A DNA stretch of 64,000 bases from Nocardioides pinisoli. GTDB lineage: Bacteria; Actinomycetota; Actinomycetes; Propionibacteriales; Nocardioidaceae. The DNA lies in NCBI RefSeq assembly GCF_024199985.1, contig NZ_JANARS010000004.1:248001-312000 (forward strand), given 5' to 3'. The notes below the pieces were generated by a model, which saw nothing but the letters and a program-made list of their open reading frames with translations, did no database searches and was not told the DNA's origin. The translations under genes were made by a program, and so were the position numbers. Shown piece by piece: positions 1 through 64,000 of the stretch; the first letter of the stretch is position 1, and each line of letters opens with the position of its first letter.

Positions 1-942
1 GGCTGGCACGCCCTCGACCTCGGGTCGTGGGGCGACGAGCACGGTGACCACGCCCACCACTTCACCGGCGACGAGCCGGGCCTCACCGGCGCCCTCATCG
101 AGGGCGCCGAGCCCGGCCACGTCGTGGCCCACGACGGGATCACCACCCTGTTCGACGACGGCACCGGCACCATCACGGTCTTCGACCCCGAGGACCTCGC
201 CGAGGGCCAGCCAGAGGTGACCACCTCCGCGACCGACGAGGCCCACCACGGTGTGGCCGTGCAGCTGGTCGACCGCAACATGATCATGACCGTCGGGGAC
301 GAGGAGTCGCGCTCGGGCGTACGCCTCGTCAGCCCGTCCGGCGCGGTGCTCGCCGAGACCGACGAGTGCCCCGGCGTGCACGGCGAGGCCTTCGCCGAGC
401 ACACCGCGGTCCTCGGCTGCGAGGACGGGGCGGTGATCGTGGACGGCCGTGACATCACCAAGGTCAGCAGCCCGGACGCGTACGGCCGGATCGGCAACCA
501 GGCCGGCTCGGAGGTCTCCCCCGTGCTCCTCGGTGACTACAAGACCGACCCCGACGCCGAGCTCGAGCGACCGACCCGGGTCTCCCTCATCGACACGCGC
601 GACGCGTCCCTGCGCCTGGTGGACCTCGGCACCAGCTACAGCTTCCGCTCCCTCGGTCGGGGGCCGGAGGGCGAGGCGCTCGTGCTCGGGACCGACGGCG
701 CGATCCACGTCCTCGACCCCGAGACCGGCGAGCGGGTCGACGCGATCGACGTCGTCGCCCGCTGGCGCGAGCCGCTCGACTGGCAGCAGCCGCGCCCGAC
801 GCTCCACGTCGTCGACGCCACGGCGTACGTCACCGACCCGCGCCGCGACCGCGTCCACGTGGTCGACCTCGACCGTGGGCGGGTGACCTCGACGCTCGAC
901 CTGCCGCACACCCCCAACGAGATCGTCGCCAACGCGGGCTGA
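1..942 (+). CDS. AztD-like zinc metallochaperone, 5'-truncated by window edge
   Basis: The frame is open from base 1 to the stop at 940-942 (313 codons), so the start lies outside the window. The visible part is a repetitive beta-strand protein with many V-x-D and G-D turns, as in beta-propellers. Near its beginning is a His/Asp-rich loop (DEHGDHAHHFTGDEPG). The repeats (GVAVQLVDRNMIMTVGDEE, PGVHGEAF, TPNEIVANAG) resemble the periplasmic chaperone AztD, which hands Zn(II) to the solute-binding protein AztC of an ABC importer. The family assignment is from recalled sequence character. Azt transporter genes would be expected to the left, outside the window. deoD follows after 18 nt but has its own promoter, so operon membership is doubtful. 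It could instead be another secreted propeller protein. Confidence 0.6.
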   Translation, partial: GWHALDLGSWGDEHGDHAHHFTGDEPGLTGALIEGAEPGHVVAHDGITTLFDDGTGTITVFDPEDLAEGQPEVTTSATDEAHHGVAVQLVDRNMIMTVGDEESRSGVRLVSPSGAVLAETDECPGVHGEAFAEHTAVLGCEDGAVIVDGRDITKVSSPDAYGRIGNQAGSEVSPVLLGDYKTDPDAELERPTRVSLIDTRDASLRLVDLGTSYSFRSLGRGPEGEALVLGTDGAIHVLDPETGERVDAIDVVARWREPLDWQQPRPTLHVVDATAYVTDPRRDRVHVVDLDRGRVTSTLDLPHTPNEIVANAG

Positions 943-947
943 GTCCC

Positions 948-953
948 TAGGCT
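948..953 (+). promoter_or_regulatory. -10 box of deoD, leaderless type
   Basis: TAGGCT ends 7 nt before the GTG at 961. This spacing puts the transcription start at or next to the start codon, and there is no Shine-Dalgarno sequence. No clear -35 box is visible. Confidence 0.5.
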
Positions 954-960
954 GGGCGCC

Positions 961-1671
961 GTGAGCACGCACATCGGCGCCCAGCCCGGCGAGATCGCCC
1001 CCACCGTCCTGCTGCCCGGCGACCCGCTGCGGGCGAAGTGGATCGCCGAGACGTTCCTCGACGACGTCCGCTGCTACAGCGAGGTGCGCGGGATGTACGG
1101 CTTCACCGGCAGCTGGAAGGGCCACCCGGTCTCCGTGCAGGGCTCCGGCATGGGCCAGCCGTCGATGTCGATCTACGTCAACGAGCTCTTCACCGACTAC
1201 GACGTGCAGTCCATCGTCCGTGTCGGCTCGTGCGGCGCGGTCACCGACCGCGTCGGGGTGCGCGACGTGGTCATCGCGTCGGGTGCGTGCACCGACTCCT
1301 CCATGAACCGCATCGCCTTCCACGGCATCGACTACGCCCCGGTCGCCGACTTCGGCTTGCTGCGCGGCGCCGTCGAGGCCGCCGAGGCGCGCGAGGGCGG
1401 CTCGCCCTTCCACGTCGGCCTGATCTTCTCCAGCGACTCGTTCTACCCGGCGCGCCCCGAGCTGCTCGGCGAGATGGTGAAGTACGGCGTCCTGGCCGTC
1501 GAGATGGAGGCCAGCGCGCTCTACACGCTCGCCGCCAAGCACGGGCGCCGGGCGCTCGCGATCTGCACCGTGTCCGACCACATCGTCACCGGCGAGGAGA
1601 CCAGCTCCCAGGAGCGCGAACAGACCTTCGGCGAGATGGTCGAGATCGCGCTGACCGCCGCGTTGGCCTGA
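961..1671 (+). CDS. deoD: Purine-nucleoside phosphorylase, DeoD type
   Basis: This cytosolic enzyme splits purine (deoxy)nucleosides with phosphate into base and (deoxy)ribose-1-phosphate. At 236 residues it has the normal length of the hexameric DeoD family. Visible family motifs are [13 protein letters not shown] near the N-terminus (phosphate site), GSGMGQPS around residue 61, RVGSCGA around 90, VEMEASALY around 180 (ribose/base contacts), and SDHIVTGE near the C-terminus with the aspartate that protonates the purine. The GTG start is chosen because the N-terminus aligns with the family and a -10 box lies 7 nt upstream. It could feed free purine bases into the nucleobase catabolic genes further right, but no physical linkage shows this. 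Confidence 0.93.
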
Positions 1672-1686
1672 GCCGCGCGTCGCGGT

Positions 1687-1804
1687 GGGCGGTGCGTGAG
1701 CGACATTTCGCGCGGGCGGATCGTGGGCGCACCGCTCGAGCGCGAGCGGTGAGCCACGCGGCTTCCGCGGCGCCAGAACACGCCTCACGCACCGCTCGAG
1801 CGCG
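1687..1804. repeat. Palindromic intergenic repeat in convergent deoD/adnB gap
   Basis: GCGGTGCGTGAG (1689-1700) and its exact reverse complement CTCACGCACCGC (1784-1795) bracket an 83-nt centre. Inside, ACCGCTCG (1731-1738) pairs with CGAGCGGT (1743-1750). The 16-mer GCACCGCTCGAGCGCG occurs twice, at 1729-1744 and 1789-1804. The same GCGGTGCGTG arm recurs in two hairpins at 38727-38860, also between convergent genes. It may act as a bidirectional terminator or be a REP-like element. Confidence 0.7.
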
Positions 1805-1832
1805 TGTCGGCGTACGACGCGCCGGCCGGGGG

Positions 1833-4800
1833 TCAGAGGTCGAGGAGCTGCTCCAGCTCGGGGCGGCCGGGGAGGTCGTCGAGGTGGACGGTGCGGCCGG
1901 AGCGGACGTAGTGGAACGCTGCCCGGACCCGGTCGAGGGGCGTGCCGGTGAGCTCGGACCACGCGAGGCGGTAGAGGGCGAGCTGCAGCGGGTCGGAGGT
2001 CTCGTGGCGGCTGGTCTTCCAGTCGACGACGAGGTAGCCGTCGCCGGCCTCGGACGACTCGGCGTAGACGGCGTCGATCCGGCCGCGCACGACCTGGCCG
2101 CCCAGGACGAGGGCGAAGGGCGCCTCCACGGCGTGGGGGGCCCGGTCGCCGAAGGGGCCGTCCTCGAAGCGCTTCACGATCTCGCCGAGGTCGGCCTCGT
2201 CGTCGATGCCGGCGTCGGCCCGGCCGGGCAGCTCGTCGGGCTCGATCAGCGCCTGCTGGCCGAACCGATGCTCGATCCAGGCGTGGAACGCCGTGCCGAA
2301 CCGGGCCGCGGGCGCGGGCGGTCGCGGCATGGGGCGGGCGAGGTCGCGGGCAAACGCCTCGGGGTCCTCGCGCAGGCGGGCCAGCGCGGTGACGGACAGG
2401 CTGCTGGGCAGCGGCAGGTTGACGGTGGTGGCCCGCTCCGCGCGGGCCTCGGTGAGGAGCTGGGCCAGGTCGTCGTCCCACTCGGCGACCCGGGCGGCCT
2501 CGACCATGTCGAGGCCCTCGTCGGCGGCCGTGGGGTCGACGGACCGGACGAGCTCCGCGGCCGCGAGGCGCCGTCGGGTCTCCTCCCCGGTGCCCGGCAC
2601 CGGCCAGGGGCGCGAGGTGTCGACGTCGTCGTTGGGGTTGGGTGACTTCGGCGGCGGCTTCTCGAGCCACCGCTCCACGGGCTGGCCCCACTCCTCGAGC
2701 TGGTCGCGCACGACGCGCTGGTAGTCGGACGGACCGAACGGCGTCGAGCGCTGGCCCCAGACGTAGGACGTCACGGCGAGGTGATGGGCGGCGCGGGTGT
2801 AGGCGACGTAGCCGAGCCGCAGCTCCTCCTCGCCGTCGTGGGCCTTGGTCGCGGCACGGTAGGCGTCGAGCGCGGCCTTGTCGTGACCCGCGAGCTGGGG
2901 CTGGTCGGCCCGGTCGCCGCGCAACGGGGCGGGGAGCACGGCCGGGGACGAGGTCCACAGCGTGCGCGAGCGGTTGCTCGGGAAGCGGGTCTCCCCCACC
3001 CCCACGCAGAAGACCGACGACCACTCGAGGCCCTTGGCGCGGTGGACCGTCAGCAGCTTGACCGAGTCGGCGGCGGTCGGCGTGGCCACGTCGAGGCCGT
3101 TGCCCTGGTCGTCCTCGGCGGTCAGGTAGGCGAGCAGCGCCGGCAGGGTCACGTCGCCGTCGACCGACTGGAACTCCGCCACCGCCTTGACGAACAGGTC
3201 GAGGTTGTCGCGGCGCGCGGCCGCCGCCTGCGAGGTGGCCGAGGCGAGCTCGACGTCGACGCCCGTGGTGTCGATGATCCGGCGCACCACGTCGAGCAGC
3301 GGGTCACCGACGTGGCCGCGCAGCCGCCGCAGCTCGCCGGCCAGCAGGCCGAACCGGTCGAGCGCCTCGGCCGAGTAGGCGCCCTCCCCCGGTGACTCGA
3401 GCGCGTCGCTGAGGGCCGGGAGCTCGGAGGAGTCGATGCCGTCGGCGATCTGGAGCAGCTGGTCGGCGATCGATGCGGCCTCCTTGCGACCGCGCACCCC
3501 CGCGATCTCCGCGGCGCGCTCGGCCAGCAGGCGCAGGTCGCGCGGACCGATGGCCCAGCGGGGACCGGTCAGCAGGGTGAGCATCGAGGAGTTGGCCGTG
3601 ACGTCGTGCATGAGCGTCAGCGTCGCCACCACCTCGGCGACCTCGGGCAGCCGGATGAGACCCGACAGCCCCACGATCTCGACCGGGATGCCGGCCGCCG
3701 TGAGGGTGTCGTAGACCTCCTCGCCCTGCGCGTTGTCGCGGCTGAGGACGCCGATCTCCGACCAGGCGGTGCCGGCGTCGTGCACCCGTTGCACCTCGGT
3801 CGCGAGCCACGCCAGCTCGTCGGCCGACCGCTCGAACACGTGGGCCTCGACGTGGCCGTCCTCGGCGCCGTCGGCCGCGCGGAGCCGGGCGACCTTGTCG
3901 CCGTAAGCCGCGAGCAGCGGCTCGGCGAGCCGGTTGGCGACGTCGAGGATGCGACGGTCGGAGCGCCGGTTGACGGTCAGCGGCAGCCGACCCGGCTCGC
4001 CGTCGGCGGCCGGGAAGGTGTCGGCGAAGTTCAGGATGTTGGACACCGACGCACCCCGCCAGCCGTAGATCGCCTGGTTGGGGTCGCCGACCGCCATCAC
4101 CGGGTGGCCGAGCCCGTGGTCGGGGTCGGGCCCGGAGAAGAGGCGGGCGAGCATGGTGGCCTGCGCGACCGAGGTGTCCTGGTACTCGTCGAGCAGGACC
4201 ACCTTGAAGCGCCCTCGCTCGATCTCGCCCACCTCGGGCTGCTCCTCGACGAGCCGGGCGGCGAGCGCGATCTGGTCGCCGAAGTCCATCAGCCCGAGGT
4301 CGGCCTTGAGCCTGCGGTAGCCGGTGACGAGCTGCAGCAGCTCGGCACGCCGGTCGATGGCGTTGATCGCCTTCGCGGGCGGCTCGAGGTAGGTCTTGCG
4401 GGCCTTGCCGGCCTGCTCCTCGGCCACAGCACGCTCGAACCCGCGGCGGGCCTCCTCGTCCACACGGCGTACGTCGTCGGGGTCCACGAGGTGCTCGCTC
4501 ATCGCGCCGTCGAGGGCGAGGAGGTTCTGGATCGCGGTCGCGGGATGGTCGGTGAGCAGCTCGATGTGTCCGGTGAACCGGTCGATGACACGGGCGCCGA
4601 GCTGGTAGCGCGAGGCGTCGGAGACGACGCGGGTGTCGGGCTCGTGACCGATCCGGAGGCCGTGGTCGGTGAGCAGGTTGGCGGCGTAGGCGTGGTAGGT
4701 CGCGACCGTCGGCTCAAGGACGTCCTCCCCCTCGACCACCACGGAGCGGTCGAGCAGGCCAGCTGCCCCGAGGGCGGCGGTGATCCGCTGGCGCAGCTCG

Positions 4801-5051
4801 GCCGCGGCCTTGGTCGTGAACGTCAGCCCGAGGACCTCCTCGGGGCGGACCTTGCCGGTGGCCACGAGCCACACGACGCGCTGCGCCATGAGCGTGGTCT
4901 TGCCGCTGCCCGCGCCGGCCACGACGACCGTGGGTCGCAGCGGCGAGGTGATGGCGGCCCACTGCTCGTCGCTGGCGGCGTGGGCAGCGCCCATCAGGGC
5001 GCGGAGGTCCTCCGGCGAGTCGAGCCGGACGGGGGCGGGGAGCTGGCTCAC
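1833..5051 (-). CDS. adnB: UvrD-type helicase-nuclease, AdnB-like subunit
   Basis: This is probably the AdnB-like half of an AdnAB heterodimer, the mycobacterial-type motor-nuclease that resects double-strand DNA ends in place of RecBCD/AddAB. The 1072-residue protein has Walker A VVVAGAGSGKTT (Lys51), motif II VVLLDEYQDTS, UvrD motifs (NPNQAIYGWRGA-like, LTVHRAKGLEW) and a C-terminal PD-(D/E)XK nuclease (VVDWKTSRHE followed by QLALYRLAW). The GTG start at 5051 overlaps the upstream adnA stop (GTGA), which implies translational coupling. Longer reading of this frame upstream is out-of-frame shadow of adnA. Which of the two genes is A and which is B is inferred from gene order in mycobacteria. 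Confidence 0.85.
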   Translation of the reverse strand: MSQLPAPVRLDSPEDLRALMGAAHAASDEQWAAITSPLRPTVVVAGAGSGKTTLMAQRVVWLVATGKVRPEEVLGLTFTTKAAAELRQRITAALGAAGLLDRSVVVEGEDVLEPTVATYHAYAANLLTDHGLRIGHEPDTRVVSDASRYQLGARVIDRFTGHIELLTDHPATAIQNLLALDGAMSEHLVDPDDVRRVDEEARRGFERAVAEEQAGKARKTYLEPPAKAINAIDRRAELLQLVTGYRRLKADLGLMDFGDQIALAARLVEEQPEVGEIERGRFKVVLLDEYQDTSVAQATMLARLFSGPDPDHGLGHPVMAVGDPNQAIYGWRGASVSNILNFADTFPAADGEPGRLPLTVNRRSDRRILDVANRLAEPLLAAYGDKVARLRAADGAEDGHVEAHVFERSADELAWLATEVQRVHDAGTAWSEIGVLSRDNAQGEEVYDTLTAAGIPVEIVGLSGLIRLPEVAEVVATLTLMHDVTANSSMLTLLTGPRWAIGPRDLRLLAERAAEIAGVRGRKEAASIADQLLQIADGIDSSELPALSDALESPGEGAYSAEALDRFGLLAGELRRLRGHVGDPLLDVVRRIIDTTGVDVELASATSQAAAARRDNLDLFVKAVAEFQSVDGDVTLPALLAYLTAEDDQGNGLDVATPTAADSVKLLTVHRAKGLEWSSVFCVGVGETRFPSNRSRTLWTSSPAVLPAPLRGDRADQPQLAGHDKAALDAYRAATKAHDGEEELRLGYVAYTRAAHHLAVTSYVWGQRSTPFGPSDYQRVVRDQLEEWGQPVERWLEKPPPKSPNPNDDVDTSRPWPVPGTGEETRRRLAAAELVRSVDPTAADEGLDMVEAARVAEWDDDLAQLLTEARAERATTVNLPLPSSLSVTALARLREDPEAFARDLARPMPRPPAPAARFGTAFHAWIEHRFGQQALIEPDELPGRADAGIDDEADLGEIVKRFEDGPFGDRAPHAVEAPFALVLGGQVVRGRIDAVYAESSEAGDGYLVVDWKTSRHETSDPLQLALYRLAWSELTGTPLDRVRAAFHYVRSGRTVHLDDLPGRPELEQLLDL

Positions 5052-8000
5052 TGGACGGTCACGCTCCCGGCGCCCCGGGCGGGGCAGATGGCGGTGAACG
5101 GGCAGTCGCGGCAGTGCGGACCCGTCGTGGCGGGGAAGGTCTCGTCGCGGACCAGGTCGGCCGCCCGGGCCAGGCCGGCGCGGAGGGCGACGCGCTCGGG
5201 TCCGGCGTCGGTGTGCGGCGGCTGGGGCTGCACCTTGCCGATGGCGGACTCGTCGTCGATGCCGAGCTGCACCAGCTCGGCGCCGCCGGAGGCGACGGGC
5301 CGCCCGGCCGAGTCGTCGAGGGCGCCGGTGTCGACGGCGTACTGGTAGAGCGCGAGCTGCAGGTTGCCGGCGACGGACGGCCCGCTGGGCGCGTTGCGGG
5401 CGCTCTTGAAGTCGACGACGACCACCCGGCCCGCGTCGTCGATCTCGAGGCGGTCGGCGAAGCCGGTGAGCTGGACCGGGCGGCCGTCGACGTCGACCAC
5501 GCTCTGGAAGCGTTGCTCGGCGCCGAGGAACTCGCGCGGGTTGTCGAGGTGCCAGCGGACGAACCGGGCGACGGCCTTGCGGATCCGGGCGAGCTCGCGC
5601 TGACGCGACCACGGGGTGCGGAACGCGAGCCGGTCCCACACGGCCTCGACCTCGGCCATGAGCGGCTCCTCCTCGGCCGGCAGGTCGCCGACGGCGACGC
5701 GCTCGGCGAGCGCGTGGAGGACCTGGCCGAGGTTGGCCGACTGGTGGACCGCTGACACACCGCCGGCCTCGCGCTCGAAGAACCACTGCGCGGGGCAGAC
5801 CAGGATCGACTCCAGCATGCTCGCCGAGATCGGCACCGGCCGGTCGGGGTCGCGGATCGGCTGGACGGAACGGCTGGCGCTGCGGGTGCCCCACCACGTC
5901 GACGGGTCGGCCGCCGGCACGAGCTGGCGTCCGCCGACCTCCTCGGCGGCCAGCGCGGCGAGCCGGCGGGCGGCTGCCTCGCGCAGCGCCGGCGACGCCG
6001 CCGGGTCGGCCGCGGTGCGGCGCAGCTCGGCGACGAGGCCCCCCAGCGACAGCGGCCGCGGCGGCCGGCCGTCCTGGTGGTCGATGGTGACGCCGAGCTC
6101 CTCGAGGAACCGGGAGGGCTGCTCGCCGTCGTCGTCGGGGGACCGTACGGCGCTCACCACGAGGCGTCGGCGGGCACGGGTGCACGCGACGTAGAACAGC
6201 CTGCGCTCCTCCATCAGCAGCGCCCGGCTGGTCACGGGCGGGACGAGGTCGGGGTGGCCCGAGGCGTCGACGCCGATGCGGTCGGCGCCGAGGAGGGTCG
6301 TCCGGCGGCGCAGGTCGGGCCAGCCCTCCTGCTGCACGTGGGCGACCACGACGAGGTCCCACTCGAGGCCCTTGGAGCGGTGGGCGGTGAGGAGCCGGAC
6401 CGCCGCCCCGCGCACGCCCTGCTCGGCGAGCGTGTCGGCGGGCAGCTGCTGGGCGACGACGCTGGCGAAGAACGCGGCCACGCCGACGTGGTCGCGCTGG
6501 TCGACCGCGCGGGAGGCGAGGTCGAAGAGCGCGACGATCGCGTCGAGGTCGCGGTGGGCCCGGCGGGTGCTCGCGCCCCCGGCGTCGACCTGGCGGCGCA
6601 GCCGCTGGGGCCAGGTGGTGCCCGACCACAGGTGCCAGAGCACGTCCTCGACGCCCGCGCGGTCGGCCAGCATCCGCGCTCCCCCGCGCAGCAGCTCGGC
6701 CAGGGCGCCGGCGCGCTGGACGTCGGGTCCCTCGAGCCCGTCGAGGAAGCCGGGCTGGACGACCGCGAGCCGCAGCAGCTCGCGCGAGGTGCGCCGCACC
6801 GCGGGGTCGGCCACCTCCTTCTCACGCGTGCGGAGGCGGCGGACGAGCGCTCGCAGGTCGGACGCGTCGAGCCCGCCGATCGAGGAGAGCAGAAGCGACT
6901 CGATGCGACCCGGGTCGAGGAAGTCGGGCGAGTCGGGGTCGTCGTTGTCGAGGTTGACGACGGCGTGCAGGCCGTCGAGGAGCGGCACGACCGCGGGATC
7001 GCGCACCAGCGGCAGGTCATCGGACGCGACCTCGACGGGGACACCGGCGGCGGCGAGCGCGCGGCGCAGCGGCGGGATGCTGGTGCGGCCGGAGCGGACG
7101 AGGACCGCCATCCGGTCCCACGCGATGCCGTCCTCGAGGTGGGCGCGGCGCAGCAGGTCGGCGAGCCGCTCGGCCTCGGCGCGCTCGGTGTCGTAGGTGA
7201 CGACCTCGACCCGGCCGTCGCCGTGCGGGCCGGGGACCGCCTCCGGGGAGAGGAACGCCTCGCGGGCCCCGGCGTCGATGCTGCCGGTGAGGGAGAGCCG
7301 GTGGGCCACCCGGCCCGCGGCCAGCAGGATCCGCGGACCGAACCGGCGGGTGCGCTGGAGCACCACCACCGGGGCGGGTGCGCCGCCGGTGGTCGGGAAG
7401 GCGGCCGGGAAGTCGAGGATCCCGCGCACGTCGGCGCCGCGGAAGCCGTAGATGGACTGGTGCGGGTCGCCCACGACGGTGAGGTCGCGCCCGTCGCCGG
7501 CCAGGGCGCGGAGGAGGGCGACCTGGCCCGGGTCGGTGTCCTGGTACTCGTCGACGAAGACGTGCTGCCACCGCGCCCGCAGCTCGTCGCGGTGGGCCTC
7601 GGCCTCGATCACGGCCCGGCGGATGAGGTCGGAGTAGTCGGTGGCGCCGAGGTTGTCGAGGACGGTGAGGTACTGCTCGAGGAAAAGCCCGGCGGCCACC
7701 ATCTCGGGCAGGTCGTGCTCGATGCCGAGGGCCCGCAGCCCGGACGGGTCGAGGCCCTTCTCCCGGGCGCGTGCCAGCACGGCCTGCACCTCCCGCACGA
7801 ACCCCCGTGTGCCGGCGGCGCGGCGCAGCGGCTCGGGCCACACGACCGACTCGGGGTTGTCGCGCAGCAGCTCGCGCAGGACGACGTCGGCCTCGGGCGC
7901 CGACAGCAGGCGGATGGCGCCCTCGTAGAGCTCGGCGGGCGCGTACTTCCGGACCAGGGCGTAGGCGAAGGAGTGGAACGTCGAGCACGACGCCGCCGCG

Positions 8001-8281
8001 GTGGTGCGGGCGACGCGGGCGGTGACCCGGTCACGCAGCTGCTCGGCGGCCTTGCGGGAGAAGGTCAGCGCGAGCACCGCGTCGGGCGAGGCGCCACGCT
8101 GCTCGATGCGGTCGACGATGGCCTCGACCAGCGTCGTGGTCTTGCCGGTGCCGGGTCCGGCGAGCACGAGCAGGGGCCCGCCCTGGTGGTCGACCACCCG
8201 CTGCTGGTGCTCGTCGAGCTGCGGGACGACGACGTCGCGCTCGGGCCGCACCAGGCGGTAGCGGGTGGACGTGTCGCTCAT
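5048..8281 (-). CDS. adnA: UvrD-type helicase-nuclease with Fe-S cysteines, AdnA-like subunit
   Basis: First gene of the adnAB-type operon, 1077 residues. Walker A is LAGPGTGKTTT (Lys47), motif II is HVFVDEYQDTD, and later motifs include GDPHQSIYGFRGAD and LLTAHRSKGLEW. The C-terminal nuclease shows VVVVDFKSARN and QLALYQYA. Cys829 together with Cys1057, Cys1060 and Cys1066 (CRDCPFTAIC) has the spacing of the AddB-type iron-sulfur staple, so an Fe-S cluster in the nuclease domain is likely (inference). It acts on DNA ends in recombination repair. The start ATG at 8281 gives the expected N-terminus just before the Q-motif region (LDEHQQRVV). Its partner begins inside the stop codon. Confidence 0.87.
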   Translation of the reverse strand: MSDTSTRYRLVRPERDVVVPQLDEHQQRVVDHQGGPLLVLAGPGTGKTTTLVEAIVDRIEQRGASPDAVLALTFSRKAAEQLRDRVTARVARTTAAASCSTFHSFAYALVRKYAPAELYEGAIRLLSAPEADVVLRELLRDNPESVVWPEPLRRAAGTRGFVREVQAVLARAREKGLDPSGLRALGIEHDLPEMVAAGLFLEQYLTVLDNLGATDYSDLIRRAVIEAEAHRDELRARWQHVFVDEYQDTDPGQVALLRALAGDGRDLTVVGDPHQSIYGFRGADVRGILDFPAAFPTTGGAPAPVVVLQRTRRFGPRILLAAGRVAHRLSLTGSIDAGAREAFLSPEAVPGPHGDGRVEVVTYDTERAEAERLADLLRRAHLEDGIAWDRMAVLVRSGRTSIPPLRRALAAAGVPVEVASDDLPLVRDPAVVPLLDGLHAVVNLDNDDPDSPDFLDPGRIESLLLSSIGGLDASDLRALVRRLRTREKEVADPAVRRTSRELLRLAVVQPGFLDGLEGPDVQRAGALAELLRGGARMLADRAGVEDVLWHLWSGTTWPQRLRRQVDAGGASTRRAHRDLDAIVALFDLASRAVDQRDHVGVAAFFASVVAQQLPADTLAEQGVRGAAVRLLTAHRSKGLEWDLVVVAHVQQEGWPDLRRRTTLLGADRIGVDASGHPDLVPPVTSRALLMEERRLFYVACTRARRRLVVSAVRSPDDDGEQPSRFLEELGVTIDHQDGRPPRPLSLGGLVAELRRTAADPAASPALREAAARRLAALAAEEVGGRQLVPAADPSTWWGTRSASRSVQPIRDPDRPVPISASMLESILVCPAQWFFEREAGGVSAVHQSANLGQVLHALAERVAVGDLPAEEEPLMAEVEAVWDRLAFRTPWSRQRELARIRKAVARFVRWHLDNPREFLGAEQRFQSVVDVDGRPVQLTGFADRLEIDDAGRVVVVDFKSARNAPSGPSVAGNLQLALYQYAVDTGALDDSAGRPVASGGAELVQLGIDDESAIGKVQPQPPHTDAGPERVALRAGLARAADLVRDETFPATTGPHCRDCPFTAICPARGAGSVTVQ

Positions 8282-8351
8282 GGGTCCACCCCATCACGCG
8301 GGACCGACAGTGTGCTGCCGGCCCCGCGCGACGACGTACGGACGTGTCGCC

Positions 8352-9458
8352 TCAGCCGAGGTCGACGATGGCGGCGACGGGGCCGCCACCCTCGGGGCCC
8401 TGGTGGGCCGCGGAGACCGACACGAAGACCGCCGGGTCGCCGGTCACGGCCGCGGTGACGCCGCCCACGCACGCCTTGATCTGGCGGTGCCAGTGCACGT
8501 CGGAGTCGTCGAGCATCGCGTTGCGGCGGCCGCGGACCATGCCGTCCTGGCTGGCCTCGCACTTGAGGAAGACGTTGACCAGCTTGCCGTCGAGGTCGCT
8601 GGTGCGCGGACGCTCGGGCAGGTCGAGCCCGGCGGATCGGATCGCCTCCCAGATGCCGTCGGCGTCGAGCGCGTCCTCCATCACCGAGTGGCCGATGCGG
8701 TAGCGGCCGCCGACGCCCTTCGCGTTGCCCACGACGACGATCTGCGCCTGGTCGAGCTCGACGCCCGAGGAGCACGAGGCCACCGAGGAGTAGAGCTCGC
8801 GGTTGTGCATCACGTCGGCGTCGGTGGGCATCTCGATCTCGCCGAGGGCGACGGCGATGCCGAGGCCGGTGACGCCGTTGGAGAGGTCCATCGACTCGTG
8901 GGTGTGCTCGGTCCACACCTTCTTGCCGCGCGACTTGGCGTCGCGGATGGTGTGGATGGTCAGCAGCGGCGTCTTGGTCTGCACGTAGTGGACGTCCGCG
9001 GGGTCGGTGATCCCGGCCCGCTCCATGGCGACCTTCACGCCCGCCGCGACCTTCTCGATCATCGCGGTGTAGCCGATCTCCTCGGGCAGGATCGCCTCGC
9101 TCATCGCGAAGCCGGCGGTGAGCCGCATCTCCTCGCGCGAGGGGTCGTCCTCGGGGACGTCGGTCGTGGCGAAGATGGTGGCGTGGGGGCTGATCACGCC
9201 GTCGGTGCCGCCCGACCACACGATCGGGACGCCCTTGACCTGCTCGGGGTCGGCCCCCTTGGCGACCAGCGCCTCGCGGAAGGCGCGGTCGGCGATGATG
9301 CGGGTGTAGTCGTTGACGCCGCCGTTGCCCTCGGTCTTGCCGATGATCGCGAACACGCGGTCGGCGGCGATGACGCCGTCGTCGATGAGCTTGGTCAGCT
9401 CGGACGCGTCGGCCACGGAGTGGATGGGGACCTTGCGGACCTCGATGGCAGAGGGCAT
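8352..9458 (-). CDS. Ring-opening amidohydrolase (cyanuric acid hydrolase/barbiturase family)
   Basis: The 368-residue protein matches AtzD/TrzD/barbiturase in length and in its three repeated domains. These enzymes hydrolyse one amide bond of a cyclic imide (cyanuric acid, barbituric acid). The three Ser-Lys pairs expected of the family can be placed: Lys41 ([10 protein letters not shown]) with Ser82 ([13 protein letters not shown]), Lys162 (QTKTPLL) with Ser230/231 ([10 protein letters not shown]), and Lys299 ([10 protein letters not shown]) with Ser347 ([11 protein letters not shown]). The C-terminal GPEGGGPVA is typical. Start ATG follows an AAAGGAA Shine-Dalgarno. It is downstream of carbamate kinase with only 54 nt between, holding a 35-bp repeat, so the two are probably co-transcribed. 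Whether barbiturate, cyanurate or another imide is the substrate cannot be decided from motifs; the nucleobase context favours a barbiturate-like compound. Confidence 0.88.
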
Positions 9459-9483
9459 GTGGCAGTTCCTTTCAGTGGGGTCC

Positions 9484-9518
9484 GGTTTCGAGAGGGTCGC
9501 TGCGCGACCTCCTCAACC
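9484..9518 (-). repeat. 35-bp hairpin repeat, copy 1, contains the arcC stop codon
   Basis: Read on the minus strand it starts GGTTGAGGAGGTCGC and ends CTCTCGAAACC, with inner stem GGTCGC/GCGACC. The TGA inside GGTTGAGG is the arcC stop. A second copy at 27504-27538 keeps the layout but has inner stem GGGCGC/GCGCCC, a compensatory change. It resembles a high-copy intergenic repeat I recall from Nocardioides and other actinobacterial genomes. Confidence 0.75.
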
Positions 9519-10460
9519 ACCGAGGGGTGTGGGTACGACGACGGTGCCGGCGTCTCCGGCGACCGCCGCTGTGATCTGGTCGAGGCTGGTGATGACGCCC
9601 GTGCCGCCGGTGGTCTCGACGAAGCGGCAGACCGCGTCGACCTTCGGTCCCATCGAGCCGGACGCGAACTGCCCGTCGGCGGCGTGGGCGCGCAGCTCGT
9701 CGACGGTGACCCGGCCGAGCGGCTCGGCGTCGGGCTCGCCCCAGCGGACCACGGCGTTGGGCACGTCGGTGGCGATGACGAGCACCTCCGCCCCCGTGGT
9801 GCGTGCAAGCAGGGCGGCGCCGAGGTCCTTGTCGATGACGGCCTCGACCCCGACGAGCGACCCGTCGGGACGACGGACGTGCGGGATGCCGCCGCCACCG
9901 TTGGCGACGACGACGAAGCCGGCCTCGATGAGCGCCACGGCGGCCGGGGCGTCGAGGATCTCGCGCGGCTCGGGCGAGGCGACGACGCGGCGCCACCCCT
10001 TCTCGCCGCGGTCCTCCCACGTCTCGCCGTGGTCGACGAGCACCCGGGCCTCCGCCTCGGGGAGGTGACGGCCGATCGGCTTGGTGGGGTGGGTGAAGCC
10101 GTCGTCGTCGGCGTCGACGAGCGTGCGGGTGACGAGCGCGGCGCTGCGCCGCTCGATCCCCCGGACGGCGAGCTCGCGGTCGAGCGCGTCCATGAGGACG
10201 AACCCGAGCGTGGCCTGCGTCTGCGCGCCGCACCAGTCGAGCGGGACCGGGGGCACGACACCGGCGGCGAGCTCGTTCTTGACCAGCAGGTTGCCGACCT
10301 GGGGTCCGTTGCCGTGGGTGATGACGACCTCGTGGTCGTCCTCGAGGAGACCGGCGACCGCCGCCATCGCGACCTGCGCCGCCTCGATCTGGTCCTCGGG
10401 GCGGGCGCGGCCGTCGGCGTTGGTCATCGCGTTTCCGCCGAGTGCGAGCAGGACCCTCAT
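9513..10460 (-). CDS. arcC: Carbamate kinase
   Basis: The enzyme converts carbamoyl phosphate plus ADP into ATP, ammonia and CO2. It is an amino-acid-kinase fold protein of 315 residues, the standard length. Motifs visible are LLALGGNAM at the N-terminus, THGNGPQVGNL around residue 49, VVANGGGGIPH in the middle, VIDKDLGAALLA, the nucleotide-site VLVIATDVPNAV, and FASGSMGPKVDA near the C-terminus. The start ATG has no Shine-Dalgarno but a TAGGTT box 6 nt upstream, so the mRNA is probably leaderless. There are no arcA or arcB genes beside it. Instead a ring-opening amidohydrolase follows and an allFGH cluster lies 25 kb away. This suggests a catabolic AllK-like role consuming carbamoyl phosphate from ureido acids rather than arginine fermentation. 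Confidence 0.95.
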   Translation of the reverse strand: MRVLLALGGNAMTNADGRARPEDQIEAAQVAMAAVAGLLEDDHEVVITHGNGPQVGNLLVKNELAAGVVPPVPLDWCGAQTQATLGFVLMDALDRELAVRGIERRSAALVTRTLVDADDDGFTHPTKPIGRHLPEAEARVLVDHGETWEDRGEKGWRRVVASPEPREILDAPAAVALIEAGFVVVANGGGGIPHVRRPDGSLVGVEAVIDKDLGAALLARTTGAEVLVIATDVPNAVVRWGEPDAEPLGRVTVDELRAHAADGQFASGSMGPKVDAVCRFVETTGGTGVITSLDQITAAVAGDAGTVVVPTPLGG

Positions 10461-10466
10461 GACGCA

Positions 10467-10472
10467 AACCTA
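10467..10472 (-). promoter_or_regulatory. -10 box of arcC, leaderless type
   Basis: The plus-strand AACCTA reads TAGGTT on the coding strand. Six nucleotides separate it from the arcC ATG at 10460-10458. The operator-like palindrome at 10530-10542 lies about 60 bp further upstream. Confidence 0.55.
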
Positions 10473-10529
10473 GTGTCGCCGCTCACACGCTCCCCACGGC
10501 AGATTCGACCAACGACGCAGCGTTTCGCT

Positions 10530-10542
10530 GGCAAGTGTTGCC
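10530..10542. promoter_or_regulatory. Palindrome GGCAA-N3-TTGCC upstream of arcC
   Basis: GGCAAGTGTTGCC has perfect 5-bp arms. Its reverse complement GGCAACACTTGCC matches 12 of 13 bases at 21642-21654, upstream of hyuA. Both lie 70-71 bp before their start codons, which suggests a common regulator. This is an inference from two sites only. Confidence 0.5.
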
Positions 10543-10562
10543 GGGGGCGCGCGGCCGACCGG

Positions 10563-11855
10563 TCAGCCCCAGGCGAAGTAGCGCAGGTAGACGTAGGCCC
10601 AGGCCACCAGCAGCGTCATGACGGTCACCACGACGCCGTACCGGGTGAAGCCCCAGAAGCTGATCGGCTCGCCCGCCTTGGCCGCGATGCCGAGGACCAC
10701 GACGTTGGCGCCGGCCGCGACGGCGGTGGCGTTGCCGCCGAGGTCTGCCCCGAACACGAAGGCCCACCACAGCGGACTGTCCGCCCCCGAGACACCGGTG
10801 CCGGCGACCATCTCCTCGACGACCGGGACAGTGGCGGTCGTGTAGGGGATGTTGTCGACGAAGGCCCCCACCACCCCCGACCCGAAGAGCAGGGCGGTCG
10901 CGCCGAGCAGGTCGCGCTCCCCCATCGCCTCGGCGGCCCACTCGCTGATCGCGCCGATGACGCCGACCTGCACGAGCGCCCCGACGAGCACGAAGAGCGC
11001 CATGAAGAACGCGAGGGTGCCCCACTCGACCTCCTCGAGGAACTCCTGCGGCTCGGTGCGGGAGACGAGCACGGTCGCGCCGGCACCCATCATCGCGACG
11101 ACCGACGGGTCGAGGTGGAGCACCGTGTGAAGGCTGAAGGCGACCATCACGAGGAGGAGCACGACCAGCGAGCGGCGCAGCATCCGGACGTTGGTGATCG
11201 CGTCGGCGGGACGGAGGTCGTCGAGGCCGTGCACGTTGCCCATGACGGTCATGTCCTTGCGGAACAGCCAGCGGGCCATCACCACGAACAGCACGAGCAG
11301 GACGACCGTCAGCGGCAGCGAGTGCACGAGGAAGTCGGTGAAGCTGAGCCCCGCCCGGCTGCCGATGATGATGTTGGGCGGGTCGCCGATGAGGGTGGAC
11401 ATGCCGCCGATGTTGGAGGCGAGGACGAGCGAGATCAGGTACGGCGCCGAGGGCAGCTCGAGCCGCCGGCAGACCGACAGCGTGACCGGCGCGACCAGCA
11501 GCACGCAGGTCACGTTGTCGAGGATCGGCGCGACGGCGGCACCGACCAGGACCAGCAGGACGAGCAGCCTGTAGGGGTGGCCGCCGGACCTCTTCGCCGC
11601 CCAGAGGGCGAGGAACTCGAAGAGCCCCGTCTGCTTGAGGACGCCGACAATGATCATCATCCCGAAGAGCAGGAAGATCACGTTCCAGTCGACGCCGGTG
11701 TGCTCGTCGAAGAACGCCGTCCGGGCGTCGACCAGGCCGATGACGACCATGCCGGCCACGCCGCCGAGGGCGGCCGCGACGCGGTGGACGCGCTCGGTCG
11801 CGATGAGGGCGTAGGCGACGATGAAGACCGCGAGGGCCGCGGAGGTGGGGATCAC
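10563..11855 (-). CDS. ArsB/NhaD-type ion transporter, integral membrane
   Basis: The 430-residue protein is mostly hydrophobic, with about ten to twelve predicted membrane spans. The ion-transporter-superfamily signature regions are clear: LLFGMMIIVGVLKQTG, PILDNVTCVLLVAPVT, SNIGGMSTLIGDPPNIIIG in the first half, and SGVVGAFVDNIPYTTATVPVV and GADLGGNATAVAAGANVV in the second. These are the two inverted-repeat DN motifs of the ArsB/NhaD/CitM family. The transported ion (sodium/proton, arsenite, citrate or another) cannot be fixed. The GTG start at 11855 overlaps the stop of the upstream TrkA-C gene (GTGA). It is the last gene of a three-gene operon. Confidence 0.85.
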   Translation of the reverse strand: MIPTSAALAVFIVAYALIATERVHRVAAALGGVAGMVVIGLVDARTAFFDEHTGVDWNVIFLLFGMMIIVGVLKQTGLFEFLALWAAKRSGGHPYRLLVLLVLVGAAVAPILDNVTCVLLVAPVTLSVCRRLELPSAPYLISLVLASNIGGMSTLIGDPPNIIIGSRAGLSFTDFLVHSLPLTVVLLVLFVVMARWLFRKDMTVMGNVHGLDDLRPADAITNVRMLRRSLVVLLLVMVAFSLHTVLHLDPSVVAMMGAGATVLVSRTEPQEFLEEVEWGTLAFFMALFVLVGALVQVGVIGAISEWAAEAMGERDLLGATALLFGSGVVGAFVDNIPYTTATVPVVEEMVAGTGVSGADSPLWWAFVFGADLGGNATAVAAGANVVVLGIAAKAGEPISFWGFTRYGVVVTVMTLLVAWAYVYLRYFAWG

Positions 11856-12337
11856 GCGACCCGCCTGCGCACGCCGAACGCCCGGGCAGAGCCGGCCGGG
11901 TCGTCCATGTCCTCGGCCCAGCCGGCGAGCCGGCCGTAGCGGCTGACCGACCGGAGCCGGTCCTCCACCCGGGTGACCTGGCCGAGCGCGGCGACGACGA
12001 GGACCTGGTCGCCGCAGCGCAGCACGGTGCGGGCGTCGGGGACGATCACCTCCTTCCCGCGCGCGAGGATGGCGACCCCCGACCCGGCCGGGAGGCGCAG
12101 CTCGCCCACCTCGACGCCCGCCAGCCGCGAGGCGGGCTCGACCTCGAAGCGGAGCAGCACCGCGTCGAGCCGGTCGAGCGTCGCGAAGCCGATCGACACC
12201 TTGTGGACGAAGCTGCCCTTCTCCTGCCAGCGCGGCTGGCGTCCGCGGCCGATCGCGAGCCCGACGGCGAAGCCGATGGCGGTGGCGATCAGGGCCACCG
12301 ACACCGCGACCTCGAGCAGGTACGGGGTGTCGCTCAT
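11852..12337 (-). CDS. Membrane-anchored TrkA-C (RCK_C) domain protein
   Basis: The 161-residue protein has one N-terminal transmembrane segment (about residues 8-28, VAVSVALIATAIGFAVGLAI). A soluble part follows with a TrkA-C-like fold around residues 60-130 (VGELRLPAGSGVAILARGKEVIVPDARTVL in part, then GDQVLVVAALGQV). RCK_C domains bind small ligands and gate ion channels or antiporters. It sits between the SPFH gene and the ion transporter with 4-bp overlaps on both sides (ATGA upstream, GTGA downstream), so it is probably a regulatory subunit of the transporter. Confidence 0.75.
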   Translation of the reverse strand: MSDTPYLLEVAVSVALIATAIGFAVGLAIGRGRQPRWQEKGSFVHKVSIGFATLDRLDAVLLRFEVEPASRLAGVEVGELRLPAGSGVAILARGKEVIVPDARTVLRCGDQVLVVAALGQVTRVEDRLRSVSRYGRLAGWAEDMDDPAGSARAFGVRRRVA

Positions 12338-12882
12338 GCCGCACCTCCGGTGAGCTGGGCCTCGACCTGCGTGACCGCCAGCGCGGTGGCCTCGGTGCCG
12401 AGCGGGAGCCGGCGGGTGAGCTCGGCCGGCCAGCGGGTCTCGAGCTCCTCGAGGTCGTCGACGAGGGACTCCACCTCGAGCTGCTCGACGGCCCGGGCGA
12501 CGGTGTCCTCGGCCAGGCGCGCGGCCTGCGTCGCCGGGGCGTACGCCGCGCCCGGCTGGACGTCGCGCACCTGCACCGTCAGGTCGGCGAGGGCGACCAC
12601 GCGGACGCCGTCGTTCGTGCGGGAGCGCACCACGAGCGGCAGGACGCGCGGCTCCGTCGACACGGCCTCGAACCGCTCGAGCCCGGGCCAGCGGGCGACG
12701 AACCCGTTGCGGCGCACGCGCACCACCTCGCCGCGTCGCAGCACGAGGACGAGCTCCCCGGGTGCCACGCGGCGTACGCACGTGAACGTCGCGAACAGCA
12801 GTGCCGGCCCCACGATCACCAGCCACACCACCCAGGCGGCCCCGGTCGGGTCGACGGCGGTGTTCTCGTCGGGCGGCGGCAT
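12334..12882 (-). CDS. Small SPFH/Band-7-like membrane protein
   Basis: The 182-residue protein has one N-terminal membrane span (about residues 18-38, VVWLVIVGPALLFATF) and then a Band-7-like stretch: VAPGELVLVLRRGEVVRVRRNG, an FEAVSTEPRVLPL segment, DLTVQVRDVQP, and a helical end with AVEQLEVESLVDDLEELE. It is shorter than flotillin or HflK and looks like the SPFH core only. The ATG at 12882 was chosen because it lies just before the membrane segment; upstream in-frame residues would run into the divergent kinase promoter. First gene of the operon with the TrkA-C protein and the ion transporter. Its role is probably membrane organisation or a transporter accessory. Confidence 0.65.
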   Translation of the reverse strand: MPPPDENTAVDPTGAAWVVWLVIVGPALLFATFTCVRRVAPGELVLVLRRGEVVRVRRNGFVARWPGLERFEAVSTEPRVLPLVVRSRTNDGVRVVALADLTVQVRDVQPGAAYAPATQAARLAEDTVARAVEQLEVESLVDDLEELETRWPAELTRRLPLGTEATALAVTQVEAQLTGGAA

Positions 12883-12964
12883 GCCCCGAGTCTTCGCGGA
12901 GCGGGCGGCCGCGACCATGGGTGCCCGACCCCATCTGGTGGGCCCGGGATGGGAAGGTGACGGC

Positions 12965-13942
12965 ATGCGTCTGCCCAGCCACCTCCCGCTGTTCTGGACG
13001 ATCTGCCTCATCAACGGCGTCGTGCTCGTGGTCGCGGCGCTGCTCCTGCTCCTCTCCCCCGCCCGGGTCTCCGCCGACGCGGTGTCCTCGGAGTTCCTCG
13101 TCATCGGTGTCGGGCTGGTGGTGATGATCCTGACCAACGCCCTCCTCATCCGCTGGGCGCTGGCGCCGCTGCACCGCCTGATCGCGCGGCTCGAGGACAT
13201 CGAGCACCTCGAGCCGACCGAGCTCCCCGAGGAGGGGGCCGGCCCGGTGCTCGGCATCGCCCGCAGCGTCAACGGCCTCCTCGACCGCCTCGCCGAGGAG
13301 CGGCGCACCGGTGACGCCCGCGCGCTGGCCGCACAGGAGGCCGAGCGTCACCGCATCGCCCAGGAGCTCCACGACGAGGTGGGCCAGAGCCTGACGGTCG
13401 TCCTGCTGGGCCTCAAACAGCTTGAGTCGCAGGCCCCGGCCGCGATGGTGCCCGAGCTGGCGGCCGTGCGGGAGAGTGCCCGCACCGGCCTCGACGACGT
13501 ACGCCGGGTGGCGCGACGGCTGCGTCCCGGCGTCCTGGAGGACCTCGGCCTGGCCAGCGCCCTGGCCGCCCTGGCGACCGAGTTCTCCGACCGCAGCTCC
13601 GCGTCGGTGCGGCGTTCGTTCGCACCCGGGCTGCCGGCGCTGAGCCCGGAGGCGGAGGTGGTCGTCTACCGGGTGGCGCAGGAGGCGCTCACCAACGCGG
13701 CCCGGCACGCCGACGCGCGCGCCGTCGAGCTGTCCCTGCAGCGGCTCGGCTCCCACGTCGTGCTCGAGGTCCGCGACGACGGACGCGGCTTCACCGGCCT
13801 CGCCGAAGGGTCGGGGCTGATGGGCATGCGCGAGCGCGCCGCCCTCGTGCAGGCCGAGCTGTCGGTGATCAGCCAGCCGCGGCACGGCACCACGGTGCGG
13901 CTCAAGGTCCCCGTCGTCACGGCCGGGGAGGTCGGCGCGTGA
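12965..13942 (+). CDS. Two-component sensor histidine kinase, NarL-class (HisKA_3)
   Basis: The 325-residue inner-membrane kinase has two N-terminal spans (about residues 8-30 and 43-63) separated by a very short outside loop. A HAMP-like linker follows (LAPLHRLIARLEDIE), then the HisKA_3 dimerisation helix with His136 (RIAQELHDEVGQSL), and a HATPase_c domain with N-box EALTNAARHADA, G1 EVRDDGRGF and G2 GSGLMGMRERA. The tiny extracellular loop suggests membrane or intracellular sensing. It overlaps the response regulator gene by GTGA, a classical cognate pair. The genes to the left are divergent and encode the ion-transporter operon, a possible target. Confidence 0.92.
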   Translation: MRLPSHLPLFWTICLINGVVLVVAALLLLLSPARVSADAVSSEFLVIGVGLVVMILTNALLIRWALAPLHRLIARLEDIEHLEPTELPEEGAGPVLGIARSVNGLLDRLAEERRTGDARALAAQEAERHRIAQELHDEVGQSLTVVLLGLKQLESQAPAAMVPELAAVRESARTGLDDVRRVARRLRPGVLEDLGLASALAALATEFSDRSSASVRRSFAPGLPALSPEAEVVVYRVAQEALTNAARHADARAVELSLQRLGSHVVLEVRDDGRGFTGLAEGSGLMGMRERAALVQAELSVISQPRHGTTVRLKVPVVTAGEVGA

Positions 13943-14583
13943 TCCGGATCCTCCTCGCCGACGACCACACCCTGGTGCGCCGCGGCGTACGCCTCATCCT
14001 CGAGCAGGAGCCCGACCTCTCGGTCGTCGCGGAGGCGGCCGACGGGGCCGAGGCCGTCGAACGGGTGCGCGACACCGAGGTCGACCTCGTCGTCCTCGAC
14101 ATCGCGATGCCGCGGATGACCGGCCTGCAGGCGGCGTCCGAGATCGGCCGGAGGCGCAACCCGCCGAAGATCCTGATGCTCTCGATGCACGACAACGAGC
14201 AGTACTTCTTCGGCGCTCTCAAGGCCGGGGCGAGCGGGTACGTCCTCAAGTCCGTCGCCGACGAGGACCTCGTCGGCGCCTGCCGTGCGGCGATGCGCGG
14301 GGAGACCTTCCTCTACCCCGGCGCGGAGAGCACGCTGGTGCGTGACTACCTCGACCGGCTGCGCCGCGGCGAACGGGTGCCGACGTCGGTGCTCACGGCC
14401 CGCGAGGACCAGGTCATCAAGCTGATCGCCGAGGGCCGCTCCTCGCGCGAGATCGCCAAGGAGCTGCACATCGCGCTCAAGACCGTCGAGGGCCACCGGG
14501 CCAACATCCTCGGCAAGCTCGGGATGCGCGACCGGGTGGAGCTGACGCGCTACGCCATCCGGGCGGGCCTGATCGAGCCCTGA
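13939..14583 (+). CDS. NarL/FixJ-family response regulator
   Basis: The 214-residue DNA-binding regulator has an N-terminal receiver domain with the acidic pair Asp8/Asp9 (LLADDHTLVRRG), phosphorylation site Asp54 (LVVLDIAMPRMTG) and conserved Lys in GYVLKSV. The C-terminal LuxR-type helix-turn-helix reads LTAREDQVIKLIAEGRSS-REIAKELHIALKTVEGH. The GTG start overlaps the kinase stop, so the two proteins are made in a coupled way. Targets are not visible. No repeated operator was found near its own promoter. Confidence 0.93.
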   Translation: MIRILLADDHTLVRRGVRLILEQEPDLSVVAEAADGAEAVERVRDTEVDLVVLDIAMPRMTGLQAASEIGRRRNPPKILMLSMHDNEQYFFGALKAGASGYVLKSVADEDLVGACRAAMRGETFLYPGAESTLVRDYLDRLRRGERVPTSVLTAREDQVIKLIAEGRSSREIAKELHIALKTVEGHRANILGKLGMRDRVELTRYAIRAGLIEP

Positions 14584-14699
14584 CGGGCTGGCGGGGCCGG
14601 GGCACTTGGTCCCACGCCGTCCAGCCGTGCGGCCCTGTCGCGGTGGGCCGGGTGCGGTCGAGGCTCGGTCCGAGGGGACCGACCAGGCCCGGAGGGAGC

Positions 14700-15428
14700 G
14701 TGATCACGGTGCTCGACCGCCTCGTGGGTGCGGGCGCAGCGCTCCTGGCCGCCGGAGCGGCGCTCCAGGTCCTCGGCCGACGGGCCGGGTCCACGGCGGA
14801 GGAGCGCGCCGCCCGGCTCCCGGGCGACGACCTCGTCGTCCACCCCCAGATGGTGATGGACCACGCGATCACCGTGGCGGCCGGCCGCGAGGAGGTCTGG
14901 CCCTGGCTGACCCAGATGGGCTGGCACCTCGGCGGGTGGTACACGCCCAGCTGGGTCGACCGGCTGCTGTTCCCGGACAACTGGGCGAGCCTCGACCGGC
15001 TCGACCCGCGCCTGGTCCGCGACCTGCAGGTCGGCGACGTCGTACCGGACGGCCGGCCCGGGACCGCGCACTTCCGGGTGGCCCAGGTGGAGTCGCCGGA
15101 GCTGCTCGTGCTGGGGTCGGTGACCCACGTGCCACCGAGGTGGGCGGTGGACCGCGGAGCGCAGATCACGTGGACCTGGACGATCCACCTGACGGCGCTG
15201 CCGGGCCGCGCCACCCGCGTGCACCTCCGGGTCCGCGAGCGCACGAGCCCCGCGTGGCTCACCGGGTTCTACGTCGCCACCGTCGTGCCCTCCGACTTCG
15301 TCATGTCCCGCGGGATGCTGCACGGGCTCAAGGACCGGGCGGAGGCCCGCCGGGCGCCTGTGGAGTCGGGGCGTGCGCCGCTGGACCAGGAGCGCTACCT
15401 CCAGCGCGACCGGCGGGCCCGGGCCTGA
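14700..15428 (+). CDS. SRPBCC-like protein of unknown function
   Basis: The 242-residue protein begins with a hydrophobic segment (VGAGAALLAAGAALQVLG). It then carries a helix-grip-like region (MDHAITVAAGREEVWPWLTQ, GWYTPSWVDRLLFPDN, TWTIHLTALPGRATRVHLRVRER) as found in SRPBCC/polyketide-cyclase-like proteins that hold a hydrophobic ligand. I do not recognise a specific function. Two in-frame GTG starts exist, at 14643 and 14700. The second is preferred because GGAGGGAGC lies directly before it and the family-like sequence starts there. It lies 117 nt after the response regulator, so it may be co-transcribed. It ends 8 nt from the convergent lanC-like gene. Confidence 0.6.
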   Translation: MITVLDRLVGAGAALLAAGAALQVLGRRAGSTAEERAARLPGDDLVVHPQMVMDHAITVAAGREEVWPWLTQMGWHLGGWYTPSWVDRLLFPDNWASLDRLDPRLVRDLQVGDVVPDGRPGTAHFRVAQVESPELLVLGSVTHVPPRWAVDRGAQITWTWTIHLTALPGRATRVHLRVRERTSPAWLTGFYVATVVPSDFVMSRGMLHGLKDRAEARRAPVESGRAPLDQERYLQRDRRARA

Positions 15429-15436
15429 CCGGAGGA

Positions 15437-16759
15437 TCAGGGCAGGTTCCACCAGGTGTCGAGCCGCGCGACGGCGGGCGTCGTACGCCCCTCGCGCAGC
15501 ACGCGGGAGAGCCGCAGGAGGTACGCCGCGATGCCGGCGGCGCCCTGCATCCAGCCGACGCCCGGCGGGAGGAGCGGGTCGTCGTTGCGGTGCTCGGTGA
15601 AACGCCAGCACGCGCGGTCACCCTCCACGATCGCCCGCTCGACGAGCGCGTCGCCGAGGACCTGCGCGAAGGCGAGGTCGTCCTCGACGCCGAGCCGCTG
15701 CCAGGCGTCGAGGAACACGTCGCCGACGCCGGCGGTGCCGCAACAGCGACCGTCGTTGTCCCAGAAGCCCGGCCGCAGTCGCGCCGGGACCCCCGACGTG
15801 CGGATGCTGCGCAGGCAACGGCGGTGCCACTGCGCCGGGGTCTCTCCGGCGATCGTCTCGACCCCGGCGTGCTCGAGGGCGGCGAAGAGGAACGAGGTGC
15901 CGGTCGGGCCGTGGCACCAGCTGTAGGTGACCTCCTCCGTGTCGGGGTCCGGCGGGATCACATGAGGCACCACGAAACCGCCGTCGCCCGCGTCGCCCAG
16001 CGTGACCAGGTGCTCGGCCCCACTGCGCGCCGCGGCCACCAGGTCCGCACGGTCGAGCTCGGCGCCGGCGACGGCAAGGGCGGCGGCGATCCCGGCCAGC
16101 CCGTGCGACCAGTTGGGCATCTGCTCGTCCCCGTGCTCCGCGCGCAGCTCTTCGGTGAAGCGCAGCGGCACGAAGGGCCAGTTCGTGCCCGCCTCGGTCG
16201 GCTCGCCCTCCGCCAGCAGGAGGTCCGCCGCGCGGTGGGCCAGGTCGGCCGCGCCAGGAGTGTCGTGCCGGTGTGCCCACACTGCTCCGAGGAGGTTGCC
16301 CGCCGTGCCCAGGGTGGCGTCGTTGATGCGGGTGTGTGGGGGAAACCGCGGTGGCGTCATCCACGGCTGCTCCCACCCGTCGTCGGCCGCGATCTCCTCG
16401 AGCCGGGCGACCGCCTCCTCGGCCCCGTCCGCCTCGAGCGCCGCCAGGACACCGAGGTCGCTGACCAACCCGTCGAAGTAGGAGTACATCGTCGTGGTGG
16501 CGAGGTTGCCTCGGATCCGGGCGGCGATGCCCTCGGCGAGCCGCTGCTCCTCGTCGGTCCACCCGCGGGACTCGCGGACCTCGGCGAGCACGTGGGCCAG
16601 TCCACCGATACCGCTGTGCATCCCGTCGCGGTCCTCGGGCGGCCCGCCCTCGTGGGGCACGGACACGGGGATCCACGGCCCGTCGTCCCACCGGACCTGG
16701 TCGAGCACCCAGCGCCAGGCCGCGGCACCCAGGTCGGCGTACGTCTCCGGGGTCGTCAC
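15437..16759 (-). CDS. Stand-alone lanthionine-synthetase-C-like protein with CCG zinc motif
   Basis: LanC enzymes are zinc alpha/alpha-toroids that add Cys thiols to dehydroamino acids. This 440-residue protein has repeating helical G-rich turns (GMHSGIGGLAHVLAEV, WSHGLAGIAAALAVAGAE, GWMQGAAGIAAYLLRL). Its zinc-site motifs are SWCHGPTGTSFLF (about Cys282) and DGRCCGTAGVGDVFLDAW (about Cys339 and Cys340). The usual third ligand is His (CHG); here the second residue is Cys (CCG), as in some LanM cyclases. No LanB/LanM dehydratase, precursor peptide or exporter is seen in the window. The role may therefore not be lanthipeptide synthesis; eukaryotic-type LanCL proteins act on glutathione or dehydrated proteins. 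It is 47 nt downstream of the NmrA-like gene and may be the last gene of the hyuA-hyuB operon. Confidence 0.8.
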   Translation of the reverse strand: MTTPETYADLGAAAWRWVLDQVRWDDGPWIPVSVPHEGGPPEDRDGMHSGIGGLAHVLAEVRESRGWTDEEQRLAEGIAARIRGNLATTTMYSYFDGLVSDLGVLAALEADGAEEAVARLEEIAADDGWEQPWMTPPRFPPHTRINDATLGTAGNLLGAVWAHRHDTPGAADLAHRAADLLLAEGEPTEAGTNWPFVPLRFTEELRAEHGDEQMPNWSHGLAGIAAALAVAGAELDRADLVAAARSGAEHLVTLGDAGDGGFVVPHVIPPDPDTEEVTYSWCHGPTGTSFLFAALEHAGVETIAGETPAQWHRRCLRSIRTSGVPARLRPGFWDNDGRCCGTAGVGDVFLDAWQRLGVEDDLAFAQVLGDALVERAIVEGDRACWRFTEHRNDDPLLPPGVGWMQGAAGIAAYLLRLSRVLREGRTTPAVARLDTWWNLP

Positions 16760-16806
16760 GCGGCGATCATCGCACCGCGCTGCCGCCGCGCGCGCGGCGA
16801 TTTGCG

Positions 16807-17484
16807 TCAGCGACCCAGCAACGTGTCGAGCACGCGCGTGCCGACCGGCAGCCCGTGCTCGTCGTAGTAGGCGAACATCGCGCTGAGCCAGGGATGGGTG
16901 CCCGGGTCGGCCACCTGCCGCACCGGCACGCCCGCCTCCGCCGCCAGCTCGCGGACGGTCGCGACCCGTGTCGCGAGCTCGTACGTCGACCCGGCGTGCC
17001 CCTGCTCGGTGAGGACGACTGCTGCGGCCCGGCCCAGGTCGGCGAGGTCGAGGAAGCCGAACGGCACGTCCGGGGAGTAGGGCAGGTCGAGCGGGCCGGT
17101 GAGGTCGAGGTTCTGCAGGTAGGCGCCGGGCTGGAGGATCGTCCAGTCCAGCCCGCTGCGCCGGACCAGGTCCTCGCTCACGGCCTTGCCGACGTGGTGC
17201 GGCATCGCGGGCACGTAGGGCGAGGCCACCGAGTGGTAGACCACCCGGCCGACGCCGGCCTCGGTCAGGGCGGCCAGCACCGACGTGACGTAGGACGGCT
17301 CGTCCGGGTGCAGGTTGGGTGCGATGACGTACGCCGCCTCGCACCCGGCCACGGCCGACGCGAGGTCCGGCCAGTCGTCGCGTCCCAGCGGCCGGCCCTC
17401 GACGCCACGATCGGCGAGCGCCGCGCAGACCGCCCGTCCGGTCTTGCCGTGCCCGCCGAGGACCGCGACGCGCTGCACCGACAC
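16807..17484 (-). CDS. NmrA/NAD(P)-binding Rossmann protein
   Basis: The 225-residue protein has the dinucleotide motif VAVLGGHGKTGRAV at the N-terminus. Features of the atypical short-chain dehydrogenase NmrA/HSCARG group follow: VVYHSVASPY, DWTILQPGAYLQN and DLADLGRAAAVVL. Members act as NAD(P)H sensors or as reductases such as quinone reductase QorB-like proteins. No canonical YxxxK is evident; HSVASPYVP...HHVGK is a possible remnant. The GTG start at 17484 lies 2 nt after the hyuB stop, so translation is probably coupled to the hydantoinase genes. Function in that pathway is unknown. Confidence 0.78.
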   Translation of the reverse strand: MSVQRVAVLGGHGKTGRAVCAALADRGVEGRPLGRDDWPDLASAVAGCEAAYVIAPNLHPDEPSYVTSVLAALTEAGVGRVVYHSVASPYVPAMPHHVGKAVSEDLVRRSGLDWTILQPGAYLQNLDLTGPLDLPYSPDVPFGFLDLADLGRAAAVVLTEQGHAGSTYELATRVATVRELAAEAGVPVRQVADPGTHPWLSAMFAYYDEHGLPVGTRVLDTLLGR

Positions 17485-17486
17485 GC

Positions 17487-19487
17487 TCAGATCCGGTCGA
17501 CCTCGGCGGACGTCGCTCCGTCGGCGAGCGAGGCGTAGCCCGGCCCGCGGTCGAAGAACGCGTCGTCGTCCCGGCTCCACGCCGCCCGCCCGGCACGCTC
17601 GGCCTGGGTCGCCGTGGCGTCGAAGCCCAGGTCGCCCGAGTCGGCCGAGCCGGTCAGCACGACGCCGTAGTCACGCAGCGCAGCCTCGGCCGAGACCTTG
17701 CGCCACACGACGTCGCGCACGACGAGCTCGGGGTCGCGGGCCAGCGGGTCGCCCCAGCCGCCGCCGCCCGTCGTACGAATCCGGACGACCTGGCCGGCCT
17801 TGACGACCTCGGCGTCGGCAAGGGCGTCGACCTCGCGCTCGTCGGGGCCGCCCGGGTCGATGACGACCTGGAACGGCGAGCCGGCCTTGCCACCGCGCAC
17901 GCCCCAGCAGGCGAGGATCGAGCGGTCGGCGATGGACATGAAGTGCGCGTCCTTGAGCATCCGGATGTGCTTCTCGTAGCCGAGGCCGCCGCGGTACTCA
18001 CCTGCGCCGCCGGAGTCCTGGGCCAGCCCGAGGCGCTCGACGATGAAGGGGAAGCGCGACTCGGTGAACTCGGTCGGCAGGTTGCGGGAGTCGGGGACGA
18101 CGTGGATGGTGTCCTCGCCGTCGGCGTAGTAGCGCCCGCCCGAGCCGCCACCGAGCACCTCGCGCATGAGGTAGTCGTTGCCGTCGAGGTCCTTGCCGTA
18201 GACGCCGGTGTAGCGGATGGTCTCCTGGTCGGCCGGCATCTTGCCGTCGACGGCCTTGGCCACGACGCCGGCGAGCACGCCGAGCAGCCGCAGGATGACG
18301 AAGGTGCGGGCGTTGGTCGGGCCCGGGTGGATCGGCGTGAGCAGCGTGCCCTTCTCGGGGAAGCGCATCTCGATGAGGGGGACGATGCCTTCGTTGACGT
18401 CGAGCTCCGCCATCCGCTCAGGGGTGTCGGCGAGGTTGCGCAGGATCGGTGCGAGCCACTTCTTGAGGAAGTTGCCGCCGACGTAGTCGCCGCAGTGGTT
18501 GATCGGCCCCTTGGCCTGGGCGCTGGTGCCGGTGAAGTCGATGATCAGCCGCGGTCCGGCCGGGCGACCGTTCTCGGGGTCGGCCGGGGCGTCGCTCACC
18601 TTGGTCAGCGTGATCCGCTGCGTGTGCAGCTGCGGCTCGTCGACGCCGTCGTGCTCGGCGTAGTCCTCCCAGACGTAGGTGCCGTCGGGGATCTTGGACA
18701 GGATCTCGCGCCGGTAGGTCTCGGTGGTCGCGTCGAGGATCGCGTCGAACGACGCCTCGATGGCGTCGCGACCGTAGCGCTCGAACAGCTCGCCCAGGCG
18801 CCGCGCGCCCATCAGGCAGGCCGAGCACTCGGCATCGAGGTCGGCGGCGAGGCTGTCGGGCATCCGCGAGTTGCGGGTCATGATCCGCAGCGCCGACCTG
18901 TTCGGCACGCCCGCGTCCCAGAGCTTGATCGGCGGGACCGCCAGCCCCTCCTCGTACACGGTGGTCGCGTTGCTCGGCATGGAGCCGGGGACCGCGCCGC
19001 CGATGTCGTCGTGGTGGCCGAAGGCCTGGACGAAGGCGACGACCTCACCGTCGTGGAAGACGGGCACGGTGACGCACAGGTCGGGCAGGTGGCCGATGCC
19101 GCCCTCCGACTCGTAGACGTCGTTGTGGAAGAAGACGTCGCCCTCGCGCATCTCCTCGATCGGGTAGTCACGCACGATGGGGTGGACCAGCGCGCTGTAG
19201 GAACGGCCGGTCAGCTTGCGCAGCTGCCTGTCGTGGATGCCGGCGCGGAAGTCGTGCGCGTCGCGGATCATCGGCGAACGGCTGGTGCGACCGATGGCGG
19301 TCTCGACCTCCATCTCGACGCTGGCCAGCGTGCCCTGGACGATCTCGACCAGGATCGGGTCGACCGTCGTGCCCTCGGCCGTGAGGCGGCCGCCGTGCTC
19401 GTACGCCGTCGGCAGGCCGGCCGGGTTGACCGGCTTCGCGGTGACGTACGCCGGGTCCACGGCGCGGGTGCTGACGTCGGTGCTCAT
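17487..19487 (-). CDS. hyuB: Hydantoinase B/oxoprolinase family protein
   Basis: Partner subunit of HyuA in ATP-dependent hydantoinase, oxoprolinase, acetone-carboxylase-like or caprolactamase enzymes. Typical HyuB signatures are RSPMIRDAHDFRAGI, GDVFFHNDVYESEGGIGHLPDL, GHHDDIGG, GGGSGGRYYADG and the C-terminal TTGGGGWGDPL. At 666 residues it is longer than the roughly 570-590 I would expect for plain N-methylhydantoinase B. The extra length includes a C-terminal tail after GGGGWGDP. The ATG start at 19487 overlaps the hyuA stop (ATGA). The substrate is likely a cyclic amide or imide, acting in the cytosol with HyuA; the exact substrate cannot be read from sequence. Confidence 0.9.
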   Translation of the reverse strand: MSTDVSTRAVDPAYVTAKPVNPAGLPTAYEHGGRLTAEGTTVDPILVEIVQGTLASVEMEVETAIGRTSRSPMIRDAHDFRAGIHDRQLRKLTGRSYSALVHPIVRDYPIEEMREGDVFFHNDVYESEGGIGHLPDLCVTVPVFHDGEVVAFVQAFGHHDDIGGAVPGSMPSNATTVYEEGLAVPPIKLWDAGVPNRSALRIMTRNSRMPDSLAADLDAECSACLMGARRLGELFERYGRDAIEASFDAILDATTETYRREILSKIPDGTYVWEDYAEHDGVDEPQLHTQRITLTKVSDAPADPENGRPAGPRLIIDFTGTSAQAKGPINHCGDYVGGNFLKKWLAPILRNLADTPERMAELDVNEGIVPLIEMRFPEKGTLLTPIHPGPTNARTFVILRLLGVLAGVVAKAVDGKMPADQETIRYTGVYGKDLDGNDYLMREVLGGGSGGRYYADGEDTIHVVPDSRNLPTEFTESRFPFIVERLGLAQDSGGAGEYRGGLGYEKHIRMLKDAHFMSIADRSILACWGVRGGKAGSPFQVVIDPGGPDEREVDALADAEVVKAGQVVRIRTTGGGGWGDPLARDPELVVRDVVWRKVSAEAALRDYGVVLTGSADSGDLGFDATATQAERAGRAAWSRDDDAFFDRGPGYASLADGATSAEVDRI

Positions 19488-21571
19488 CGGCCCGACTCCT
19501 TCCGGATCACGAGGTTGGCCCAGTCGTCGACCACGACCTCGAAGCCGGGGTGGACGGGGATGGTCGAGCCGAACTCCTCGACGATGGCCGGGCCGCTGAA
19601 CGTGTCGCCGGCGCCGAGGTCGCCGCGCCAGATCACGGGGGTGTCGACGTAGCCCTGCTCGGCGTCGAAGCACACCTCGCGGCGGCTGCGGACGGCGCGC
19701 TCGCGGGCGTCGCCCTCGGCCTTGTCGAGCGTCGGGATCTCCGGTCGGGTGATCGGGCCGATGCCGGTCACACGGAGGTTGACCCACTCGACCTGCTGGG
19801 TCGCGTCACCGCGGAAGTCGTAGCCGTAGAGCTGGCGGTGCTCGGCATGGAACGTCTCAGCGACGTGGGCGACGTACGCCTCGTCGACCTCGCCCTCGGG
19901 AGCGGCCACGCGGACCTCGTAGGCCTGGCCGACGTAGCGCACGTCGATCGTGCGCTGGAACTGGTGGTCCTCGGGCGCGAAGCCCTCCTTGGCCAGGGCC
20001 GCGCGGGCCCGGTCGGTGAGGTCGTCGAGGACGGCCTGCACGGCCGCGTGGTCGAGCGCCGACTCCTTGGCCACGTGGGTCTGCACGTAGTCGTTCTTGA
20101 CGTCGACGGTCAGCAGCCCGAAGGCGCTCACGTTGCCCGGGTTGGGGGGTACGACGACGCCCGCGAGGTCGAGGATGTCGACGAGCCGGCAGGCCAGCAG
20201 CGAGCCGGAGCCGCCGAAGGTCGTCAGCATGAAGTCACGGACGTCGAGGCCACGCTTCACGCTGACCTGTCGCAGCGCGTTGGCCTGGTTCCACGCCGAG
20301 ATCTCCAGGATGCCGGTGGCGCAGCGCTCGAAGTCGAGGCCGAGCTGTTCGGCGAGGTCGGCGATGCCCGCCCGCGCGGCCTCCACGTCGAGCGGGATCT
20401 CGCCGCCGAGGAGGTGGGGAGGGATCCGGCCGAGGGTGACGTGGGCGTCGGTGATGGTCGGCTGGGTGCCGCCCTTGGCGTAGCAGAGCGGGCCCGGGTC
20501 GGCGCCCGCCGAGTGCGGGCCGACCTTGAGGGTGCCCTCGGGCGACAGCCAGGCAATCGAGCCGCCGCCCGCGCCGACCGTGACGACGTCGATCATCGGG
20601 ATCTTGCTCGGGTAGGCGCCGACCGTGCCCTCGGTGGTGAGGGTCGGCTCGCCGTCGAGGACGACGGACACGTCGGTCGACGTGCCCCCGCCGTCGCAGG
20701 TGAGGATCTTGGGGAAGCCGGCGACCTCCGCGATCAGGGCGGCGCCCAGCGCGCCGGCGGCCGGGCCGGACAGAACGGTGGTGATCGGCTGGTGCACGAC
20801 CTCGTCGGCCGAGAGCACGCCACCGTTGGACTTCATCACGTAGAACGGGATCGCGTTGCCGGTGAAGCTGACCAGGCGCTCGGAGATGTTGGTGACGTAG
20901 CGGCTGACGTTGGGCTTGACGGCCGCGTCGACCAGCGTGGTCATCGAGCGCTCGTACTCCCGGTACTCGCGCAGCACCTCGCTCGAGATCGAGACGACGG
21001 CCTCGGGGTGCTCGCGACGAAGGATCTCGCGCAGCCGCAGCTCGTGGTCGTCGTTGGCGTAGGCGTGCAGCAGGCACACGCCGATCGTGGTGATGCCCTG
21101 GTCCCTGAACCAGCGGGCCGTGGCGACGGCCTGCTCCTCGTCGAAGGGACGGATCTCGGCGCCGGTGAAGTCGAGGCGGCCCCCGACCGTACGGACCCGG
21201 TCGGCCGGGACGATGCGGTCGGGCTTGACCCAGAAGTAGGAGTTGCCGTAGCCGTCGGGCACGGACTGGCGGGCGATCTCGAGCATGAACTCGTAGCCCT
21301 CGGTGGTGATGAAGCCGAGCGCCTCGACCTTGCCCTCGAGCAGCTTGTTGGTCGCCACGGTCGTGCCGTGCGAGACAGCGGTGATGTCGCCGCCGTCGCC
21401 GCCGACGATCCCGAGGATCTTCTCGATGCCGGCGATGAAGCCGTCGGCCGGGTTGCCCGGCGTGCTGGGGGTCTTGGTGGTGACCAGCTCCCCCGAGTCC
21501 TCGTCGAGGGCGACCACGTCGGTGAACGTGCCCCCGGTGTCGATGCCGATCCTGATCCGCCGCGCGCTCAT
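19484..21571 (-). CDS. hyuA: Hydantoinase A/oxoprolinase family protein, ATP-binding subunit
   Basis: The 695-residue protein has the ASKHA-type phosphate motif IGIDTGGTFTDVVAL at the N-terminus. Further family signatures are VSHGTTVATNKLLE, SSEVLREYREYERS, GPAAGALGAALIAE with CDGGGTSTDVSVV, VGAGGGSIAWL and GPHSAGADPGPLCYAKGG. HyuA phosphorylates the amide or carboxyl substrate and HyuB completes ring opening. The start ATG has no strong Shine-Dalgarno. A palindrome shared with arcC lies 71 bp upstream, at 21642-21654. First gene of a probable hyuA-hyuB-nmrA(-lanC-like) operon. It could be N-methylhydantoinase, oxoprolinase or caprolactamase-like; the region places it among N-heterocycle genes. 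Confidence 0.92.
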   Translation of the reverse strand: MSARRIRIGIDTGGTFTDVVALDEDSGELVTTKTPSTPGNPADGFIAGIEKILGIVGGDGGDITAVSHGTTVATNKLLEGKVEALGFITTEGYEFMLEIARQSVPDGYGNSYFWVKPDRIVPADRVRTVGGRLDFTGAEIRPFDEEQAVATARWFRDQGITTIGVCLLHAYANDDHELRLREILRREHPEAVVSISSEVLREYREYERSMTTLVDAAVKPNVSRYVTNISERLVSFTGNAIPFYVMKSNGGVLSADEVVHQPITTVLSGPAAGALGAALIAEVAGFPKILTCDGGGTSTDVSVVLDGEPTLTTEGTVGAYPSKIPMIDVVTVGAGGGSIAWLSPEGTLKVGPHSAGADPGPLCYAKGGTQPTITDAHVTLGRIPPHLLGGEIPLDVEAARAGIADLAEQLGLDFERCATGILEISAWNQANALRQVSVKRGLDVRDFMLTTFGGSGSLLACRLVDILDLAGVVVPPNPGNVSAFGLLTVDVKNDYVQTHVAKESALDHAAVQAVLDDLTDRARAALAKEGFAPEDHQFQRTIDVRYVGQAYEVRVAAPEGEVDEAYVAHVAETFHAEHRQLYGYDFRGDATQQVEWVNLRVTGIGPITRPEIPTLDKAEGDARERAVRSRREVCFDAEQGYVDTPVIWRGDLGAGDTFSGPAIVEEFGSTIPVHPGFEVVVDDWANLVIRKESGR

Positions 21572-21641
21572 GGGGACGATTCAACCGATCCGGCCACCGC
21601 GATGGCCACGGCAAGGTCTGCCGACGGATCGCCGATTGCTC

Positions 21642-21654
21642 GGCAACACCTGCC
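21642..21654. promoter_or_regulatory. Palindrome-like operator candidate upstream of hyuA
   Basis: GGCAACACCTGCC matches the reverse complement of the arcC-upstream palindrome (GGCAACACTTGCC) at 12 of 13 positions. It lies at almost the same distance (71 bp versus 70 bp) from the start codon. Confidence 0.5.
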
Positions 21655-21670
21655 CGGGGTCGGGACAGGC

Positions 21671-21707
21671 GAAGGGCCCTCGACGGTATGAGCGTCAAGG
21701 GCCCTTC
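21671..21707. terminator. Hairpin with GAAGGGCCCT/AGGGCCCTTC arms
   Basis: The perfect 10-bp arms (21671-21680 and 21698-21707) extend by four more pairs after one mismatch, leaving a 7-nt loop. It is about 200 nt after the SARP stop codon, between the SARP and hyuA genes, and probably ends SARP transcription. There is no long U tract, as usual in high-GC actinobacteria. Confidence 0.7.
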
Positions 21708-21908
21708 TGATGAGGATCAGGTCGCCGGAGCGGCCAGGTCCTCGGAGGTGACCGGTCCTGTGATGCTTCCGGTCGATCGCTCCTCCTCCTGGGTCCCAGC
21801 CACCCATCACCTGGTGTCTGCGACGTTCCCCGGCGTACCGGATCGCGTCGTACGGACTCGTCGTCGGAGCCATCCCGCCTCCCCTTGCGGGGCTGCGTAG
21901 GAACAGTT

Positions 21909-24671
21909 CTACGCCCGGGAGGTCCCGGTCCGCAAGGGTCCTTCGGCCCCGGACGCCGGTCCGCCGAGGACCAGGTCGAGGACCTCGTCGAGGGACATCC
22001 GCGCGCCGTCGGCTCTCAGCTCGTCGAACCGGTCCTCCCCCAGCGCGGTCCGGATTCCGGTGACCACCCGCTCGTGCTCCGGCACGTCGCCCGGGTGGCG
22101 CCGTGCCCCCAGGACGCGGAGCGCCTCGTCCGCGGCGCCGACCAGCACCGCGCCCAGCTCCGAGTGCCCCAGACCGTGCTCGGGGCCGGCGAGCTGCGAG
22201 ACCGTCCATGCCGCCATCAGCCGCCGGCCCAGCGTCCGGCACAGCCGGAGCGCGGCGTGGGTGAGCCGGCGGGCTTCGGCGTAGTCGCCCCGGTGGTCGG
22301 CGAGGTAGCTGAGGTTGGCGAGGAACACGCTGACGTACATCTCGTCGTCGAGGTCGGTCGAGATGGCCAGGCCCTCCTCGTACGCCGCCCGGGCCAGGTC
22401 GTCGTGGCCGGCGACGCGCGTGATCTCGCCGCGGATGTTGAGCACCTGCGCGACGAGCGACGGGCTGGCCGCCTCGCGGGCCAGGCGCAGAGCCTCGTCG
22501 TTGACCCGGATCGCGTGCGCATAGCGGTCGGCGGCGCCGACGTAGGTCACCGACGTCACCGCGAGGGCGTACGCGAGCAGGCGCGGCTCCGCCAACGCCC
22601 GGAACATCGCGACCGCGAGCTCCCAGTGCTCCCGCGCCCGCCACTGGCTGTGCGGGAAGGCCAGGAAGCCCGACGCCAGGTGCAGCCGTGCGACCACTGC
22701 AGGGTCGAGGATCGCGGCCTCGGCCAGCGCCTCCTGCGTCCACCGCTGCCCCTCGACCTGGTGTCCCTCCAGGAACCAGTACGCGCCGAGGGCCGCGGCG
22801 ATCCGGGCAGCGAGTGCCGCGTCTCCCCGGCCGACCGCCCACGCATGGGCGGCCCGCACCTCCTGGAGGAGCCCGGTGATGTCGTCGAGCCACCGGTCGG
22901 CCGCGTCGGTCCAGCGTCGCTCGTAGAGGTCGTCGAGGTGATCGGCGACGTAGGTGGCACGTGCGGCCTCTGCGGCGGCCCGCTCCTCGGGGAGCAGGGT
23001 CGCCGCGTGCTCGCGGACGAGCGAGAGCATCCCGAACGCCGGCTCCCCGGTGGCGCCGGCCGACCGCCGGACGAGGCTGTGGTCGACCAGGACGCTCAGC
23101 GGGTCGACCGCGTCGCTCTCCGGCCAGACCGCCTCGACGGCGTCGAGGGGGACGGGACCGCGGAAGACCGAGAGCCTCGCGAAGAGGCGCCGCTCGCGAT
23201 CGCCGAGCAGCTGGAGGCTCCAGTCGATGGTCGACGGGATGGTCTGGTGGCGGTCCGGCAGGTCGCGGGCCGCGACGACGCCGGAGGCCAGGCGGTCGGC
23301 GAGCCGCTCGCGCAGCAGCGGCGCCGAAAGGGTGCGCAGGTGCCCGCCCGCGATCTCGATGGCCAACGGCAGGCCGTCGACGGAGGCGCAGATGGCACCG
23401 ACGGCCTCGAGGTGCTGGGCGAGGTCGAAGTCAGGGTCGACCGCGCGGGCCACCTGGTCGAACAGCGCGACGGCGTCGGCGTGATCGGCACCGGCCGCAG
23501 CCGTGACGGCCAGCGGACGCACCTCGTGGACCTGCTCGCCGCCGAGGCGCAGGCGCGCCCGGCTGGTCACGAGCACACGGACACCGGCGGACCGCTCCAG
23601 GACGCCCGCCACCACGTCGGCGGCCGCCACGACGTGCTCGAAGTTGTCGAGCACCAGCAGCAGCGACTGCCGGTGCAGGGCCTCCGCCAGCACCTGGACC
23701 GCGTCCTGGTCGTCGCCCGCACGTATCCCGAGCTCGCGCACGACGAGTCCGGCGACCTGCCCGGGCTCCGAGACCTTCGTCAGGTCGACGTAGCAGCTGC
23801 GTTGCGCGGTCTCCTGCACGACCCGGTGGGCGACCTCGGCAGCGAGCCGGGTCTTGCCGACCCCACCGACCCCGAGCAGGGTGACGAGCCGTCCGCGGGC
23901 GAGCAGGTCGAGCACGGCGGCCACGTCGGCGTCGCGCCCGACCGTGCGGGTGGACGGTCGGGGCAGCCGCGCCGCGCCGCGGGGCAACGCCTGCCGGCTC
24001 CCCTCGGCCGCGGGCATGGCCTCGATCTCGGCGCGGACGGCGCCGAGCGCCTCGTCGGGCACGGCACCCACCTCGCGCCACAGCTGCTCGACCTGATCGA
24101 GGTGGCGGAGCGCGTGCCCGCGGCGTCCGGCCTCGACGTGCGAGCGCAGCACCCCGATGTGGGCCTCCTCGTCGAGCGGCTCGCTGGCCAGGACGTCCTC
24201 CCACCGGCCGGCGCCGCGCAGCAGGTCGAGGTGCACCGCACGCAGCCGCTCGCGGTCCGCGTGGCTCCACGTCTCGTAGAGGTCGTCGGGAAGCAGGTCC
24301 CCGGCGTAGAGGGCGATCGCGTCTTCGGCCGAGCCCGCCGCCACCACCCGTTCGAAGCGCTCGACGTCGACGGTCACCTCGGCGTCGGGCAGGAGCGAGA
24401 CGACGCCGTCGACCAGCACGACGCCGCGGCCGGTGCCCAGCGACGTACGCGCGCGGTGGGCCGCCTTGTGCAGGCGCGGTGCCGCGCGGTCGAGGAGCAG
24501 GTCGGGCCACAGCAGGTCGACGAGCCGTTCCCGCGGGAGCCGGCGGCCGGGACGGAGGGCGAGGACCTTCACGAGCGCGGTGGCGTCGCGGCGCGTCCAC
24601 GCGGCTGCGTCGATGGGTCGCCCGTCCACGACGACCGAGAACCCACCGAGCAGGGTGATGTCGACGTGCAT
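21909..24671 (-). CDS. SARP/AfsR-type transcriptional regulator with NB-ARC ATPase
   Basis: A 920-residue cytosolic regulator. Residues 1-90 resemble the OmpR-like winged helix of SARPs (ITLLGGFSVVVDGRPID, RRLPRERLVDLLWPD). About 95-235 is the bacterial transcriptional activation domain (YAGDLLPDDLYETW, LASEPLDEEAHIGVLRSH). An NB-ARC ATPase follows, with Walker A LLGVGGVGKTRLA and LLLVLDNFEHV, then a helical TPR-like C-terminus (Ala-rich helices up to LVLGG). This is the AfsR layout that activates secondary metabolism or catabolic genes. The ATG start follows GGGAGG. The divergent gap with the acetyltransferase gene holds an 11-bp tandem repeat (24741-24784) typical of SARP sites, suggesting it regulates itself and/or its neighbour. 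Confidence 0.9.
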   Translation of the reverse strand: MHVDITLLGGFSVVVDGRPIDAAAWTRRDATALVKVLALRPGRRLPRERLVDLLWPDLLLDRAAPRLHKAAHRARTSLGTGRGVVLVDGVVSLLPDAEVTVDVERFERVVAAGSAEDAIALYAGDLLPDDLYETWSHADRERLRAVHLDLLRGAGRWEDVLASEPLDEEAHIGVLRSHVEAGRRGHALRHLDQVEQLWREVGAVPDEALGAVRAEIEAMPAAEGSRQALPRGAARLPRPSTRTVGRDADVAAVLDLLARGRLVTLLGVGGVGKTRLAAEVAHRVVQETAQRSCYVDLTKVSEPGQVAGLVVRELGIRAGDDQDAVQVLAEALHRQSLLLVLDNFEHVVAAADVVAGVLERSAGVRVLVTSRARLRLGGEQVHEVRPLAVTAAAGADHADAVALFDQVARAVDPDFDLAQHLEAVGAICASVDGLPLAIEIAGGHLRTLSAPLLRERLADRLASGVVAARDLPDRHQTIPSTIDWSLQLLGDRERRLFARLSVFRGPVPLDAVEAVWPESDAVDPLSVLVDHSLVRRSAGATGEPAFGMLSLVREHAATLLPEERAAAEAARATYVADHLDDLYERRWTDAADRWLDDITGLLQEVRAAHAWAVGRGDAALAARIAAALGAYWFLEGHQVEGQRWTQEALAEAAILDPAVVARLHLASGFLAFPHSQWRAREHWELAVAMFRALAEPRLLAYALAVTSVTYVGAADRYAHAIRVNDEALRLAREAASPSLVAQVLNIRGEITRVAGHDDLARAAYEEGLAISTDLDDEMYVSVFLANLSYLADHRGDYAEARRLTHAALRLCRTLGRRLMAAWTVSQLAGPEHGLGHSELGAVLVGAADEALRVLGARRHPGDVPEHERVVTGIRTALGEDRFDELRADGARMSLDEVLDLVLGGPASGAEGPLRTGTSRA

Positions 24672-24740
24672 CGGTCCTCCCAGCCAGTGCACGGCGACTG
24701 TACGCCTGCGCGCGCGGGCGACTCGACGACATTTCGCCGG

Positions 24741-24784
24741 GGAAGGACGCGGGAAGGCCGCGGGAAGGTCGCGGGCAGGCGAGC
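24741..24784. promoter_or_regulatory. 11-bp tandem direct repeats, candidate SARP operator
   Basis: GGAAGGACGCG, GGAAGGCCGCG and GGAAGGTCGCG follow each other without gaps at 24741-24773, and a degenerate fourth unit GGCAGGCGAGC ends at 24784. SARPs bind heptamer direct repeats at 11-bp periodicity near -35 regions. The position, between the SARP gene and a divergent gene, fits autoregulation. A TACAGT box for the SARP gene lies at 24697-24702, minus strand. Confidence 0.7.
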
Positions 24785-24828
24785 TGCGGACGGTCGAGAG
24801 GTCCACCACCGGACCGACTGGAGAGACG

Positions 24829-25497
24829 ATGTACTGCCGCACCCCTGCCGAGCCCGTCCGCCACCCGCACCACCCGCACGACCAGCACCGCGCACAGCCC
24901 GTGGCTGCGACGGTGCCTGCCCGCCTCCGTGACGGTGCGACCGTGCACCTGCGGCCGCTGGCACCTGGCGAGGTCGACGTCGTCGAGCAGGTCTTCACGG
25001 GGATGTCGGCGCGCTCGCGCCAGCAGCGCTACCTCGTGCCGATGCCGCGCCTGCCGGGCGGCGCCCGCCGGAGCCTCGCCGCCACCGACAGCGACCGGCA
25101 CGTCGCGTGGGTCGCCCTGCTCGACGGGCGACCGGTCGGGCTGTGCCGTTTCGTGCGCACGGCCCACGACCGGGCCGAGGTGGCCTTCGAGGTCGTCGAC
25201 GCCCAGCAGGGCCGCGGGATCGCGTCGACGCTTGTCGACGCCGTCGCCGCCGTCGCGGACGCGGTCGGCGTCCGCTGGCTGGAGGCGAGCGTCGCCCACG
25301 GCAACCACGCCTCCGTGGCCGTCCTGGCCGGGCTCGGCCTCGAGCTGCGACCCGACGACGGCCTGCTCGTGGGCACAGGCCTGTTGCGCCTGCCCGCCGT
25401 TCCCCGGGTGGACCGGGTCGCCGTGCTGGAGCTGGCCGGTCAGCTCGTGGCGGGACCGACCAGTCGCTCGACGGCGGCCGCGACCTCGAGCAGCTGA
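24829..25497 (+). CDS. GNAT-family N-acetyltransferase
   Basis: This 222-residue protein has a His-rich N-terminus (about residues 11-21) and then a GNAT fold: VHLRPLAPGEVDVVEQVF, VALLDGRPVGLCRFV, VAFEVVDAQQGRGIASTLVDAV (acetyl-CoA motif A, Q-x-x-G-x-G/A-like) and LEASVAHGNHASVAVLAGLGL. The ATG at 24829 is preceded by GGAGAG with 5-nt spacing. The last 58 bp overlap the convergent amidase gene, so its C-terminal tail (after AVLELAGQ) is probably non-conserved. The acetyl acceptor is unknown. It is divergent from the SARP regulator and shares its repeat-containing promoter region, so it is a plausible SARP target. Confidence 0.85.
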   Translation: MYCRTPAEPVRHPHHPHDQHRAQPVAATVPARLRDGATVHLRPLAPGEVDVVEQVFTGMSARSRQQRYLVPMPRLPGGARRSLAATDSDRHVAWVALLDGRPVGLCRFVRTAHDRAEVAFEVVDAQQGRGIASTLVDAVAAVADAVGVRWLEASVAHGNHASVAVLAGLGLELRPDDGLLVGTGLLRLPAVPRVDRVAVLELAGQLVAGPTSRSTAAATSSS

Positions 25498-26843
25498 CGG
25501 TCGGCGCCGTGGCGGGCGACCAGCTGGACGCCGACGGGCAGGCCGTCGGCGGTGCGTCCGGCGGGGAGGGAGATCGCGGGGCACCCGGTGACGGTGATGA
25601 AGTAGGCCGAGCGCATCCAGGCGAGGTAGTCGGGCATCTCCTGGCCGTTGATCGTCTCGGGGAACTCCTGCTCCACCGGGAAGGGCGGCACCTGCGAGGT
25701 CGGCAGCAGCAGCACGTCGTGCTCGCCGAAGAAGAGCCGCATCGTCTCCGAGAGCGAGGTGCGCTGGGTGTAGGCGCGGGCCACGTCGGCACCGGTCAGC
25801 GGCTCGCCCGCGCGGATGTTGGCCTCGAGGGAGGCCTTGAAAGACGTCGGGTGCTCGGCCAGCAGCGGCCCGAGCTTGGCCTGGAAGTGCCAGGCACGCA
25901 GCGTGCGGAACGTGTCGTCGGCCAGGGCGAGGTCGGGGTGGGCCTCGGCCACCGCCGCACCCGCGTCCGAGAGCCGCGCCGCGGTCGCGCGTACGACGTC
26001 CGCGACCTCGTGGTCGACCACCAGCGAGCCACCGAGGTCGACCGACGTCGCGACCCTCAGCCCGGCGAGCGGGGCGGGCGTCAGCGGTGGTGCGAACGAC
26101 GTGCCGGGGTCGCCCAGCGCGAGGGGGGCACGCGGGTCGGGTCCGGCGAGCACCGACAGCAGCAGCGCGAGGTCGCCGACGTTGCGGGCCATCGGACCGC
26201 CGACCGACGTGCTCTCCCACTGGTTGTAGTGCGGCCACTCCGGCACCCGGCCCAGCGAGGGCCGCATGCCGACGACGCCGCAGAACGACGCCGGGTTGCG
26301 CAGCGAGCCGCCCATGTCGGAGCCGTCGGCGAGCGGCACCATGCCCGACGCCAGGGCGCACGCCGCTCCCCCGCTCGACCCGCCCGCCGAGCGCGAAGGG
26401 TCGACCGGGTTGCGGGTGACGCCGAAGACGGTGTTGAACGTGTGCGACCCGGCCGCGAACTCCGGGACGTTGGTCTTGCCGACGAAGACCGCGCCGGCCG
26501 CGCGGACGCGCTCGACCAGCAGGTCGTCGTGGTCGGCGACGGCGTCGGCGAAGATCGGCGAGCCGTAGGTCGTCCGCCAGCCCTTCAGCGCGTGGGTGTC
26601 CTTCACCGCGAAGGGCAGCCCGTGGAGCGGGCCGATCACCTCGCCCGAGGCCTGCGCCTGATCGGCGACGGCGGCCCAGGCGCGGGCGCGCTCGGCGTCG
26701 AGCGAGACGATCGCGTTGAGCTCGGGGTTGCGCTCCTCGATCCGGTCGAGGTGCAGCTCGAGCAGCTCGGTCGCCGAGACCTCGCCCGAGCGGAGGGCGG
26801 CGGCCTGGGCCCGCGCGGTCGAGTCGACCGTCAGGTCGCTCAC
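25440..26843 (-). CDS. Amidase-signature-family amidohydrolase
   Basis: The 467-residue cytosolic amidase has the Ser-cisSer-Lys triad: Lys81 (LPFAVKDTHALKG), cis-Ser157 (RSAGGSSGGAA) and nucleophile Ser180 (GSDMGGSLRNPASF). The length fits GatA-like amidases of broad substrate type. It is the last gene of the permease-Mo-hydroxylase operon, with its ATG overlapping the coxG-like stop. Within that context it could deamidate or hydrolyse a ring-opened ureido or amide intermediate (ureidomalonase-like, for example). This is inference; GatCAB is excluded because no gatB or gatC is present. Its 3' end overlaps the opposite-strand acetyltransferase gene by 58 bp. Confidence 0.92.
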   Translation of the reverse strand: MSDLTVDSTARAQAAALRSGEVSATELLELHLDRIEERNPELNAIVSLDAERARAWAAVADQAQASGEVIGPLHGLPFAVKDTHALKGWRTTYGSPIFADAVADHDDLLVERVRAAGAVFVGKTNVPEFAAGSHTFNTVFGVTRNPVDPSRSAGGSSGGAACALASGMVPLADGSDMGGSLRNPASFCGVVGMRPSLGRVPEWPHYNQWESTSVGGPMARNVGDLALLLSVLAGPDPRAPLALGDPGTSFAPPLTPAPLAGLRVATSVDLGGSLVVDHEVADVVRATAARLSDAGAAVAEAHPDLALADDTFRTLRAWHFQAKLGPLLAEHPTSFKASLEANIRAGEPLTGADVARAYTQRTSLSETMRLFFGEHDVLLLPTSQVPPFPVEQEFPETINGQEMPDYLAWMRSAYFITVTGCPAISLPAGRTADGLPVGVQLVARHGADRQLLEVAAAVERLVGPATS

Positions 26844-27484
26844 CGGCGGCGTCCGAAGATCCCGCCGACCACGACGCCGAGGACGACCAGCCCGGCACCG
26901 ACGGCGACGCCGGTGAGGAACCCCTGGCGCGAGGCGGCCGCGGGCGCGGGCGCGGGTGCGGTGAAGACCTGCCCGGTGCTGACCGCGCCGGTCGGCGTCG
27001 GCACCGCTGCACCTGCGGCGGCAGGAGCGGCCTCGACGGGCGCCCCTCCACCCGCGATGGCCGCGTCGACGTTGCCGAAGAACTCCCCCGCCATCCGGCG
27101 CGACACGGAGGTGAGCATCCGCTGGCCGACGCCGCCGATCATCCCGCCGACGACCGCATCGGCGTCGTAGGACACCCGGGTCGTGGAGCCCTCGGGGATG
27201 AACCGCACGTTGACGGTGGCGCCGATCGTGCCGGGGGCTCCGGCACCGTCGAGCTTCATCACCAGGGACTCGTGCTCGACGAGGTCGGTCAGCTCGCAGG
27301 ACCCGGCGTAGGTGCCCTTGATCGAGGCGACGCCCGCGGTGACGGTCATCGCGTAGGCGTTGTCACCGGTCGCCTCCAGCCGCTCGCAGCCCGGGATGGT
27401 GCGCACGAGCACCGCCGGGTCGAGCAGCGCTCCCCACGCCTGCTCGACGGGCGCCGCCAGCGTATTCTCTCCGGTGAACTTCAT
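26840..27484 (-). CDS. coxG: CoxG-like SRPBCC protein with C-terminal membrane anchor
   Basis: Residues 1-150 form a CoxG-type SRPBCC domain (MKFTGENTLAAPVEQAW, PGCERLEATGD, VNVRFIPEGSTTRVSYDADAVVGGMIGGVGQRM). An Ala/Pro-rich linker follows (about 155-190), and a C-terminal transmembrane segment ends in GGIFGRRR (about 192-214). CoxG recruits CO dehydrogenase to the membrane or carries quinone in Afipia and mycobacteria; a similar electron-acceptor role for this hydroxylase is inferred. The ATG lies 48 nt after the coxL stop, and that gap contains the 35-bp repeat. Its stop overlaps the amidase start. Confidence 0.88.
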   Translation of the reverse strand: MKFTGENTLAAPVEQAWGALLDPAVLVRTIPGCERLEATGDNAYAMTVTAGVASIKGTYAGSCELTDLVEHESLVMKLDGAGAPGTIGATVNVRFIPEGSTTRVSYDADAVVGGMIGGVGQRMLTSVSRRMAGEFFGNVDAAIAGGGAPVEAAPAAAGAAVPTPTGAVSTGQVFTAPAPAPAAASRQGFLTGVAVGAGLVVLGVVVGGIFGRRR

Positions 27485-27503
27485 AGATGGCTCCTAGTGG
27501 CTC

Positions 27504-27538
27504 GGTTGCGTGACGGGCGCTGCGCGCCCTCCTCAACC
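27504..27538 (-). repeat. 35-bp hairpin repeat, copy 2, contains the coxL-like stop codon
   Basis: Minus-strand reading starts GGTTGAGGAGGGCGC and ends GTCACGCAACC. The inner stem is GGGCGC/GCGCCC. The TGA of GGTTGAGG is the stop codon of the large subunit gene. The arrangement matches the arcC copy at 9484-9518. Confidence 0.75.
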
Positions 27539-29950
27539 AGCGGTGGTGGGGGTGGTCGTGGGGTGGGGTTCGTCGGTGTGCGCCAGGCGCAGCTCGAACA
27601 GCTCCGACGGCGAGATGGGCATCGAGGTGATCGGGAAGCCCTCTGCGTCCTCGATGGCCGCGGCGAAGACGGCGGCGGACGGGATCACGCCCGCCTCGCC
27701 GGCGCCCTTGATGCCGAGCGGGTTGAGCGGTGAGGGCGTCTCGAGGTGGTCGATGTCGATCGACGTCGGGACCTCGGTGGCGTACGGCATCAGGAAGTCC
27801 ATGAACGACGCGTTGAGCAGCTGGCCGGACTCGTCGTAGGCCATCCGCTCGTAGAGCGCGCCGCCCACGCCCTGCGCGACGCCGCCGTGGATCTGCCCCT
27901 CGACGATCATCGGGTTGATCAGGTGCCCGCAGTCGTGCACGACGGCGTACTTGAGGATCCTGATCTCCGCGGTGTCGGGGTCGGTCTCGACGATCACGGC
28001 GTGCATGCCGTTGGCGAAGGTCGAGCGCGGCGGGGAGTAGAAGTCCTTGCCCTCCAGGCCCGGCTCGTCGTCCTCGGCGACCGGCGGCTTGCCGGGGTCG
28101 CCGACCGAGAACTGGGTGGCGGCCTTGGAGGCCTCGTCGAAGGCGTAGCGCAGCGGGTTGGAGAGGACGGCGATCGTGCCGAGGTCGATCGACGCGTCCG
28201 TGCCGCGGACCGACACGACGCCGTCCGCGATCTCGAGGTCGTCCTCGGACGCCTCCAGCGCCTCGGCGGCAATCCGCAGCGCCTTCTCCTTCGCCCGCAG
28301 CGCGGCGAGGTGGATCGCCGACCCGCTCATCACGGCCGCGCGCGAGGCGAAGGTGCCGACGGCGTAGGGCATCTTGCGGGTGTCGCCCGTGGTGATCTCG
28401 ACGTCCTCGAACCGCACCCCGAGGGTGTCGGCGACGATCTGCGCGAACGCGGTCTGGTGGCCCTGCCCCTGGGTGGTCAGGCCCGTCGCGACCTTGACCT
28501 TGCCGGAGGTCTCGACGTGCACGTGGGCCCCCTCGTAGGGGCCGACGCCGGTGCCCTCGACGTAGCAGGCGAGGCCGATGCCGACCCGGCGGCCCTGAGC
28601 CGCCATCTCCGCGCGGAAGTCCTCGAACTCGTCCCAGCCGACGAGCGCCTTGAGCTTGGCCAGCGACGCCGGGTAGTCGCCGGAGTCGTAGGTCAGCTCG
28701 CGCCCGTCCTGGAAGACCAGGCCGTGCTCGTAGGGGAACTCGTCGGGCTGGATGAAGTTGGTGGAGCGGACCTCGGTGCGGTCCTTGCCGAGGTAGGCCG
28801 CGATCGCGTCCATCGTGCGCTCCATGACGAAGCAGCCCTGCGGCCGGCCCGCGCCGCGATAGGGCGTGACGATGACGGTGTTGGTGTAGAGCGACTCGAA
28901 GGCGACGCGGTAGTTCTGCGGCTTGTAGGGGCCGAGCAGCTGGGTCGAGGTGATGATCGGGACGATGAGGCCGTAGGGCGTGTACGCGCCGTGGTCGTGC
29001 CAGAACTCGACGTTGAGCCCGAGCACCCGGCCGTCGTCGTCGAAGCCGACCTCGACGTGGTGCTGCTGGGCGCGCTCGTGCGCCGAGGAGATGAAGTGCT
29101 CGCGCCGGTCCTCGGTGAACTTGACCGGCTTCCCCAGCGTCATCGCCGCCAGCGGGACGAGCAGCTCCTCGGGCCACGGGTGGTTGATCTTCACGCCGAA
29201 GCCGCCACCGACGTCGGGGGTGACGACGTCGACCTTGGCGAGGTCGAGGCCGAGCTTGGCGGCGACGCAGCCCCGGACACCCGTCGACGTCTGGGTCGAG
29301 GACCACACCGTCAGGCGGGACGTGTCGGGGTCCCACCGGGCCACGGTGCCGCGGCCCTCCATCGGCGTACAGGCGGAGCGCTCGACGTCGAGCTCGAGCG
29401 TCAGCGTGTGGGGCGCGCGGGCGATCGCGGCCCGCGCGTCGCCGTTCTCCTGCTCCATCCGCGCGCCGACGTTGTCCGGGACGTCGTCGTGCACGGCGGA
29501 GGTCGCGGCTCGCGCGGCGGCGATCCCGACGACCGGCGTGAGCTGCTCGTAGGCGACGCGGATCCGCGAGACGGCGTCCTCGGCGACGTAGCGGTCGACG
29601 GCGACGACGAAGGCGATGGCCTCGCCGACGTAGTTGACCTCGTCCTTGGCCAGGGCGTACTGCGTGCGGCCGTGGGTGAGGGCCGGGTGCGGGATCAGCA
29701 GCGGCAGCGGCTCGGCCATCGCGCCGGCGAGGTCGTCGTAGGTCCACACGGCCACCACGCCCTCGACGTCGAGCACGTCGGAGACGTCGATGTCGACGAT
29801 GCGGGCGTGGGCGTGGGGCGAGCGCAGCACCGCGGAGTGCAGCAGGCGCGGGTCGTCGGTCAGCAGGTCGTCGACGTAGCGACCCTGGCCGCGCAGGAAG
29901 CGCTGGTCCTCCACGCGGGGCACCTTGGCGCCGAACATCTTGGTGGTCAC
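27533..29950 (-). CDS. Molybdenum hydroxylase large subunit (CoxL/XdhA family, form II)
   Basis: An 805-residue molybdopterin-cytosine-dinucleotide subunit. Motifs include RVEDQRFLRGQGRYVDD at the N-terminus, VGEAIAFVVA, DVGGGFGVKINHPWPEE, active-site loop PYRGAGRPQG (residues 363-372), TQGQGHQTAF, and KGAGEAGV with the probable catalytic Glu752. True CO dehydrogenase form I has AYRCSFR with the Cu-binding Cys; here AYRGAGR-type means form II, so CO is probably not the substrate. With a nucleobase permease in the same operon, a purine or pyrimidine hydroxylase is plausible (inference). The GTG start overlaps the small-subunit stop; ATG four codons later is an alternative. The stop lies inside a 35-bp repeat. 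Confidence 0.93.
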   Translation of the reverse strand: MTTKMFGAKVPRVEDQRFLRGQGRYVDDLLTDDPRLLHSAVLRSPHAHARIVDIDVSDVLDVEGVVAVWTYDDLAGAMAEPLPLLIPHPALTHGRTQYALAKDEVNYVGEAIAFVVAVDRYVAEDAVSRIRVAYEQLTPVVGIAAARAATSAVHDDVPDNVGARMEQENGDARAAIARAPHTLTLELDVERSACTPMEGRGTVARWDPDTSRLTVWSSTQTSTGVRGCVAAKLGLDLAKVDVVTPDVGGGFGVKINHPWPEELLVPLAAMTLGKPVKFTEDRREHFISSAHERAQQHHVEVGFDDDGRVLGLNVEFWHDHGAYTPYGLIVPIITSTQLLGPYKPQNYRVAFESLYTNTVIVTPYRGAGRPQGCFVMERTMDAIAAYLGKDRTEVRSTNFIQPDEFPYEHGLVFQDGRELTYDSGDYPASLAKLKALVGWDEFEDFRAEMAAQGRRVGIGLACYVEGTGVGPYEGAHVHVETSGKVKVATGLTTQGQGHQTAFAQIVADTLGVRFEDVEITTGDTRKMPYAVGTFASRAAVMSGSAIHLAALRAKEKALRIAAEALEASEDDLEIADGVVSVRGTDASIDLGTIAVLSNPLRYAFDEASKAATQFSVGDPGKPPVAEDDEPGLEGKDFYSPPRSTFANGMHAVIVETDPDTAEIRILKYAVVHDCGHLINPMIVEGQIHGGVAQGVGGALYERMAYDESGQLLNASFMDFLMPYATEVPTSIDIDHLETPSPLNPLGIKGAGEAGVIPSAAVFAAAIEDAEGFPITSMPISPSELFELRLAHTDEPHPTTTPTTAG

Positions 29951-30444
29951 GCGTCGCTCCGCTCGTGCTCGATCTCGGCAGCGCGGAGCACGGACTTCAC
30001 GATGTTCTGGTAGCCGGTGCAGCGGCAGAGGTTGCCGGCGATCATCTCGCGCGCCTCGTCCTCGGTCGGGTCGGGCGTCTCGCGGAGGCCGGCGGTGATG
30101 GTGGTCAGGAAGCCCGGCGTGCAGAAGCCGCACTGCAGGCCGTGGCAGTCGGAGAACGCCTGCTGGACGGGCGAGAGCGAGCCGTCGTCCTCGGTGAGCC
30201 CCTCGACGGTGGTGATCTCGGCGTCCACCGCCGAGACGGCCAGCATCAGGCACGAGCGCATCGGCGCGCCGTCGACCAGCACCGTGCAGGCGCCGCACAC
30301 GCCGTGCTCGCAGCCGACGTGCGTGCCGGTCAGGCCGCAGTCGTGACGAAGGGCGTCGGACAGGAGCCGTCGGGCGGGCACCTGCACCTCGTGGACGGAC
30401 CCGTTGACGTGCAGGCGTACGTCGTGGAGCTGTTCGGTGGTCAC
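29947..30444 (-). CDS. Molybdenum hydroxylase 2Fe-2S small subunit (CoxS family)
   Basis: The 165-residue electron-transfer subunit holds two [2Fe-2S] clusters. The plant-ferredoxin-type site is Cys45, Cys50, Cys53 and Cys65 (GCEHGVCGACTV, SCLML). The second site is Cys105, Cys108, Cys140 and Cys142 (GLQCGFCTPG, NLCRCTGYQNI). All eight ligands are present. GTG start and stop overlap the neighbours in the medium-small-large order typical of CoxMSL operons. It passes electrons from the molybdenum centre to the FAD subunit. Confidence 0.96.
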   Translation of the reverse strand: MTTEQLHDVRLHVNGSVHEVQVPARRLLSDALRHDCGLTGTHVGCEHGVCGACTVLVDGAPMRSCLMLAVSAVDAEITTVEGLTEDDGSLSPVQQAFSDCHGLQCGFCTPGFLTTITAGLRETPDPTEDEAREMIAGNLCRCTGYQNIVKSVLRAAEIEHERSDA

Positions 30445-31295
30445 GGCTGGGTCGCCTCTCCTGCCCGCGAGCGGGCGTGGTCGGTCGCGGCCGCCAGGAC
30501 GCGGGGCGCCAGCACCTTGACGAGGTGGGCGCGGTAGGCGGCGCTGGCATGGATGTCGTCGGCCGGGTCGAGCTCGGCCAGGGCCTTCGCGGCGGGGTCG
30601 CCGAGCGCGTGGGTCACGTCGACGACGACGGGGACGTCGCTGACCGACACGAAGCCCAGCGACGCGCGGGTGACGGCGTCGCCGTCGGTCTCGACGTGCG
30701 CGGCCACGCCCACGAGGGCGTAGTCGCCGTGGCGGCGCGCGATCTCCTGGAACGCCACGCCCGCATCGGGTGCGAGCCCCGGGAAGAACGCCTCGACGGC
30801 GACCTCGTCGTGGGCCAGGGTCGACTCGAGCGGGCCGGCGAACAGCTCCGCCGCCGGGATCGTACGACGACCCCGCACCGACGCGACGTCGACCGATCCG
30901 TCCAGCAGCCGCAGCACCATCGGCATCTCGGCAGCGGCGTCGGCGTGCACGATCGAGCCGACGGTCGTGCCCCGGTTGCGGATCGTCGGGTGCGCGACGT
31001 GGCGCAGCGCCATGCCCAGGAGCGGCTGGGCCCGCTCGGCCTCGGACGAGGCGAGCACCTCGGCGTGCCGGGCGAGGGCGCCCACCCTGACCCCGTCCTC
31101 GGCCACGCGGACGTGGCCGAGGTCGGGCAGGGCGTTGATGTCGATGAGCATCGACGGTGCGGCCAGCCGCATGTTGAGGAGCGGGACGAGCGACTGGCCA
31201 CCGGCCAGCACCTTCGCCCCCTGCTCCCCCGCGAGCGCCGCGAGGGCTTCCTCGAGGGAGGACGGTCGCAGGTAGGCGAAGGGTGCGGGCTTCAT
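30441..31295 (-). CDS. Molybdenum hydroxylase FAD-binding medium subunit (CoxM family)
   Basis: The 284-residue subunit has the FAD motifs KVLAGGQSLVPLLNMRL (AGGQS, about residues 32-36) and TIRNRGTTVGSIVHADAAAE (TxGGxx-type second motif, here TVGSIVH), plus the C-terminal CO-dehydrogenase-flavoprotein domain. It takes electrons from the Fe-S subunit and passes them to an external acceptor. ATG start at 31295 overlaps the permease stop (ATGA), which binds the enzyme to nucleobase uptake genetically. No coxD/E/F or other maturation genes are in the operon. Confidence 0.95.
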   Translation of the reverse strand: MKPAPFAYLRPSSLEEALAALAGEQGAKVLAGGQSLVPLLNMRLAAPSMLIDINALPDLGHVRVAEDGVRVGALARHAEVLASSEAERAQPLLGMALRHVAHPTIRNRGTTVGSIVHADAAAEMPMVLRLLDGSVDVASVRGRRTIPAAELFAGPLESTLAHDEVAVEAFFPGLAPDAGVAFQEIARRHGDYALVGVAAHVETDGDAVTRASLGFVSVSDVPVVVDVTHALGDPAAKALAELDPADDIHASAAYRAHLVKVLAPRVLAAATDHARSRAGEATQP

Positions 31296-32716
31296 CGCTT
31301 GTGCGTGCCTCCGGAGGCTGCGTCGTCGACGCCCTCGTCGTAGTCGGGGTGGCTCATGTTGCGGGTCACCGTGCCCGTTCCGGCGCCGGTGCGGCCCTTG
31401 ACCATGTGGAAGAAGACGATGACCAGGATCGTGCCGAGGGCGATGCCGCCGAGCTCGAAGTCGTCGCCGAAGGTGAGGGTCACGCCGCCGATGCCGGCGA
31501 TGATGCCGGCGGCCAGGCCGACCATGTTGACGGGGTTGCCGAAGTCGATGTTGTTCTCGACCCAGATCTTGGCTCCCACCAGTCCGATCATTCCGTAGAG
31601 GACGACCGTGATGCCGCCCAGGACGCCGCCGGGCGTCGCGTTGACGACCGCGCCGAACTTGGGGCACAGGCCGAGCAGGATGGCCACGGCCGCGGCGACG
31701 TAGTAGGCCGCGGAGGAGTAGACCCGTGTCGCGCCCATGACGCCGATGTTCTCGGCGTACGTCGTGGTCGGCGAGCCGCCGAACGCGCTGGCGAAGGCGG
31801 TCGCGAGGCCGTCGGCGCCGATCGCGCGGCCCATGTAGGGGTCGAGGTCCTCGCCGGTCATCTCGGCGACGGCCTTGACGTGGCCGGTGTTCTCCGCGAC
31901 GAGCGCGATGACGCCGGGCAGGACGAGCAGGATCGCGGTGAGCGAGAAGGACGGCCCGTGGACGACCGAGACGCCGTCGGCGAGGTCGCCGCTCGGCAGG
32001 CCGATCCAGTCGGCCGCCTTGACGCCGGCCCACGAGACGCGGTCGTGCTCGGTCGCCTCGGTGGCACCGCCCAGCACGGACGTGATCGGGCCGAAGACGA
32101 GGTCGGCGACCCAGGACAGCAGGTAGCCGAAGATCAGGGCGAGGAAGACCGCGATGCGCGACCAGAAGCCCGGGAGCAGCACCGCCGCGGCGACCATGAA
32201 CGTCGCCGTGGCGAGCGCGACCCACTGGTCCTGGGGCCAGTAGATGCCGGCGACCACGGGTGCGAGGTTGAAGCCGATCAGCATGACCACCGCGCCGGTC
32301 ACGGCGGGCGGCAGGATCCGGTGGATGAGGCCGGCGCCGGCGAAGTGCACCAGCACGCCGATCGCGGCGAGCACGAGGCCGCCGACGAGGATCGCGCCGG
32401 TGACGTAGGACGAGTCGTTGCCCTCGTCGAGGGCGCGGATCGCCGCGACCGAGGCGACGAACGACGCGCTCGTCCCGAGGTAGCTGGGCACGCGGTTCTG
32501 CACGATCAGCAGGAACAGGATGGTGCAGAAGCCCGAGAACATGATGGCGAGGTTGGGGTCGAGCCCCATCACCAGGGGGAACACGAAGGTGGCGCCGAAC
32601 ATGGCGACCACGTGCTGGGCACCGAGCCCGATCGTCTTGCCCCACGGCAGGCGCTGCATCGGCAGCACCGCCTGCCCCGGTGCGGGATCGACCACTTCCC
32701 ACTTGAACATCGACAT
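31292..32716 (-). CDS. NCS2 uracil-xanthine/nucleobase permease
   Basis: This 474-residue transporter has about 14 hydrophobic segments. NCS2 landmarks are LGAQHVVAMFGATFVFPLVMG in TM1, GTSASFVASVAA in the TM3 region, LVAENTGHVKAVAEMTG with the substrate-binding Glu of the TM8 region, and FGGSPTTTYAENIGVMGATRVYS in TM10. Family members import uracil, xanthine or urate with protons. The ATG at 32716 is preceded by GGAGG (32724-32728 complement) at 7-nt spacing. A TAGTTT box at 32761-32766 can serve as -10. It heads the six-gene operon permease-coxM-coxS-coxL-coxG-amidase, so its substrate is probably the substrate of the molybdenum hydroxylase. Confidence 0.94.
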   Translation of the reverse strand: MSMFKWEVVDPAPGQAVLPMQRLPWGKTIGLGAQHVVAMFGATFVFPLVMGLDPNLAIMFSGFCTILFLLIVQNRVPSYLGTSASFVASVAAIRALDEGNDSSYVTGAILVGGLVLAAIGVLVHFAGAGLIHRILPPAVTGAVVMLIGFNLAPVVAGIYWPQDQWVALATATFMVAAAVLLPGFWSRIAVFLALIFGYLLSWVADLVFGPITSVLGGATEATEHDRVSWAGVKAADWIGLPSGDLADGVSVVHGPSFSLTAILLVLPGVIALVAENTGHVKAVAEMTGEDLDPYMGRAIGADGLATAFASAFGGSPTTTYAENIGVMGATRVYSSAAYYVAAAVAILLGLCPKFGAVVNATPGGVLGGITVVLYGMIGLVGAKIWVENNIDFGNPVNMVGLAAGIIAGIGGVTLTFGDDFELGGIALGTILVIVFFHMVKGRTGAGTGTVTRNMSHPDYDEGVDDAASGGTHKR

Positions 32717-32760
32717 GTGCAGGCCTCCAGATTCGACGGGGTGGTTACCCGAGAAGCCAC

Positions 32761-32766
32761 AAACTA
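32761..32766 (-). promoter_or_regulatory. -10 box of the permease/Mo-hydroxylase operon
   Basis: Plus-strand AAACTA reads TAGTTT on the coding strand, about 45 nt before the permease ATG, leaving a short leader with a good Shine-Dalgarno. A GACAAGTTCTC motif shared with the pucR/allH region lies 60 bp upstream, at 32825-32835. Confidence 0.4.
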
Positions 32767-32824
32767 GTGCGGTCCATCTCACACCCTCACTGGCGACATC
32801 TGCCGAAGGAACGCCGCAGGCACT

Positions 32825-32835
32825 GACAAGTTCTC
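32825..32835. promoter_or_regulatory. GACAAGTTCTC motif, copy 1
   Basis: This 11-mer is identical to 35064-35074 in the pucR/allH gap. On the minus strand the match extends to GAGAACTTGTC-N-G. It may be part of a PucR operator; two sites only. Confidence 0.4.
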
Positions 32836-32914
32836 GGGCGGGTCGACGGCTCGACGCCCTCATCACTATCGGTCATCCTGCCGCCGGGCGCCGCTGTCCT
32901 GCCGCTGCGCGTCC

Positions 32915-32920
32915 TAGCGT
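32915..32920 (+). promoter_or_regulatory. -10 box of the small secreted protein gene
   Basis: TAGCGT lies 54 nt before the ATG at 32975, predicting a leader of about 48 nt with a GGAG Shine-Dalgarno element (AGCGGAGATGAGCG). Confidence 0.4.
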
Positions 32921-32974
32921 CACCGCCGCGTCTCTCGGACACCCGACGCAGGAACCCCCCAGCGGAGATGAGCG

Positions 32975-33271
32975 ATGAAGAGGATCCTGGCAACGACCGT
33001 CGTGGCTCTCGCGACCGTGGGAGCGACCGGCACGGCCGCGTCCGCCGGCGAGATCACCGGCAACGGCAACCCGACCCCGATCAACGGCTACAACGCGAAC
33101 TCGATCTGCGCGTTCTCGGGCCTGGACGACATGGACTTCGAGGCACCGGTGCAGCCGGGTGTCGTGCAGAACTGGGGCAGCATCCCCAAGGAGATCCGCG
33201 ACTTCCTGGCCACCATCGGTGAGCACCCCGGCACGGCCTGCAACGGCAGCCGGAACGGCACCAAGGGCTGA
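32975..33271 (+). CDS. Small secreted protein of unknown function
   Basis: A 98-residue protein with a Sec signal peptide: MKR, a hydrophobic core (ILATTVVALATVGATGTA) and probable AxA cleavage at ASA-G around residue 24. The mature part is about 74 residues, Gly/Asn-rich (GNGNPTPINGYNAN), with two cysteines (NSICAFSG and GTACNGS) that could form one disulfide. I do not recognise the family. It has its own promoter and Shine-Dalgarno. The downstream acetyltransferase begins 18 nt later. A surface or extracellular role is inferred only from the signal peptide. Confidence 0.75.
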   Translation: MKRILATTVVALATVGATGTAASAGEITGNGNPTPINGYNANSICAFSGLDDMDFEAPVQPGVVQNWGSIPKEIRDFLATIGEHPGTACNGSRNGTKG

Positions 33272-33289
33272 GGCTGCCAAGCTCGCGGG

Positions 33290-33742
33290 ATGAGCGAGCT
33301 CCGTCGGGCTGACGCCGCCGACGTGCCTGCGCTGCGGCGCATCGCGTCGGCGGCGTACTCGCCCTACCTGCCCCGGATGGGCGGACAGCGCCCCGGCCCG
33401 CTGGACGCCGACTACGCCGCGGCCGTCGCGCACGACGAGACCTGGGTGGCCTGCGTGGACGGGGACCCGGTCGGCTACCTCGTGCTGACCGACGACGCAC
33501 CGGACTCGCTGGTCCTCGACAACGTCGCCGTCCTCCCCGACCACCACGGCCGCGGCGTCGGCCGCGCCCTCCTCGCGCTCGCCGAGGAGCGCGCCGCCGC
33601 CCGGGGCCGTACGCGCATCCGGCTCTTCACCCACGTCACCATGGTCGAGAACCAGGCGCTCTACGAGCGCATCGGCTACGTCGAGACCCACCGCGCGACC
33701 GAGGGCGGGGTCACCCGGGTGTTCTACGAGAAGGTGCTCTGA
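33290..33742 (+). CDS. GNAT-family N-acetyltransferase
   Basis: The 150-residue protein is a single GNAT domain: IRRADAADVPAL-like start (ELRRADAADVPALRRIA), VGYLVLTDD, motif A VLDNVAVLPDHHGRGVGRALL with the acetyl-CoA phosphate loop HGRGVGRA, and NQALYERIGYVE near the end. The acceptor is unknown. Start ATG lies 18 nt after the small secreted protein gene, so the two may be co-transcribed. It converges on pucR, with a GC-rich hairpin between. Confidence 0.9.
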   Translation: MSELRRADAADVPALRRIASAAYSPYLPRMGGQRPGPLDADYAAAVAHDETWVACVDGDPVGYLVLTDDAPDSLVLDNVAVLPDHHGRGVGRALLALAEERAAARGRTRIRLFTHVTMVENQALYERIGYVETHRATEGGVTRVFYEKVL

Positions 33743-33746
33743 CGCC

Positions 33747-33773
33747 CCGCGCGGGCGCCGGGCGCCTGCGCGG
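33747..33773. terminator. Hairpin between convergent GNAT and pucR genes
   Basis: CCGCGCGGGCGCC (33747-33759) pairs with GGCGCCTGCGCGG (33761-33773) with one G-T wobble; inner pairs open to form the loop. It fills nearly the whole 33-bp gap and could stop transcription from both sides. Confidence 0.6.
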
Positions 33774-33775
33774 CC

Positions 33776-35047
33776 TCACCCCACGATCTCGAGCGCCCGG
33801 AGCGCGACGGCGACGTCGAGGCGCAGGTGCGGGTCGGAGGCGACGGGGCCGAGGATCCGCTGCAGCTTGCCGACCCGGTAGCGCATCGTGTTGTAGTGGA
33901 AGAACTGGGCGCGTGCGGCCTCGGCGACGTTGAAGTTGGTGTCGAGCAGCACCTGCAGCGTCTCGCGGAGGTCGGCGGCCTCGGGGGTGCGCTCGGCGAG
34001 CGGTCCGAGCACGTCGGACGCGAACGCCGTCAGCTCGGCGCTGTCGGGCACGAGCGCGAGCAGCCGGTGCAGTCCGAGCTGGTCGAAGCGGGTCACCGAC
34101 CCGCCGCCGTGAACCCGCCGGCCGATCTCGACGGCGCGCTGCGCCTGGCGGAACGCCTCCGGCAGGTCACCGAGACCGTGGGAGACGCGGCTGACGCCGG
34201 CGGAGAAGGCGATCCGGCCGCCGCCGCGGTCGCCGCGCACCGCGGCGATGATCCGGTCGACGGCGACGTGGGCGTCTGCCGGGTCGCCGGACGGGTCGAC
34301 CGGCACCAGGGTCACCACCTCGCGGCTGAAGGCGACCGACGCGATCGTGTGGTCGACCGTGGCCGAGACCTGCCGCCACGCGTGGGCGAACCTGTCCTGC
34401 CAGGCCCGCCGGTCCTCCGGGTCCGGCGCCAGGGCGGCGATCGCGTCGGGGTCGAGCACCGCGACGACGACCATCACCGGGCGGTCGAGGTGCCAGCCGA
34501 ACGCCTGCGCGTGCTCGGCGACGTAGTCCTCCTCGCCGGCCCGGCCCAGGAAGACGTCGCGCAGGAAGTCGCCGCGGTACTTGTTCTCGACCGCGGTGAT
34601 GGCCTCGACGCGCGTCACCAGCAGCGCCGCGACGATCGCGGCGCGCTCCAGCGCGTGCGCGTCGGAGGAGTGGATCGTCCCGTCGGGACGCAGGGCCACC
34701 AGCCGCGCGAGGTCGACGCCCGCGGCCACCACCCGGCGTACGAGCGCCTCCCCCGCACCCACCGGCGTGCCCTCGGGGTCGATCCGCTCGACGCGCACGC
34801 GCCCGGTCGGGTCGAGCAGGTCGGCGCCGGCCAGCGCCTCGCGCTGGGCCGCGTCGAGGTGGGCCGCGCGCTCGCGGCCGTCGGTGGAGGTGAAGATGAC
34901 CCCGCAGCCGAGGGCATGGCCGACGGCCTCCGCGATCGCGGCGAGGTCACCACCCTCGAGCACGATGTGGGTCAGCGCGGTGTGCAGCGCGTCGGCACGC
35001 TCGAGCGCAGCCACGGCCTCCGGGTCGCTTATCAAGTCTTGGCCCAC
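33776..35047 (-). CDS. pucR: PucR-family transcriptional regulator
   Basis: A 423-residue cytosolic regulator. Its C-terminus holds the PucR-type helix-turn-helix (LDTNFNVAEAARAQFFHYNTMRYRVGKLQRILG), and the middle has the GGDEF-like CdaR domain (FSAGVSRVSHGLGDLPEAFRQAQRAVEIG). The N-terminal part (LEGGDLAAIAEAVGHALGCGVIFT) looks like a ligand-sensing domain. Family members activate purine, allantoin or sugar-acid catabolism. GTG at 35047 follows AAGGGG; TTG at 35035 is the alternative. It is divergent from allH-allF-allG with a 66-bp gap holding a TCGCGA-centred palindrome, so it very likely controls that cluster, perhaps also the permease operon through the shared GACAAGTTCTC motif. Confidence 0.9.
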   Translation of the reverse strand: MGQDLISDPEAVAALERADALHTALTHIVLEGGDLAAIAEAVGHALGCGVIFTSTDGRERAAHLDAAQREALAGADLLDPTGRVRVERIDPEGTPVGAGEALVRRVVAAGVDLARLVALRPDGTIHSSDAHALERAAIVAALLVTRVEAITAVENKYRGDFLRDVFLGRAGEEDYVAEHAQAFGWHLDRPVMVVVAVLDPDAIAALAPDPEDRRAWQDRFAHAWRQVSATVDHTIASVAFSREVVTLVPVDPSGDPADAHVAVDRIIAAVRGDRGGGRIAFSAGVSRVSHGLGDLPEAFRQAQRAVEIGRRVHGGGSVTRFDQLGLHRLLALVPDSAELTAFASDVLGPLAERTPEAADLRETLQVLLDTNFNVAEAARAQFFHYNTMRYRVGKLQRILGPVASDPHLRLDVAVALRALEIVG

Positions 35048-35063
35048 ATGTGCCCCTTGGTCC

Positions 35064-35088
35064 GACAAGTTCTCACATTCGCGAGTGT
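35064..35088. promoter_or_regulatory. PucR operator candidate: GACAAGTTCTC plus 14-bp palindrome
   Basis: GACAAGTTCTC (35064-35074) runs directly into ACATTCGCGAGTGT (35075-35088), a near-perfect dyad centred on TCGCGA. It sits between the divergent pucR and allH starts and just upstream of the allH -10 box. Confidence 0.55.
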
Positions 35089-35100
35089 CGCACGAGCCGT

Positions 35101-35106
35101 TAGCGT
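35101..35106 (+). promoter_or_regulatory. -10 box of allH-allF-allG, leaderless type
   Basis: TAGCGT is followed by 7 nt and then GTG at 35114. This spacing decides in favour of the GTG over the ATG one codon later. Confidence 0.5.
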
Positions 35107-35113
35107 CTGGGGA

Positions 35114-35851
35114 GTGATGTCCGGACCGATCTCCGTCGCGGCACCCCAGCGGGTTCACGATCGCCTCCGCGAGGCGACCGACGGCCCCCGCGAGGTCGTG
35201 CACGCGAGCAGCACCGCGATCTACGTCGACCTCGACGGCTGGTGCCTCGGCCTGGTGTCGGCGACGGCGACCCGGGTGCCGTGCGCGCTGTGGTCGACGC
35301 TGCCCGACCTCGCCGTCCTCGAGCCCGTGGTGCGGGTGAACCACGGCGGGCTGCTGCTCGGTGACCGGCCGGTGCGGGTGACCCGGCTCGTCGACCCGCG
35401 GGTGTCCCGCGTTGGACGTCATGAGGATCCGGGGTTCGCACCGAGGATTCCCATGACGTCCGACCTCGACCTCCCCGTCGACGGCCGTCTCACCACGGCC
35501 CACCTCGACCGGCTCCTCGGCCGCGGGCCCGGCCTGACGCCGCTCGGCGACGACGTGCTGGCCGGCTGGCTCACGACCCGGGTGGCGCTCGGCCGACCGG
35601 ACGAGGTGCTGGCGGCAGCCGTGCGACGACGCCTCGGCGCCACCACCCTGCTCTCGGCCACGCTGCTCGACTGCGCCGTCCGCGGCGAGGCGCTGCCCCA
35701 GCTCGCCGACTGGCTCGCCGAGCCCACCGACTCCACCGCCGACGCGCTGCTGGCCGTCGGCGCCACCTCGGGTGCCGGCCTCCTCGCCGGCGCCGGGCTG
35801 GCCCTCGCATCGATCGAGCACCACACCACACCCCGGAGGGTTGTCGCATGA
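35114..35851 (+). CDS. allH: DUF2877 protein, AllH-like oxamate carbamoyltransferase subunit
   Basis: This 245-residue protein carries the DUF2877 signature LLGRGPGLTPLGDDVLAGWL around residue 140. In E. coli the equivalent (formerly ylbF) is one of three subunits, AllF, AllG and AllH, of oxamate carbamoyltransferase, which phosphorolyses oxalurate to oxamate and carbamoyl phosphate in anaerobic allantoin use. The gene order here is allH-allF-allG with ATGA overlaps. The GTG start fits a leaderless promoter; ATG at 35117 is equally in frame. The true ureido substrate here is unknown. Confidence 0.85.
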   Translation: MMSGPISVAAPQRVHDRLREATDGPREVVHASSTAIYVDLDGWCLGLVSATATRVPCALWSTLPDLAVLEPVVRVNHGGLLLGDRPVRVTRLVDPRVSRVGRHEDPGFAPRIPMTSDLDLPVDGRLTTAHLDRLLGRGPGLTPLGDDVLAGWLTTRVALGRPDEVLAAAVRRRLGATTLLSATLLDCAVRGEALPQLADWLAEPTDSTADALLAVGATSGAGLLAGAGLALASIEHHTTPRRVVA

Positions 35852-37332
35852 AGGACCACGTCGAGCTCCGCAGCGGCGCGTACGCCGACTCGGTGACGCT
35901 GCTGCAGGTGAGCCGGGCCGTCCAGGCCAGCCCCGGTGTCGTGGCGGCCCAGGTCGCGATGGCGACCGGCCTCAACCTCGAGGTCCTCGAGGGCATGGGC
36001 TTCGAGGTGCCCGCCTCCTCCCCCAACGACATGGTCGTCGCGCTCCGCCTCGACGACGACGCCGACCTCGCCGCGGCGCTAGGCGTGGTCGACGCGGCCC
36101 TCGCACCCGTCCGGCAGGCGGCCGGCGACACCACGGTCGCGCCGCCGCGCACCACCGCGAGCGCGCTGCGGCGCACCGGGGTCGACGCCCTCGCCCTCGT
36201 CTCGGTGCCCGGCGCCAGCGCGACCGTGGAGGCGATGGACGCGCTCGAGGCAGGACGCGACGTGATGGTCTTCAGCGACAACGTGCCGCTCGCCGAGGAG
36301 GTCGCCCTCAAGCAGTACGCCGCCTCGCGCGGCGCGCTGGTCATGGGCCCCGACTGCGGCACCGCGGTCGTCGACGGCGTCGGGCTGGGATTCGCCAACG
36401 CGGTCCGCCCGGGCCGGATCGGCATCGTGGCCGCGTCGGGCACCGGCTGCCAGCAGCTCCTCGCCCTGCTCCACCACGCCGGTGCGAGTGCCGACGGGGT
36501 CGGGGTGCGTCATGCGCTCGGTGTGGGCGGTCGCGACCTGTCGGCGGCCGTCGGCGGTCTCGCCACCCGCGAGGCCCTGCGCCGCCTCGACGCCGACCCC
36601 GACGTCGACCTGGTCGTGGTGGTGTCCAAGCCGCCCGCCGAGGAGGTGGCCGAGGCGCTCACGCGCGACACGCAGGCCCTCGGCACCCCCGTCGAGCTCG
36701 GGCTCCTGGGCCGCGGCCAGCGCGACCTGAGCGCGGTCGCCGAGGCTGTCCTCCTGCGACTCGGGCACGAGGCACCCGAGTGGCCGGTCCACGGTGCTGA
36801 CAACACCGGTCCGGCGACCGGCCCGCTGCTGCGTGGGCTCTTCGTCGGCGGCACCCTGTGCGACGAGTCGATGCTGCTGGCCACCGAGGCGCTCGGCCCG
36901 ATCCGCAGCAACATCCCGCTGTCCGACGACCTCGCCCTCGGTGACGAGCTGATGGTCGACGACCACACCATGGTCGACTTCGGCGACGACGCCCTGACCC
37001 AGGGACGGGCGCACCCGATGATCGACCCCACCCTGCGCAACGAGCAGCTCGCCCGGGCCGCCGCCGACCCCGCGACCGGGGTGATCCTCCTGGACCTCGT
37101 CCTCGGCCACGGCGCCGAGCCCGACCCCGCAGCCCTGCTCGCCCCTGCGATCGCCGCGGCCCGCCGGGACCGGCCGGTCCCCGTCGTCGTCAGCCTCGTC
37201 GGCACCGACCTCGACCCGCAGGGCCTCGACGCCCAGCGGGACGCCCTCGTCGCCGCGGGCGCCGAGGTCCACCTCTCCAACGCGTCGGCCACCCGCCGCG
37301 CCGTCCAGCTGATCGAAGGAGCTGCCCGATGA
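35848..37332 (+). CDS. fdrA: FdrA protein, AllF-like oxamate carbamoyltransferase subunit
   Basis: The 494-residue protein resembles succinyl-CoA-synthetase-like folds. FdrA landmarks are RSGAYADSVTLLQVSRAVQ, MATGLNLEVLEGMGFEVPAS-like (stable-degradation motif region), VFSDNVPLAEEVALKQYA, MGPDCGTAVVDGVGLGFAN, IGIVAASGTGCQQL and GLFVGGTLCDESM. It works with AllG and AllH to transfer the carbamoyl group of a ureido acid to phosphate. The start ATG overlaps the allH stop, and its stop overlaps allG. Carbamoyl phosphate would then be used by the carbamate kinase at 9513-10460 to make ATP. Substrate assignment (oxalurate, ureidomalonate or another) is inference. Confidence 0.93.
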   Translation: MKDHVELRSGAYADSVTLLQVSRAVQASPGVVAAQVAMATGLNLEVLEGMGFEVPASSPNDMVVALRLDDDADLAAALGVVDAALAPVRQAAGDTTVAPPRTTASALRRTGVDALALVSVPGASATVEAMDALEAGRDVMVFSDNVPLAEEVALKQYAASRGALVMGPDCGTAVVDGVGLGFANAVRPGRIGIVAASGTGCQQLLALLHHAGASADGVGVRHALGVGGRDLSAAVGGLATREALRRLDADPDVDLVVVVSKPPAEEVAEALTRDTQALGTPVELGLLGRGQRDLSAVAEAVLLRLGHEAPEWPVHGADNTGPATGPLLRGLFVGGTLCDESMLLATEALGPIRSNIPLSDDLALGDELMVDDHTMVDFGDDALTQGRAHPMIDPTLRNEQLARAAADPATGVILLDLVLGHGAEPDPAALLAPAIAAARRDRPVPVVVSLVGTDLDPQGLDAQRDALVAAGAEVHLSNASATRRAVQLIEGAAR

Positions 37333-38726
37333 GCCAGCCCACCGTCGTCACCGTCGGGGCCGACATGTTCGCCGACGCCGTGGCCGGCCAGGCCGTCGAC
37401 GTCGAGCGCGTCGACTGGCGCCCGCCCATGCCGGGGACGGAGTCCGACCTCGCGACGGTCGCCACCGACGCCCGTCGACCCGAGGCCAACCGCCGGGCGG
37501 TCGAGGCGATGCTCGGTGTCACCGCCCACCTCGTCGACGTCGCACCCGCCTCCGAGGTGCTCGGCCTCGAGAAGGGCCAGTTCCTGCACGCCGGCCCGCC
37601 GATCACGTGGGACCGCGCGTCCGGCCCGCTGCGGGGCGCGCTCATGGGCGGCGCCGCGCTCGAGGGGCTCGTCGACGACCCCGAGGACGCCGTCGCGCTC
37701 TTCGAGTCAGGCAGCTCGGTCACCCTCGAACCGTGCCACCACCGCAGCGCCGTCGGCCCGATGGCCGGCGTCGTCACGCCCTCGATGTGGATGTGGGTCC
37801 TCGAGGACCGCGCGACGGGGCGCCGGACGTACTGCTCCCTCAACGAGGGTCTCGGCAAGGTGCTGCGCTACGGCGCCTACTCCCCCGAGGTCCTCACCCG
37901 GCTGCGCTGGATGGGCGACGTGCTCGGCCCGCTGCTGCAGGCGGCGGTGCGCGGCACCGACGAGGCGACCGACGTCACCGGCATCCTCACCCAGATGCTG
38001 CAGATGGGCGACGAGGCGCACAACCGCAACCGCGCCGGCACCCTGATGCTGCTGCGCGACCTCTCCCCCGCGATGGTGGCCAGCCTGGAGACGGGCGGCT
38101 TCGCCGGCAAGGACGTGGCCGACGCGCTGCGCTTCGTCGGCGGCAACGACCACTTCTTCCTCAACCTCGCGATGCCCGCCTGCAAGCTCGCGCTCGACGC
38201 CGGCCGCGACGTCCCGGGCTCGACGATGGTCGTCGCGATGGCCCGCAACGGCACCGACTTCGGCATCCAGGTCTCCGGCACGGGTGACGAGTGGTTCACC
38301 GGCCCGGCGCAGGTCGCCGAGGGCCTCTTCCTCGGCGACTACGGCCCCGACGACGCCAATCCCGACATCGGCGACTCAGCGATCACCGAGACCGCCGGCA
38401 TCGGCGGCTTCGCGATGGCGACCGCCCCGGCCATCGTCCGCCTCGTCGGCGGCTCGGTGCCCGACGCCCTCGCGACCACGCGCCGGATGCACGAGATCAC
38501 CCTCGCGGAGAACCCTCGCTGGTCGGTGCCCGTGCTGGAGTTCCAGGGCACGCCCACCGGCATCGACGTGACGAAGGTGTGCCGCACCGGCATCCTGCCG
38601 CAGATCAACACCGGCATGGCCGGCGCGGTCGCGGGGGTCGGCCAGGTCGGCGCCGGGCTCGTCACGCCGCCCGCGGAGATCTTCCCGAAGGCGCTCGCCG
38701 CGCTCGCGGCGCGCGTCCCCACCTGA
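37329..38726 (+). CDS. allG: DUF1116 protein, AllG-like oxamate carbamoyltransferase subunit
   Basis: The 465-residue DUF1116 (YlbE-like) protein shows FLHAGPPITWDRASGPLRGALMGGA-type, SSVTLEPCHHRSAVGPMAGV, YCSLNEGLGKVLRYGAYSPEV and GGNDHFFLNLAMPACKL regions, and the C-terminal CRTGILPQINTGMAGAVAGVGQVGAG. It is the third subunit of the AllFGH-type carbamoyltransferase. ATGA overlap with allF implies coupled translation in fixed ratio. The gene is followed by two palindromic repeats that lie between it and the convergent plsC-like gene. Confidence 0.92.
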   Translation: MSQPTVVTVGADMFADAVAGQAVDVERVDWRPPMPGTESDLATVATDARRPEANRRAVEAMLGVTAHLVDVAPASEVLGLEKGQFLHAGPPITWDRASGPLRGALMGGAALEGLVDDPEDAVALFESGSSVTLEPCHHRSAVGPMAGVVTPSMWMWVLEDRATGRRTYCSLNEGLGKVLRYGAYSPEVLTRLRWMGDVLGPLLQAAVRGTDEATDVTGILTQMLQMGDEAHNRNRAGTLMLLRDLSPAMVASLETGGFAGKDVADALRFVGGNDHFFLNLAMPACKLALDAGRDVPGSTMVVAMARNGTDFGIQVSGTGDEWFTGPAQVAEGLFLGDYGPDDANPDIGDSAITETAGIGGFAMATAPAIVRLVGGSVPDALATTRRMHEITLAENPRWSVPVLEFQGTPTGIDVTKVCRTGILPQINTGMAGAVAGVGQVGAGLVTPPAEIFPKALAALAARVPT

Positions 38727-38776
38727 GCGGTGCGTGAGGAGGACTTCACGACGGCGGGATCCTCCTCACTCACCGC
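38727..38776. repeat. Palindromic repeat hairpin A, GCGGTGCGTGAG family
   Basis: GCGGTGCGTGAGGAGGA (38727-38743) pairs with TCCTCCTCACTCACCGC (38760-38776) with a single mismatch over 17 bp; the loop is 16 nt. It begins directly after the allG stop and may act as its terminator. Confidence 0.8.
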
Positions 38777-38808
38777 CCACGGGCGCGGCGTACGACGACA
38801 CGCGCCGT

Positions 38809-38860
38809 GGCGGTGCGTGGCGGGGAGTCTGAGGCCGAAGAATCCCCCTCACGCACCGCC
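38809..38860. repeat. Palindromic repeat hairpin B, GCGGTGCGTGAG family
   Basis: GGCGGTGCGTGGCGGGGA (38809-38826) pairs with TCCCCCTCACGCACCGCC (38843-38860) with two mismatches; the loop is again 16 nt. It is in tandem with hairpin A and 12 nt from the plsC-like stop, suggesting a bidirectional terminator pair or a mobile REP-like doublet. Confidence 0.8.
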
Positions 38861-38872
38861 CATCAGCGGGCG

Positions 38873-39559
38873 TCAGGCCGGGGGCGCGGACCTCTCGTTG
38901 TAGACGCCGGCCGGCTCCTGGCCGGTGAGCGCGCCGATCGCGCCCATGATCCGGTCGGTCAGCTCGCGGCGCGCCCGGCCGCTCGGGACGCCGTCGTAGT
39001 CCCCCGCGGCGGTGATCGGCTCACCGAAGCGCACGGTCACGTCGACCTTGCCGAGCCGCGGCCGGTTGGAGCCGACGGGCTGGATGTCCTCCGTGCCCTG
39101 CAGGCCGACCGGCACGACCGGGCACCCCGCCGTCAGGGCGAGGTGGGCGACACCGGTGCGACCGCGGTAGAGCCGGCCGTCGCGCGAGCGGGTGCCCTCG
39201 GGGTAGATCCCGAACGCCTCGCCACGCCGCAGCACGTCCAGCGCGGTGTCGAGGCTGGCGATCGCGGCCCTGGTGTCGTCGCGGTCGACGGGCAGCATGC
39301 CGAGGCCTTCGAACCACGCCCGGGTGAGCGTGCCCTTGACCCCGGTGCCGGTGAAGTAGTCGGACTTGGCCAGGAAGACGACCTTGCGCGGCACGACGAC
39401 CGGGATGACGACGCTGTCGAAGAAGGAGAGGTGGTTGCTGGCCACGATGACCGGTCCTGTGGAGGGCACGTGGTGCAGGCCCTCGACCACCGGGCGCCAC
39501 ACGGCACGGGCGAGCGGGGGGATGACGCCGTGCGCGACCGTGTAGAGCATGGCGGTCAT
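38873..39559 (-). CDS. 1-acyl-sn-glycerol-3-phosphate acyltransferase (PlsC family)
   Basis: The 228-residue membrane-associated enzyme acylates lysophosphatidate in phospholipid synthesis. The catalytic His-X4-Asp motif is His43/Asp48 (ASNHLSFFD). The acyl-acceptor motif is FGIYPEGTRSRDG, followed by GCPVVPVGLQGTE. The ATG at 39559 overlaps the stop of the alkyltransferase-like gene (ATGA); a second ATG three codons later is possible. It is the last gene of the seven-gene operon that starts at 43863. Confidence 0.9.
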   Translation of the reverse strand: MTAMLYTVAHGVIPPLARAVWRPVVEGLHHVPSTGPVIVASNHLSFFDSVVIPVVVPRKVVFLAKSDYFTGTGVKGTLTRAWFEGLGMLPVDRDDTRAAIASLDTALDVLRRGEAFGIYPEGTRSRDGRLYRGRTGVAHLALTAGCPVVPVGLQGTEDIQPVGSNRPRLGKVDVTVRFGEPITAAGDYDGVPSGRARRELTDRIMGAIGALTGQEPAGVYNERSAPPA

Positions 39560-39888
39560 TGTGCCCCGAGCCGGGGCTGCCAGAACGCACGTGTCAGATC
39601 CACGGCCCCGCTCGGGCGCAGCGGGGTGCCCTCCTCGAGGTAGGCCTGCCGGGCCTCGTCGCCGTGGGACGGCGGCAGGGAGCCGTCCGCCCGGACCACG
39701 CGCCACCACGGCACGCCGCCCCCGTGCGCGGCGAGCACCGACCCGACCAGGCGCGGACCACCCCGCCCGAGCCGCTCCCCGACCACGTCGGCGATCGCGC
39801 CGTAGGTCGTCGCCCGCCCGCGCGGGACCGACTCGGCGCACTGCAGCACGAGCTCGGCGTAGAGCTCGCGCTCCTCCTCGGTCGTCAT
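39556..39888 (-). CDS. Alkyltransferase-like protein (Atl), MGMT homologue lacking Cys
   Basis: The 110-residue protein has the C-terminal domain fold of O6-methylguanine-DNA methyltransferase: VPRGRATTYGAIADVVG, RLVGSVLAAHGGGVPWWRVVRADGSL. The active-site PCHRV of MGMT is replaced by PWWRV (Trp for Cys), which defines Atl proteins. These cannot remove the alkyl group; they bind O6-alkylguanine, flip it and mark it for nucleotide excision repair. The length fits Atl. The GGPRLVG and helix-turn-helix Arg are present. Stop and start overlap its operon neighbours. A homologue occupies the same position near moeZ in mycobacteria (recalled). Confidence 0.9.
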   Translation of the reverse strand: MTTEEERELYAELVLQCAESVPRGRATTYGAIADVVGERLGRGGPRLVGSVLAAHGGGVPWWRVVRADGSLPPSHGDEARQAYLEEGTPLRPSGAVDLTRAFWQPRLGAQ

Positions 39889-40391
39889 CGCGCCTCCGGG
39901 CGGACCAGGCGGGCGGTGACCAGCAGGAGGCCGACGGTCGTCGCCGCGGCCACGAGCCACAGCCACGACGGCGCCAGCCCGGGGTCGAGGCCGCGGACGG
40001 CGAGCCAGGTGACCGGGAGCGGGACGAGTGCCAGCGCGCCCCGGGCGAGCCACACCCGCGCCAGGCGCGGGTCGACCGCGAGCGTCGAGGGGCCGTACGA
40101 CGCCAGGGTGGCGCAGACGTGCGCGGCGACGAGCAGCGCGCCGACCGCCAGCACCCGCCAGTCGACGACGTCGTGCACGGCCCACCACCCACCGACGAGC
40201 ACGAGCGGCACGACGCCCACGGCGTGGTCGGGCAGCCACGCCCAGGCAGCCGCGGACAGCACGACGCCGATGACCACCCACCCGTGGGGCACTTGCGGGA
40301 GGGCGAGCGCCAGCGCCGCGCACGGCAGCACGAGCAGCAGCGCGCGCAGCACGACGACGGGCACGGTGACCCCGGGACGGAGCGCGCGCAT
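39885..40391 (-). CDS. Integral membrane protein of unknown function
   Basis: The 168-residue protein has about five hydrophobic segments (VVVLRALLLVLPCAALALAL, GWVVIGVVLSAAAWAWL, VGVVPLVLVGGWWAV, VLAVGALLVAAHVCATLASY, and LWLVAAATTVGLLLVTA at the end). I do not recognise a family. The ATG at 40391 shares one base with the DUF58 stop; a GTG at 40394 is the alternative. Its place between DUF58 and Atl genes in a coupled operon suggests a link to the MoxR/DUF58 module. Confidence 0.7.
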   Translation of the reverse strand: MRALRPGVTVPVVVLRALLLVLPCAALALALPQVPHGWVVIGVVLSAAAWAWLPDHAVGVVPLVLVGGWWAVHDVVDWRVLAVGALLVAAHVCATLASYGPSTLAVDPRLARVWLARGALALVPLPVTWLAVRGLDPGLAPSWLWLVAAATTVGLLLVTARLVRPEAR

Positions 40392-41671
40392 CACGTGCGC
40401 ACCTTCGGCACCCGCTCGCGGCGCGCCAGCTGCTGCAGGACCGTGTCGAGCGTGCGCGCCCCGCGCCACGGCACCACCGGCGTCCCGAGCTCGGCCAGGC
40501 GTCGCAGCCGGTCGTCCCGCTCGATCCTCCGCATCCGCGCCGCCAGGGCGGGCAGCGCGAGCCGGTCGGCGCCCTCGGGGGCGTCGAGGGCGCCACCGAG
40601 GGTGTCGATCACGACCACCGACGCGCCCCTGCGCTGCAGGCTGGCGGTGGCGGTGACGAGCGGCGTGAAGAGCATCGGCGACAGCACGTGGACCACGCTG
40701 CCGGTGCCGGCGCCGAGGTCGAGCCGCTCCGGGGCAGTGCCCCGCGCACCGGAGCGCACCCGGGCGAGCGTCCCGTGGAGTCGCTGGAGGTGGCGCGGAC
40801 CGGACCCGAGCGGCACTCGCGAGCCGTCGGCGGCCACCACGAGCAGCCCGACCCGGTCGCCGGTGCGCACGTGGTGCTCGGCCAGCGCCGCGGCCGCCCG
40901 GACGGTCAGGTCGAGGGTGCTCGCGGCGCCGTCGATGCCGCCGGAGACCCCGAGGTCGCGCAGGCCGTCGACGACGAGCCACACGCCCGCGTCCTGCTCC
41001 GCGCGGGTGGTGACGACGTGCAGCTCGCCGGTGCGCAGCGACACCGGCCAGGTGATGCGCTTGAGGCGGTCGCCGGCGACGAAGGGCCGGATGCCCTCGA
41101 GCTCGGTGCCGCTGCCCACCCGCCGCGACCGGTGCCGCCCGACCAGGCCGTCAGGCTGCGGCACCTCCGCGCGGCTGTCGTACGGCGCTCGCTGGGGCAG
41201 CACGACGAGCCCGCTCTCGGGGAGGTCGAGCGGCCCGCAGCGCCACCCGGCCCAGGCGCTGGTGAGGGCGACGCGCTCGGCGCCGACCGAGCGCCGCCCC
41301 CACCGGCGGGGGCTGAACTCGAGGCCGGGCAGGCCGTCGGCGACGAGCGAGCCCGCCGCCCCGTAGGTCGGCGAGGTGGCCACGTGGGCCGTGCGGGTGC
41401 CGACCCGGGTGACGTGCTCGACCCCGGTGAGGTCGTCGACCTCGAGCCGCGAGGTCGTGCCCTGTCCCTCGTGGAGCCGGTGGTGGTCGAGGCGGGCGAC
41501 GACCCGCGGGGCCTGGCGGGGTCGCGACGCGAGGCCCACCGCGGCGAGGACGACGAAGGGGGCGGCCAGCACCACCAGCACCTCCTGGCCCAGCACGATC
41601 CCGCCGGCGATGCCGCCGAGCGCGAGCAGGCAGGCCCGGACGAGCGCGGGGGTCGGCCGCCAGGAGGTCAC
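40391..41671 (-). CDS. DUF58 domain protein, MoxR-associated
   Basis: The 426-residue protein begins with two membrane segments (about residues 12-50). A DUF58 core follows (GTELEGIRPFVAGDRLKRITWPVSLRTGELHV, then VWLVVDG in a von-Willebrand-A-like fold with VGLLVVAADGS and VVVIDTLGG). DUF58 proteins pair with MoxR ATPases, usually in chaperone-like assembly of secreted or membrane complexes. The GTG start at 41671 overlaps the moxR stop. The usual companion transglutaminase (TgpA-like) gene is missing from this operon. Confidence 0.88.
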   Translation of the reverse strand: MTSWRPTPALVRACLLALGGIAGGIVLGQEVLVVLAAPFVVLAAVGLASRPRQAPRVVARLDHHRLHEGQGTTSRLEVDDLTGVEHVTRVGTRTAHVATSPTYGAAGSLVADGLPGLEFSPRRWGRRSVGAERVALTSAWAGWRCGPLDLPESGLVVLPQRAPYDSRAEVPQPDGLVGRHRSRRVGSGTELEGIRPFVAGDRLKRITWPVSLRTGELHVVTTRAEQDAGVWLVVDGLRDLGVSGGIDGAASTLDLTVRAAAALAEHHVRTGDRVGLLVVAADGSRVPLGSGPRHLQRLHGTLARVRSGARGTAPERLDLGAGTGSVVHVLSPMLFTPLVTATASLQRRGASVVVIDTLGGALDAPEGADRLALPALAARMRRIERDDRLRRLAELGTPVVPWRGARTLDTVLQQLARRERVPKVRT

Positions 41672-42651
41672 CGGTGCGGCTCCAGCGTGCGCGGCGCCGC
41701 GACGGAGGACAGGACTGCGTCCACCACCCGGGTGCCGGACGCCTGCGTCATCCAGAGGTCCGGCTTGACCGTGATCCGGTGCGCCAGCACGGCGCGCGCC
41801 ACCGCCTTGACGTCCTCCGGCACGACGTAGTCGCGACCGCGGATCGCGGCCCACGCACGAGCGGTGAGCACCAGGCCGAGGCTGCCGCGCGGAGAGGCGC
41901 CGGTGAGCACGTCGGCGTGGTCGCGGGTCGCCGACACCAGGGCGACGCAGTAGCGCGCGACCGACTCATCCACGACGACCCGTTCGACGGCGGCCTGGAC
42001 CGCCGCCAGCCCGCTCGCGTCGGAGACCTGCACGATGTCGACCTCCTCGCGCTGGCGGTCGAGGCGGCGGCGCAGCACGTCGTGCTCCTCCGCCGCGCTC
42101 GGGTAGCCGAAGCCGACGCGGAGGAGGAACCGGTCGAGCTGCGCCTCGGGCAGCGGGTAGGTGCCCTCGTACTCCACCGGGTTGGCGGTGGCCAGGACGT
42201 GGAACGGGCTCGGCAGCAGGTGCGTCTGGCCCTCGACGGTCACCTGGCCCTCCTGCATCGCCTCGAGCAGCGCTGCCTGCGTCTTCGGCGGGGTGCGGTT
42301 GATCTCGTCGGCCAGCAGCAGGCCGGCGAAGACCGGGCCGGCGCGGAAGTCGAACTCCGCGCGGCGCTGGTCGTAGACGTAGGAGCCGGTGAGGTCCGCC
42401 GGCAGCAGGTCGGGGGTGAACTGGGCGCGGGAGAAGTCGAGCCCGAGGGCGCCGGCGAAGGACCGTGCGGCCAGGGTCTTGCCGAGGCCGGGGAAGTCCT
42501 CCAGCAGGACGTGGCCCTTGGCCAGGATGCCGGCGAGGACCAGGGCCAGCACCTCGCGCTTGCCCACCACCGCGCGGCCCACCTCGTCGAGGACTCGCTC
42601 GGCGAACTCCGCCACCTGGGTCGGGTCGGTGCGGGGGTCAGCTTCGGTCAC
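41668..42651 (-). CDS. MoxR-family AAA+ ATPase
   Basis: A 327-residue cytosolic AAA+ ATPase with Walker A DFPGLGKTLAARS (Lys58), Walker B LLLADEINRTPPKTQAALLEAMQE, sensor motif VLATANPVEYEGTYPLPEAQLDRFLLR, and the C-terminal lid with ASPRGSLGLVLTARAWAAIRGRDYV. MoxR ATPases work with DUF58/VWA partners encoded next door, as here. The GTG start overlaps the upstream membrane protein gene by 14 bp. Confidence 0.95.
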   Translation of the reverse strand: MTEADPRTDPTQVAEFAERVLDEVGRAVVGKREVLALVLAGILAKGHVLLEDFPGLGKTLAARSFAGALGLDFSRAQFTPDLLPADLTGSYVYDQRRAEFDFRAGPVFAGLLLADEINRTPPKTQAALLEAMQEGQVTVEGQTHLLPSPFHVLATANPVEYEGTYPLPEAQLDRFLLRVGFGYPSAAEEHDVLRRRLDRQREEVDIVQVSDASGLAAVQAAVERVVVDESVARYCVALVSATRDHADVLTGASPRGSLGLVLTARAWAAIRGRDYVVPEDVKAVARAVLAHRITVKPDLWMTQASGTRVVDAVLSSVAAPRTLEPHR

Positions 42652-43075
42652 GGAAGTCCTCGATTCGGGTCAGGATGCGGTCGATGTCGGCCGGTGGGAT
42701 GCGCCGGGCCCCGGCGAGCTCGCGCTCGACGGCGTCGCCGAGGGCGGGGTCGCGACCCCGGGCGAGTGCCACGAGCCGGCGCGCCAGCGCGTCGGAGGGG
42801 TCGTCGGTCTGCTGGTGGCTGGAGAGCACGCGCAGGTCGGACGTGGCCTCGTCGACCCGGTCGGTCGACGGCGGGGGCCCCTGCTGCCACTGCGCGGCGG
42901 GGACGTCGACGGTGTCGATGACGAGGAAGGCCATCGTCAGCACGACGACCGACCACACCGCGTAGGGCAGCGGCCGCGGCTCCATGTCGAGCAGGAGCGT
43001 GACGACGTAGCCGATGGCGGCCAGGGCGATGCCGCCGGTCAGGCGTCCACGCCACCGGGTGGGAAGCCGGCTCAC
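42638..43075 (-). CDS. Small membrane protein in MoxR operon
   Basis: The 145-residue protein has two N-terminal membrane segments (GGIALAAIGYVVTLLLD and YAVWSVVVLTMAFLVIDTV) and a soluble charged C-terminal half (ALARRLVALARGRDPALGDAVERELAGARR, IDRILTRIEDFRD). I do not recognise a named family. Its position between DUF4129 and moxR is typical of uncharacterised membrane partners. The GTG start overlaps the DUF4129 stop; the stop lies 14 bp into moxR. Confidence 0.75.
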   Translation of the reverse strand: MSRLPTRWRGRLTGGIALAAIGYVVTLLLDMEPRPLPYAVWSVVVLTMAFLVIDTVDVPAAQWQQGPPPSTDRVDEATSDLRVLSSHQQTDDPSDALARRLVALARGRDPALGDAVERELAGARRIPPADIDRILTRIEDFRDRS

Positions 43076-43863
43076 GTGCGTGCCCCGAGGCTGCGCCTGA
43101 TGCCGGCCAGGGCGGCGAGCGCCTCCGCGCGGTGCTGCTCGGTGACCGGGTGGTCGGAGAAGCGGGCCTCGCGGTAGAGCTCGGCGAGGCGGTTGACCGG
43201 GCCGGTGTCGGCGTCGGCGAGGTCGAGGATGCGCAGCGCGTACTCGGACGACGTCTCCGCGACCCGGCGCGCCACGCCGGCTCGCTCGCCCTGGACCTCG
43301 AAGCGGTGCCAGGCGGCGACGATCGCGTTGCGGGGGTCCCCCGCGAGCAGCAGGGTCTCCTGCTCGCCGGCGTCGGCGGCCACCTGCTCCGCGACCCGCG
43401 TCGGCTCGTCGAGCACGGTGAAGCGGACGTCCTCGCGCTCCTCGGCGCGGATGCGGCGCGCACGGATCTCCCGCAGGACGGCCGCGAGGAGCCACAGGAG
43501 GAGCGCGGCCACGACGGCGGCCATCGTCGCCAGCAGGATCCAGATGACGACCTCGACCCACACCGGCGGTGGCCGCTCGACCACCTCCTCGCCGCCGCCG
43601 CCGAACTCCAGCGGCGGGTCGCAGTAGGGCCGCTCGGCGACGTCGTCCGGGATCTCGACCGTGGTGGTGCCGTCGGGGTCGGTGGTCACGGGCAGCGGGA
43701 TGCACGTCTCGGTGGTGGTCGTGGCCGGGCGCGGTCCGGGGCCGGTGAAGACCTGGTCGGGGCCGAGCAGCGTGGCCCACGCGACGAGGACCATCAGCAG
43801 GCAGGTGCCGGCCACGGCGACGACGGCGCGCAGGCCGGGCGGCCAGTCCCCGAACGCACGCAT
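43072..43863 (-). CDS. DUF4129 domain membrane protein
   Basis: The 263-residue protein has an N-terminal span (about residues 12-32, AVVAVAGTCLLMVLVAWATLL), a Thr/Pro-rich outside region with two Cys, a second span (about 103-128), and a cytosolic DUF4129 domain (RNAIVAAWHRFE, RRVAETSSEYALRIL, VNRLAELYREARFSDHPVTEQHRAEAL). DUF4129 genes are commonly linked with DUF58 and MoxR. First gene of the operon. Its ATG is the last base triplet of a 13-bp inverted repeat and lies 6 nt after a TAGGGT box, so initiation is probably leaderless. Confidence 0.88.
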   Translation of the reverse strand: MRAFGDWPPGLRAVVAVAGTCLLMVLVAWATLLGPDQVFTGPGPRPATTTTETCIPLPVTTDPDGTTTVEIPDDVAERPYCDPPLEFGGGGEEVVERPPPVWVEVVIWILLATMAAVVAALLLWLLAAVLREIRARRIRAEEREDVRFTVLDEPTRVAEQVAADAGEQETLLLAGDPRNAIVAAWHRFEVQGERAGVARRVAETSSEYALRILDLADADTGPVNRLAELYREARFSDHPVTEQHRAEALAALAGIRRSLGART

Positions 43864-43895
43864 GGCGCGACCCTAGGTGACGGGGTCGCGCCATG
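43861..43895. terminator. Perfect 13-bp inverted repeat over promoter and start codon
   Basis: CATGGCGCGACCC (43861-43873) and GGGTCGCGCCATG (43883-43895) flank a 9-nt spacer. On the minus strand it lies 41 nt past the stop of the secreted protease gene, where it can act as terminator. It also contains the TAGGGT -10 box (43870-43875 complement) and the ATG of the DUF4129 gene, so it could equally be an operator. Confidence 0.75.
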
Positions 43896-43936
43896 CGAGG
43901 GGGGCACGCCTGGTGGGGGCAGGCGCCTCGGGCAGG

Positions 43937-44806
43937 TCAGAGGATCGGGCTGAAGGGCTCCGTGCCCGGCACCAGGCGCAGGCCGGCGATGCCGCTCGTC
44001 GCCTGGGCGTAGGCCAGCTCGTGGGCCAGGTCGCCGACGCCGTTGGACCCGGCGAGCGGCGCCAGGGCCAGGGTGGACAGCGTGCCGAGCGCGTTCCCAT
44101 CGGCGTCGAGGAAGGCCGACCCGGAGTCGCCGGGGACGCCCGCGGTCACGGTGTAGACCGGGTGCGACCACCCCTCGCCCTCGGTGCCGAGGCTCGTGCC
44201 CTGCTTGGGCGAGAGCTGCTCGATGCCCGCCCGGAGGCTGGAGTTGCCGTAGGAGTAGACGGTGTCGCCTGCGGCGGTGCCGCTGGTGTTGACCGCGACC
44301 GGGCCGCCCCAGAAGGGCACCGACGGGTTGACCTTGCCGGTGTCGGCGGCGTCGACCTTCACCAGCGCGAGGTCGTTGTAGGCGCAGGCGTTCTCGTCGG
44401 TCTCGCCGTTGCGCTGCATCGCCAGCCACGAGGAGTAGACGAGCGTGCCGCCGCCGACCCTGGTGCCCTCGGACACCAGCGACCCGCCCTCGACGAAGTC
44501 GACCTTCGTGCCGAGCGGCAGGGACCCTGCGTCGCAGCCGTTGGTGTCGGTCGCCTCACCGGTGCCGGCGCAGTGCGCGGCATAGCCGACGTACGTCGTG
44601 CCGGCCGTGTCGGTGTAGACGAAGTTGGCGGTGCACTGGGCGCCCTCGGTGTACATCTGCACGCCCGGGTGGATGGCCGCCGAGGCGGCGGGTGCCCACT
44701 GGGCGCGCGCCTGCTTCTTCGGGGCGGCGGTCGCCGGGGCGCTGGTGGCGGCTGCGGCCACGAGGCCGGCCGCGGCCAGGGTCAGGACCTTCGTGGGAGT
44801 ACGCAT
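43937..44806 (-). CDS. Secreted chymotrypsin-like serine protease
   Basis: The 289-residue protein has a Sec signal peptide (MRTPTKVLTLAAAGLVAAAATSAPATAA, cleavage probably after residue 28). Catalytic triad candidates of the S1 family are His in GYAAHCAG (about residue 78), Asp in YNDLALVKV (about 146) and Ser in VPGDSGSAFLD (about 221). Cys pairs (QCTANF...AHCAG, GCDAG...NACAY) suggest disulfides. It acts outside the cell. A hairpin just upstream overlaps its Shine-Dalgarno (44808-44836). It lies 37 nt downstream of moeZ but is separated by that hairpin. Confidence 0.88.
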   Translation of the reverse strand: MRTPTKVLTLAAAGLVAAAATSAPATAAPKKQARAQWAPAASAAIHPGVQMYTEGAQCTANFVYTDTAGTTYVGYAAHCAGTGEATDTNGCDAGSLPLGTKVDFVEGGSLVSEGTRVGGGTLVYSSWLAMQRNGETDENACAYNDLALVKVDAADTGKVNPSVPFWGGPVAVNTSGTAAGDTVYSYGNSSLRAGIEQLSPKQGTSLGTEGEGWSHPVYTVTAGVPGDSGSAFLDADGNALGTLSTLALAPLAGSNGVGDLAHELAYAQATSGIAGLRLVPGTEPFSPIL

Positions 44807-44836
44807 GCCCCTCCCAACGACGTGCGCTGGGAGGGG
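44794..44836 (-). promoter_or_regulatory. Hairpin and alternative pairing at the protease RBS
   Basis: On the minus strand CCCCTCCCA (44836-44828) pairs perfectly with TGGGAGGGG (44816-44808). The second arm is also the ribosome binding site, just before the ATG at 44806. A downstream CTCCCA (44799-44794) inside the coding region can pair with the same TGGGAG. It could be the moeZ terminator, an RBS-masking switch, or both. Confidence 0.5.
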
Positions 44837-44843
44837 TTACGCG

Positions 44844-46058
44844 TCAGTACGCCGGCTGGCTGGGGTCGATCTGGCTCACCCAGGCCACGACGCCGCCGCC
44901 CACGTGCACGGCGTCGGCGTAACCGGCGCCCTTGACGATGGCGAGCACCTCGGCCGAGCGGACGCCCGACTTGCAGTGCAGCACGATCGGCTTGTCGCTG
45001 GGCAGGTCACCGAGGGCGTTGCCGTTGAGGAACTCGCCCTTGGGGACCAGTCTGGCACCGGGGATCCGGTTGATCTCGAACTCGTTGGGCTCGCGGACGT
45101 CGATGAGCTCGAAGTCGCGGGTGCCCTCCTCGCGCTCCTTGAGCATCGCCTCGAGCTGGGTGACCGAGATCGTCGAGCCGGCGGCGGCCTCGGCCGCCTC
45201 GTCGGAGACCGCGCCGCAGAAGGCGTCGTAGTCGATGAGGCCGGTGACCGTGGGGTTGTCGCCGCACAGGGCGCAGCTCGGGTCCTTGCGGACCTTGAGC
45301 TTGCGCCACTCGAGCTCGAGGGCGTCGTAGATGACGAGCTTGCCGATGGCGGGGTCACCGATGCCGGTGATCAGCTTGATCGCCTCGTTGACCTGGATGG
45401 AGCCGATGCTCGCGCACAGCACGCCGAGCACGCCGCCCTCGGCGCAGCTCGGGACCATGCCCGGCGGCGGGGGCTCGGGGTAGAGGCAGCGGTAGCAGGG
45501 CGCGTCGTCGGCGAGGGTCGGGGCGAAGACGGACGCCTGGCCGTCGAAGCGGTAGATCGAGCCCCAGACGTAGGGGATCTTCAGGAAGTAGGCGGCGTCG
45601 TTGACCATGTAGCGGGTCGCGAAGTTGTCGGTGCCGTCGACGATGAGGTCGTAGCCCTCGAAGACCTGGAGGACGTTGTCGTTGTCGAGGCGCTCGTCGT
45701 GCACGACGACCTCGACGTAGGGGTTGACCTCGGCGATCGACTCCCTGGCGGACTCGGCCTTCGAGCGGCCGATGTCGGACATGCCGTGGATGATCTGGCG
45801 CTGCAGGTTGGACTCGTCGACCTCGTCGAACTCCGCGATGCCGAGCGTGCCGACGCCGGCCGCGGCCAGGTAGAGCAGGGCGGGCGAGCCCAGGCCGCCG
45901 GCACCGATGACGAGCACCTTGGCGTTCTTCAGCCGCTTCTGCCCGGCCATGCCCACGTCGGGGATGATCAGGTGGCGGCTGTAGCGGCGCACCTCGTCGG
46001 TGGTGAGCTCGGCGGCCGGCTCGACGAGCGCGGCCACTCCGGACTGGTTGGACGACAC
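44844..46058 (-). CDS. moeZ: Adenylyltransferase/sulfurtransferase MoeZ (ThiF/MoeB plus rhodanese)
   Basis: The 404-residue enzyme adenylates and thiocarboxylates small sulfur carriers (MoaD, ThiS, CysO). The E1-like domain shows GAGGLGSPALLYLAAAG (nucleotide loop), DESNLQRQIIH, and TDNFATRYMVNDA; zinc-site cysteines are in CYRCLYP and CALCGD. The C-terminal rhodanese domain (about 300-404) has the active Cys in VLHCKSGVRSAE. The GTG at 46058 follows GAAGGAG with 5-nt spacing. Sulfur supply for molybdopterin may matter for the molybdenum hydroxylase 14 kb away, but the gene is part of the conserved actinobacterial core. Confidence 0.95.
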   Translation of the reverse strand: MSSNQSGVAALVEPAAELTTDEVRRYSRHLIIPDVGMAGQKRLKNAKVLVIGAGGLGSPALLYLAAAGVGTLGIAEFDEVDESNLQRQIIHGMSDIGRSKAESARESIAEVNPYVEVVVHDERLDNDNVLQVFEGYDLIVDGTDNFATRYMVNDAAYFLKIPYVWGSIYRFDGQASVFAPTLADDAPCYRCLYPEPPPPGMVPSCAEGGVLGVLCASIGSIQVNEAIKLITGIGDPAIGKLVIYDALELEWRKLKVRKDPSCALCGDNPTVTGLIDYDAFCGAVSDEAAEAAAGSTISVTQLEAMLKEREEGTRDFELIDVREPNEFEINRIPGARLVPKGEFLNGNALGDLPSDKPIVLHCKSGVRSAEVLAIVKGAGYADAVHVGGGVVAWVSQIDPSQPAY

Positions 46059-46364
46059 GGTGACTCCTTCGTGACGGACTTCGGACCAGGCACAACCGTC
46101 GCTCGGCCGGCTCTGTTCCCCGCCATGGTCCCTCCGACCCGAGGCCGGGCCCGACCGGTCCCGCGATCCGGACTCGGCCGCCCGGTCCCGCGTGCTGCCG
46201 CCGCAGCATCTTCGGCCTCTGGGGTGGAACGCGAAAGTTTTCCTTGCCAGACCCGCGTCGCGTGGGGTGGAGTAGCCCGCTGGTGACCCTCGGGGGCCAC
46301 TCCGGTGGCTCTCCTGGGTCGTGCACCACCATCCCCCCACCTCTCGGAACACGGAGAACTCCCT
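46059..46364. other. 306-bp divergent intergenic region moeZ / M6 protease
   Basis: The region holds the promoters of both divergent genes. TGCTGC/GCAGCA (about 46193-46208) and GCCAC/GTGGC form small hairpins near the middle and right side. I considered a c-di-AMP-type riboswitch because of a GGGGTGGAACGCG stretch but could not match the conserved core. The GGAG before the GTG at 46365 serves as ribosome binding site. No gene is seen. Confidence 0.5.
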
Positions 46365-48641
46365 GTGAAGAAGAAGTCACTCCCCGGCCTCGTGGCCGGC
46401 ACGGCGTGCCTCGCCCTCGGCGTGGCCGCCCTCCCTGCGGCAGCAGTCCCCTCCGACGGCGCACCGGCGTCCTCGGAGCAGGTCCGGGCCAAGCCCGACA
46501 ACCGCACGTCGCCGCAGATCAGGAAGCAGGCCCGCCTCAAGGCTAAGGCTCGCGCGATGGTCGAGAACGGATCGGCCGAGGCCCGCACCCAGGCTGACGG
46601 CAGCCAGGTCGTCGAGGTCGCCGACGGCGAGTTCGTCGAGCTCGGCGAGACCGGCACCGACAAGATCTGGACGATCCTCTCGGAGTTCGGCACCGAGGGC
46701 TCGAAGAAGCTCGGCCTGACGCCCGGCCCGGTGCACAACGAGATCCCGAGGCCCGACCGCACCCAGGACAACTCCACGACGTGGGAGGAGTCCTACGACA
46801 AGGCCTACTACGACGAGCTCTTCAACGGCTCCGGCGAGTCGATGAAGAGCTTCTACGAGGCCCAGTCCAGCGGCGCCTACAGCGTCGACGTGACCACGGA
46901 GGACTGGGTGACCGTCCCCGGCAACGCGTCGACGTACGGCGACAACGCGGTCGAGGACGACGGCGGCTCGTGGTCCTTCATCGACGACACCGCGGACGCC
47001 TGGGCGACCTCGTCCGGCAAGAGCACCGCGGAGCTCAACGACTACCTCGCCCAGTTCGACGTCTGGGACCGCTACGACTTCGACGAGGACGGCGACTTCG
47101 ACGAGCCGGACGGCTACATCGACCACTTCCAGGCCGTCCACGCGGGCGAGGGCGAGGAGGCCGGCGCCGACCCGGACGCGATCTGGTCGCACCGCTGGTA
47201 CGCCTACCCGACCACGGCCGGGTCCGAGGGCCCGTCGGTCGGCGGCACGCCCAACCTCAACGGCGGCGCCCGGATCGGCGACACCGACTACTTCATCGGC
47301 GACTACACCGTCGAGCCCGAGAACGGCGGCCTGGGCGTCTTCGCCCACGAGTACGGCCACGACCTCGGCCTGCCCGACTTCTACGACACCAACGGCGGCG
47401 ACAACGGCTCGTCGTTCTGGACCACGATGTCGTCCGGCTCGTGGCTCGGCCACGGCGGCGCGGACGAGGGCATCGGCACCCACCCGGGCAGCTTCGGCCC
47501 GGAGGAGAAGCTCTTCCTCGGCTGGCTGAAGTACACCGAGGTCGACAAGGGCGAGGGCACCCGCAGCATCGCGCTCAGCCCGTCGGAGAAGCAGGTCGAC
47601 GGCGCCTACCAGGCGGTCAAGGTCAACCTGCCCACGGCCACGACCACGCAGGCCCAGGTCGACATCCCCGGTGGTGACTACGCCTGGTGGTCCGGTCGCG
47701 GCGACGAGCTGCGCAACACGCTGACCCGCGACGTGCCCGCTGCCAGCTCGGTCACCGTCACCGCCGACGCCTGGTACGACATCGAGCAGGGCTACGACTT
47801 CCTCTACGCCCAGTACTCCACCGACGGCGGCAGCACGTGGACCACGATCGGTCGCGGCCTCACCGGTTCCAAGACCCGCTGGGGCGGCCTTCGCTTCAGC
47901 TACAAGCCGGCCGGCCAGGCCACGAAGTTCCGGTTCCGCTACGCCACCGACGGCGGCGTCAACGAGGCCGGTGCGTTCCTCGACAACATCTCGGTGAAGG
48001 CCGACCGGACCACGTTCACCGACGACGTCGAGACCGAGGCGCCGGGCTGGACCGCGAAGGGCTGGAAGCGCTCGACCGGCACCGAGACGGTGTCGGACAA
48101 CCGCTACTACCTCATCGAGAACCGGCAGTACGTCGGCTACGACGCCACCCTGGCGGAGGGCCCGTACAACTTCTCCGAGGGCGTCACCCGGCCCAACTGG
48201 GTGGAGTTCTTCGACTTCCAGGACGGCATGCTCGTGTGGCTGGTCGACCCGACCACGGCCGACAACAACACGTCGGTGCACCCGGGCTCGGGCTACGCCC
48301 TGCCGGTCGACGCCACGCCCGACTCGTTCACCTACAGCGACGGCACCAGCCCGACCAACCGCCGCGAGCCGTTCGACGCCACCTTCGGCCTCGACACGAT
48401 CGACCGGACCTGCCTGCACAAGCAGGTCGCGGCCGACAACGCCGAGGGCTACACGACGCTCGAGACCTGCTCGGGCGTCGTGAAGCAGCAGGCCACCTTC
48501 GACGACACCCTGGTCTCGACCTACTACGACGAGGCCGACAACCCGCAGAACTCGGTGAAGGTCGCCGGGGAGGGCGTGAAGGCCACGGTCACCAGCGTGG
48601 ACGCCACCAGCCGCACCATGCTCGTGGACGTCACCTACTGA
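46365..48641 (+). CDS. Secreted M6-family metalloprotease (immune inhibitor A-like)
   Basis: The 758-residue protein has a signal peptide (MKKKSLPGLVAGTACLALGVAALPAAA) and a propeptide to about residue 110. An M6 peptidase domain follows with zinc motif His328-Glu329-x-x-His332 (FAHEYGHDLGLPDFYDTNGG). Asp-rich stretches (DFDEDGDFDEPDGYID) suggest Ca binding. The second half contains beta-sandwich regions (FLYAQYSTDGGSTWTTIG, FRFRYATDGGVNEAGAFLDNI) like those of immune inhibitor A. It degrades extracellular protein. GTG start chosen over upstream in-frame GTG/ATG because it begins the signal peptide. It is followed by a terminator hairpin. Confidence 0.93.
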   Translation: MKKKSLPGLVAGTACLALGVAALPAAAVPSDGAPASSEQVRAKPDNRTSPQIRKQARLKAKARAMVENGSAEARTQADGSQVVEVADGEFVELGETGTDKIWTILSEFGTEGSKKLGLTPGPVHNEIPRPDRTQDNSTTWEESYDKAYYDELFNGSGESMKSFYEAQSSGAYSVDVTTEDWVTVPGNASTYGDNAVEDDGGSWSFIDDTADAWATSSGKSTAELNDYLAQFDVWDRYDFDEDGDFDEPDGYIDHFQAVHAGEGEEAGADPDAIWSHRWYAYPTTAGSEGPSVGGTPNLNGGARIGDTDYFIGDYTVEPENGGLGVFAHEYGHDLGLPDFYDTNGGDNGSSFWTTMSSGSWLGHGGADEGIGTHPGSFGPEEKLFLGWLKYTEVDKGEGTRSIALSPSEKQVDGAYQAVKVNLPTATTTQAQVDIPGGDYAWWSGRGDELRNTLTRDVPAASSVTVTADAWYDIEQGYDFLYAQYSTDGGSTWTTIGRGLTGSKTRWGGLRFSYKPAGQATKFRFRYATDGGVNEAGAFLDNISVKADRTTFTDDVETEAPGWTAKGWKRSTGTETVSDNRYYLIENRQYVGYDATLAEGPYNFSEGVTRPNWVEFFDFQDGMLVWLVDPTTADNNTSVHPGSGYALPVDATPDSFTYSDGTSPTNRREPFDATFGLDTIDRTCLHKQVAADNAEGYTTLETCSGVVKQQATFDDTLVSTYYDEADNPQNSVKVAGEGVKATVTSVDATSRTMLVDVTY

Positions 48642-48678
48642 GGCGGTCACCCTGAGCCGGTCGTCCGATCGGCTCGGC

Positions 48679-48724
48679 ACACGCGGGAGGGACTCCGGCA
48701 CGACCGGGGTCCCTCCTCGCGTGT
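48679..48724 (+). terminator. Hairpin downstream of the M6 protease gene
   Basis: ACACGCGGGAGGGAC (48679-48693) pairs with GTCCCTCCTCGCGTGT (48709-48724) with one bulged T. It starts 38 nt after the stop codon. Confidence 0.75.
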
Positions 48725-48735
48725 CCGGCTGCGGA

Positions 48736-48741
48736 TAGGCT
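48736..48741 (+). promoter_or_regulatory. -10 box of the TetR gene
   Basis: TAGGCT, immediately after the M6 terminator, predicts a start of transcription near 48748 and a leader of about 75 nt with AGGAG before the GTG at 48824. Confidence 0.45.
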
Positions 48742-48823
48742 CGCGGTGGCCCTACCCGGCAGTACCTCCGGGTCGCAGGGCCCGAGCACCACTCCCGCTC
48801 ACCCCCGGCAACAGGAGCACGAC

Positions 48824-49474
48824 GTGACCGCAGGCAGCACCGACACCACGTCCGAAGGCGTCCACCCACGACCGCGCGGCGGCCGGATGCCGCGGCGCGA
48901 GCGTCGCGTGCAGCTGCTCGAGTCGGCGCTCGAGGTCTTCGTGGCCCAGGGCTACCACGCGGCCGCGATGGACGACATCGCCGACCGCGCCGGGGTGTCC
49001 AAGCCCGTGCTCTACCAGCACTTCCCCGGCAAGCTCGACCTCTACCTGGCGCTGCTCGACACCTCCTGCGACCTGATCATCGACAACTGCCGCGAGGCGC
49101 TGGCCTCCACCACCGACAACCGGGACCGCGTCACGGCGACGATGAGGGTGTTCTACAGCTACGTCGCCTCCGAGGAGGGCGCGTTCCGGCTGGTCTTCGA
49201 GTCCGACCTCACCAGCGAGCCCGACGTGCGCGAGCGCGTGGACCGGGTGACCACCGAGTGCGCGTCGATGATCGCCGACGTCATCCGCACCGACACGGGC
49301 CTGCCCGACGAGGCCTCCGAGCTGCTCGCGGTGTCGCTCGTGGGAATGGCGCAGGTTTCCGCACGGTTCTGGCTCGCGGGCGGCGGCCAGATCGCCCAGG
49401 ACGACGCGGCGACGCTGATCGCCGGCCTGGCCTGGCGCGGCATCCGGGGCTACCCGATGACCGACGACCACTGA
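48824..49474 (+). CDS. TetR-family transcriptional regulator
   Basis: A 216-residue regulator. The N-terminal helix-turn-helix is RRVQLLESALEVFVAQGYHAAAMDDIADRAGVSKPVLYQHFPGKLDLYLALL (only key parts quoted here: ALEVFVAQGY, AGVSKPVLYQHF). The C-terminal ligand domain is helical. GTG at 48824 has AGGAG at 6-nt spacing; upstream in-frame residues are not TetR-like. DUF3107 follows 51 nt later. The order tetR-DUF3107 matches the mycobacterial Rv3208-Rv3208A arrangement as I recall it, so it is part of a conserved block. Ligand unknown. Confidence 0.92.
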   Translation: MTAGSTDTTSEGVHPRPRGGRMPRRERRVQLLESALEVFVAQGYHAAAMDDIADRAGVSKPVLYQHFPGKLDLYLALLDTSCDLIIDNCREALASTTDNRDRVTATMRVFYSYVASEEGAFRLVFESDLTSEPDVRERVDRVTTECASMIADVIRTDTGLPDEASELLAVSLVGMAQVSARFWLAGGGQIAQDDAATLIAGLAWRGIRGYPMTDDH

Positions 49475-49525
49475 CCCGGCATCATCGACACGTCACCCAA
49501 CACCCCTGAGCTGAGGAGCAACATC

Positions 49526-49744
49526 GTGGAGGTCAAGATCGGCGTGCAGCACGCGCAGCGCGAGCTGGTGCTCGACACCGACAGCACGCCCGAGGACATC
49601 GAGACCCGCCTGACCGAGGCGCTGTCCGGTGGCGGCGTGCTCCGGCTGTCCGACACCAAGGGCCGCTCGGTGGTCGTGCCCGCGGACAAGATCGCCTACG
49701 TCGAGCTCGGCTCGCCGAGCTCCAGCACCGTCGGCTTCCGCTGA
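49526..49744 (+). CDS. DUF3107 small protein
   Basis: The 72-residue protein MEVKIGVQHAQREL...KIAYVELGSP matches the actinobacterial DUF3107 family (TB9.4-like in M. tuberculosis) in length and sequence. The GTG start is preceded by GAGGAG. The function is unknown. It follows the TetR gene and is probably in its operon. Confidence 0.88.
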   Translation: MEVKIGVQHAQRELVLDTDSTPEDIETRLTEALSGGGVLRLSDTKGRSVVVPADKIAYVELGSPSSSTVGFR

Positions 49745-49855
49745 GGCGCCCACCGCAGGGGGTGACGACGCCCCATCCCTAGGGGCGCGCCAGATTGATC
49801 CGGGGCCCCGGGGGGGAACATGATGAGCGAGTCGGCACGCACTGCCGGCACTCCC

Positions 49856-49871
49856 GTCACGAGCTCGTGAC
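49856..49871. promoter_or_regulatory. Perfect 16-bp palindrome upstream of the GlsB-like gene
   Basis: GTCACGAGCTCGTGAC is its own reverse complement. It ends 18 nt before the ATG at 49890. It may bind a dimeric regulator, or form a hairpin in the leader. A GGAAC element further upstream (about 49815-49819) could be a stress sigma-factor -35, but no matching -10 is clear. Confidence 0.5.
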
Positions 49872-49889
49872 AACGAAAGGTGGCCCATC

Positions 49890-50174
49890 ATGGTCGTAGA
49901 TCTCATCGTCCTCCTCATCATCGGAGCGATCATCGGTCTGCTCGGAAAGCTCGTCGCCCCCGGCGACAAGGACAACATCCCCATCTGGCTCACGATCCTG
50001 TGCGGCATCGGCGGCGTGCTGCTGGGCTACTGGATCTACTCCCTGTTCGGCGGCGACGGCTCGGGCGGTGTCGACTGGGTCCGCTGGATCGTCGCGGTCC
50101 TGACCGCGGCCGTCCTGGTCGTGATCGCCTCGACGGTGACCGGTCGCAACACCGGCAACCGCACGCGGCTCTGA
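49890..50174 (+). CDS. GlsB/YeaQ/YmgE-family stress membrane protein
   Basis: The 94-residue protein has three transmembrane segments (LIVLLIIGAIIGLLGKLVAPG, WLTILCGIGGVLLGYWIYSLF, RWIVAVLTAAVLVVIASTV) with the family Gly patterns and a short positively charged tail. Family members are small stress-induced membrane proteins of unknown mechanism. Start ATG follows AAAGGTGG. It is followed by a perfect terminator hairpin. Confidence 0.88.
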   Translation: MVVDLIVLLIIGAIIGLLGKLVAPGDKDNIPIWLTILCGIGGVLLGYWIYSLFGGDGSGGVDWVRWIVAVLTAAVLVVIASTVTGRNTGNRTRL

Positions 50175-50192
50175 CACGACCCGCACGACAGC

Positions 50193-50227
50193 ACGAGGCC
50201 CCGCATCCGCCGGATGCGGGGCCTCGT
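50193..50227. terminator. Perfect 16-bp bidirectional terminator hairpin
   Basis: ACGAGGCCCCGCATCC (50193-50208) pairs with GGATGCGGGGCCTCGT (50212-50227) around a 3-nt loop. It sits between the convergent GlsB-like and ferritin-like genes. Confidence 0.9.
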
Positions 50228-50261
50228 CACGTCTGCGGGACGTCCAGCCTCGGGGCCGGGC

Positions 50262-50936
50262 TCAGGCCTCGAGGCCGAGCCGGGCCATCCGGTCGGCGTG
50301 CAGCTCGGTCAGCCGGGCGAACATCCGCCCGAGCGCGGCCAGGTCGAGCCCCGGTCGGTCGACTCCCCCGGCCAGCAGGGCGGTGAGCGAGTCACGGTCG
50401 CCGGCGACGCGCTGGGCCTGCGTGAGGGCCTCCCCCATCAGCCGGCGCCCCCACAGGGCCAGCCGTCCACCGAGCCGGTGGTCCTCGGCGATGCCGGCGC
50501 GCACCCGCTCCACGATGAAGGCGGTCTGCCCGGAGTCCTCGAGCGAGGCGATGATGACCTCGCGGGTCTCGGCGTCGAGGTAGGCCGCGATCTCGCGGTA
50601 GAAGTCGGCGGCGAGCCCGTCGCCGACGTAGGCCTTGATCAGGCCCTCGTAGTAGTCGGAGGGCGCGGTGTGGGCGTGGAAGCTGTCGAAGCTGGGCCGG
50701 AAGACCTGCATCGCCTCGGCCGGGTCGGCGCCGAGCTGCTCGAGGCGGGCGACGAGCTTCTGCAGGTGGGCGAACTCGGCGGTGGCCATCGCCCCGATCG
50801 CGATCTTGTCGTCGATCCCGGGGGCCATCTTCGCGTCCTCGACGAGGCGCTCGAACGCCGACAGCTCGCCGTAGGCGATGGCCGCGAGGAGGTCGACGGC
50901 GGCGCGGCGGTAGTCCTCGTCGGGCGATTCCGTCAT
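50262..50936 (-). CDS. Ferritin-like fold protein (actinobacterial, MiaE-like group)
   Basis: A 224-residue all-helical protein. Possible diiron ligands are Glu24 (AYGELSAFERLVEDA), Glu54/His57 (TAEFAHLQKL) and Glu/His in later helices (YLDAETREVIIASLEDSG, RLTELHADRM). It resembles the ferritin-like protein that precedes rhlE in mycobacteria (Rv3210c region, recalled). The function is not known; iron storage or a diiron oxygenase are both possible. TAGGCT lies 6 nt upstream of the ATG, so it is probably leaderless. Confidence 0.8.
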   Translation of the reverse strand: MTESPDEDYRRAAVDLLAAIAYGELSAFERLVEDAKMAPGIDDKIAIGAMATAEFAHLQKLVARLEQLGADPAEAMQVFRPSFDSFHAHTAPSDYYEGLIKAYVGDGLAADFYREIAAYLDAETREVIIASLEDSGQTAFIVERVRAGIAEDHRLGGRLALWGRRLMGEALTQAQRVAGDRDSLTALLAGGVDRPGLDLAALGRMFARLTELHADRMARLGLEA

Positions 50937-50942
50937 GTTCGC

Positions 50943-50948
50943 AGCCTA
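50943..50948 (-). promoter_or_regulatory. -10 box of the ferritin-like gene, leaderless type
   Basis: Plus-strand AGCCTA reads TAGGCT; 6 nt separate it from the ATG at 50936-50934. A plus-strand TAGCAT at about 50953-50958 may serve the divergent rhlE gene. Confidence 0.55.
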
Positions 50949-51095
50949 GCGATAGCATCATGGTGACCGAGCCGCCGACGCACCTGCCGGTGGCCGCCTG
51001 TATGTGCGCGGTCGGCACTTGCCCGCCAGGGCCTTTCGAGTGGGCTGACCGCATACGCGTGGGACATCCGACTCAGCAGAGAGCGACACCACCTC

Positions 51096-52508
51096 GTGAC
51101 CACCTTCCGTGACATGGGCGTACTGCCCGAGATCTGCGACGCGCTCGAGCGCGCCGGCATCACCACCCCCTTCGCCATCCAGGAGATGACCCTCTCGGTC
51201 GCCCTGCTCGGCACCGACCTCATCGGCCAGGCGCGCACCGGCACCGGCAAGACCCTGGCCTTCGGCATCCCCGTCCTGCAGCGCTCCATCGCGCCCAGCA
51301 ACCCGGCCTACGCCGACCTGCCGCAGGGCAAGCCGCAGGCCCTGATCGTCGCCCCCACCCGCGAGCTCGCGCTCCAGGTGTCCAACGACCTCCACCTGGC
51401 CAGCAAGGACATGGGGCTGCGCGTCCTCACCGTCTACGGCGGCGTCGGCTACGACACCCAGCTCGAGGCCCTCGAGACGGGCGTCGACATCGTCGTCGGC
51501 ACGCCCGGCCGCCTCATCGACCTGGCCAACCGTCGCGCGCTCGACCTGTCGCACGTGCACGCGCTCGTGCTCGACGAGGCCGACGAGATGCTCGACCTCG
51601 GCTTCCTGCCCGACGTCATCACGCTGCTGTCGAAGACGCCGGAGACCCGCCAGACGATGCTGTTCTCGGCGACCATGCCCGCGGCCATCGTCGCGCTGGC
51701 CCGCACCCACATGCGCCACCCGATGAACATCCGCGCCGAGTCGTCGTACGACACCACGATGGTGCCCGCGACCGCGCAGTTCATCTACCAGGCCCACGAC
51801 CTCGACAAGCCCGAGATCATCGGCCGCATCCTGCAGGCCGAGGACGCCGAGAAGATGATCGTCTTCACCCGCACCAAGCGTCAGTCCCAGCGCATCGCCG
51901 AGGACCTGCAGGAGCGCGGCTTCAACGCCTCCCCGCTCCACGGCGACATGGCGCAGGTCGCGCGCGAGAAGGCGCTCGCCCGCTTCCGCGAGGACAAGAT
52001 CAAGGTCCTCGTCTGCACCGACGTCGCGGCCCGCGGCATCGACGTGCGCGGCGTCTCCCACGTCATCAACTACACCTGCCCCGAGGACGACAAGACCTAC
52101 GTCCACCGCATCGGCCGCACCGGTCGCGCCGGCGCCACCGGCACGGCGATCACCTTCGTCGACTGGGCCGACCTGCACCGCTGGAAGATGATCAACAAGG
52201 CGCTCGACCTGCCCTTCGACGAGCCGCAGGAGACCTACTCCACCTCCGAGCACCTCTTCCACGACCAGGGCATCCCGGCCGGCACGAAGGGCCGCATCGT
52301 CGACCCCGCCCCGGTCGAGAAGAAGGAGCGCGCCCCGCGCGAGCGGCGCTCCGGCTCGGACCGCTCGGGCTCGGGCCGGTCCGACTCGGGCCGCTCGGAG
52401 CGCGCCGACGCCTCGACGTCCGAGAAGTCCGGCGACGCCCCCCGCCGTCGCAACCGCAACCGCCGGCGCACCCGTGGCGGTCAGTCGGTCGAGGCCCCCA
52501 AGGCCTGA
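51096..52508 (+). CDS. rhlE: DEAD-box RNA helicase, RhlE-like
   Basis: A 470-residue ATP-dependent RNA helicase. All motifs are present: Q motif PFAIQEMTL, I ARTGTGKTLAF, Ia PTRELALQ, Ib TPGRLID, II VLDEADEML, III SAT, IV VFTRTKRQ, V ARGIDVRG and VI HRIGRTGRAG. The C-terminal 90 residues are Arg/Ser-rich (RSGSDRSGSGRSDSGR) and end RRNRNRRRTRGGQ, a disordered RNA-binding tail. GTG start. The leader of about 130 nt can fold (arms 51000-51013 with 51047-51056), which may be relevant for autoregulation. Confidence 0.96.
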   Translation: MTTFRDMGVLPEICDALERAGITTPFAIQEMTLSVALLGTDLIGQARTGTGKTLAFGIPVLQRSIAPSNPAYADLPQGKPQALIVAPTRELALQVSNDLHLASKDMGLRVLTVYGGVGYDTQLEALETGVDIVVGTPGRLIDLANRRALDLSHVHALVLDEADEMLDLGFLPDVITLLSKTPETRQTMLFSATMPAAIVALARTHMRHPMNIRAESSYDTTMVPATAQFIYQAHDLDKPEIIGRILQAEDAEKMIVFTRTKRQSQRIAEDLQERGFNASPLHGDMAQVAREKALARFREDKIKVLVCTDVAARGIDVRGVSHVINYTCPEDDKTYVHRIGRTGRAGATGTAITFVDWADLHRWKMINKALDLPFDEPQETYSTSEHLFHDQGIPAGTKGRIVDPAPVEKKERAPRERRSGSDRSGSGRSDSGRSERADASTSEKSGDAPRRRNRNRRRTRGGQSVEAPKA

Positions 52509-52512
52509 CCCG

Positions 52513-53364
52513 TCACTTCCTCGCGCGAGCGGGCTTCTTCGTCCTGGTCTTGGGGCGGGAGGCCCGCTCGACGAGGTTCTGGGCGACCTCGCGGTAGGCG
52601 GCGGCACCCTTGCTGCTGCGGCTGGTGGACAGGATCGACCGGCCGGCCGCCGGGGCCTCGGCGAATTTGATCGTCTTGGGGATCGGCGGCTCGACGACCT
52701 CGAGGTCGTAGGTGTCGCTGATCGTCTCCAGCACGGTGCGGGCGTGGTTGGTGCGGCCGTCGTAGAGCGTCGGCAGCACGCCCCACACCTCGAGCCCGCG
52801 GTTGGTGAAGCGGCGTACGTCGTGGACGGTGTCGAGCAGCTGGCCCACGCCCCGGTGCGAGAGCGTCTCGCACTGCAGCGGCACGAGCACGCCGTCGGCG
52901 GCCGTGAGGGCGGCGACCGTCAGCACCCCGAGCGAGGGCGGGCAGTCGAGGAGCACCCAGTCGTAGGCCCCGACCTCGGAGTCCTCCAGGTCCTCGGCGA
53001 GCTGCTCGAGCGCGCCCTTGATGACGTGCTCACGCCCGGTGCGGGTCAGCAGGTCGGCCTCGGCACGGGCCAGCTCGATCGTGGCCGGCAGCACGTCGAC
53101 GCCGTCCTCGGTCTCGATGATGACCTCGATGGGGTCGACCCCCTGGGTCAGCACGTGGTGCACCGAGATGTCGAGGTCCTCGGGGTCGATGCCGAGGGAG
53201 AAGGTGAGGCACGCCTGCGGGTCGAGGTCGACCAGCAGCACGCGGTGCCCGAGCTCGGCCAGCGCGGCACCGATCGAGGCGACGGACGTGGTCTTGGCGA
53301 CCCCGCCCTTCTGATTGGCGACGGCCAGCGTGACGGGGGCCGCTCCCCGGCTCTTGGTGCTCAT
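52513..53364 (-). CDS. ParA/Soj-family ATPase
   Basis: A 283-residue deviant Walker A ATPase: NQKGGVAKTTSVAS (Lys19, Lys24), LLVDLDPQACLTFSLGI, VLLDCPPSLGVLT and PTLYDGRTNHARTVLE. The C-terminus is basic (RPKTRTKKPARARK), probably for DNA binding. There is no ParB gene beside it, so it is a lone ParA; the chromosomal parAB pair would be elsewhere. An equivalent gene follows rhlE in M. tuberculosis (Rv3213c, recalled). Convergent with rhlE with a 4-nt gap. Confidence 0.93.
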   Translation of the reverse strand: MSTKSRGAAPVTLAVANQKGGVAKTTSVASIGAALAELGHRVLLVDLDPQACLTFSLGIDPEDLDISVHHVLTQGVDPIEVIIETEDGVDVLPATIELARAEADLLTRTGREHVIKGALEQLAEDLEDSEVGAYDWVLLDCPPSLGVLTVAALTAADGVLVPLQCETLSHRGVGQLLDTVHDVRRFTNRGLEVWGVLPTLYDGRTNHARTVLETISDTYDLEVVEPPIPKTIKFAEAPAAGRSILSTSRSSKGAAAYREVAQNLVERASRPKTRTKKPARARK

Positions 53365-53425
53365 TGCCGGCCATTGTGCCGGACGGCCTCGCGGGCGTTC
53401 GTCGGGTCCTGAAATGCTGTCCTGC

Positions 53426-54178
53426 ATGACCACCTCACTCATCACCGGCGCGACCGCCGGCATCGGCCACGAGTACGCCGTCCAGCTCGCCGCCCGCGGC
53501 GACGACCTCGTCCTGGTGGCGCGCGACTCCGCCCGCCTCGAGCAGGTCGCCGAGGACCTGCGCCGAGCGCACGGGGTGGAGGTCGAGGTGCTGGTCGCCG
53601 ACCTGACCGACCGCGCGCAGCTGGCCACCGTCGAGGCCCGTCTCGCCGACCGCGACCGTCCCGTGGACCTGCTGGTCAACAACGCGGGCTTCGGGCTCAA
53701 GAAGCGCTTCCTCGACAACTCGGTCGACGATGAGACCGCGATGCTCGAGGTGCTCGTCACCGCCGTGATGCGGCTGAGCCACGCCGCCCTCGGCGCCATG
53801 GCCGAGCGCGGTCACGGCGGCATCATCAACGTCTCCAGCGTCGCCGCCTTCCTCCGCCGCGGCACCTACTCCGCGTCGAAGGCGTGGGTCAACAGCTTCA
53901 GTGAGTGGGCCCACTTGGAGTACGGCTCGCGCGGCGTGAAGGTGATGGCCCTGTGCCCGGGCTTCACCAAGACCGAGTTCCACCAGCGGATGGAGGTCAA
54001 GCGCGGCGAGGGCTTCATGTGGCTCGACGTCGAGTTCCTCGTGCGCACCTCGCTCGAAGACTTCGACAAGGGCCGCGCCTACTCCATCCCCGGCGCGCAG
54101 TACAAGGCCATCCGGGCGCTGACGGCGGTCATCCCCAACCGCGTCCTGCGGATGACGCAGTCGATGGGACGCCGCTGA
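53426..54178 (+). CDS. Short-chain dehydrogenase/reductase
   Basis: The 250-residue enzyme is a classical SDR: cofactor motif ITGATAGIGHEYA (TGxxxGIG), NNAGFG, catalytic Ser in INVSSVAAF, Tyr/Lys in TYSASKAW (YxxxK), and PGFTKTEF. ARD after LVLVAR suggests NADP preference. The substrate is unknown. The ATG follows a weak AATGCT box by 7 nt, so it may be leaderless. It is divergent from parA with a 61-bp gap. Confidence 0.92.
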   Translation: MTTSLITGATAGIGHEYAVQLAARGDDLVLVARDSARLEQVAEDLRRAHGVEVEVLVADLTDRAQLATVEARLADRDRPVDLLVNNAGFGLKKRFLDNSVDDETAMLEVLVTAVMRLSHAALGAMAERGHGGIINVSSVAAFLRRGTYSASKAWVNSFSEWAHLEYGSRGVKVMALCPGFTKTEFHQRMEVKRGEGFMWLDVEFLVRTSLEDFDKGRAYSIPGAQYKAIRALTAVIPNRVLRMTQSMGRR

Positions 54179-54326
54179 ATGCCGGTCGTGGATCTGCCCG
54201 CTCGGCTCGCGGGTCAGCCCCCACTGGGGATGATCCTCCTCGACATGTCACGACGAGTCTCCCCGCTCTGCGACGAGCCCGTCGAGTCAGTGACCGGCAC
54301 CCAGTAGGGCGAGGGGCACTGACCCC

Positions 54327-54875
54327 TCAGGACCGCTCGGCCGGCGCGGGCCCCAGCGTCGCGATCCACGCCTCCAGGTCCCGCGGCCGGCGGAAGAGCA
54401 GCACGGCCGGCCCGTCAGGCGAGGCGGCCCAGCTCCGCATGCGGGCGCGCTTGCGGGCGAAGGACCGGAAGTGCCACACGAGGATCGAGTCCCGGCGCAC
54501 GATGGCCCGCCACGTCTCGACGTTGCCGTTGCAGCGGGGCTCCTTCGTGATGGCCGCCGAGACCGTCCTCCGCACCAGCCGGCCGAGCGAGAGCCAGCGC
54601 GGGTAGTCGAGCCCGACCACGAGCTGCGCGCGCGGGAGCACCAGGTCGAGCCAGGCGCCGTACGCCGAGTCGAGGACCCATCGCTCCCCCGCCACGACCT
54701 CGCCGATGAGCCGGCGCTGCTCGTCGCCGTCGACGGACACCCAGCCGGGCAGCCAGGTGAGCTCGTCGACGAGCGTCACCGGGTGGCCGGACCGGGCGCC
54801 GACGGCCAGCGCGGCGGTCGACTTGCCGCTCCCGGTGACGCCGTAGAGCAGGACGCGGTCGGGCAGCTCAGCCAT
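54327..54875 (-). CDS. P-loop kinase-like protein (topology-modulation/FlaR-like)
   Basis: The 182-residue protein has Walker A LYGVTGSGKSTAALAV near the N-terminus and Walker-B-like VDELTWLPGWV. LVVGLDYPRWLSLGRLVRRT and basic helices (FRSFARKRARMRSW) follow, as in proteins annotated as DNA topology modulation FlaR or adenylate-kinase-like. Its substrate is unknown. Its ATG lies inside the 3' end of the PHP gene (8-bp overlap), so translation is coupled. Confidence 0.8.
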   Translation of the reverse strand: MAELPDRVLLYGVTGSGKSTAALAVGARSGHPVTLVDELTWLPGWVSVDGDEQRRLIGEVVAGERWVLDSAYGAWLDLVLPRAQLVVGLDYPRWLSLGRLVRRTVSAAITKEPRCNGNVETWRAIVRRDSILVWHFRSFARKRARMRSWAASPDGPAVLLFRRPRDLEAWIATLGPAPAERS

Positions 54876-55713
54876 CGAGGGGGTTGCGGGCGAGGGACAG
54901 GAGGCGGTCGTACTGCTCGGGGTCGGTCGTGTTGACCCCCAGGTCGTGGTCGACCTTGCCGAGGCCGTGGTGGTCGCTGCTGCCGGTCACCACGAGGTCG
55001 AGGTCGGCCGCGATGCCGCGCAGCTCGGCGCGGTCGGCGGCGGAGTGGTCCTGGTGGTCGACCTCGATCCCGGCGAGCCCGAGGTCCTTCAGGCCGGCGA
55101 GGGCCTCCGCGGACAGCACCGACCGGCTGCCGCGGCCCCACGGGTGCGCGAGCACGGCGACGCCTCCGGCGCCGACGAGCAGGGGGATCATGTCCTCGAG
55201 CGCCGAGGCGTAGCGGTTGACGTAGCCCGGCTGCCCGGGGCTCAGGAGGGTCGCGAACGCCTCGGTCCGGTCGCGGACCACGCCGAGCCGCGCGAGCGCG
55301 TCGGCCACGTGCGGGCGGCCGGCGGCCACGGACCCGCCTGACTCGCGTCGTACGTCGTCCTCGGTGATGTCGACGCCGTGGGCGCGGAGGGCCGCGACGA
55401 TGGCGGGCGTGCGCGCCGTGCGGCCCTCGAGGATCCGGTCGAGCTCGAGCGCCAGCGCGGGGTCGGTCGGGTCGGGCAGGTAGCCGAGCAGGTGGACGCC
55501 CCGGTGGCCGTGGCGGGTGCTGATCTCCAGCCCGGGCACGAGCGTGATCCCGACCTCGTCGGCGACCTCGCGGGCCTCCGCCCACCCCGACATGGCGTCG
55601 TGGTCGGTGAGGGCGACGACGTCGAGGCCGGCGGACGCGGCCTCGCGGACCAGGTCGCCGGGGGTGTCGGTGCCGTCGCTGGCCGAGGAGTGCGTGTGGA
55701 GGTCGATCCGCAC
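54868..55713 (-). CDS. PHP-domain phosphoesterase
   Basis: The 281-residue enzyme starts with the PHP metal motif IDLHTHSSASDG (His6, His8). Further metal ligands are in VVALTDHDAMSGW, GLEISTRH, LAHPWGRGS and TGSSDHHGLGK. It resembles YciV/TrpH, now RNase AM or 3',5'-nucleoside bisphosphate phosphatase, which removes single nucleotides from RNA 5' ends. The GTG start gives the exact family N-terminus. It is 1 nt from the phosphatase stop. Confidence 0.9.
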   Translation of the reverse strand: MRIDLHTHSSASDGTDTPGDLVREAASAGLDVVALTDHDAMSGWAEAREVADEVGITLVPGLEISTRHGHRGVHLLGYLPDPTDPALALELDRILEGRTARTPAIVAALRAHGVDITEDDVRRESGGSVAAGRPHVADALARLGVVRDRTEAFATLLSPGQPGYVNRYASALEDMIPLLVGAGGVAVLAHPWGRGSRSVLSAEALAGLKDLGLAGIEVDHQDHSAADRAELRGIAADLDLVVTGSSDHHGLGKVDHDLGVNTTDPEQYDRLLSLARNPLDG

Positions 55714-55714
55714 G

Positions 55715-56281
55715 TCAGCTGTTCCAGGTCAGCAGGGCGGGGTGCTCGCGCTCGTAGCCGAGCACCGAGACGGTCGCGGTGTCGAGCTTGAAGAAGCGTC
55801 CCTCGGCGGCCGTCTGCTCCAGCCACCGCGCCGTCAGGACGCGGAGCGAGTGGCCGTGGGCGAAGACGAGCGAGCGGTCGTGCTCACGGGTGCGCCGCAC
55901 GACGCGGTCGAGCCGGGTGGACACGTCGTCGGGCGTCTCGCCGCCGGGGGTGGGGTGAGTCCAGACCGTCCAGCCCGGCACGTCCTCGCGGATCTCCGCG
56001 GTGGTCACGCCCTCGTAGTCGCCGTAGGCCCACTCGACGAGGTCGTCGTCGACGTCGGCGTCGGGGAACCCGGCCAGCTCGGCCGTACGACGCGCGCGCC
56101 GGCGCGGACTGGTCAGCACCAGGTCGAACTCCACGTCGGCCAGGCGGGACGCCAGCGCCGTGGCCGCCTCCTCGCCGGACTCGGTGAGCGGGAGGTCGGT
56201 GACGGAGGTGTGCCTGCCGTCGCGGCTCCACTCCGTCTCGCCGTGCCGGACCACCCAGAGCTCGGGACCAGTGGAGGACAT
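55715..56281 (-). CDS. Histidine phosphatase family protein
   Basis: The 188-residue phosphatase has RHGETEW with phospho-acceptor His13, Arg12 and Glu15, LTSPRRRARRTAEL, and the second His in VFAHGHSLR. It belongs to the phosphoglycerate-mutase-like branch, acting as a phosphatase. The relevant mycobacterial neighbour is Gpm2 (Rv3214, recalled), an acid phosphatase, so the name mutase should be avoided. CAGACT lies 6 nt before the ATG (leaderless). Heads the phosphatase-PHP-P-loop operon. Confidence 0.9.
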   Translation of the reverse strand: MSSTGPELWVVRHGETEWSRDGRHTSVTDLPLTESGEEAATALASRLADVEFDLVLTSPRRRARRTAELAGFPDADVDDDLVEWAYGDYEGVTTAEIREDVPGWTVWTHPTPGGETPDDVSTRLDRVVRRTREHDRSLVFAHGHSLRVLTARWLEQTAAEGRFFKLDTATVSVLGYEREHPALLTWNS

Positions 56282-56287
56282 GCCGCG

Positions 56288-56293
56288 AGTCTG
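56288..56293 (-). promoter_or_regulatory. -10 box of the histidine phosphatase operon, leaderless type
   Basis: Plus-strand AGTCTG reads CAGACT, 6 nt before the ATG at 56281. Confidence 0.4.
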
Positions 56294-56327
56294 CCATGGG
56301 CGCCGGACGCGGCTGCCGGTGGACGCT

Positions 56328-56358
56328 CGCGCCGGCGGACGAGGTGCCCGCCGGCGCG
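56328..56358 (-). terminator. Hairpin downstream of the DUF5302 gene
   Basis: CGCGCCGGCGG (56328-56338) and CCGCCGGCGCG (56348-56358) are perfect 11-bp arms with a 9-nt loop, 22 nt past the DUF5302 stop on the minus strand. Confidence 0.75.
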
Positions 56359-56379
56359 CGTCGGTGACGGCTCAGACGC

Positions 56380-56565
56380 TCAGACGCCGCCTCCGCCTGC
56401 CTTGCGGCGGTGCATCGGCTTGGCGACGTTCTTGTCGTTGACCTCGGAGCCGTGGGCCTTCTCGCGCGAGCCGGCCCGGTCGTCGGGGTGGTCGTGGCCC
56501 TTCTTGCGATCGAGGGCCTCCCGCATCTTCGCCTTGATGTCTGCGTTGGGGTCCTGATCAGCCAT
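56380..56565 (-). CDS. DUF5302 small protein
   Basis: A 61-residue, very hydrophilic protein. Typical DUF5302 features are the N-terminal ADIKAKMREALDRKKG and the C-terminal MHRRKAGGGGV. It has no cysteine and no membrane segment and is probably disordered. The function is unknown. The ATG follows GAGGAGG. Transcribed alone and ended by the hairpin at 56328-56358. Confidence 0.85.
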   Translation of the reverse strand: MADQDPNADIKAKMREALDRKKGHDHPDDRAGSREKAHGSEVNDKNVAKPMHRRKAGGGGV

Positions 56566-56631
56566 GAGGTCCTCCTCGTCGATGACGGTACGGGGCCCAG
56601 CCTGCCAAACGCCTCCGGCGGGGTCGAGCGG

Positions 56632-57444
56632 TTAACGCCTCCGCAGCACGTCGATCCGCGCGCCGAGCTTGCCCATCGTCCGGTAGACCTGCCAGCGACA
56701 GTCGCCGAGCATCACGTCGTAGGCCGCGTCGCCGAACTCGGCCCGGTAGCGCCCCGGGTCGCGCAGCAGCCGCGCCAGGTGCAGGAGCGCGCGTCCGCCG
56801 TCGCCGTCCTGCTCCTGCGACCACTCCCCCCACTCGGTGGACAGGTCGATGGTGTCGACGACCTCCAGCCCCGACCGGGCGATGGCGTCGTCGATCACCC
56901 GCGGGTCGGCGGAGGTCGGGACCACTCCCATGACGTCGAAGAGCCAGTCGGCCTCGTCCGCACCGAGGAGGTCGGTGGCGACGGCCTGGAAGGCGACGAC
57001 GTGGCCGCCCGGCCGGAGCACGCGGGCGAACTCCGCGAAGGCGTCGTCGGGGCGCTCGACGTGGACCATGACGTCGCGGCACCAGACCAGGTCGAGCGAG
57101 GCGTCCACCGCGGGCACGTGCGTGGCGGTGCCGCGCTCGAACGCGAGGCGCGAGGCGATGTCGGGCACGAGGTCGCGTCGGGCGGCGCGAGCGAGGTCGA
57201 GGTGGCGCTGCACCGGGTCGATGCCCAGCACGCGGAAGCCGAAGTGGGTCGCGAGCCGCACGGCGTGGGCGCCCTCGCCGCACCCCACGTCGACGACCCT
57301 GCTGTCGGGGGGCAGGCCGAGCTCGCGGACGACCTGGAGGAGCACCGACGGGTCGCGCGGGCCGAGGCTCTCGTCGAGGCGCGCCGCGAAGGCGGGCTCG
57401 AGGCGCGGGTAGGTGTCGTAGAAGAAGGTCGGGTCCCAGGTCAC
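56632..57444 (-). CDS. Class I SAM-dependent methyltransferase
   Basis: A 270-residue methyltransferase with motif I VVDVGCGEGAHAVRLA, acidic loop LGIDPVQRHL, LVWCRDVMVHV and VLRPGGHVVAFQAV. This places it in the UbiE/Methyltransf_11 group of small-molecule methyltransferases; the acceptor is unknown. GTG start at 57444 with CAGACT 6 nt upstream. It is divergent from the sulfotransferase-like gene, with only 36 bp between starts, and both look leaderless. Confidence 0.9.
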   Translation of the reverse strand: MTWDPTFFYDTYPRLEPAFAARLDESLGPRDPSVLLQVVRELGLPPDSRVVDVGCGEGAHAVRLATHFGFRVLGIDPVQRHLDLARAARRDLVPDIASRLAFERGTATHVPAVDASLDLVWCRDVMVHVERPDDAFAEFARVLRPGGHVVAFQAVATDLLGADEADWLFDVMGVVPTSADPRVIDDAIARSGLEVVDTIDLSTEWGEWSQEQDGDGGRALLHLARLLRDPGRYRAEFGDAAYDVMLGDCRWQVYRTMGKLGARIDVLRRR

Positions 57445-57450
57445 GGAGCG

Positions 57451-57473
57451 AGTCTGCCGCGCTCCAGTAGGGT
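57451..57473. promoter_or_regulatory. Divergent leaderless -10 boxes
   Basis: CAGACT on the minus strand (57451-57456) is 6 nt from the methyltransferase GTG. TAGGGT on the plus strand (57468-57473) is 7 nt from the sulfotransferase-like ATG. The two promoters must overlap in a 36-bp gap. Confidence 0.55.
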
Positions 57474-57480
57474 CACCCGC

Positions 57481-58563
57481 ATGGCTCGCCGCGTGTTCCT
57501 CCACGTCGGCACGGCCAAGTCGGGGACCTCCTTCCTGCAGGACCTGTGGTGGCGGCACAGCGACGAGCTCCGCGGTCGTGGGCTGCTGCTGCCGGGCCGG
57601 CGCCGCGACCACTTCGCCGCCGCGGCGGTCGTCAAGGGGATGACCGCCGTCGTCGAGACCCTCGCCGACCACGAGCGCGACGCCTGGCACCGGCTCGTCG
57701 AGGAGACCCGGGCCTGGCCGGGCGACGTCCTGCTCACCAACGAGCACTTCTCCGACTCCCCCGCCGAGGCGGCCGCAGCCGCGCTCGCCGACCTCGCGGG
57801 TGCCGCCGACGAGGTGCACGTCGTCCTCACGGCCCGCGACCTGGGCCGCGTCCTGCCCTCGGCGTGGCAGCAGCGGGTCAAGATGGGCGCACGGCAGCCC
57901 TACCGCCGCTTCCTCGCCACCGTGCGACGCAGCGAGGGCGACCAGAAGTTCTGGCGCTACCACGACGTGCCGGCGATCCTCACGCTCTGGTCGGCGGGCC
58001 TCGCCGAGGGGCGCACCCACCTGGTGGTCGTCCCTCCCGCCGGGGCACCGCGCGACGAGCTCTGGCTGCGCACCGCCTCGGTGCTCGGCCTCGACGTGAC
58101 CGGCCTCGACACCGAGGCCCGCCGCCCCAACGACTCGCTCGGCCTCGTCGAGGCGGAGGTCCTGCGGCGGATCAACGAGCGCGTGCCCCGCCCCCGGCGT
58201 ACGCCCGCCCTGACCCGCCACGTGAAGGGCACGTTCGTGCCCGAGGTGCTGGCCGGCTCGGCGCACCGGGAGCCCTTCGTCCTCCCCGCCCGCCACCACG
58301 CCTGGGTGCACGAGCGGTCAGCAGCGACCGTCGCCGCCCTGAGCACGCGTGCCTACGACGTCGTGGGCGACCTCGACGACCTGCTGCCGGCACCGCCACG
58401 GGAGGGGCGCACCCCCGACGACGCGACCGACGATGAGCTGCTCGCCGCGGCCCGGACGGTGGCGTCCCGGCTCGGCCTCGCCCCGGTCGGGACCCTCGAC
58501 GAGGCCCTGGCCGCGGTCGCCGAGCACCTGCTCGCGGGTCAGCGCGGGACGAGCGCCCAGTAG
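57481..58563 (+). CDS. Sulfotransferase-like P-loop protein
   Basis: A 360-residue protein starting RRVFLHVGTAKSGTSFLQDL, where AKSGTSFL resembles the PAPS 5'-phosphosulfate loop of sulfotransferases. LLTNEHFS and VHVVLTARDLGRVLPSAWQQ correspond to the 3'-phosphate-binding region (R and S residues). I do not recognise a specific acceptor. The start ATG follows TAGGGT by 7 nt. Its last 25 bp overlap the convergent MaoC gene. Confidence 0.75.
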   Translation: MARRVFLHVGTAKSGTSFLQDLWWRHSDELRGRGLLLPGRRRDHFAAAAVVKGMTAVVETLADHERDAWHRLVEETRAWPGDVLLTNEHFSDSPAEAAAAALADLAGAADEVHVVLTARDLGRVLPSAWQQRVKMGARQPYRRFLATVRRSEGDQKFWRYHDVPAILTLWSAGLAEGRTHLVVVPPAGAPRDELWLRTASVLGLDVTGLDTEARRPNDSLGLVEAEVLRRINERVPRPRRTPALTRHVKGTFVPEVLAGSAHREPFVLPARHHAWVHERSAATVAALSTRAYDVVGDLDDLLPAPPREGRTPDDATDDELLAAARTVASRLGLAPVGTLDEALAAVAEHLLAGQRGTSAQ

Positions 58564-59579
58564 TCCAGGTCGAGCAGCACCCCGTCGGCGTACTTCCCGT
58601 CGTCGCCGCGCAGCGTCATCGCCTCGTCGCGCCCCTTCGTCGCCACCAGCCGCAGCCGCAGCGCGCCCACGCCGGGTGCGTCGAGCTCGGCGCTGTCGAG
58701 CACCTCCGACCAGGCGTGGACCGTGTCACCGGCGAAGGCGGGCGCGACGTGGGCACCGGCGTTGATCGCGGCGACGAGCTGGGCGTTGGCCAGGCCGTTG
58801 AACGACAGGGCCCGCGCGAGCGAGATGACGTGGCCGCCGTAGACGAGACGCCGCCCGTCGGGGCGGGCGTCGGTGTTGAAGTGCACCTTGGCGGTGTTCT
58901 GCCAGAGCCGGGTGGCCATCATGTGCTCGGCGTCGGTGAGGGTCACGCCGTCGACGTGGTCGATCCGCTCCCCCACCTCGTAGTCGCCGAGCCGGTGCGG
59001 CCCACCCGCGGCCACGACGTCGTACGACGTGAGGTCGAGGCCCGCGGGCACGACGAGGTCGCCGGGCACGACGACGTCCGCGAGGGTCGGTACGACGGTC
59101 TCCGGCGCCGGCGACTCGGCGGACCGCTTGTGCACCATCACCCAGCGTGCCCAGTTGATGGCGACCTCCCCGCGCTGGTTGGTCGCGGTGGAGCGCACCC
59201 ACACGACGCCCGTGCGGCCGTTGGAGTTCTCCTTGAGCCCGATGACCTCCGAGCGGGTGCGCAGGGTGTCGCCGGGCACGACCGGCACGTGGAAGCGGCA
59301 TTCGGCGTAGCCGAGGTTGGCCACCGCGTTGAGCGAGACGTCGGGGACGGTCTTGCCGAAGGCGACGTGGAAGGCGATCAGCTCCTCCACCGGGTGCGGC
59401 GCCAGCCCGACGGACGCGGCGAACTCCGCGGAGGACGGGACCGCGAAGCGGGTCGGGTAGATCGCGCCGTAGAGCGCCCGGTCGCCCTCGGTGATCGTGC
59501 GCGGGGTGGCGTGCTCGATCACCTGCCCGACGGTGAAGTCCTCGAAGAAGTTGCCGGCGTTGGTCTTCATGGCCGACAT
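58539..59579 (-). CDS. MaoC-family dehydratase, mesaconyl-CoA hydratase-like
   Basis: A 346-residue double-hotdog enzyme. The N-terminus KTNAGNFFEDFTVGQVIEHATPRTITEGDRALY is very like beta-methylmalyl-CoA dehydratase (mesaconyl-CoA hydratase, Mcd) of the ethylmalonyl-CoA pathway as I recall it; the second domain has GERIDHVDGVTLTDAEHMMATRLWQNTAKVHFN. Length fits Mcd. No other pathway gene (ccr, mcl, ecm) lies nearby, so the assignment rests on similarity. ATG at 59579 or 59570; the second gives the usual MKTN start. It could also act on another enoyl-CoA. Confidence 0.82.
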   Translation of the reverse strand: MSAMKTNAGNFFEDFTVGQVIEHATPRTITEGDRALYGAIYPTRFAVPSSAEFAASVGLAPHPVEELIAFHVAFGKTVPDVSLNAVANLGYAECRFHVPVVPGDTLRTRSEVIGLKENSNGRTGVVWVRSTATNQRGEVAINWARWVMVHKRSAESPAPETVVPTLADVVVPGDLVVPAGLDLTSYDVVAAGGPHRLGDYEVGERIDHVDGVTLTDAEHMMATRLWQNTAKVHFNTDARPDGRRLVYGGHVISLARALSFNGLANAQLVAAINAGAHVAPAFAGDTVHAWSEVLDSAELDAPGVGALRLRLVATKGRDEAMTLRGDDGKYADGVLLDLDYWALVPR

Positions 59580-59638
59580 CGTGCCGCAGCCGCGCCCACC
59601 CGGGCCGACGTGGTCACGTGGGCTCTGTCACAGGCGGC

Positions 59639-60463
59639 TCAGGACTCGTAGGGGTGGCTGCGCACGACCTGCCCTGCCGGCGTCGTGCTGAGGTGGCCGG
59701 TCTCGTCGTAGTCGTTGCTGACGTAGATGTTGAGCTCGGCGCCTCCGTCGTCCCACCGGAGCAGGAGCGCGTGGGAGAACCGGCCGTCCTCCACCTGCAG
59801 CGTCCTGCGGGCCGTGGCGATGTTGGCGAAGAGGCGGCGCACGTCGATCGCCTGCACGTCGACCCGCCGGTAGGGCCCGACCACGGCGCGGGCCTCGGTG
59901 AGACGGCTCCACGTGCCGTCCCAGGTCCAGCGCTCCATCCTGGGCCGGGTGCCGCGCACGGGCACCTGCGCCTGCACGCGCTCGGGGTGGAAGCCCACCT
60001 CGAAGGCCTCGGTGGTGCCGAACTCCTCCTCGTAGGCCCGCACGAAGGCGCGCACCCGGTCCGGCTCCATGCGGAACGGCGTCGCGGTGGCGACCTGGGG
60101 CTCCGCCGGCGCCGACTCCACCTCGACCGCGACCCCGCTCGAGGTCGCCGAGTCACTCTCCCCGGTGAGCACCAGCGAGACCGCCCCCAGCCCCAGCAGG
60201 GCCACCAGCGCGAGGAACGCGACGAGCTGGACGGTGAGCCGCGGCCGGGCGGTCGGGGGCGCCGCGACGTCGCGCGCGACCGCGCCGGCCGGCACCTGCA
60301 GGTCGCGCGTCAGCGCGCGCAGCTCGTCGACGGTCTCCGCCGAGAGCGCGCGCGAGACCCGCAGCTCGCGGTCCTCCGCCCCCAGCTGGCCGTCGACGTA
60401 CGCCGCCTCGATCAGCTCGACGAACCGGTCGCGGTCGGCGTCGCGTGCCCGCAACCCGTCCAT
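59639..60463 (-). CDS. DUF1707 (SHOCT-like) membrane protein
   Basis: The 274-residue protein begins with a DUF1707 domain (RARDADRDRFVELIEAAYVDGQL, LSAETVDELRALTRDLQ). One membrane span follows at about residues 78-100 (LVAFLALVALLGLGAVSLVL), and then an extracellular alpha/beta region that looks PepSY-like (YDETGHLSTTPAGQV at the end, repeated strand-turn patterns). The function is unknown. TAGACT lies 6 nt upstream of the ATG, so translation is probably leaderless. Confidence 0.8.
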   Translation of the reverse strand: MDGLRARDADRDRFVELIEAAYVDGQLGAEDRELRVSRALSAETVDELRALTRDLQVPAGAVARDVAAPPTARPRLTVQLVAFLALVALLGLGAVSLVLTGESDSATSSGVAVEVESAPAEPQVATATPFRMEPDRVRAFVRAYEEEFGTTEAFEVGFHPERVQAQVPVRGTRPRMERWTWDGTWSRLTEARAVVGPYRRVDVQAIDVRRLFANIATARRTLQVEDGRFSHALLLRWDDGGAELNIYVSNDYDETGHLSTTPAGQVVRSHPYES

Positions 60464-60469
60464 GACCGG

Positions 60470-60475
60470 AGTCTA
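60470..60475 (-). promoter_or_regulatory. -10 box of the DUF1707 gene, leaderless type
   Basis: Plus-strand AGTCTA reads TAGACT, 6 nt before the ATG at 60463. Confidence 0.5.
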
Positions 60476-60516
60476 GGGGCGTCAGCCCTCCGACTGCTCG
60501 CGGAACGGCCGGCCCG

Positions 60517-61677
60517 TCAGGCGGGTCCCCGGTCGACCTCGACGCAGCTGCCACCGCGGGCGGAGCTGGCCTCGATCGCGGCGAGCACCCGCTGGACGGC
60601 GAGGCCGTCCTCGAACGACGGCGTCGGCTCCTCGCCGGCGGCGAGCGCGGTGAGGAAGTCGGCGGCCTGGTTGGTGAAGGTGGCGTCCCAGCCGAGGACG
60701 TGCCCCGGCGGCCACCAGCCGTCGATGTAGGGGTCGTGGTGCTCGGTGACGAGCTGGCGGGTGAAGCTGTCGGCGCCGTCGAGGCACACGTCGAGGTGGT
60801 TGAGCGACTCGAGGTCGAAGCGCAGGGCGCCCTCGCTGCCGTAGACCTCGATGCCGAGGGCGTTCTTGCGGGCGGTCGCCATGCGGGTGACCTCGAGGCT
60901 GACCACGGCGCCGCCGTCGGTGCGCAGGGTGCCCCACGCGGCGTCGTCGACGGTGACCTCCTCGGGGCCGTCGGCTCCGGTGCGCTGCGGCACGAAGGTG
61001 TGGGTCGTCGCGTTGACGGCGGTGAGCTCCTGGCCGAGCAGGAAGCGCACCTGGTCGATGGCGTGGGAGGCGAGGTCGCCCAGCGCGCCCGACCCGGCCA
61101 GCTCGCGTCGCAGCCGCCAGGTCATCGGGGCCGCGTCGTCGGCGAGCCAGTCCTGCAGGTAGGAGACGCGCACCTGCCGCACCTGGCCGAGCCGGCCCTC
61201 CGCGACGTGACGCCGGGCCAGCGCCAGCGCGGGGACGCGGCGGTAGTTGAAGCCCACCATCGAGTGCACGCCGCGCTCGCGGGCGGCCCGTGCGGTGGCG
61301 ACCATCTTCTCCGCCTCGGCCATGGTGTTGGCCAGCGGCTTTTCGGCGATGACGTGCTTGCCGGCCTCGAGCGCGGCGATCGCCACCTCGGCGTGCAGGT
61401 GCCCCGGGACGCAGACGTCGACGATGTCGATGTCGTCGCGGTCGAGCACCTCGCGCCAGTCGGTGGCCGACTCGGCCCAGCCGTACTGACCGGCCGCGGC
61501 CGCCACGGCCTCGCCGTCACGACCGACCAGCACCTGCCGGCGTACGCCGGGAGCGCCGGGGCGCAGCGCTGAGACGTTGCGCCACGCGTGGGAGTGGGCC
61601 TTGCCCATGAAGGCGTAGCCGATGACGGCGACTCCCGGGGACCCGGCGGCGCCCGAGGCGCTGGGTGTGCTGGTCAC
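60517..61677 (-). CDS. Gfo/Idh/MocA-family oxidoreductase
   Basis: The 386-residue NAD(P)-dependent dehydrogenase has a Rossmann start AVIGYAFMGKAHSHAW, the EKP motif in VIAEKPLANTMAEAEKM, and GDLASHAIDQVRFL with a catalytic His. Family members oxidise sugars or polyols such as inositol. The GTG start lies 30 nt after the epimerase stop, so the two are in one operon downstream of a sugar-type binding protein. The specific sugar is not clear. Confidence 0.9.
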   Translation of the reverse strand: MTSTPSASGAAGSPGVAVIGYAFMGKAHSHAWRNVSALRPGAPGVRRQVLVGRDGEAVAAAAGQYGWAESATDWREVLDRDDIDIVDVCVPGHLHAEVAIAALEAGKHVIAEKPLANTMAEAEKMVATARAARERGVHSMVGFNYRRVPALALARRHVAEGRLGQVRQVRVSYLQDWLADDAAPMTWRLRRELAGSGALGDLASHAIDQVRFLLGQELTAVNATTHTFVPQRTGADGPEEVTVDDAAWGTLRTDGGAVVSLEVTRMATARKNALGIEVYGSEGALRFDLESLNHLDVCLDGADSFTRQLVTEHHDPYIDGWWPPGHVLGWDATFTNQAADFLTALAAGEEPTPSFEDGLAVQRVLAAIEASSARGGSCVEVDRGPA

Positions 61678-61707
61678 GTGATTCTCCTGACTTGCGATGA
61701 CGGTCGC

Positions 61708-62550
61708 TCAGGCGAGCGACCGGAGGAAGGACAAGCCGTCTCGGGCGAGCTCGTCCTGGGTGGGTGCCAGTGGACGCCAGATGGAGGCGGCCGTGGCGAT
61801 GGAGGCATTGTCCGCCGTGAAGCTCTCGATGACGAGCGGGCCGTCGTAACCCACGTCGTCGAGCGCGGCGACCAGGGCCTGCCAGTCCGTCTGGTCGCCA
61901 CCGGGTGCGCCACGGTCGCTGCCGCAGACCTGGACGTGCGCCAGGTGCTGACCTGCGGCCCGGACCGCGTCCGCGCTGGAGCGCTCCTCGATGTTGAGGT
62001 GATAGCTGTCGAGGGCCAGGCCCAGCCCCTCGCCGAGGAGCGGCTCGAGGGCGGTGAGGGCCTGGTCGACGGTGTTGATGAGCGAGGTCTCGTAGCGGTT
62101 GAGCGGCTCGACCCCGAGACGCACGCCCTGCGCGACCGCGTGGTCGACCACGGGTGCGAGGTGCGCGCGGAGGTCGTCGTACGCCGCGCTCCGCTGGTCG
62201 GCGTCCATGCGCCAGACCCGGCCGGTGGAGGCGTAGAACGGGCCGCACACCGTCCGCGCGCCGATGCCGGCGGCGAGGTCGATGCAGGCCCGCAGGTAGT
62301 CCTGGGTGTCGGCCACGCACGAGGCGTCCACCAGGTCGCGGCCCGGCGCCATCGCCCCCACGACGCACGGTGTCAGGCCGGTCTCGGCGAGGAGGTCGGA
62401 CACGACGGGGACGGTGAGGTCGCCGGCGTTCTCGAGGGGCAGCTCGACGGCGTCGAAGCCCATGCCGGCGATCCGGTGCAGCAGGTCACCCGCGCCCGCG
62501 TCGGTGAGCGGGGAGGTCCAGACCCACGTGTTGACGCCGATCTCTCGCAT
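61708..62550 (-). CDS. Sugar phosphate isomerase/epimerase-like TIM barrel
   Basis: A 280-residue AP-endonuclease-2-type TIM barrel. Metal ligands expected of ketose 3-epimerases/IolE-like enzymes are in VRLGVEPLNRYE (Glu), GLALDSYHLNIEE (Asp, His), HVQVCGSDRG (His) and PLVIESF (Glu). It probably isomerises or epimerises a sugar or keto-inositol. It lies between the binding lipoprotein and the Gfo/Idh/MocA dehydrogenase, in the order typical of sugar or inositol catabolic operons. Confidence 0.88.
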   Translation of the reverse strand: MREIGVNTWVWTSPLTDAGAGDLLHRIAGMGFDAVELPLENAGDLTVPVVSDLLAETGLTPCVVGAMAPGRDLVDASCVADTQDYLRACIDLAAGIGARTVCGPFYASTGRVWRMDADQRSAAYDDLRAHLAPVVDHAVAQGVRLGVEPLNRYETSLINTVDQALTALEPLLGEGLGLALDSYHLNIEERSSADAVRAAGQHLAHVQVCGSDRGAPGGDQTDWQALVAALDDVGYDGPLVIESFTADNASIATAASIWRPLAPTQDELARDGLSFLRSLA

Positions 62551-62602
62551 GGAGCCGTCCTTCCGGGGCGCGGGATGGGGAGGGAGTGGTGCCGGGATGG
62601 GT

Positions 62603-62636
62603 GTCGGTGGGCCGGGCGCGAGCCCGGCCCACCGAC
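62603..62636 (-). terminator. Hairpin after the binding-protein gene
   Basis: GTCGGTGGGCCGGGC (62603-62617) pairs perfectly with GCCCGGCCCACCGAC (62622-62636) around a 4-nt loop, 30 nt after the stop of the lipoprotein gene. It may be an attenuator that keeps the binding-protein mRNA in excess over the enzyme genes. Confidence 0.8.
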
Positions 62637-62665
62637 GGGTGGATCAGATCCGTCTCAGTGCCGGA

Positions 62666-63922
62666 TCAGGGGATCTGGCGCTCCTGCCAGACGTCCGGGT
62701 AGCCGGGAAGGTCCTCGCCGCCGAACTTGGCGTAGTGGCCGTCGGGCATGCCGTCGTTGGCCTCGAGGTAGTCGCCACGCTCGTCCTCGGTGATCGGGGT
62801 CTGCGGGAGGACCCACTCCTTCGGGACCTCCTCGCCGGCCCAGATCTTCTCGAGCGCGAGGAGCGGGGTGCGCCACTGGAAGTTGGAGTAGACGGGCGCG
62901 AGGCCGGTCAGACCGGTCTCCTCCCACTTGCGCAGGAAGCTCATCTCGTCCTCGCCGGTCATGACCGGCAGGTCGGCACCGAAGTCCTCGAAGGCCTCGA
63001 TGGCGGCGACGGCACCGTCACCGGCGTCCATCCACACGCCCTGGACCTCGCCCTTGTTGAGCTCGTCGGTGATGAAGGTCTTGATCTCGGTCGGGTCGGC
63101 GCCGGTGAAGAAGTCGACCGCCTCGATGCCGTTCTCCTCGAAGAGCTTCTCGGCCGCGGCCCAGCGCTGCTCGAGGACGTCGACGCCGGGAAGGATGCGC
63201 AGCGCGACGACCTTGTCGCCCTCCTCGAGGTTGTCGATGAGGAACTCGGCGGTGTCGATGCCCCACGCGAAGCCACCGATCGGGTGGATGAAGGTGGTGG
63301 CGCAGTCGGTCTCGACGCCGCGGTCGAAGACCACGACGGGCTTGCCGGTCTCGCACGCACGCTCGACCGCGTCGGTCATGGCGGCGGTGGAGTTGGGCGA
63401 GATGATGAAGGCGTCGCAGTTGCCCTCGGAGATGAAGTAGTCGATGTCGGCGATCTGGGTGTTGTCGTCGTCACCGGCGTCGCGGGTCTCCATCTCGGAG
63501 ATGACGCCCTTGTCCTGCAGGTCCTTGAGCTGCTGGTTCATGGTGATCCAGCCGGTCTGGCGCCACGGGTTGGAGATCGAGGCGTTGGCGAAGCACGCCT
63601 TGCCCGCCTTGTTGGACTTGTAGTCGGCGGTGTCGGTCATCTCCCCGTCGATGTACTGCAGCCACGGGGTCTCGGGGTCACCCTCGAAGGTGGCCGAGCG
63701 CTGCTCGTACTGCTCGTCGTAGACGGCCTGGTCGAACCACTCCTGGTCGCCGCCCTCCTCCTCCGAGCCCTCCGAGGCGTCGGCGGACTCGGACGTCTCC
63801 GAGCTTTCGTCGGCGCCCGACGCCGAGTCAGTCGGGTCCTCGGTGCTGCAGGACGTGGCGAACACCCCGAGCAGCAGGGCCGAGGCCACGGCCATCGGCG
63901 CGCGGTGAATCTTTCGGCGCAT
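62666..63922 (-). CDS. Sugar ABC transporter substrate-binding lipoprotein
   Basis: The 418-residue protein has a lipoprotein signal (ALLLGVFATSCS, lipid Cys25) and an acidic Ser/Glu/Asp linker (about residues 27-60). A periplasmic-binding-protein type I domain follows (CFANASISNPWRQTGWITMNQQL, FIISPNSTAAMTDAVERAC, VVFDRGVETDC, GVWMDAGDGAVAAIEAF). It captures a sugar or polyol for an ABC importer whose permease and ATPase are not in the window; they would be upstream, beyond base 64000, on this strand. The ATG is preceded by GAGAAA, a modest ribosome site. Confidence 0.9.
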   Translation of the reverse strand: MRRKIHRAPMAVASALLLGVFATSCSTEDPTDSASGADESSETSESADASEGSEEEGGDQEWFDQAVYDEQYEQRSATFEGDPETPWLQYIDGEMTDTADYKSNKAGKACFANASISNPWRQTGWITMNQQLKDLQDKGVISEMETRDAGDDDNTQIADIDYFISEGNCDAFIISPNSTAAMTDAVERACETGKPVVVFDRGVETDCATTFIHPIGGFAWGIDTAEFLIDNLEEGDKVVALRILPGVDVLEQRWAAAEKLFEENGIEAVDFFTGADPTEIKTFITDELNKGEVQGVWMDAGDGAVAAIEAFEDFGADLPVMTGEDEMSFLRKWEETGLTGLAPVYSNFQWRTPLLALEKIWAGEEVPKEWVLPQTPITEDERGDYLEANDGMPDGHYAKFGGEDLPGYPDVWQERQIP

Positions 63923-64000
63923 CAGATTTCTCCTGTTTCAGTGCCCGGACGGGCAGTGGTGGGTGATGGTGCGGATGGAGCAGCGGATGAAGCAGGTGGT

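Follow-up and report, generated by a model that had tools for sequence, protein, structure and literature searches.

A candidate SARP-type promoter with 11-bp SGGMAGG repeats upstream of an acetyltransferase gene in Nocardioides

In promoters controlled by SARP regulators, direct repeats have been described at a spacing of 11 or 22 bp; 8 bp separate the 3' repeat from the −10 element, which reads CACTGT in afsS (both according to the accessible part of PMC10936776). The AfsR/afs box system of afsS in Streptomyces coelicolor resembles the locus investigated here in its regulator, a large SARP composed of winged helix, BTA and NB-ARC/NOD domains, as well as in its promoter, in which 11-bp direct repeats are located at a fixed distance from a weak −10 element of the xAnnnT type. 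The two systems differ in the repeat sequence (CGTT(T/C)ATCGNN for AfsR in the accessible part of PMC10972967; SGGMAGG here), in the number of units (two in afsS; here three or four in 12 and two in five of the 17 linked arrays defined below) and in their context, i.e. a catabolic/redox-like Nocardioides locus in contrast to afsS. The operators of the SARP-LAL regulators PimR, SanG and PolR consist of CGGCAAG heptamers with 4-nt spacers; the main PimR operator comprises three repeats, the middle one of which (CGGCAGG) fits SGGMAGG exactly, but does not overlap the −35 region and serves a PAS-LuxR gene of a polyene cluster (as far as described in the available part of PMC5930380). EmbR of Mycobacterium tuberculosis shares the OmpR-type winged helix and BTA fold, but carries a C-terminal FHA domain (PMC10936776, same part) in contrast to the NB-ARC domain of the regulator studied here, and the PapR2 repeat, GTCAGSS in the available part of PMC7040171, is unlike SGGMAGG. 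Neither published SARP direct repeats in Nocardioides nor GGAAGG repeats of the SARP family were found in the literature searched, which was thin on subscription journals.

Within the 64,000 nucleotides of Nocardioides pinisoli DNA analysed here (hereafter the window), positions 24741-24794 very probably constitute, as judged from comparative evidence, an activator-dependent SARP promoter of a GNAT acetyltransferase gene, which would be bound by the SARP encoded at 21909-24671. The repeats with SGGMAGG are a new member and a new motif of the SARP-type operator, a kind that is already known.

The SARP gene and the adjacent repeat array

The gene at 21909..24671 (minus strand) encodes an AfsR-like large SARP of 920 amino acids with winged helix and BTA, NB-ARC and a long C-terminal part. 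The NB-ARC domain following the SARP domain was clearly recognized by Pfam (45.7 bits, cut-off 23.5) and the BTAD scored just below its cut-off (21.4 versus 22.1 bits); neither a winged-helix nor a TPR family was among the Pfam matches at E <= 0.001. The AlphaFold model of the first 225 residues, which were modelled together with those of eight relatives, was confident (mean pLDDT 91.8) and places an OmpR-type winged helix followed by BTA, the N-terminal architecture of the SARP family, at this end of the protein. An AfsR-like fold is predicted for the DNA-binding part: the best Foldseek matches of the model were AfsR in the transcription complex (8k60, 8hvr) and EmbR, and a sequence profile of the N-terminus retrieved AfsR (6e-8) and EmbR (4e-6). 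Upstream of the gene, on the minus strand, GGGAGG (24676..24681), the likely ribosome-binding site, was invariant in the alignment, and the −10-like TACAGT (24697..24702; TAGAGT in five of six relatives) belongs to a largely conserved promoter block at 24697..24735 that lacks GGMAGG repeats. This block (GAAATGxCGTCGA ... GTAxAGTCG) was shared by the window with most of the six relatives; it was weaker in genome G162 and partly present in N. currus.

Between the SARP gene and its divergent neighbour, the sequence-only reading had recognized three contiguous 11-bp repeats plus a fourth, and re-reading of the sequence proved these coordinates exact. The distal operator repeats at 24741..24773 (plus strand; GGAAGGNCGCG) comprise GGAAGGACGCG (24741-24751), GGAAGGCCGCG (24752-24762) and GGAAGGTCGCG (24763-24773), and are followed on the same strand by the promoter-proximal unit GGCAGGCGAGC (24774-24784). 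The latter had been called degenerate; it is indeed a variant (GGCAGG), but rather probably a working repeat, since GGCAGG recurs in the arrays of three related genomes (G045, G030 and G021).

Predicted promoter geometry and operator consensus

The predicted −10 element of the GNAT gene, GACGGT (xAnnnT; 24789-24794, plus strand), is positioned 9 nt after the GGCAGG of the fourth unit, so that this unit is the one proximal to the promoter in the window. The transcription start would lie approximately at 24800..24802, about 6-8 nt downstream as estimated from the −10 position, followed by GGAGAG (24820..24825) as the likely ribosome-binding site and by the gene itself at 24829..25497 (all plus strand; 222 amino acids; Pfam Acetyltransf_3, 48.2 bits). 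No hit resulted from scanning 24500-25000 for sigma-70 promoters and terminators.

The offset was analysed in 17 arrays linked to GNAT or its homologues, a set chosen for GNAT-linked loci: one array in the window, those of both sides in G045, G158, G030, G162, G108, G021 and G120, and one each in G246 and G129. Several arrays were left out. Those of G017, G055, G013 and G227 have no xAnnnT at the offset (G017 carries a four-copy GGAAGG array at 11-bp spacing, L180/L083, at 6464-6502 of L180). The arrays of G039 and G196 (CGAAGG/GGAAGG/GGAAGG; L078 and L084, near 1500) do have GAACAT or GAACGT at this place, but are unlinked to SARP or GNAT; no coding ORF was found around them by the frame filter. 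Also left out were a one-mismatch pair at 3796 of L177, whose hexamer at the offset (GGAGAT) does not fit, and the array of G129:C156, which was found afterwards by the promoter pattern itself. In each of the 17 linked arrays the final GGMAGG was followed at exactly 9 nt by xAnnnT, while the remaining offsets between 0 and 29 gave no case (per-site chance rate about 0.02), although the relatedness of the genomes makes 17 of 17 overstate independence. The commonest form was CAACCT. We infer that this element is the −10. The 9 nt after GGMAGG equal 8 nt after GGMAGGN in each of the 17 arrays, in line with the distance of about 8 bp in SARP-type promoters, and the period of 11 bp is one of their two repeat spacings (11 or 22 bp). 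Conventionally, a −10 element is placed at −12 to −7. On this numbering GGMAGG occupies −27 to −22; in AfsR, the downstream repeat spans −29 to −19, and its first 8 bp, which are contacted, include these positions.

Over the 47 units the core reads GG (47/47), A (43) or C (4), A (47), G (47) and G (42); the preceding base is G in 23 and C in 19 units (together 42 of 47). The heptamer GGAAGGN, which the sequence-only reading had proposed to define the specificity of this SARP, has to be amended in two respects: the core is GG(A/C)AGG with G or C before it, hence SGGMAGG, and conservation does not extend to the seventh base. Its assignment of the repeats to the SARP type is supported by the comparison, in so far as the 11-bp period, the −10-like element 9 nt away in all 17 arrays and the co-occurrence with a SARP gene all point to it.

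Predicted target genes and locus layout in relatives

A GNAT match of some kind was present in 214 of 215 genus genomes, but at 58-66% identity in only six besides that of the window (G030, G108, G158, G162, G045 and G021; next rank 48%), and all six have repeats at the same 11-bp spacing upstream of the GNAT unit. This comparative evidence favours the proposed control of the adjacent acetyltransferase by the array. The six relatives possess two back-to-back arrays and the window one; the gap between the two is 18-19 bp in five genomes and 8 bp in G045, counting its GGCAGG unit. Downstream of the first array come a small ORF and GNAT; the second is directed at MaoC, behind which OsmC, two flavin monooxygenases and finally the SARP gene are arranged (Pfam assignments); in G162, where MaoC was not found, the second array faces OsmC directly. 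The small ORF, at 10010-10126 of L170, encodes 39 amino acids in G045 and starts with MHH; a similar MHH... frame precedes OsmC in G129 (L193, from 1569).

In six genomes the MaoC start codon is located 6-7 nt after the predicted −10 element (L171 5525, plus strand; L174 9136, minus strand; L170 9872; L172 4644; L175 9632; L176 12296), a distance which suggests that the MaoC mRNA is probably leaderless.

OsmC, the two flavin monooxygenases and the small ORF separate SARP and GNAT in all six relatives, and MaoC in five of these (block at 5535-9378 of L174; equivalents in L170-L173 and L175). The window has none of these five genes, so that GNAT and SARP are adjacent there. A search within the window gave no match to MaoC or the second monooxygenase at E <= 1e-3; in the window's genome OsmC had no match, a weak result as that search had no positive control, and the best match of the FAD-monooxygenase was 29%. 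The absence of the block presumably reflects a loss. Genes as those flanking the pair in the window (amidase/CoxG/xanthine-dehydrogenase-like and hydantoinase genes) surround the block in five of the six relatives. The window's flanking genes were not found in the 14 kb covered around the N. currus locus. According to Pfam, the SARP-GNAT pair of the window is embedded in a hydantoinase A/B and amidase gene cluster (17487-30550); CoxG-like and xanthine-dehydrogenase-like are the names of what we take to be genes further along this cluster.

According to the proposed mechanism, SARP molecules would occupy the four 11-bp direct repeats next to one another through their N-terminal winged-helix/BTA domains and hold RNA polymerase on the weak −10 element GACGGT (24789-24794), for which no −35 element is evident, with the result that the GNAT gene at 24829 would be transcribed. 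In the relatives, one of two back-to-back promoters would drive the small-ORF-GNAT unit and its counterpart the (MaoC-)OsmC-monooxygenase operon, the end of which adjoins the SARP gene; of these two halves the second is absent from the window, where the GNAT half alone remains.

Distribution of the array, alternative readings and divergence

An orthologue of the SARP at E <= 1e-100 was present in nine of 215 genus genomes. The three-copy pattern (<=1 mismatch) was found in eight of these nine compared with six of the 206 others (Fisher p = 2.7e-10, a value that likewise overstates independence among related genomes); in the remaining one, G129, a SARP-like gene is accompanied by an array of two copies. 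The six of 206 served as background, because GGAAGG is identical when read backwards and the reversed-pattern control was consequently void for the three-copy searches of the window's genome and of the genus. G129 and G120 each contain two SARP-like genes, either of which might be the binder there.

The promoter pattern (two repeats, 9 nt and xAnnnT) gave 17 matches in the nine SARP genomes (about 41 Mb) versus two for its reversed control; 15 of the 17 are the arrays behind the pattern and therefore return by construction, so that only two further sites were obtained. The one, on another contig of G129, precedes a small ORF, OsmC and monooxygenase, with MaoC divergent; the same target genes were thus recovered away from GNAT. 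The other (G000, C2:51275) falls within an ORF of 1010 or more amino acids and is probably due to chance. A spacing control with 6 nt in place of 9 was confounded, as eight of its nine matches were within-array pairs read with the next repeat and one lay elsewhere. A wide regulon in the window's 4.53-Mb genome was rejected: the three-copy pattern occurred there once without mismatch, at 24741-24784, and nine times with <=3 mismatches, two of these being the same array, and no further real-looking site was found. The suggested genome search for spaced GGAAGG repeats hence gave no other copies as far as it extended; this does not speak against the SARP as binder, because almost all sites found in the relatives likewise belong to this single regulon.

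From the place of the array in the divergent region, the sequence-only reading had also proposed autoregulation, i.e. the array as the SARP's operator for its own gene, possibly besides GNAT. The array does lie in this region, starting 38 bp upstream of the predicted −10 element of the SARP gene. A SARP-like gene of G129 (L178, 8780-8897, gene start at 8897) is likewise found directly beside an outward-pointing array, in a different gene context, and in the six relatives, where the SARP gene is located downstream of the array-driven operon, read-through could feed back on it; in the window, this route is absent. Autoregulation was rejected as the main reading, because the array and its −10 element face away from the SARP gene and the latter has its own, largely conserved promoter block (24697-24735) devoid of repeats. 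No array was present at the −35/−10 region of the SARP gene itself: a two-copy scan of the window and the six relatives' loci revealed no repeats at the SARP start save the outward array of the window, and the arrays of the relatives are more than 3 kb away from it. SARP sites, moreover, usually overlap the −35 region of the driven gene in the accessible parts of PMC10972967 and PMC10936776, with PimR as an exception (PMC5930380, available part). An autoregulatory operator is in consequence considered unlikely, and the array most likely switches on GNAT rather than the SARP's own gene.

The binding of this SARP to the array is one that we infer, and a regulator encoded elsewhere might occupy the repeats next to a SARP gene that is merely a conserved neighbour; in G246 (L177) a three-copy array at the proper distance from the −10 occurs, although no SARP orthologue reaches E <= 1e-100, and two of the six background arrays (G039, G196) show xAnnnT at the SARP offset. 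Such a foreign regulator is nonetheless quite improbable, since array and SARP gene tend to occur together over the 215 genomes, the 11-bp direct repeats and the −10 are arranged as in SARP promoters, and the regulon genes on another contig of G129 retain the site. That the array is a functionless, GC-rich tandem repeat arisen by chance might be suggested by Tandem Repeats Finder, which gave other arrays of the window (e.g. 5946-6035 and 52347-52396) comparable or higher scores; the repeat score by itself is therefore not exceptional. The array at 24741-24784 is, however, distinguished by being intergenic and conserved and by a period of exactly 11 bp. With <=3 mismatches the three-copy pattern matched this array alone in the window (two overlapping matches), and 100 dinucleotide shuffles of the window produced 0.05 matches on average and one at most, none of them reaching two; sequence, spacing, orientation and −10 offset are kept in the six relatives, so that the chance reading is scarcely credible and effectively refuted by conservation.

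For the predicted SARP-driven GNAT promoter, the comparison yields an operator consensus of a Nocardioides large-SARP clade, SGGMAGG every 11 bp and 9 nt before xAnnnT, tied to a defined set of target genes and not to an obvious antibiotic cluster. A more far-reaching reading is tentative and about as readily doubted as believed: a whole 920-aa NB-ARC activator of the AfsR type might serve essentially one bidirectional promoter, with two back-to-back sites of which one would start a probably leaderless mRNA, at a single locus that resembles detoxification or catabolism and has no antibiotic cluster evident around it, while the regulon in the lineage of the window may have shrunk to one acetyltransferase and its SARP-GNAT pair may be diverging far faster than the neighbouring genes. 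As the relatives have two divergent sites and the window one, the locus offers a natural experiment on the local evolution of activator and operator with most of the regulon missing.

Between the window and five relatives, the flanking hydantoinase A and amidase share 90-96% identity, compared with 67-68% for the SARP and about 62-67% for GNAT. The relatives' SARPs are 85-98% identical to each other, N. currus standing apart at 74-75%, and the end branch of the window exceeds all others both within the seven close SARPs and in the GNAT tree. The sequences are compatible with either of two histories: the SARP-GNAT pair may have evolved fast after loss of the block, or it may have been exchanged. 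In the SARP search beyond the genus, the best 80 of at least 594 matching stretches comprised one of 67% identity (L090, N. currus), the value also obtained for the SARP of G021, and 79 of 27-39%.
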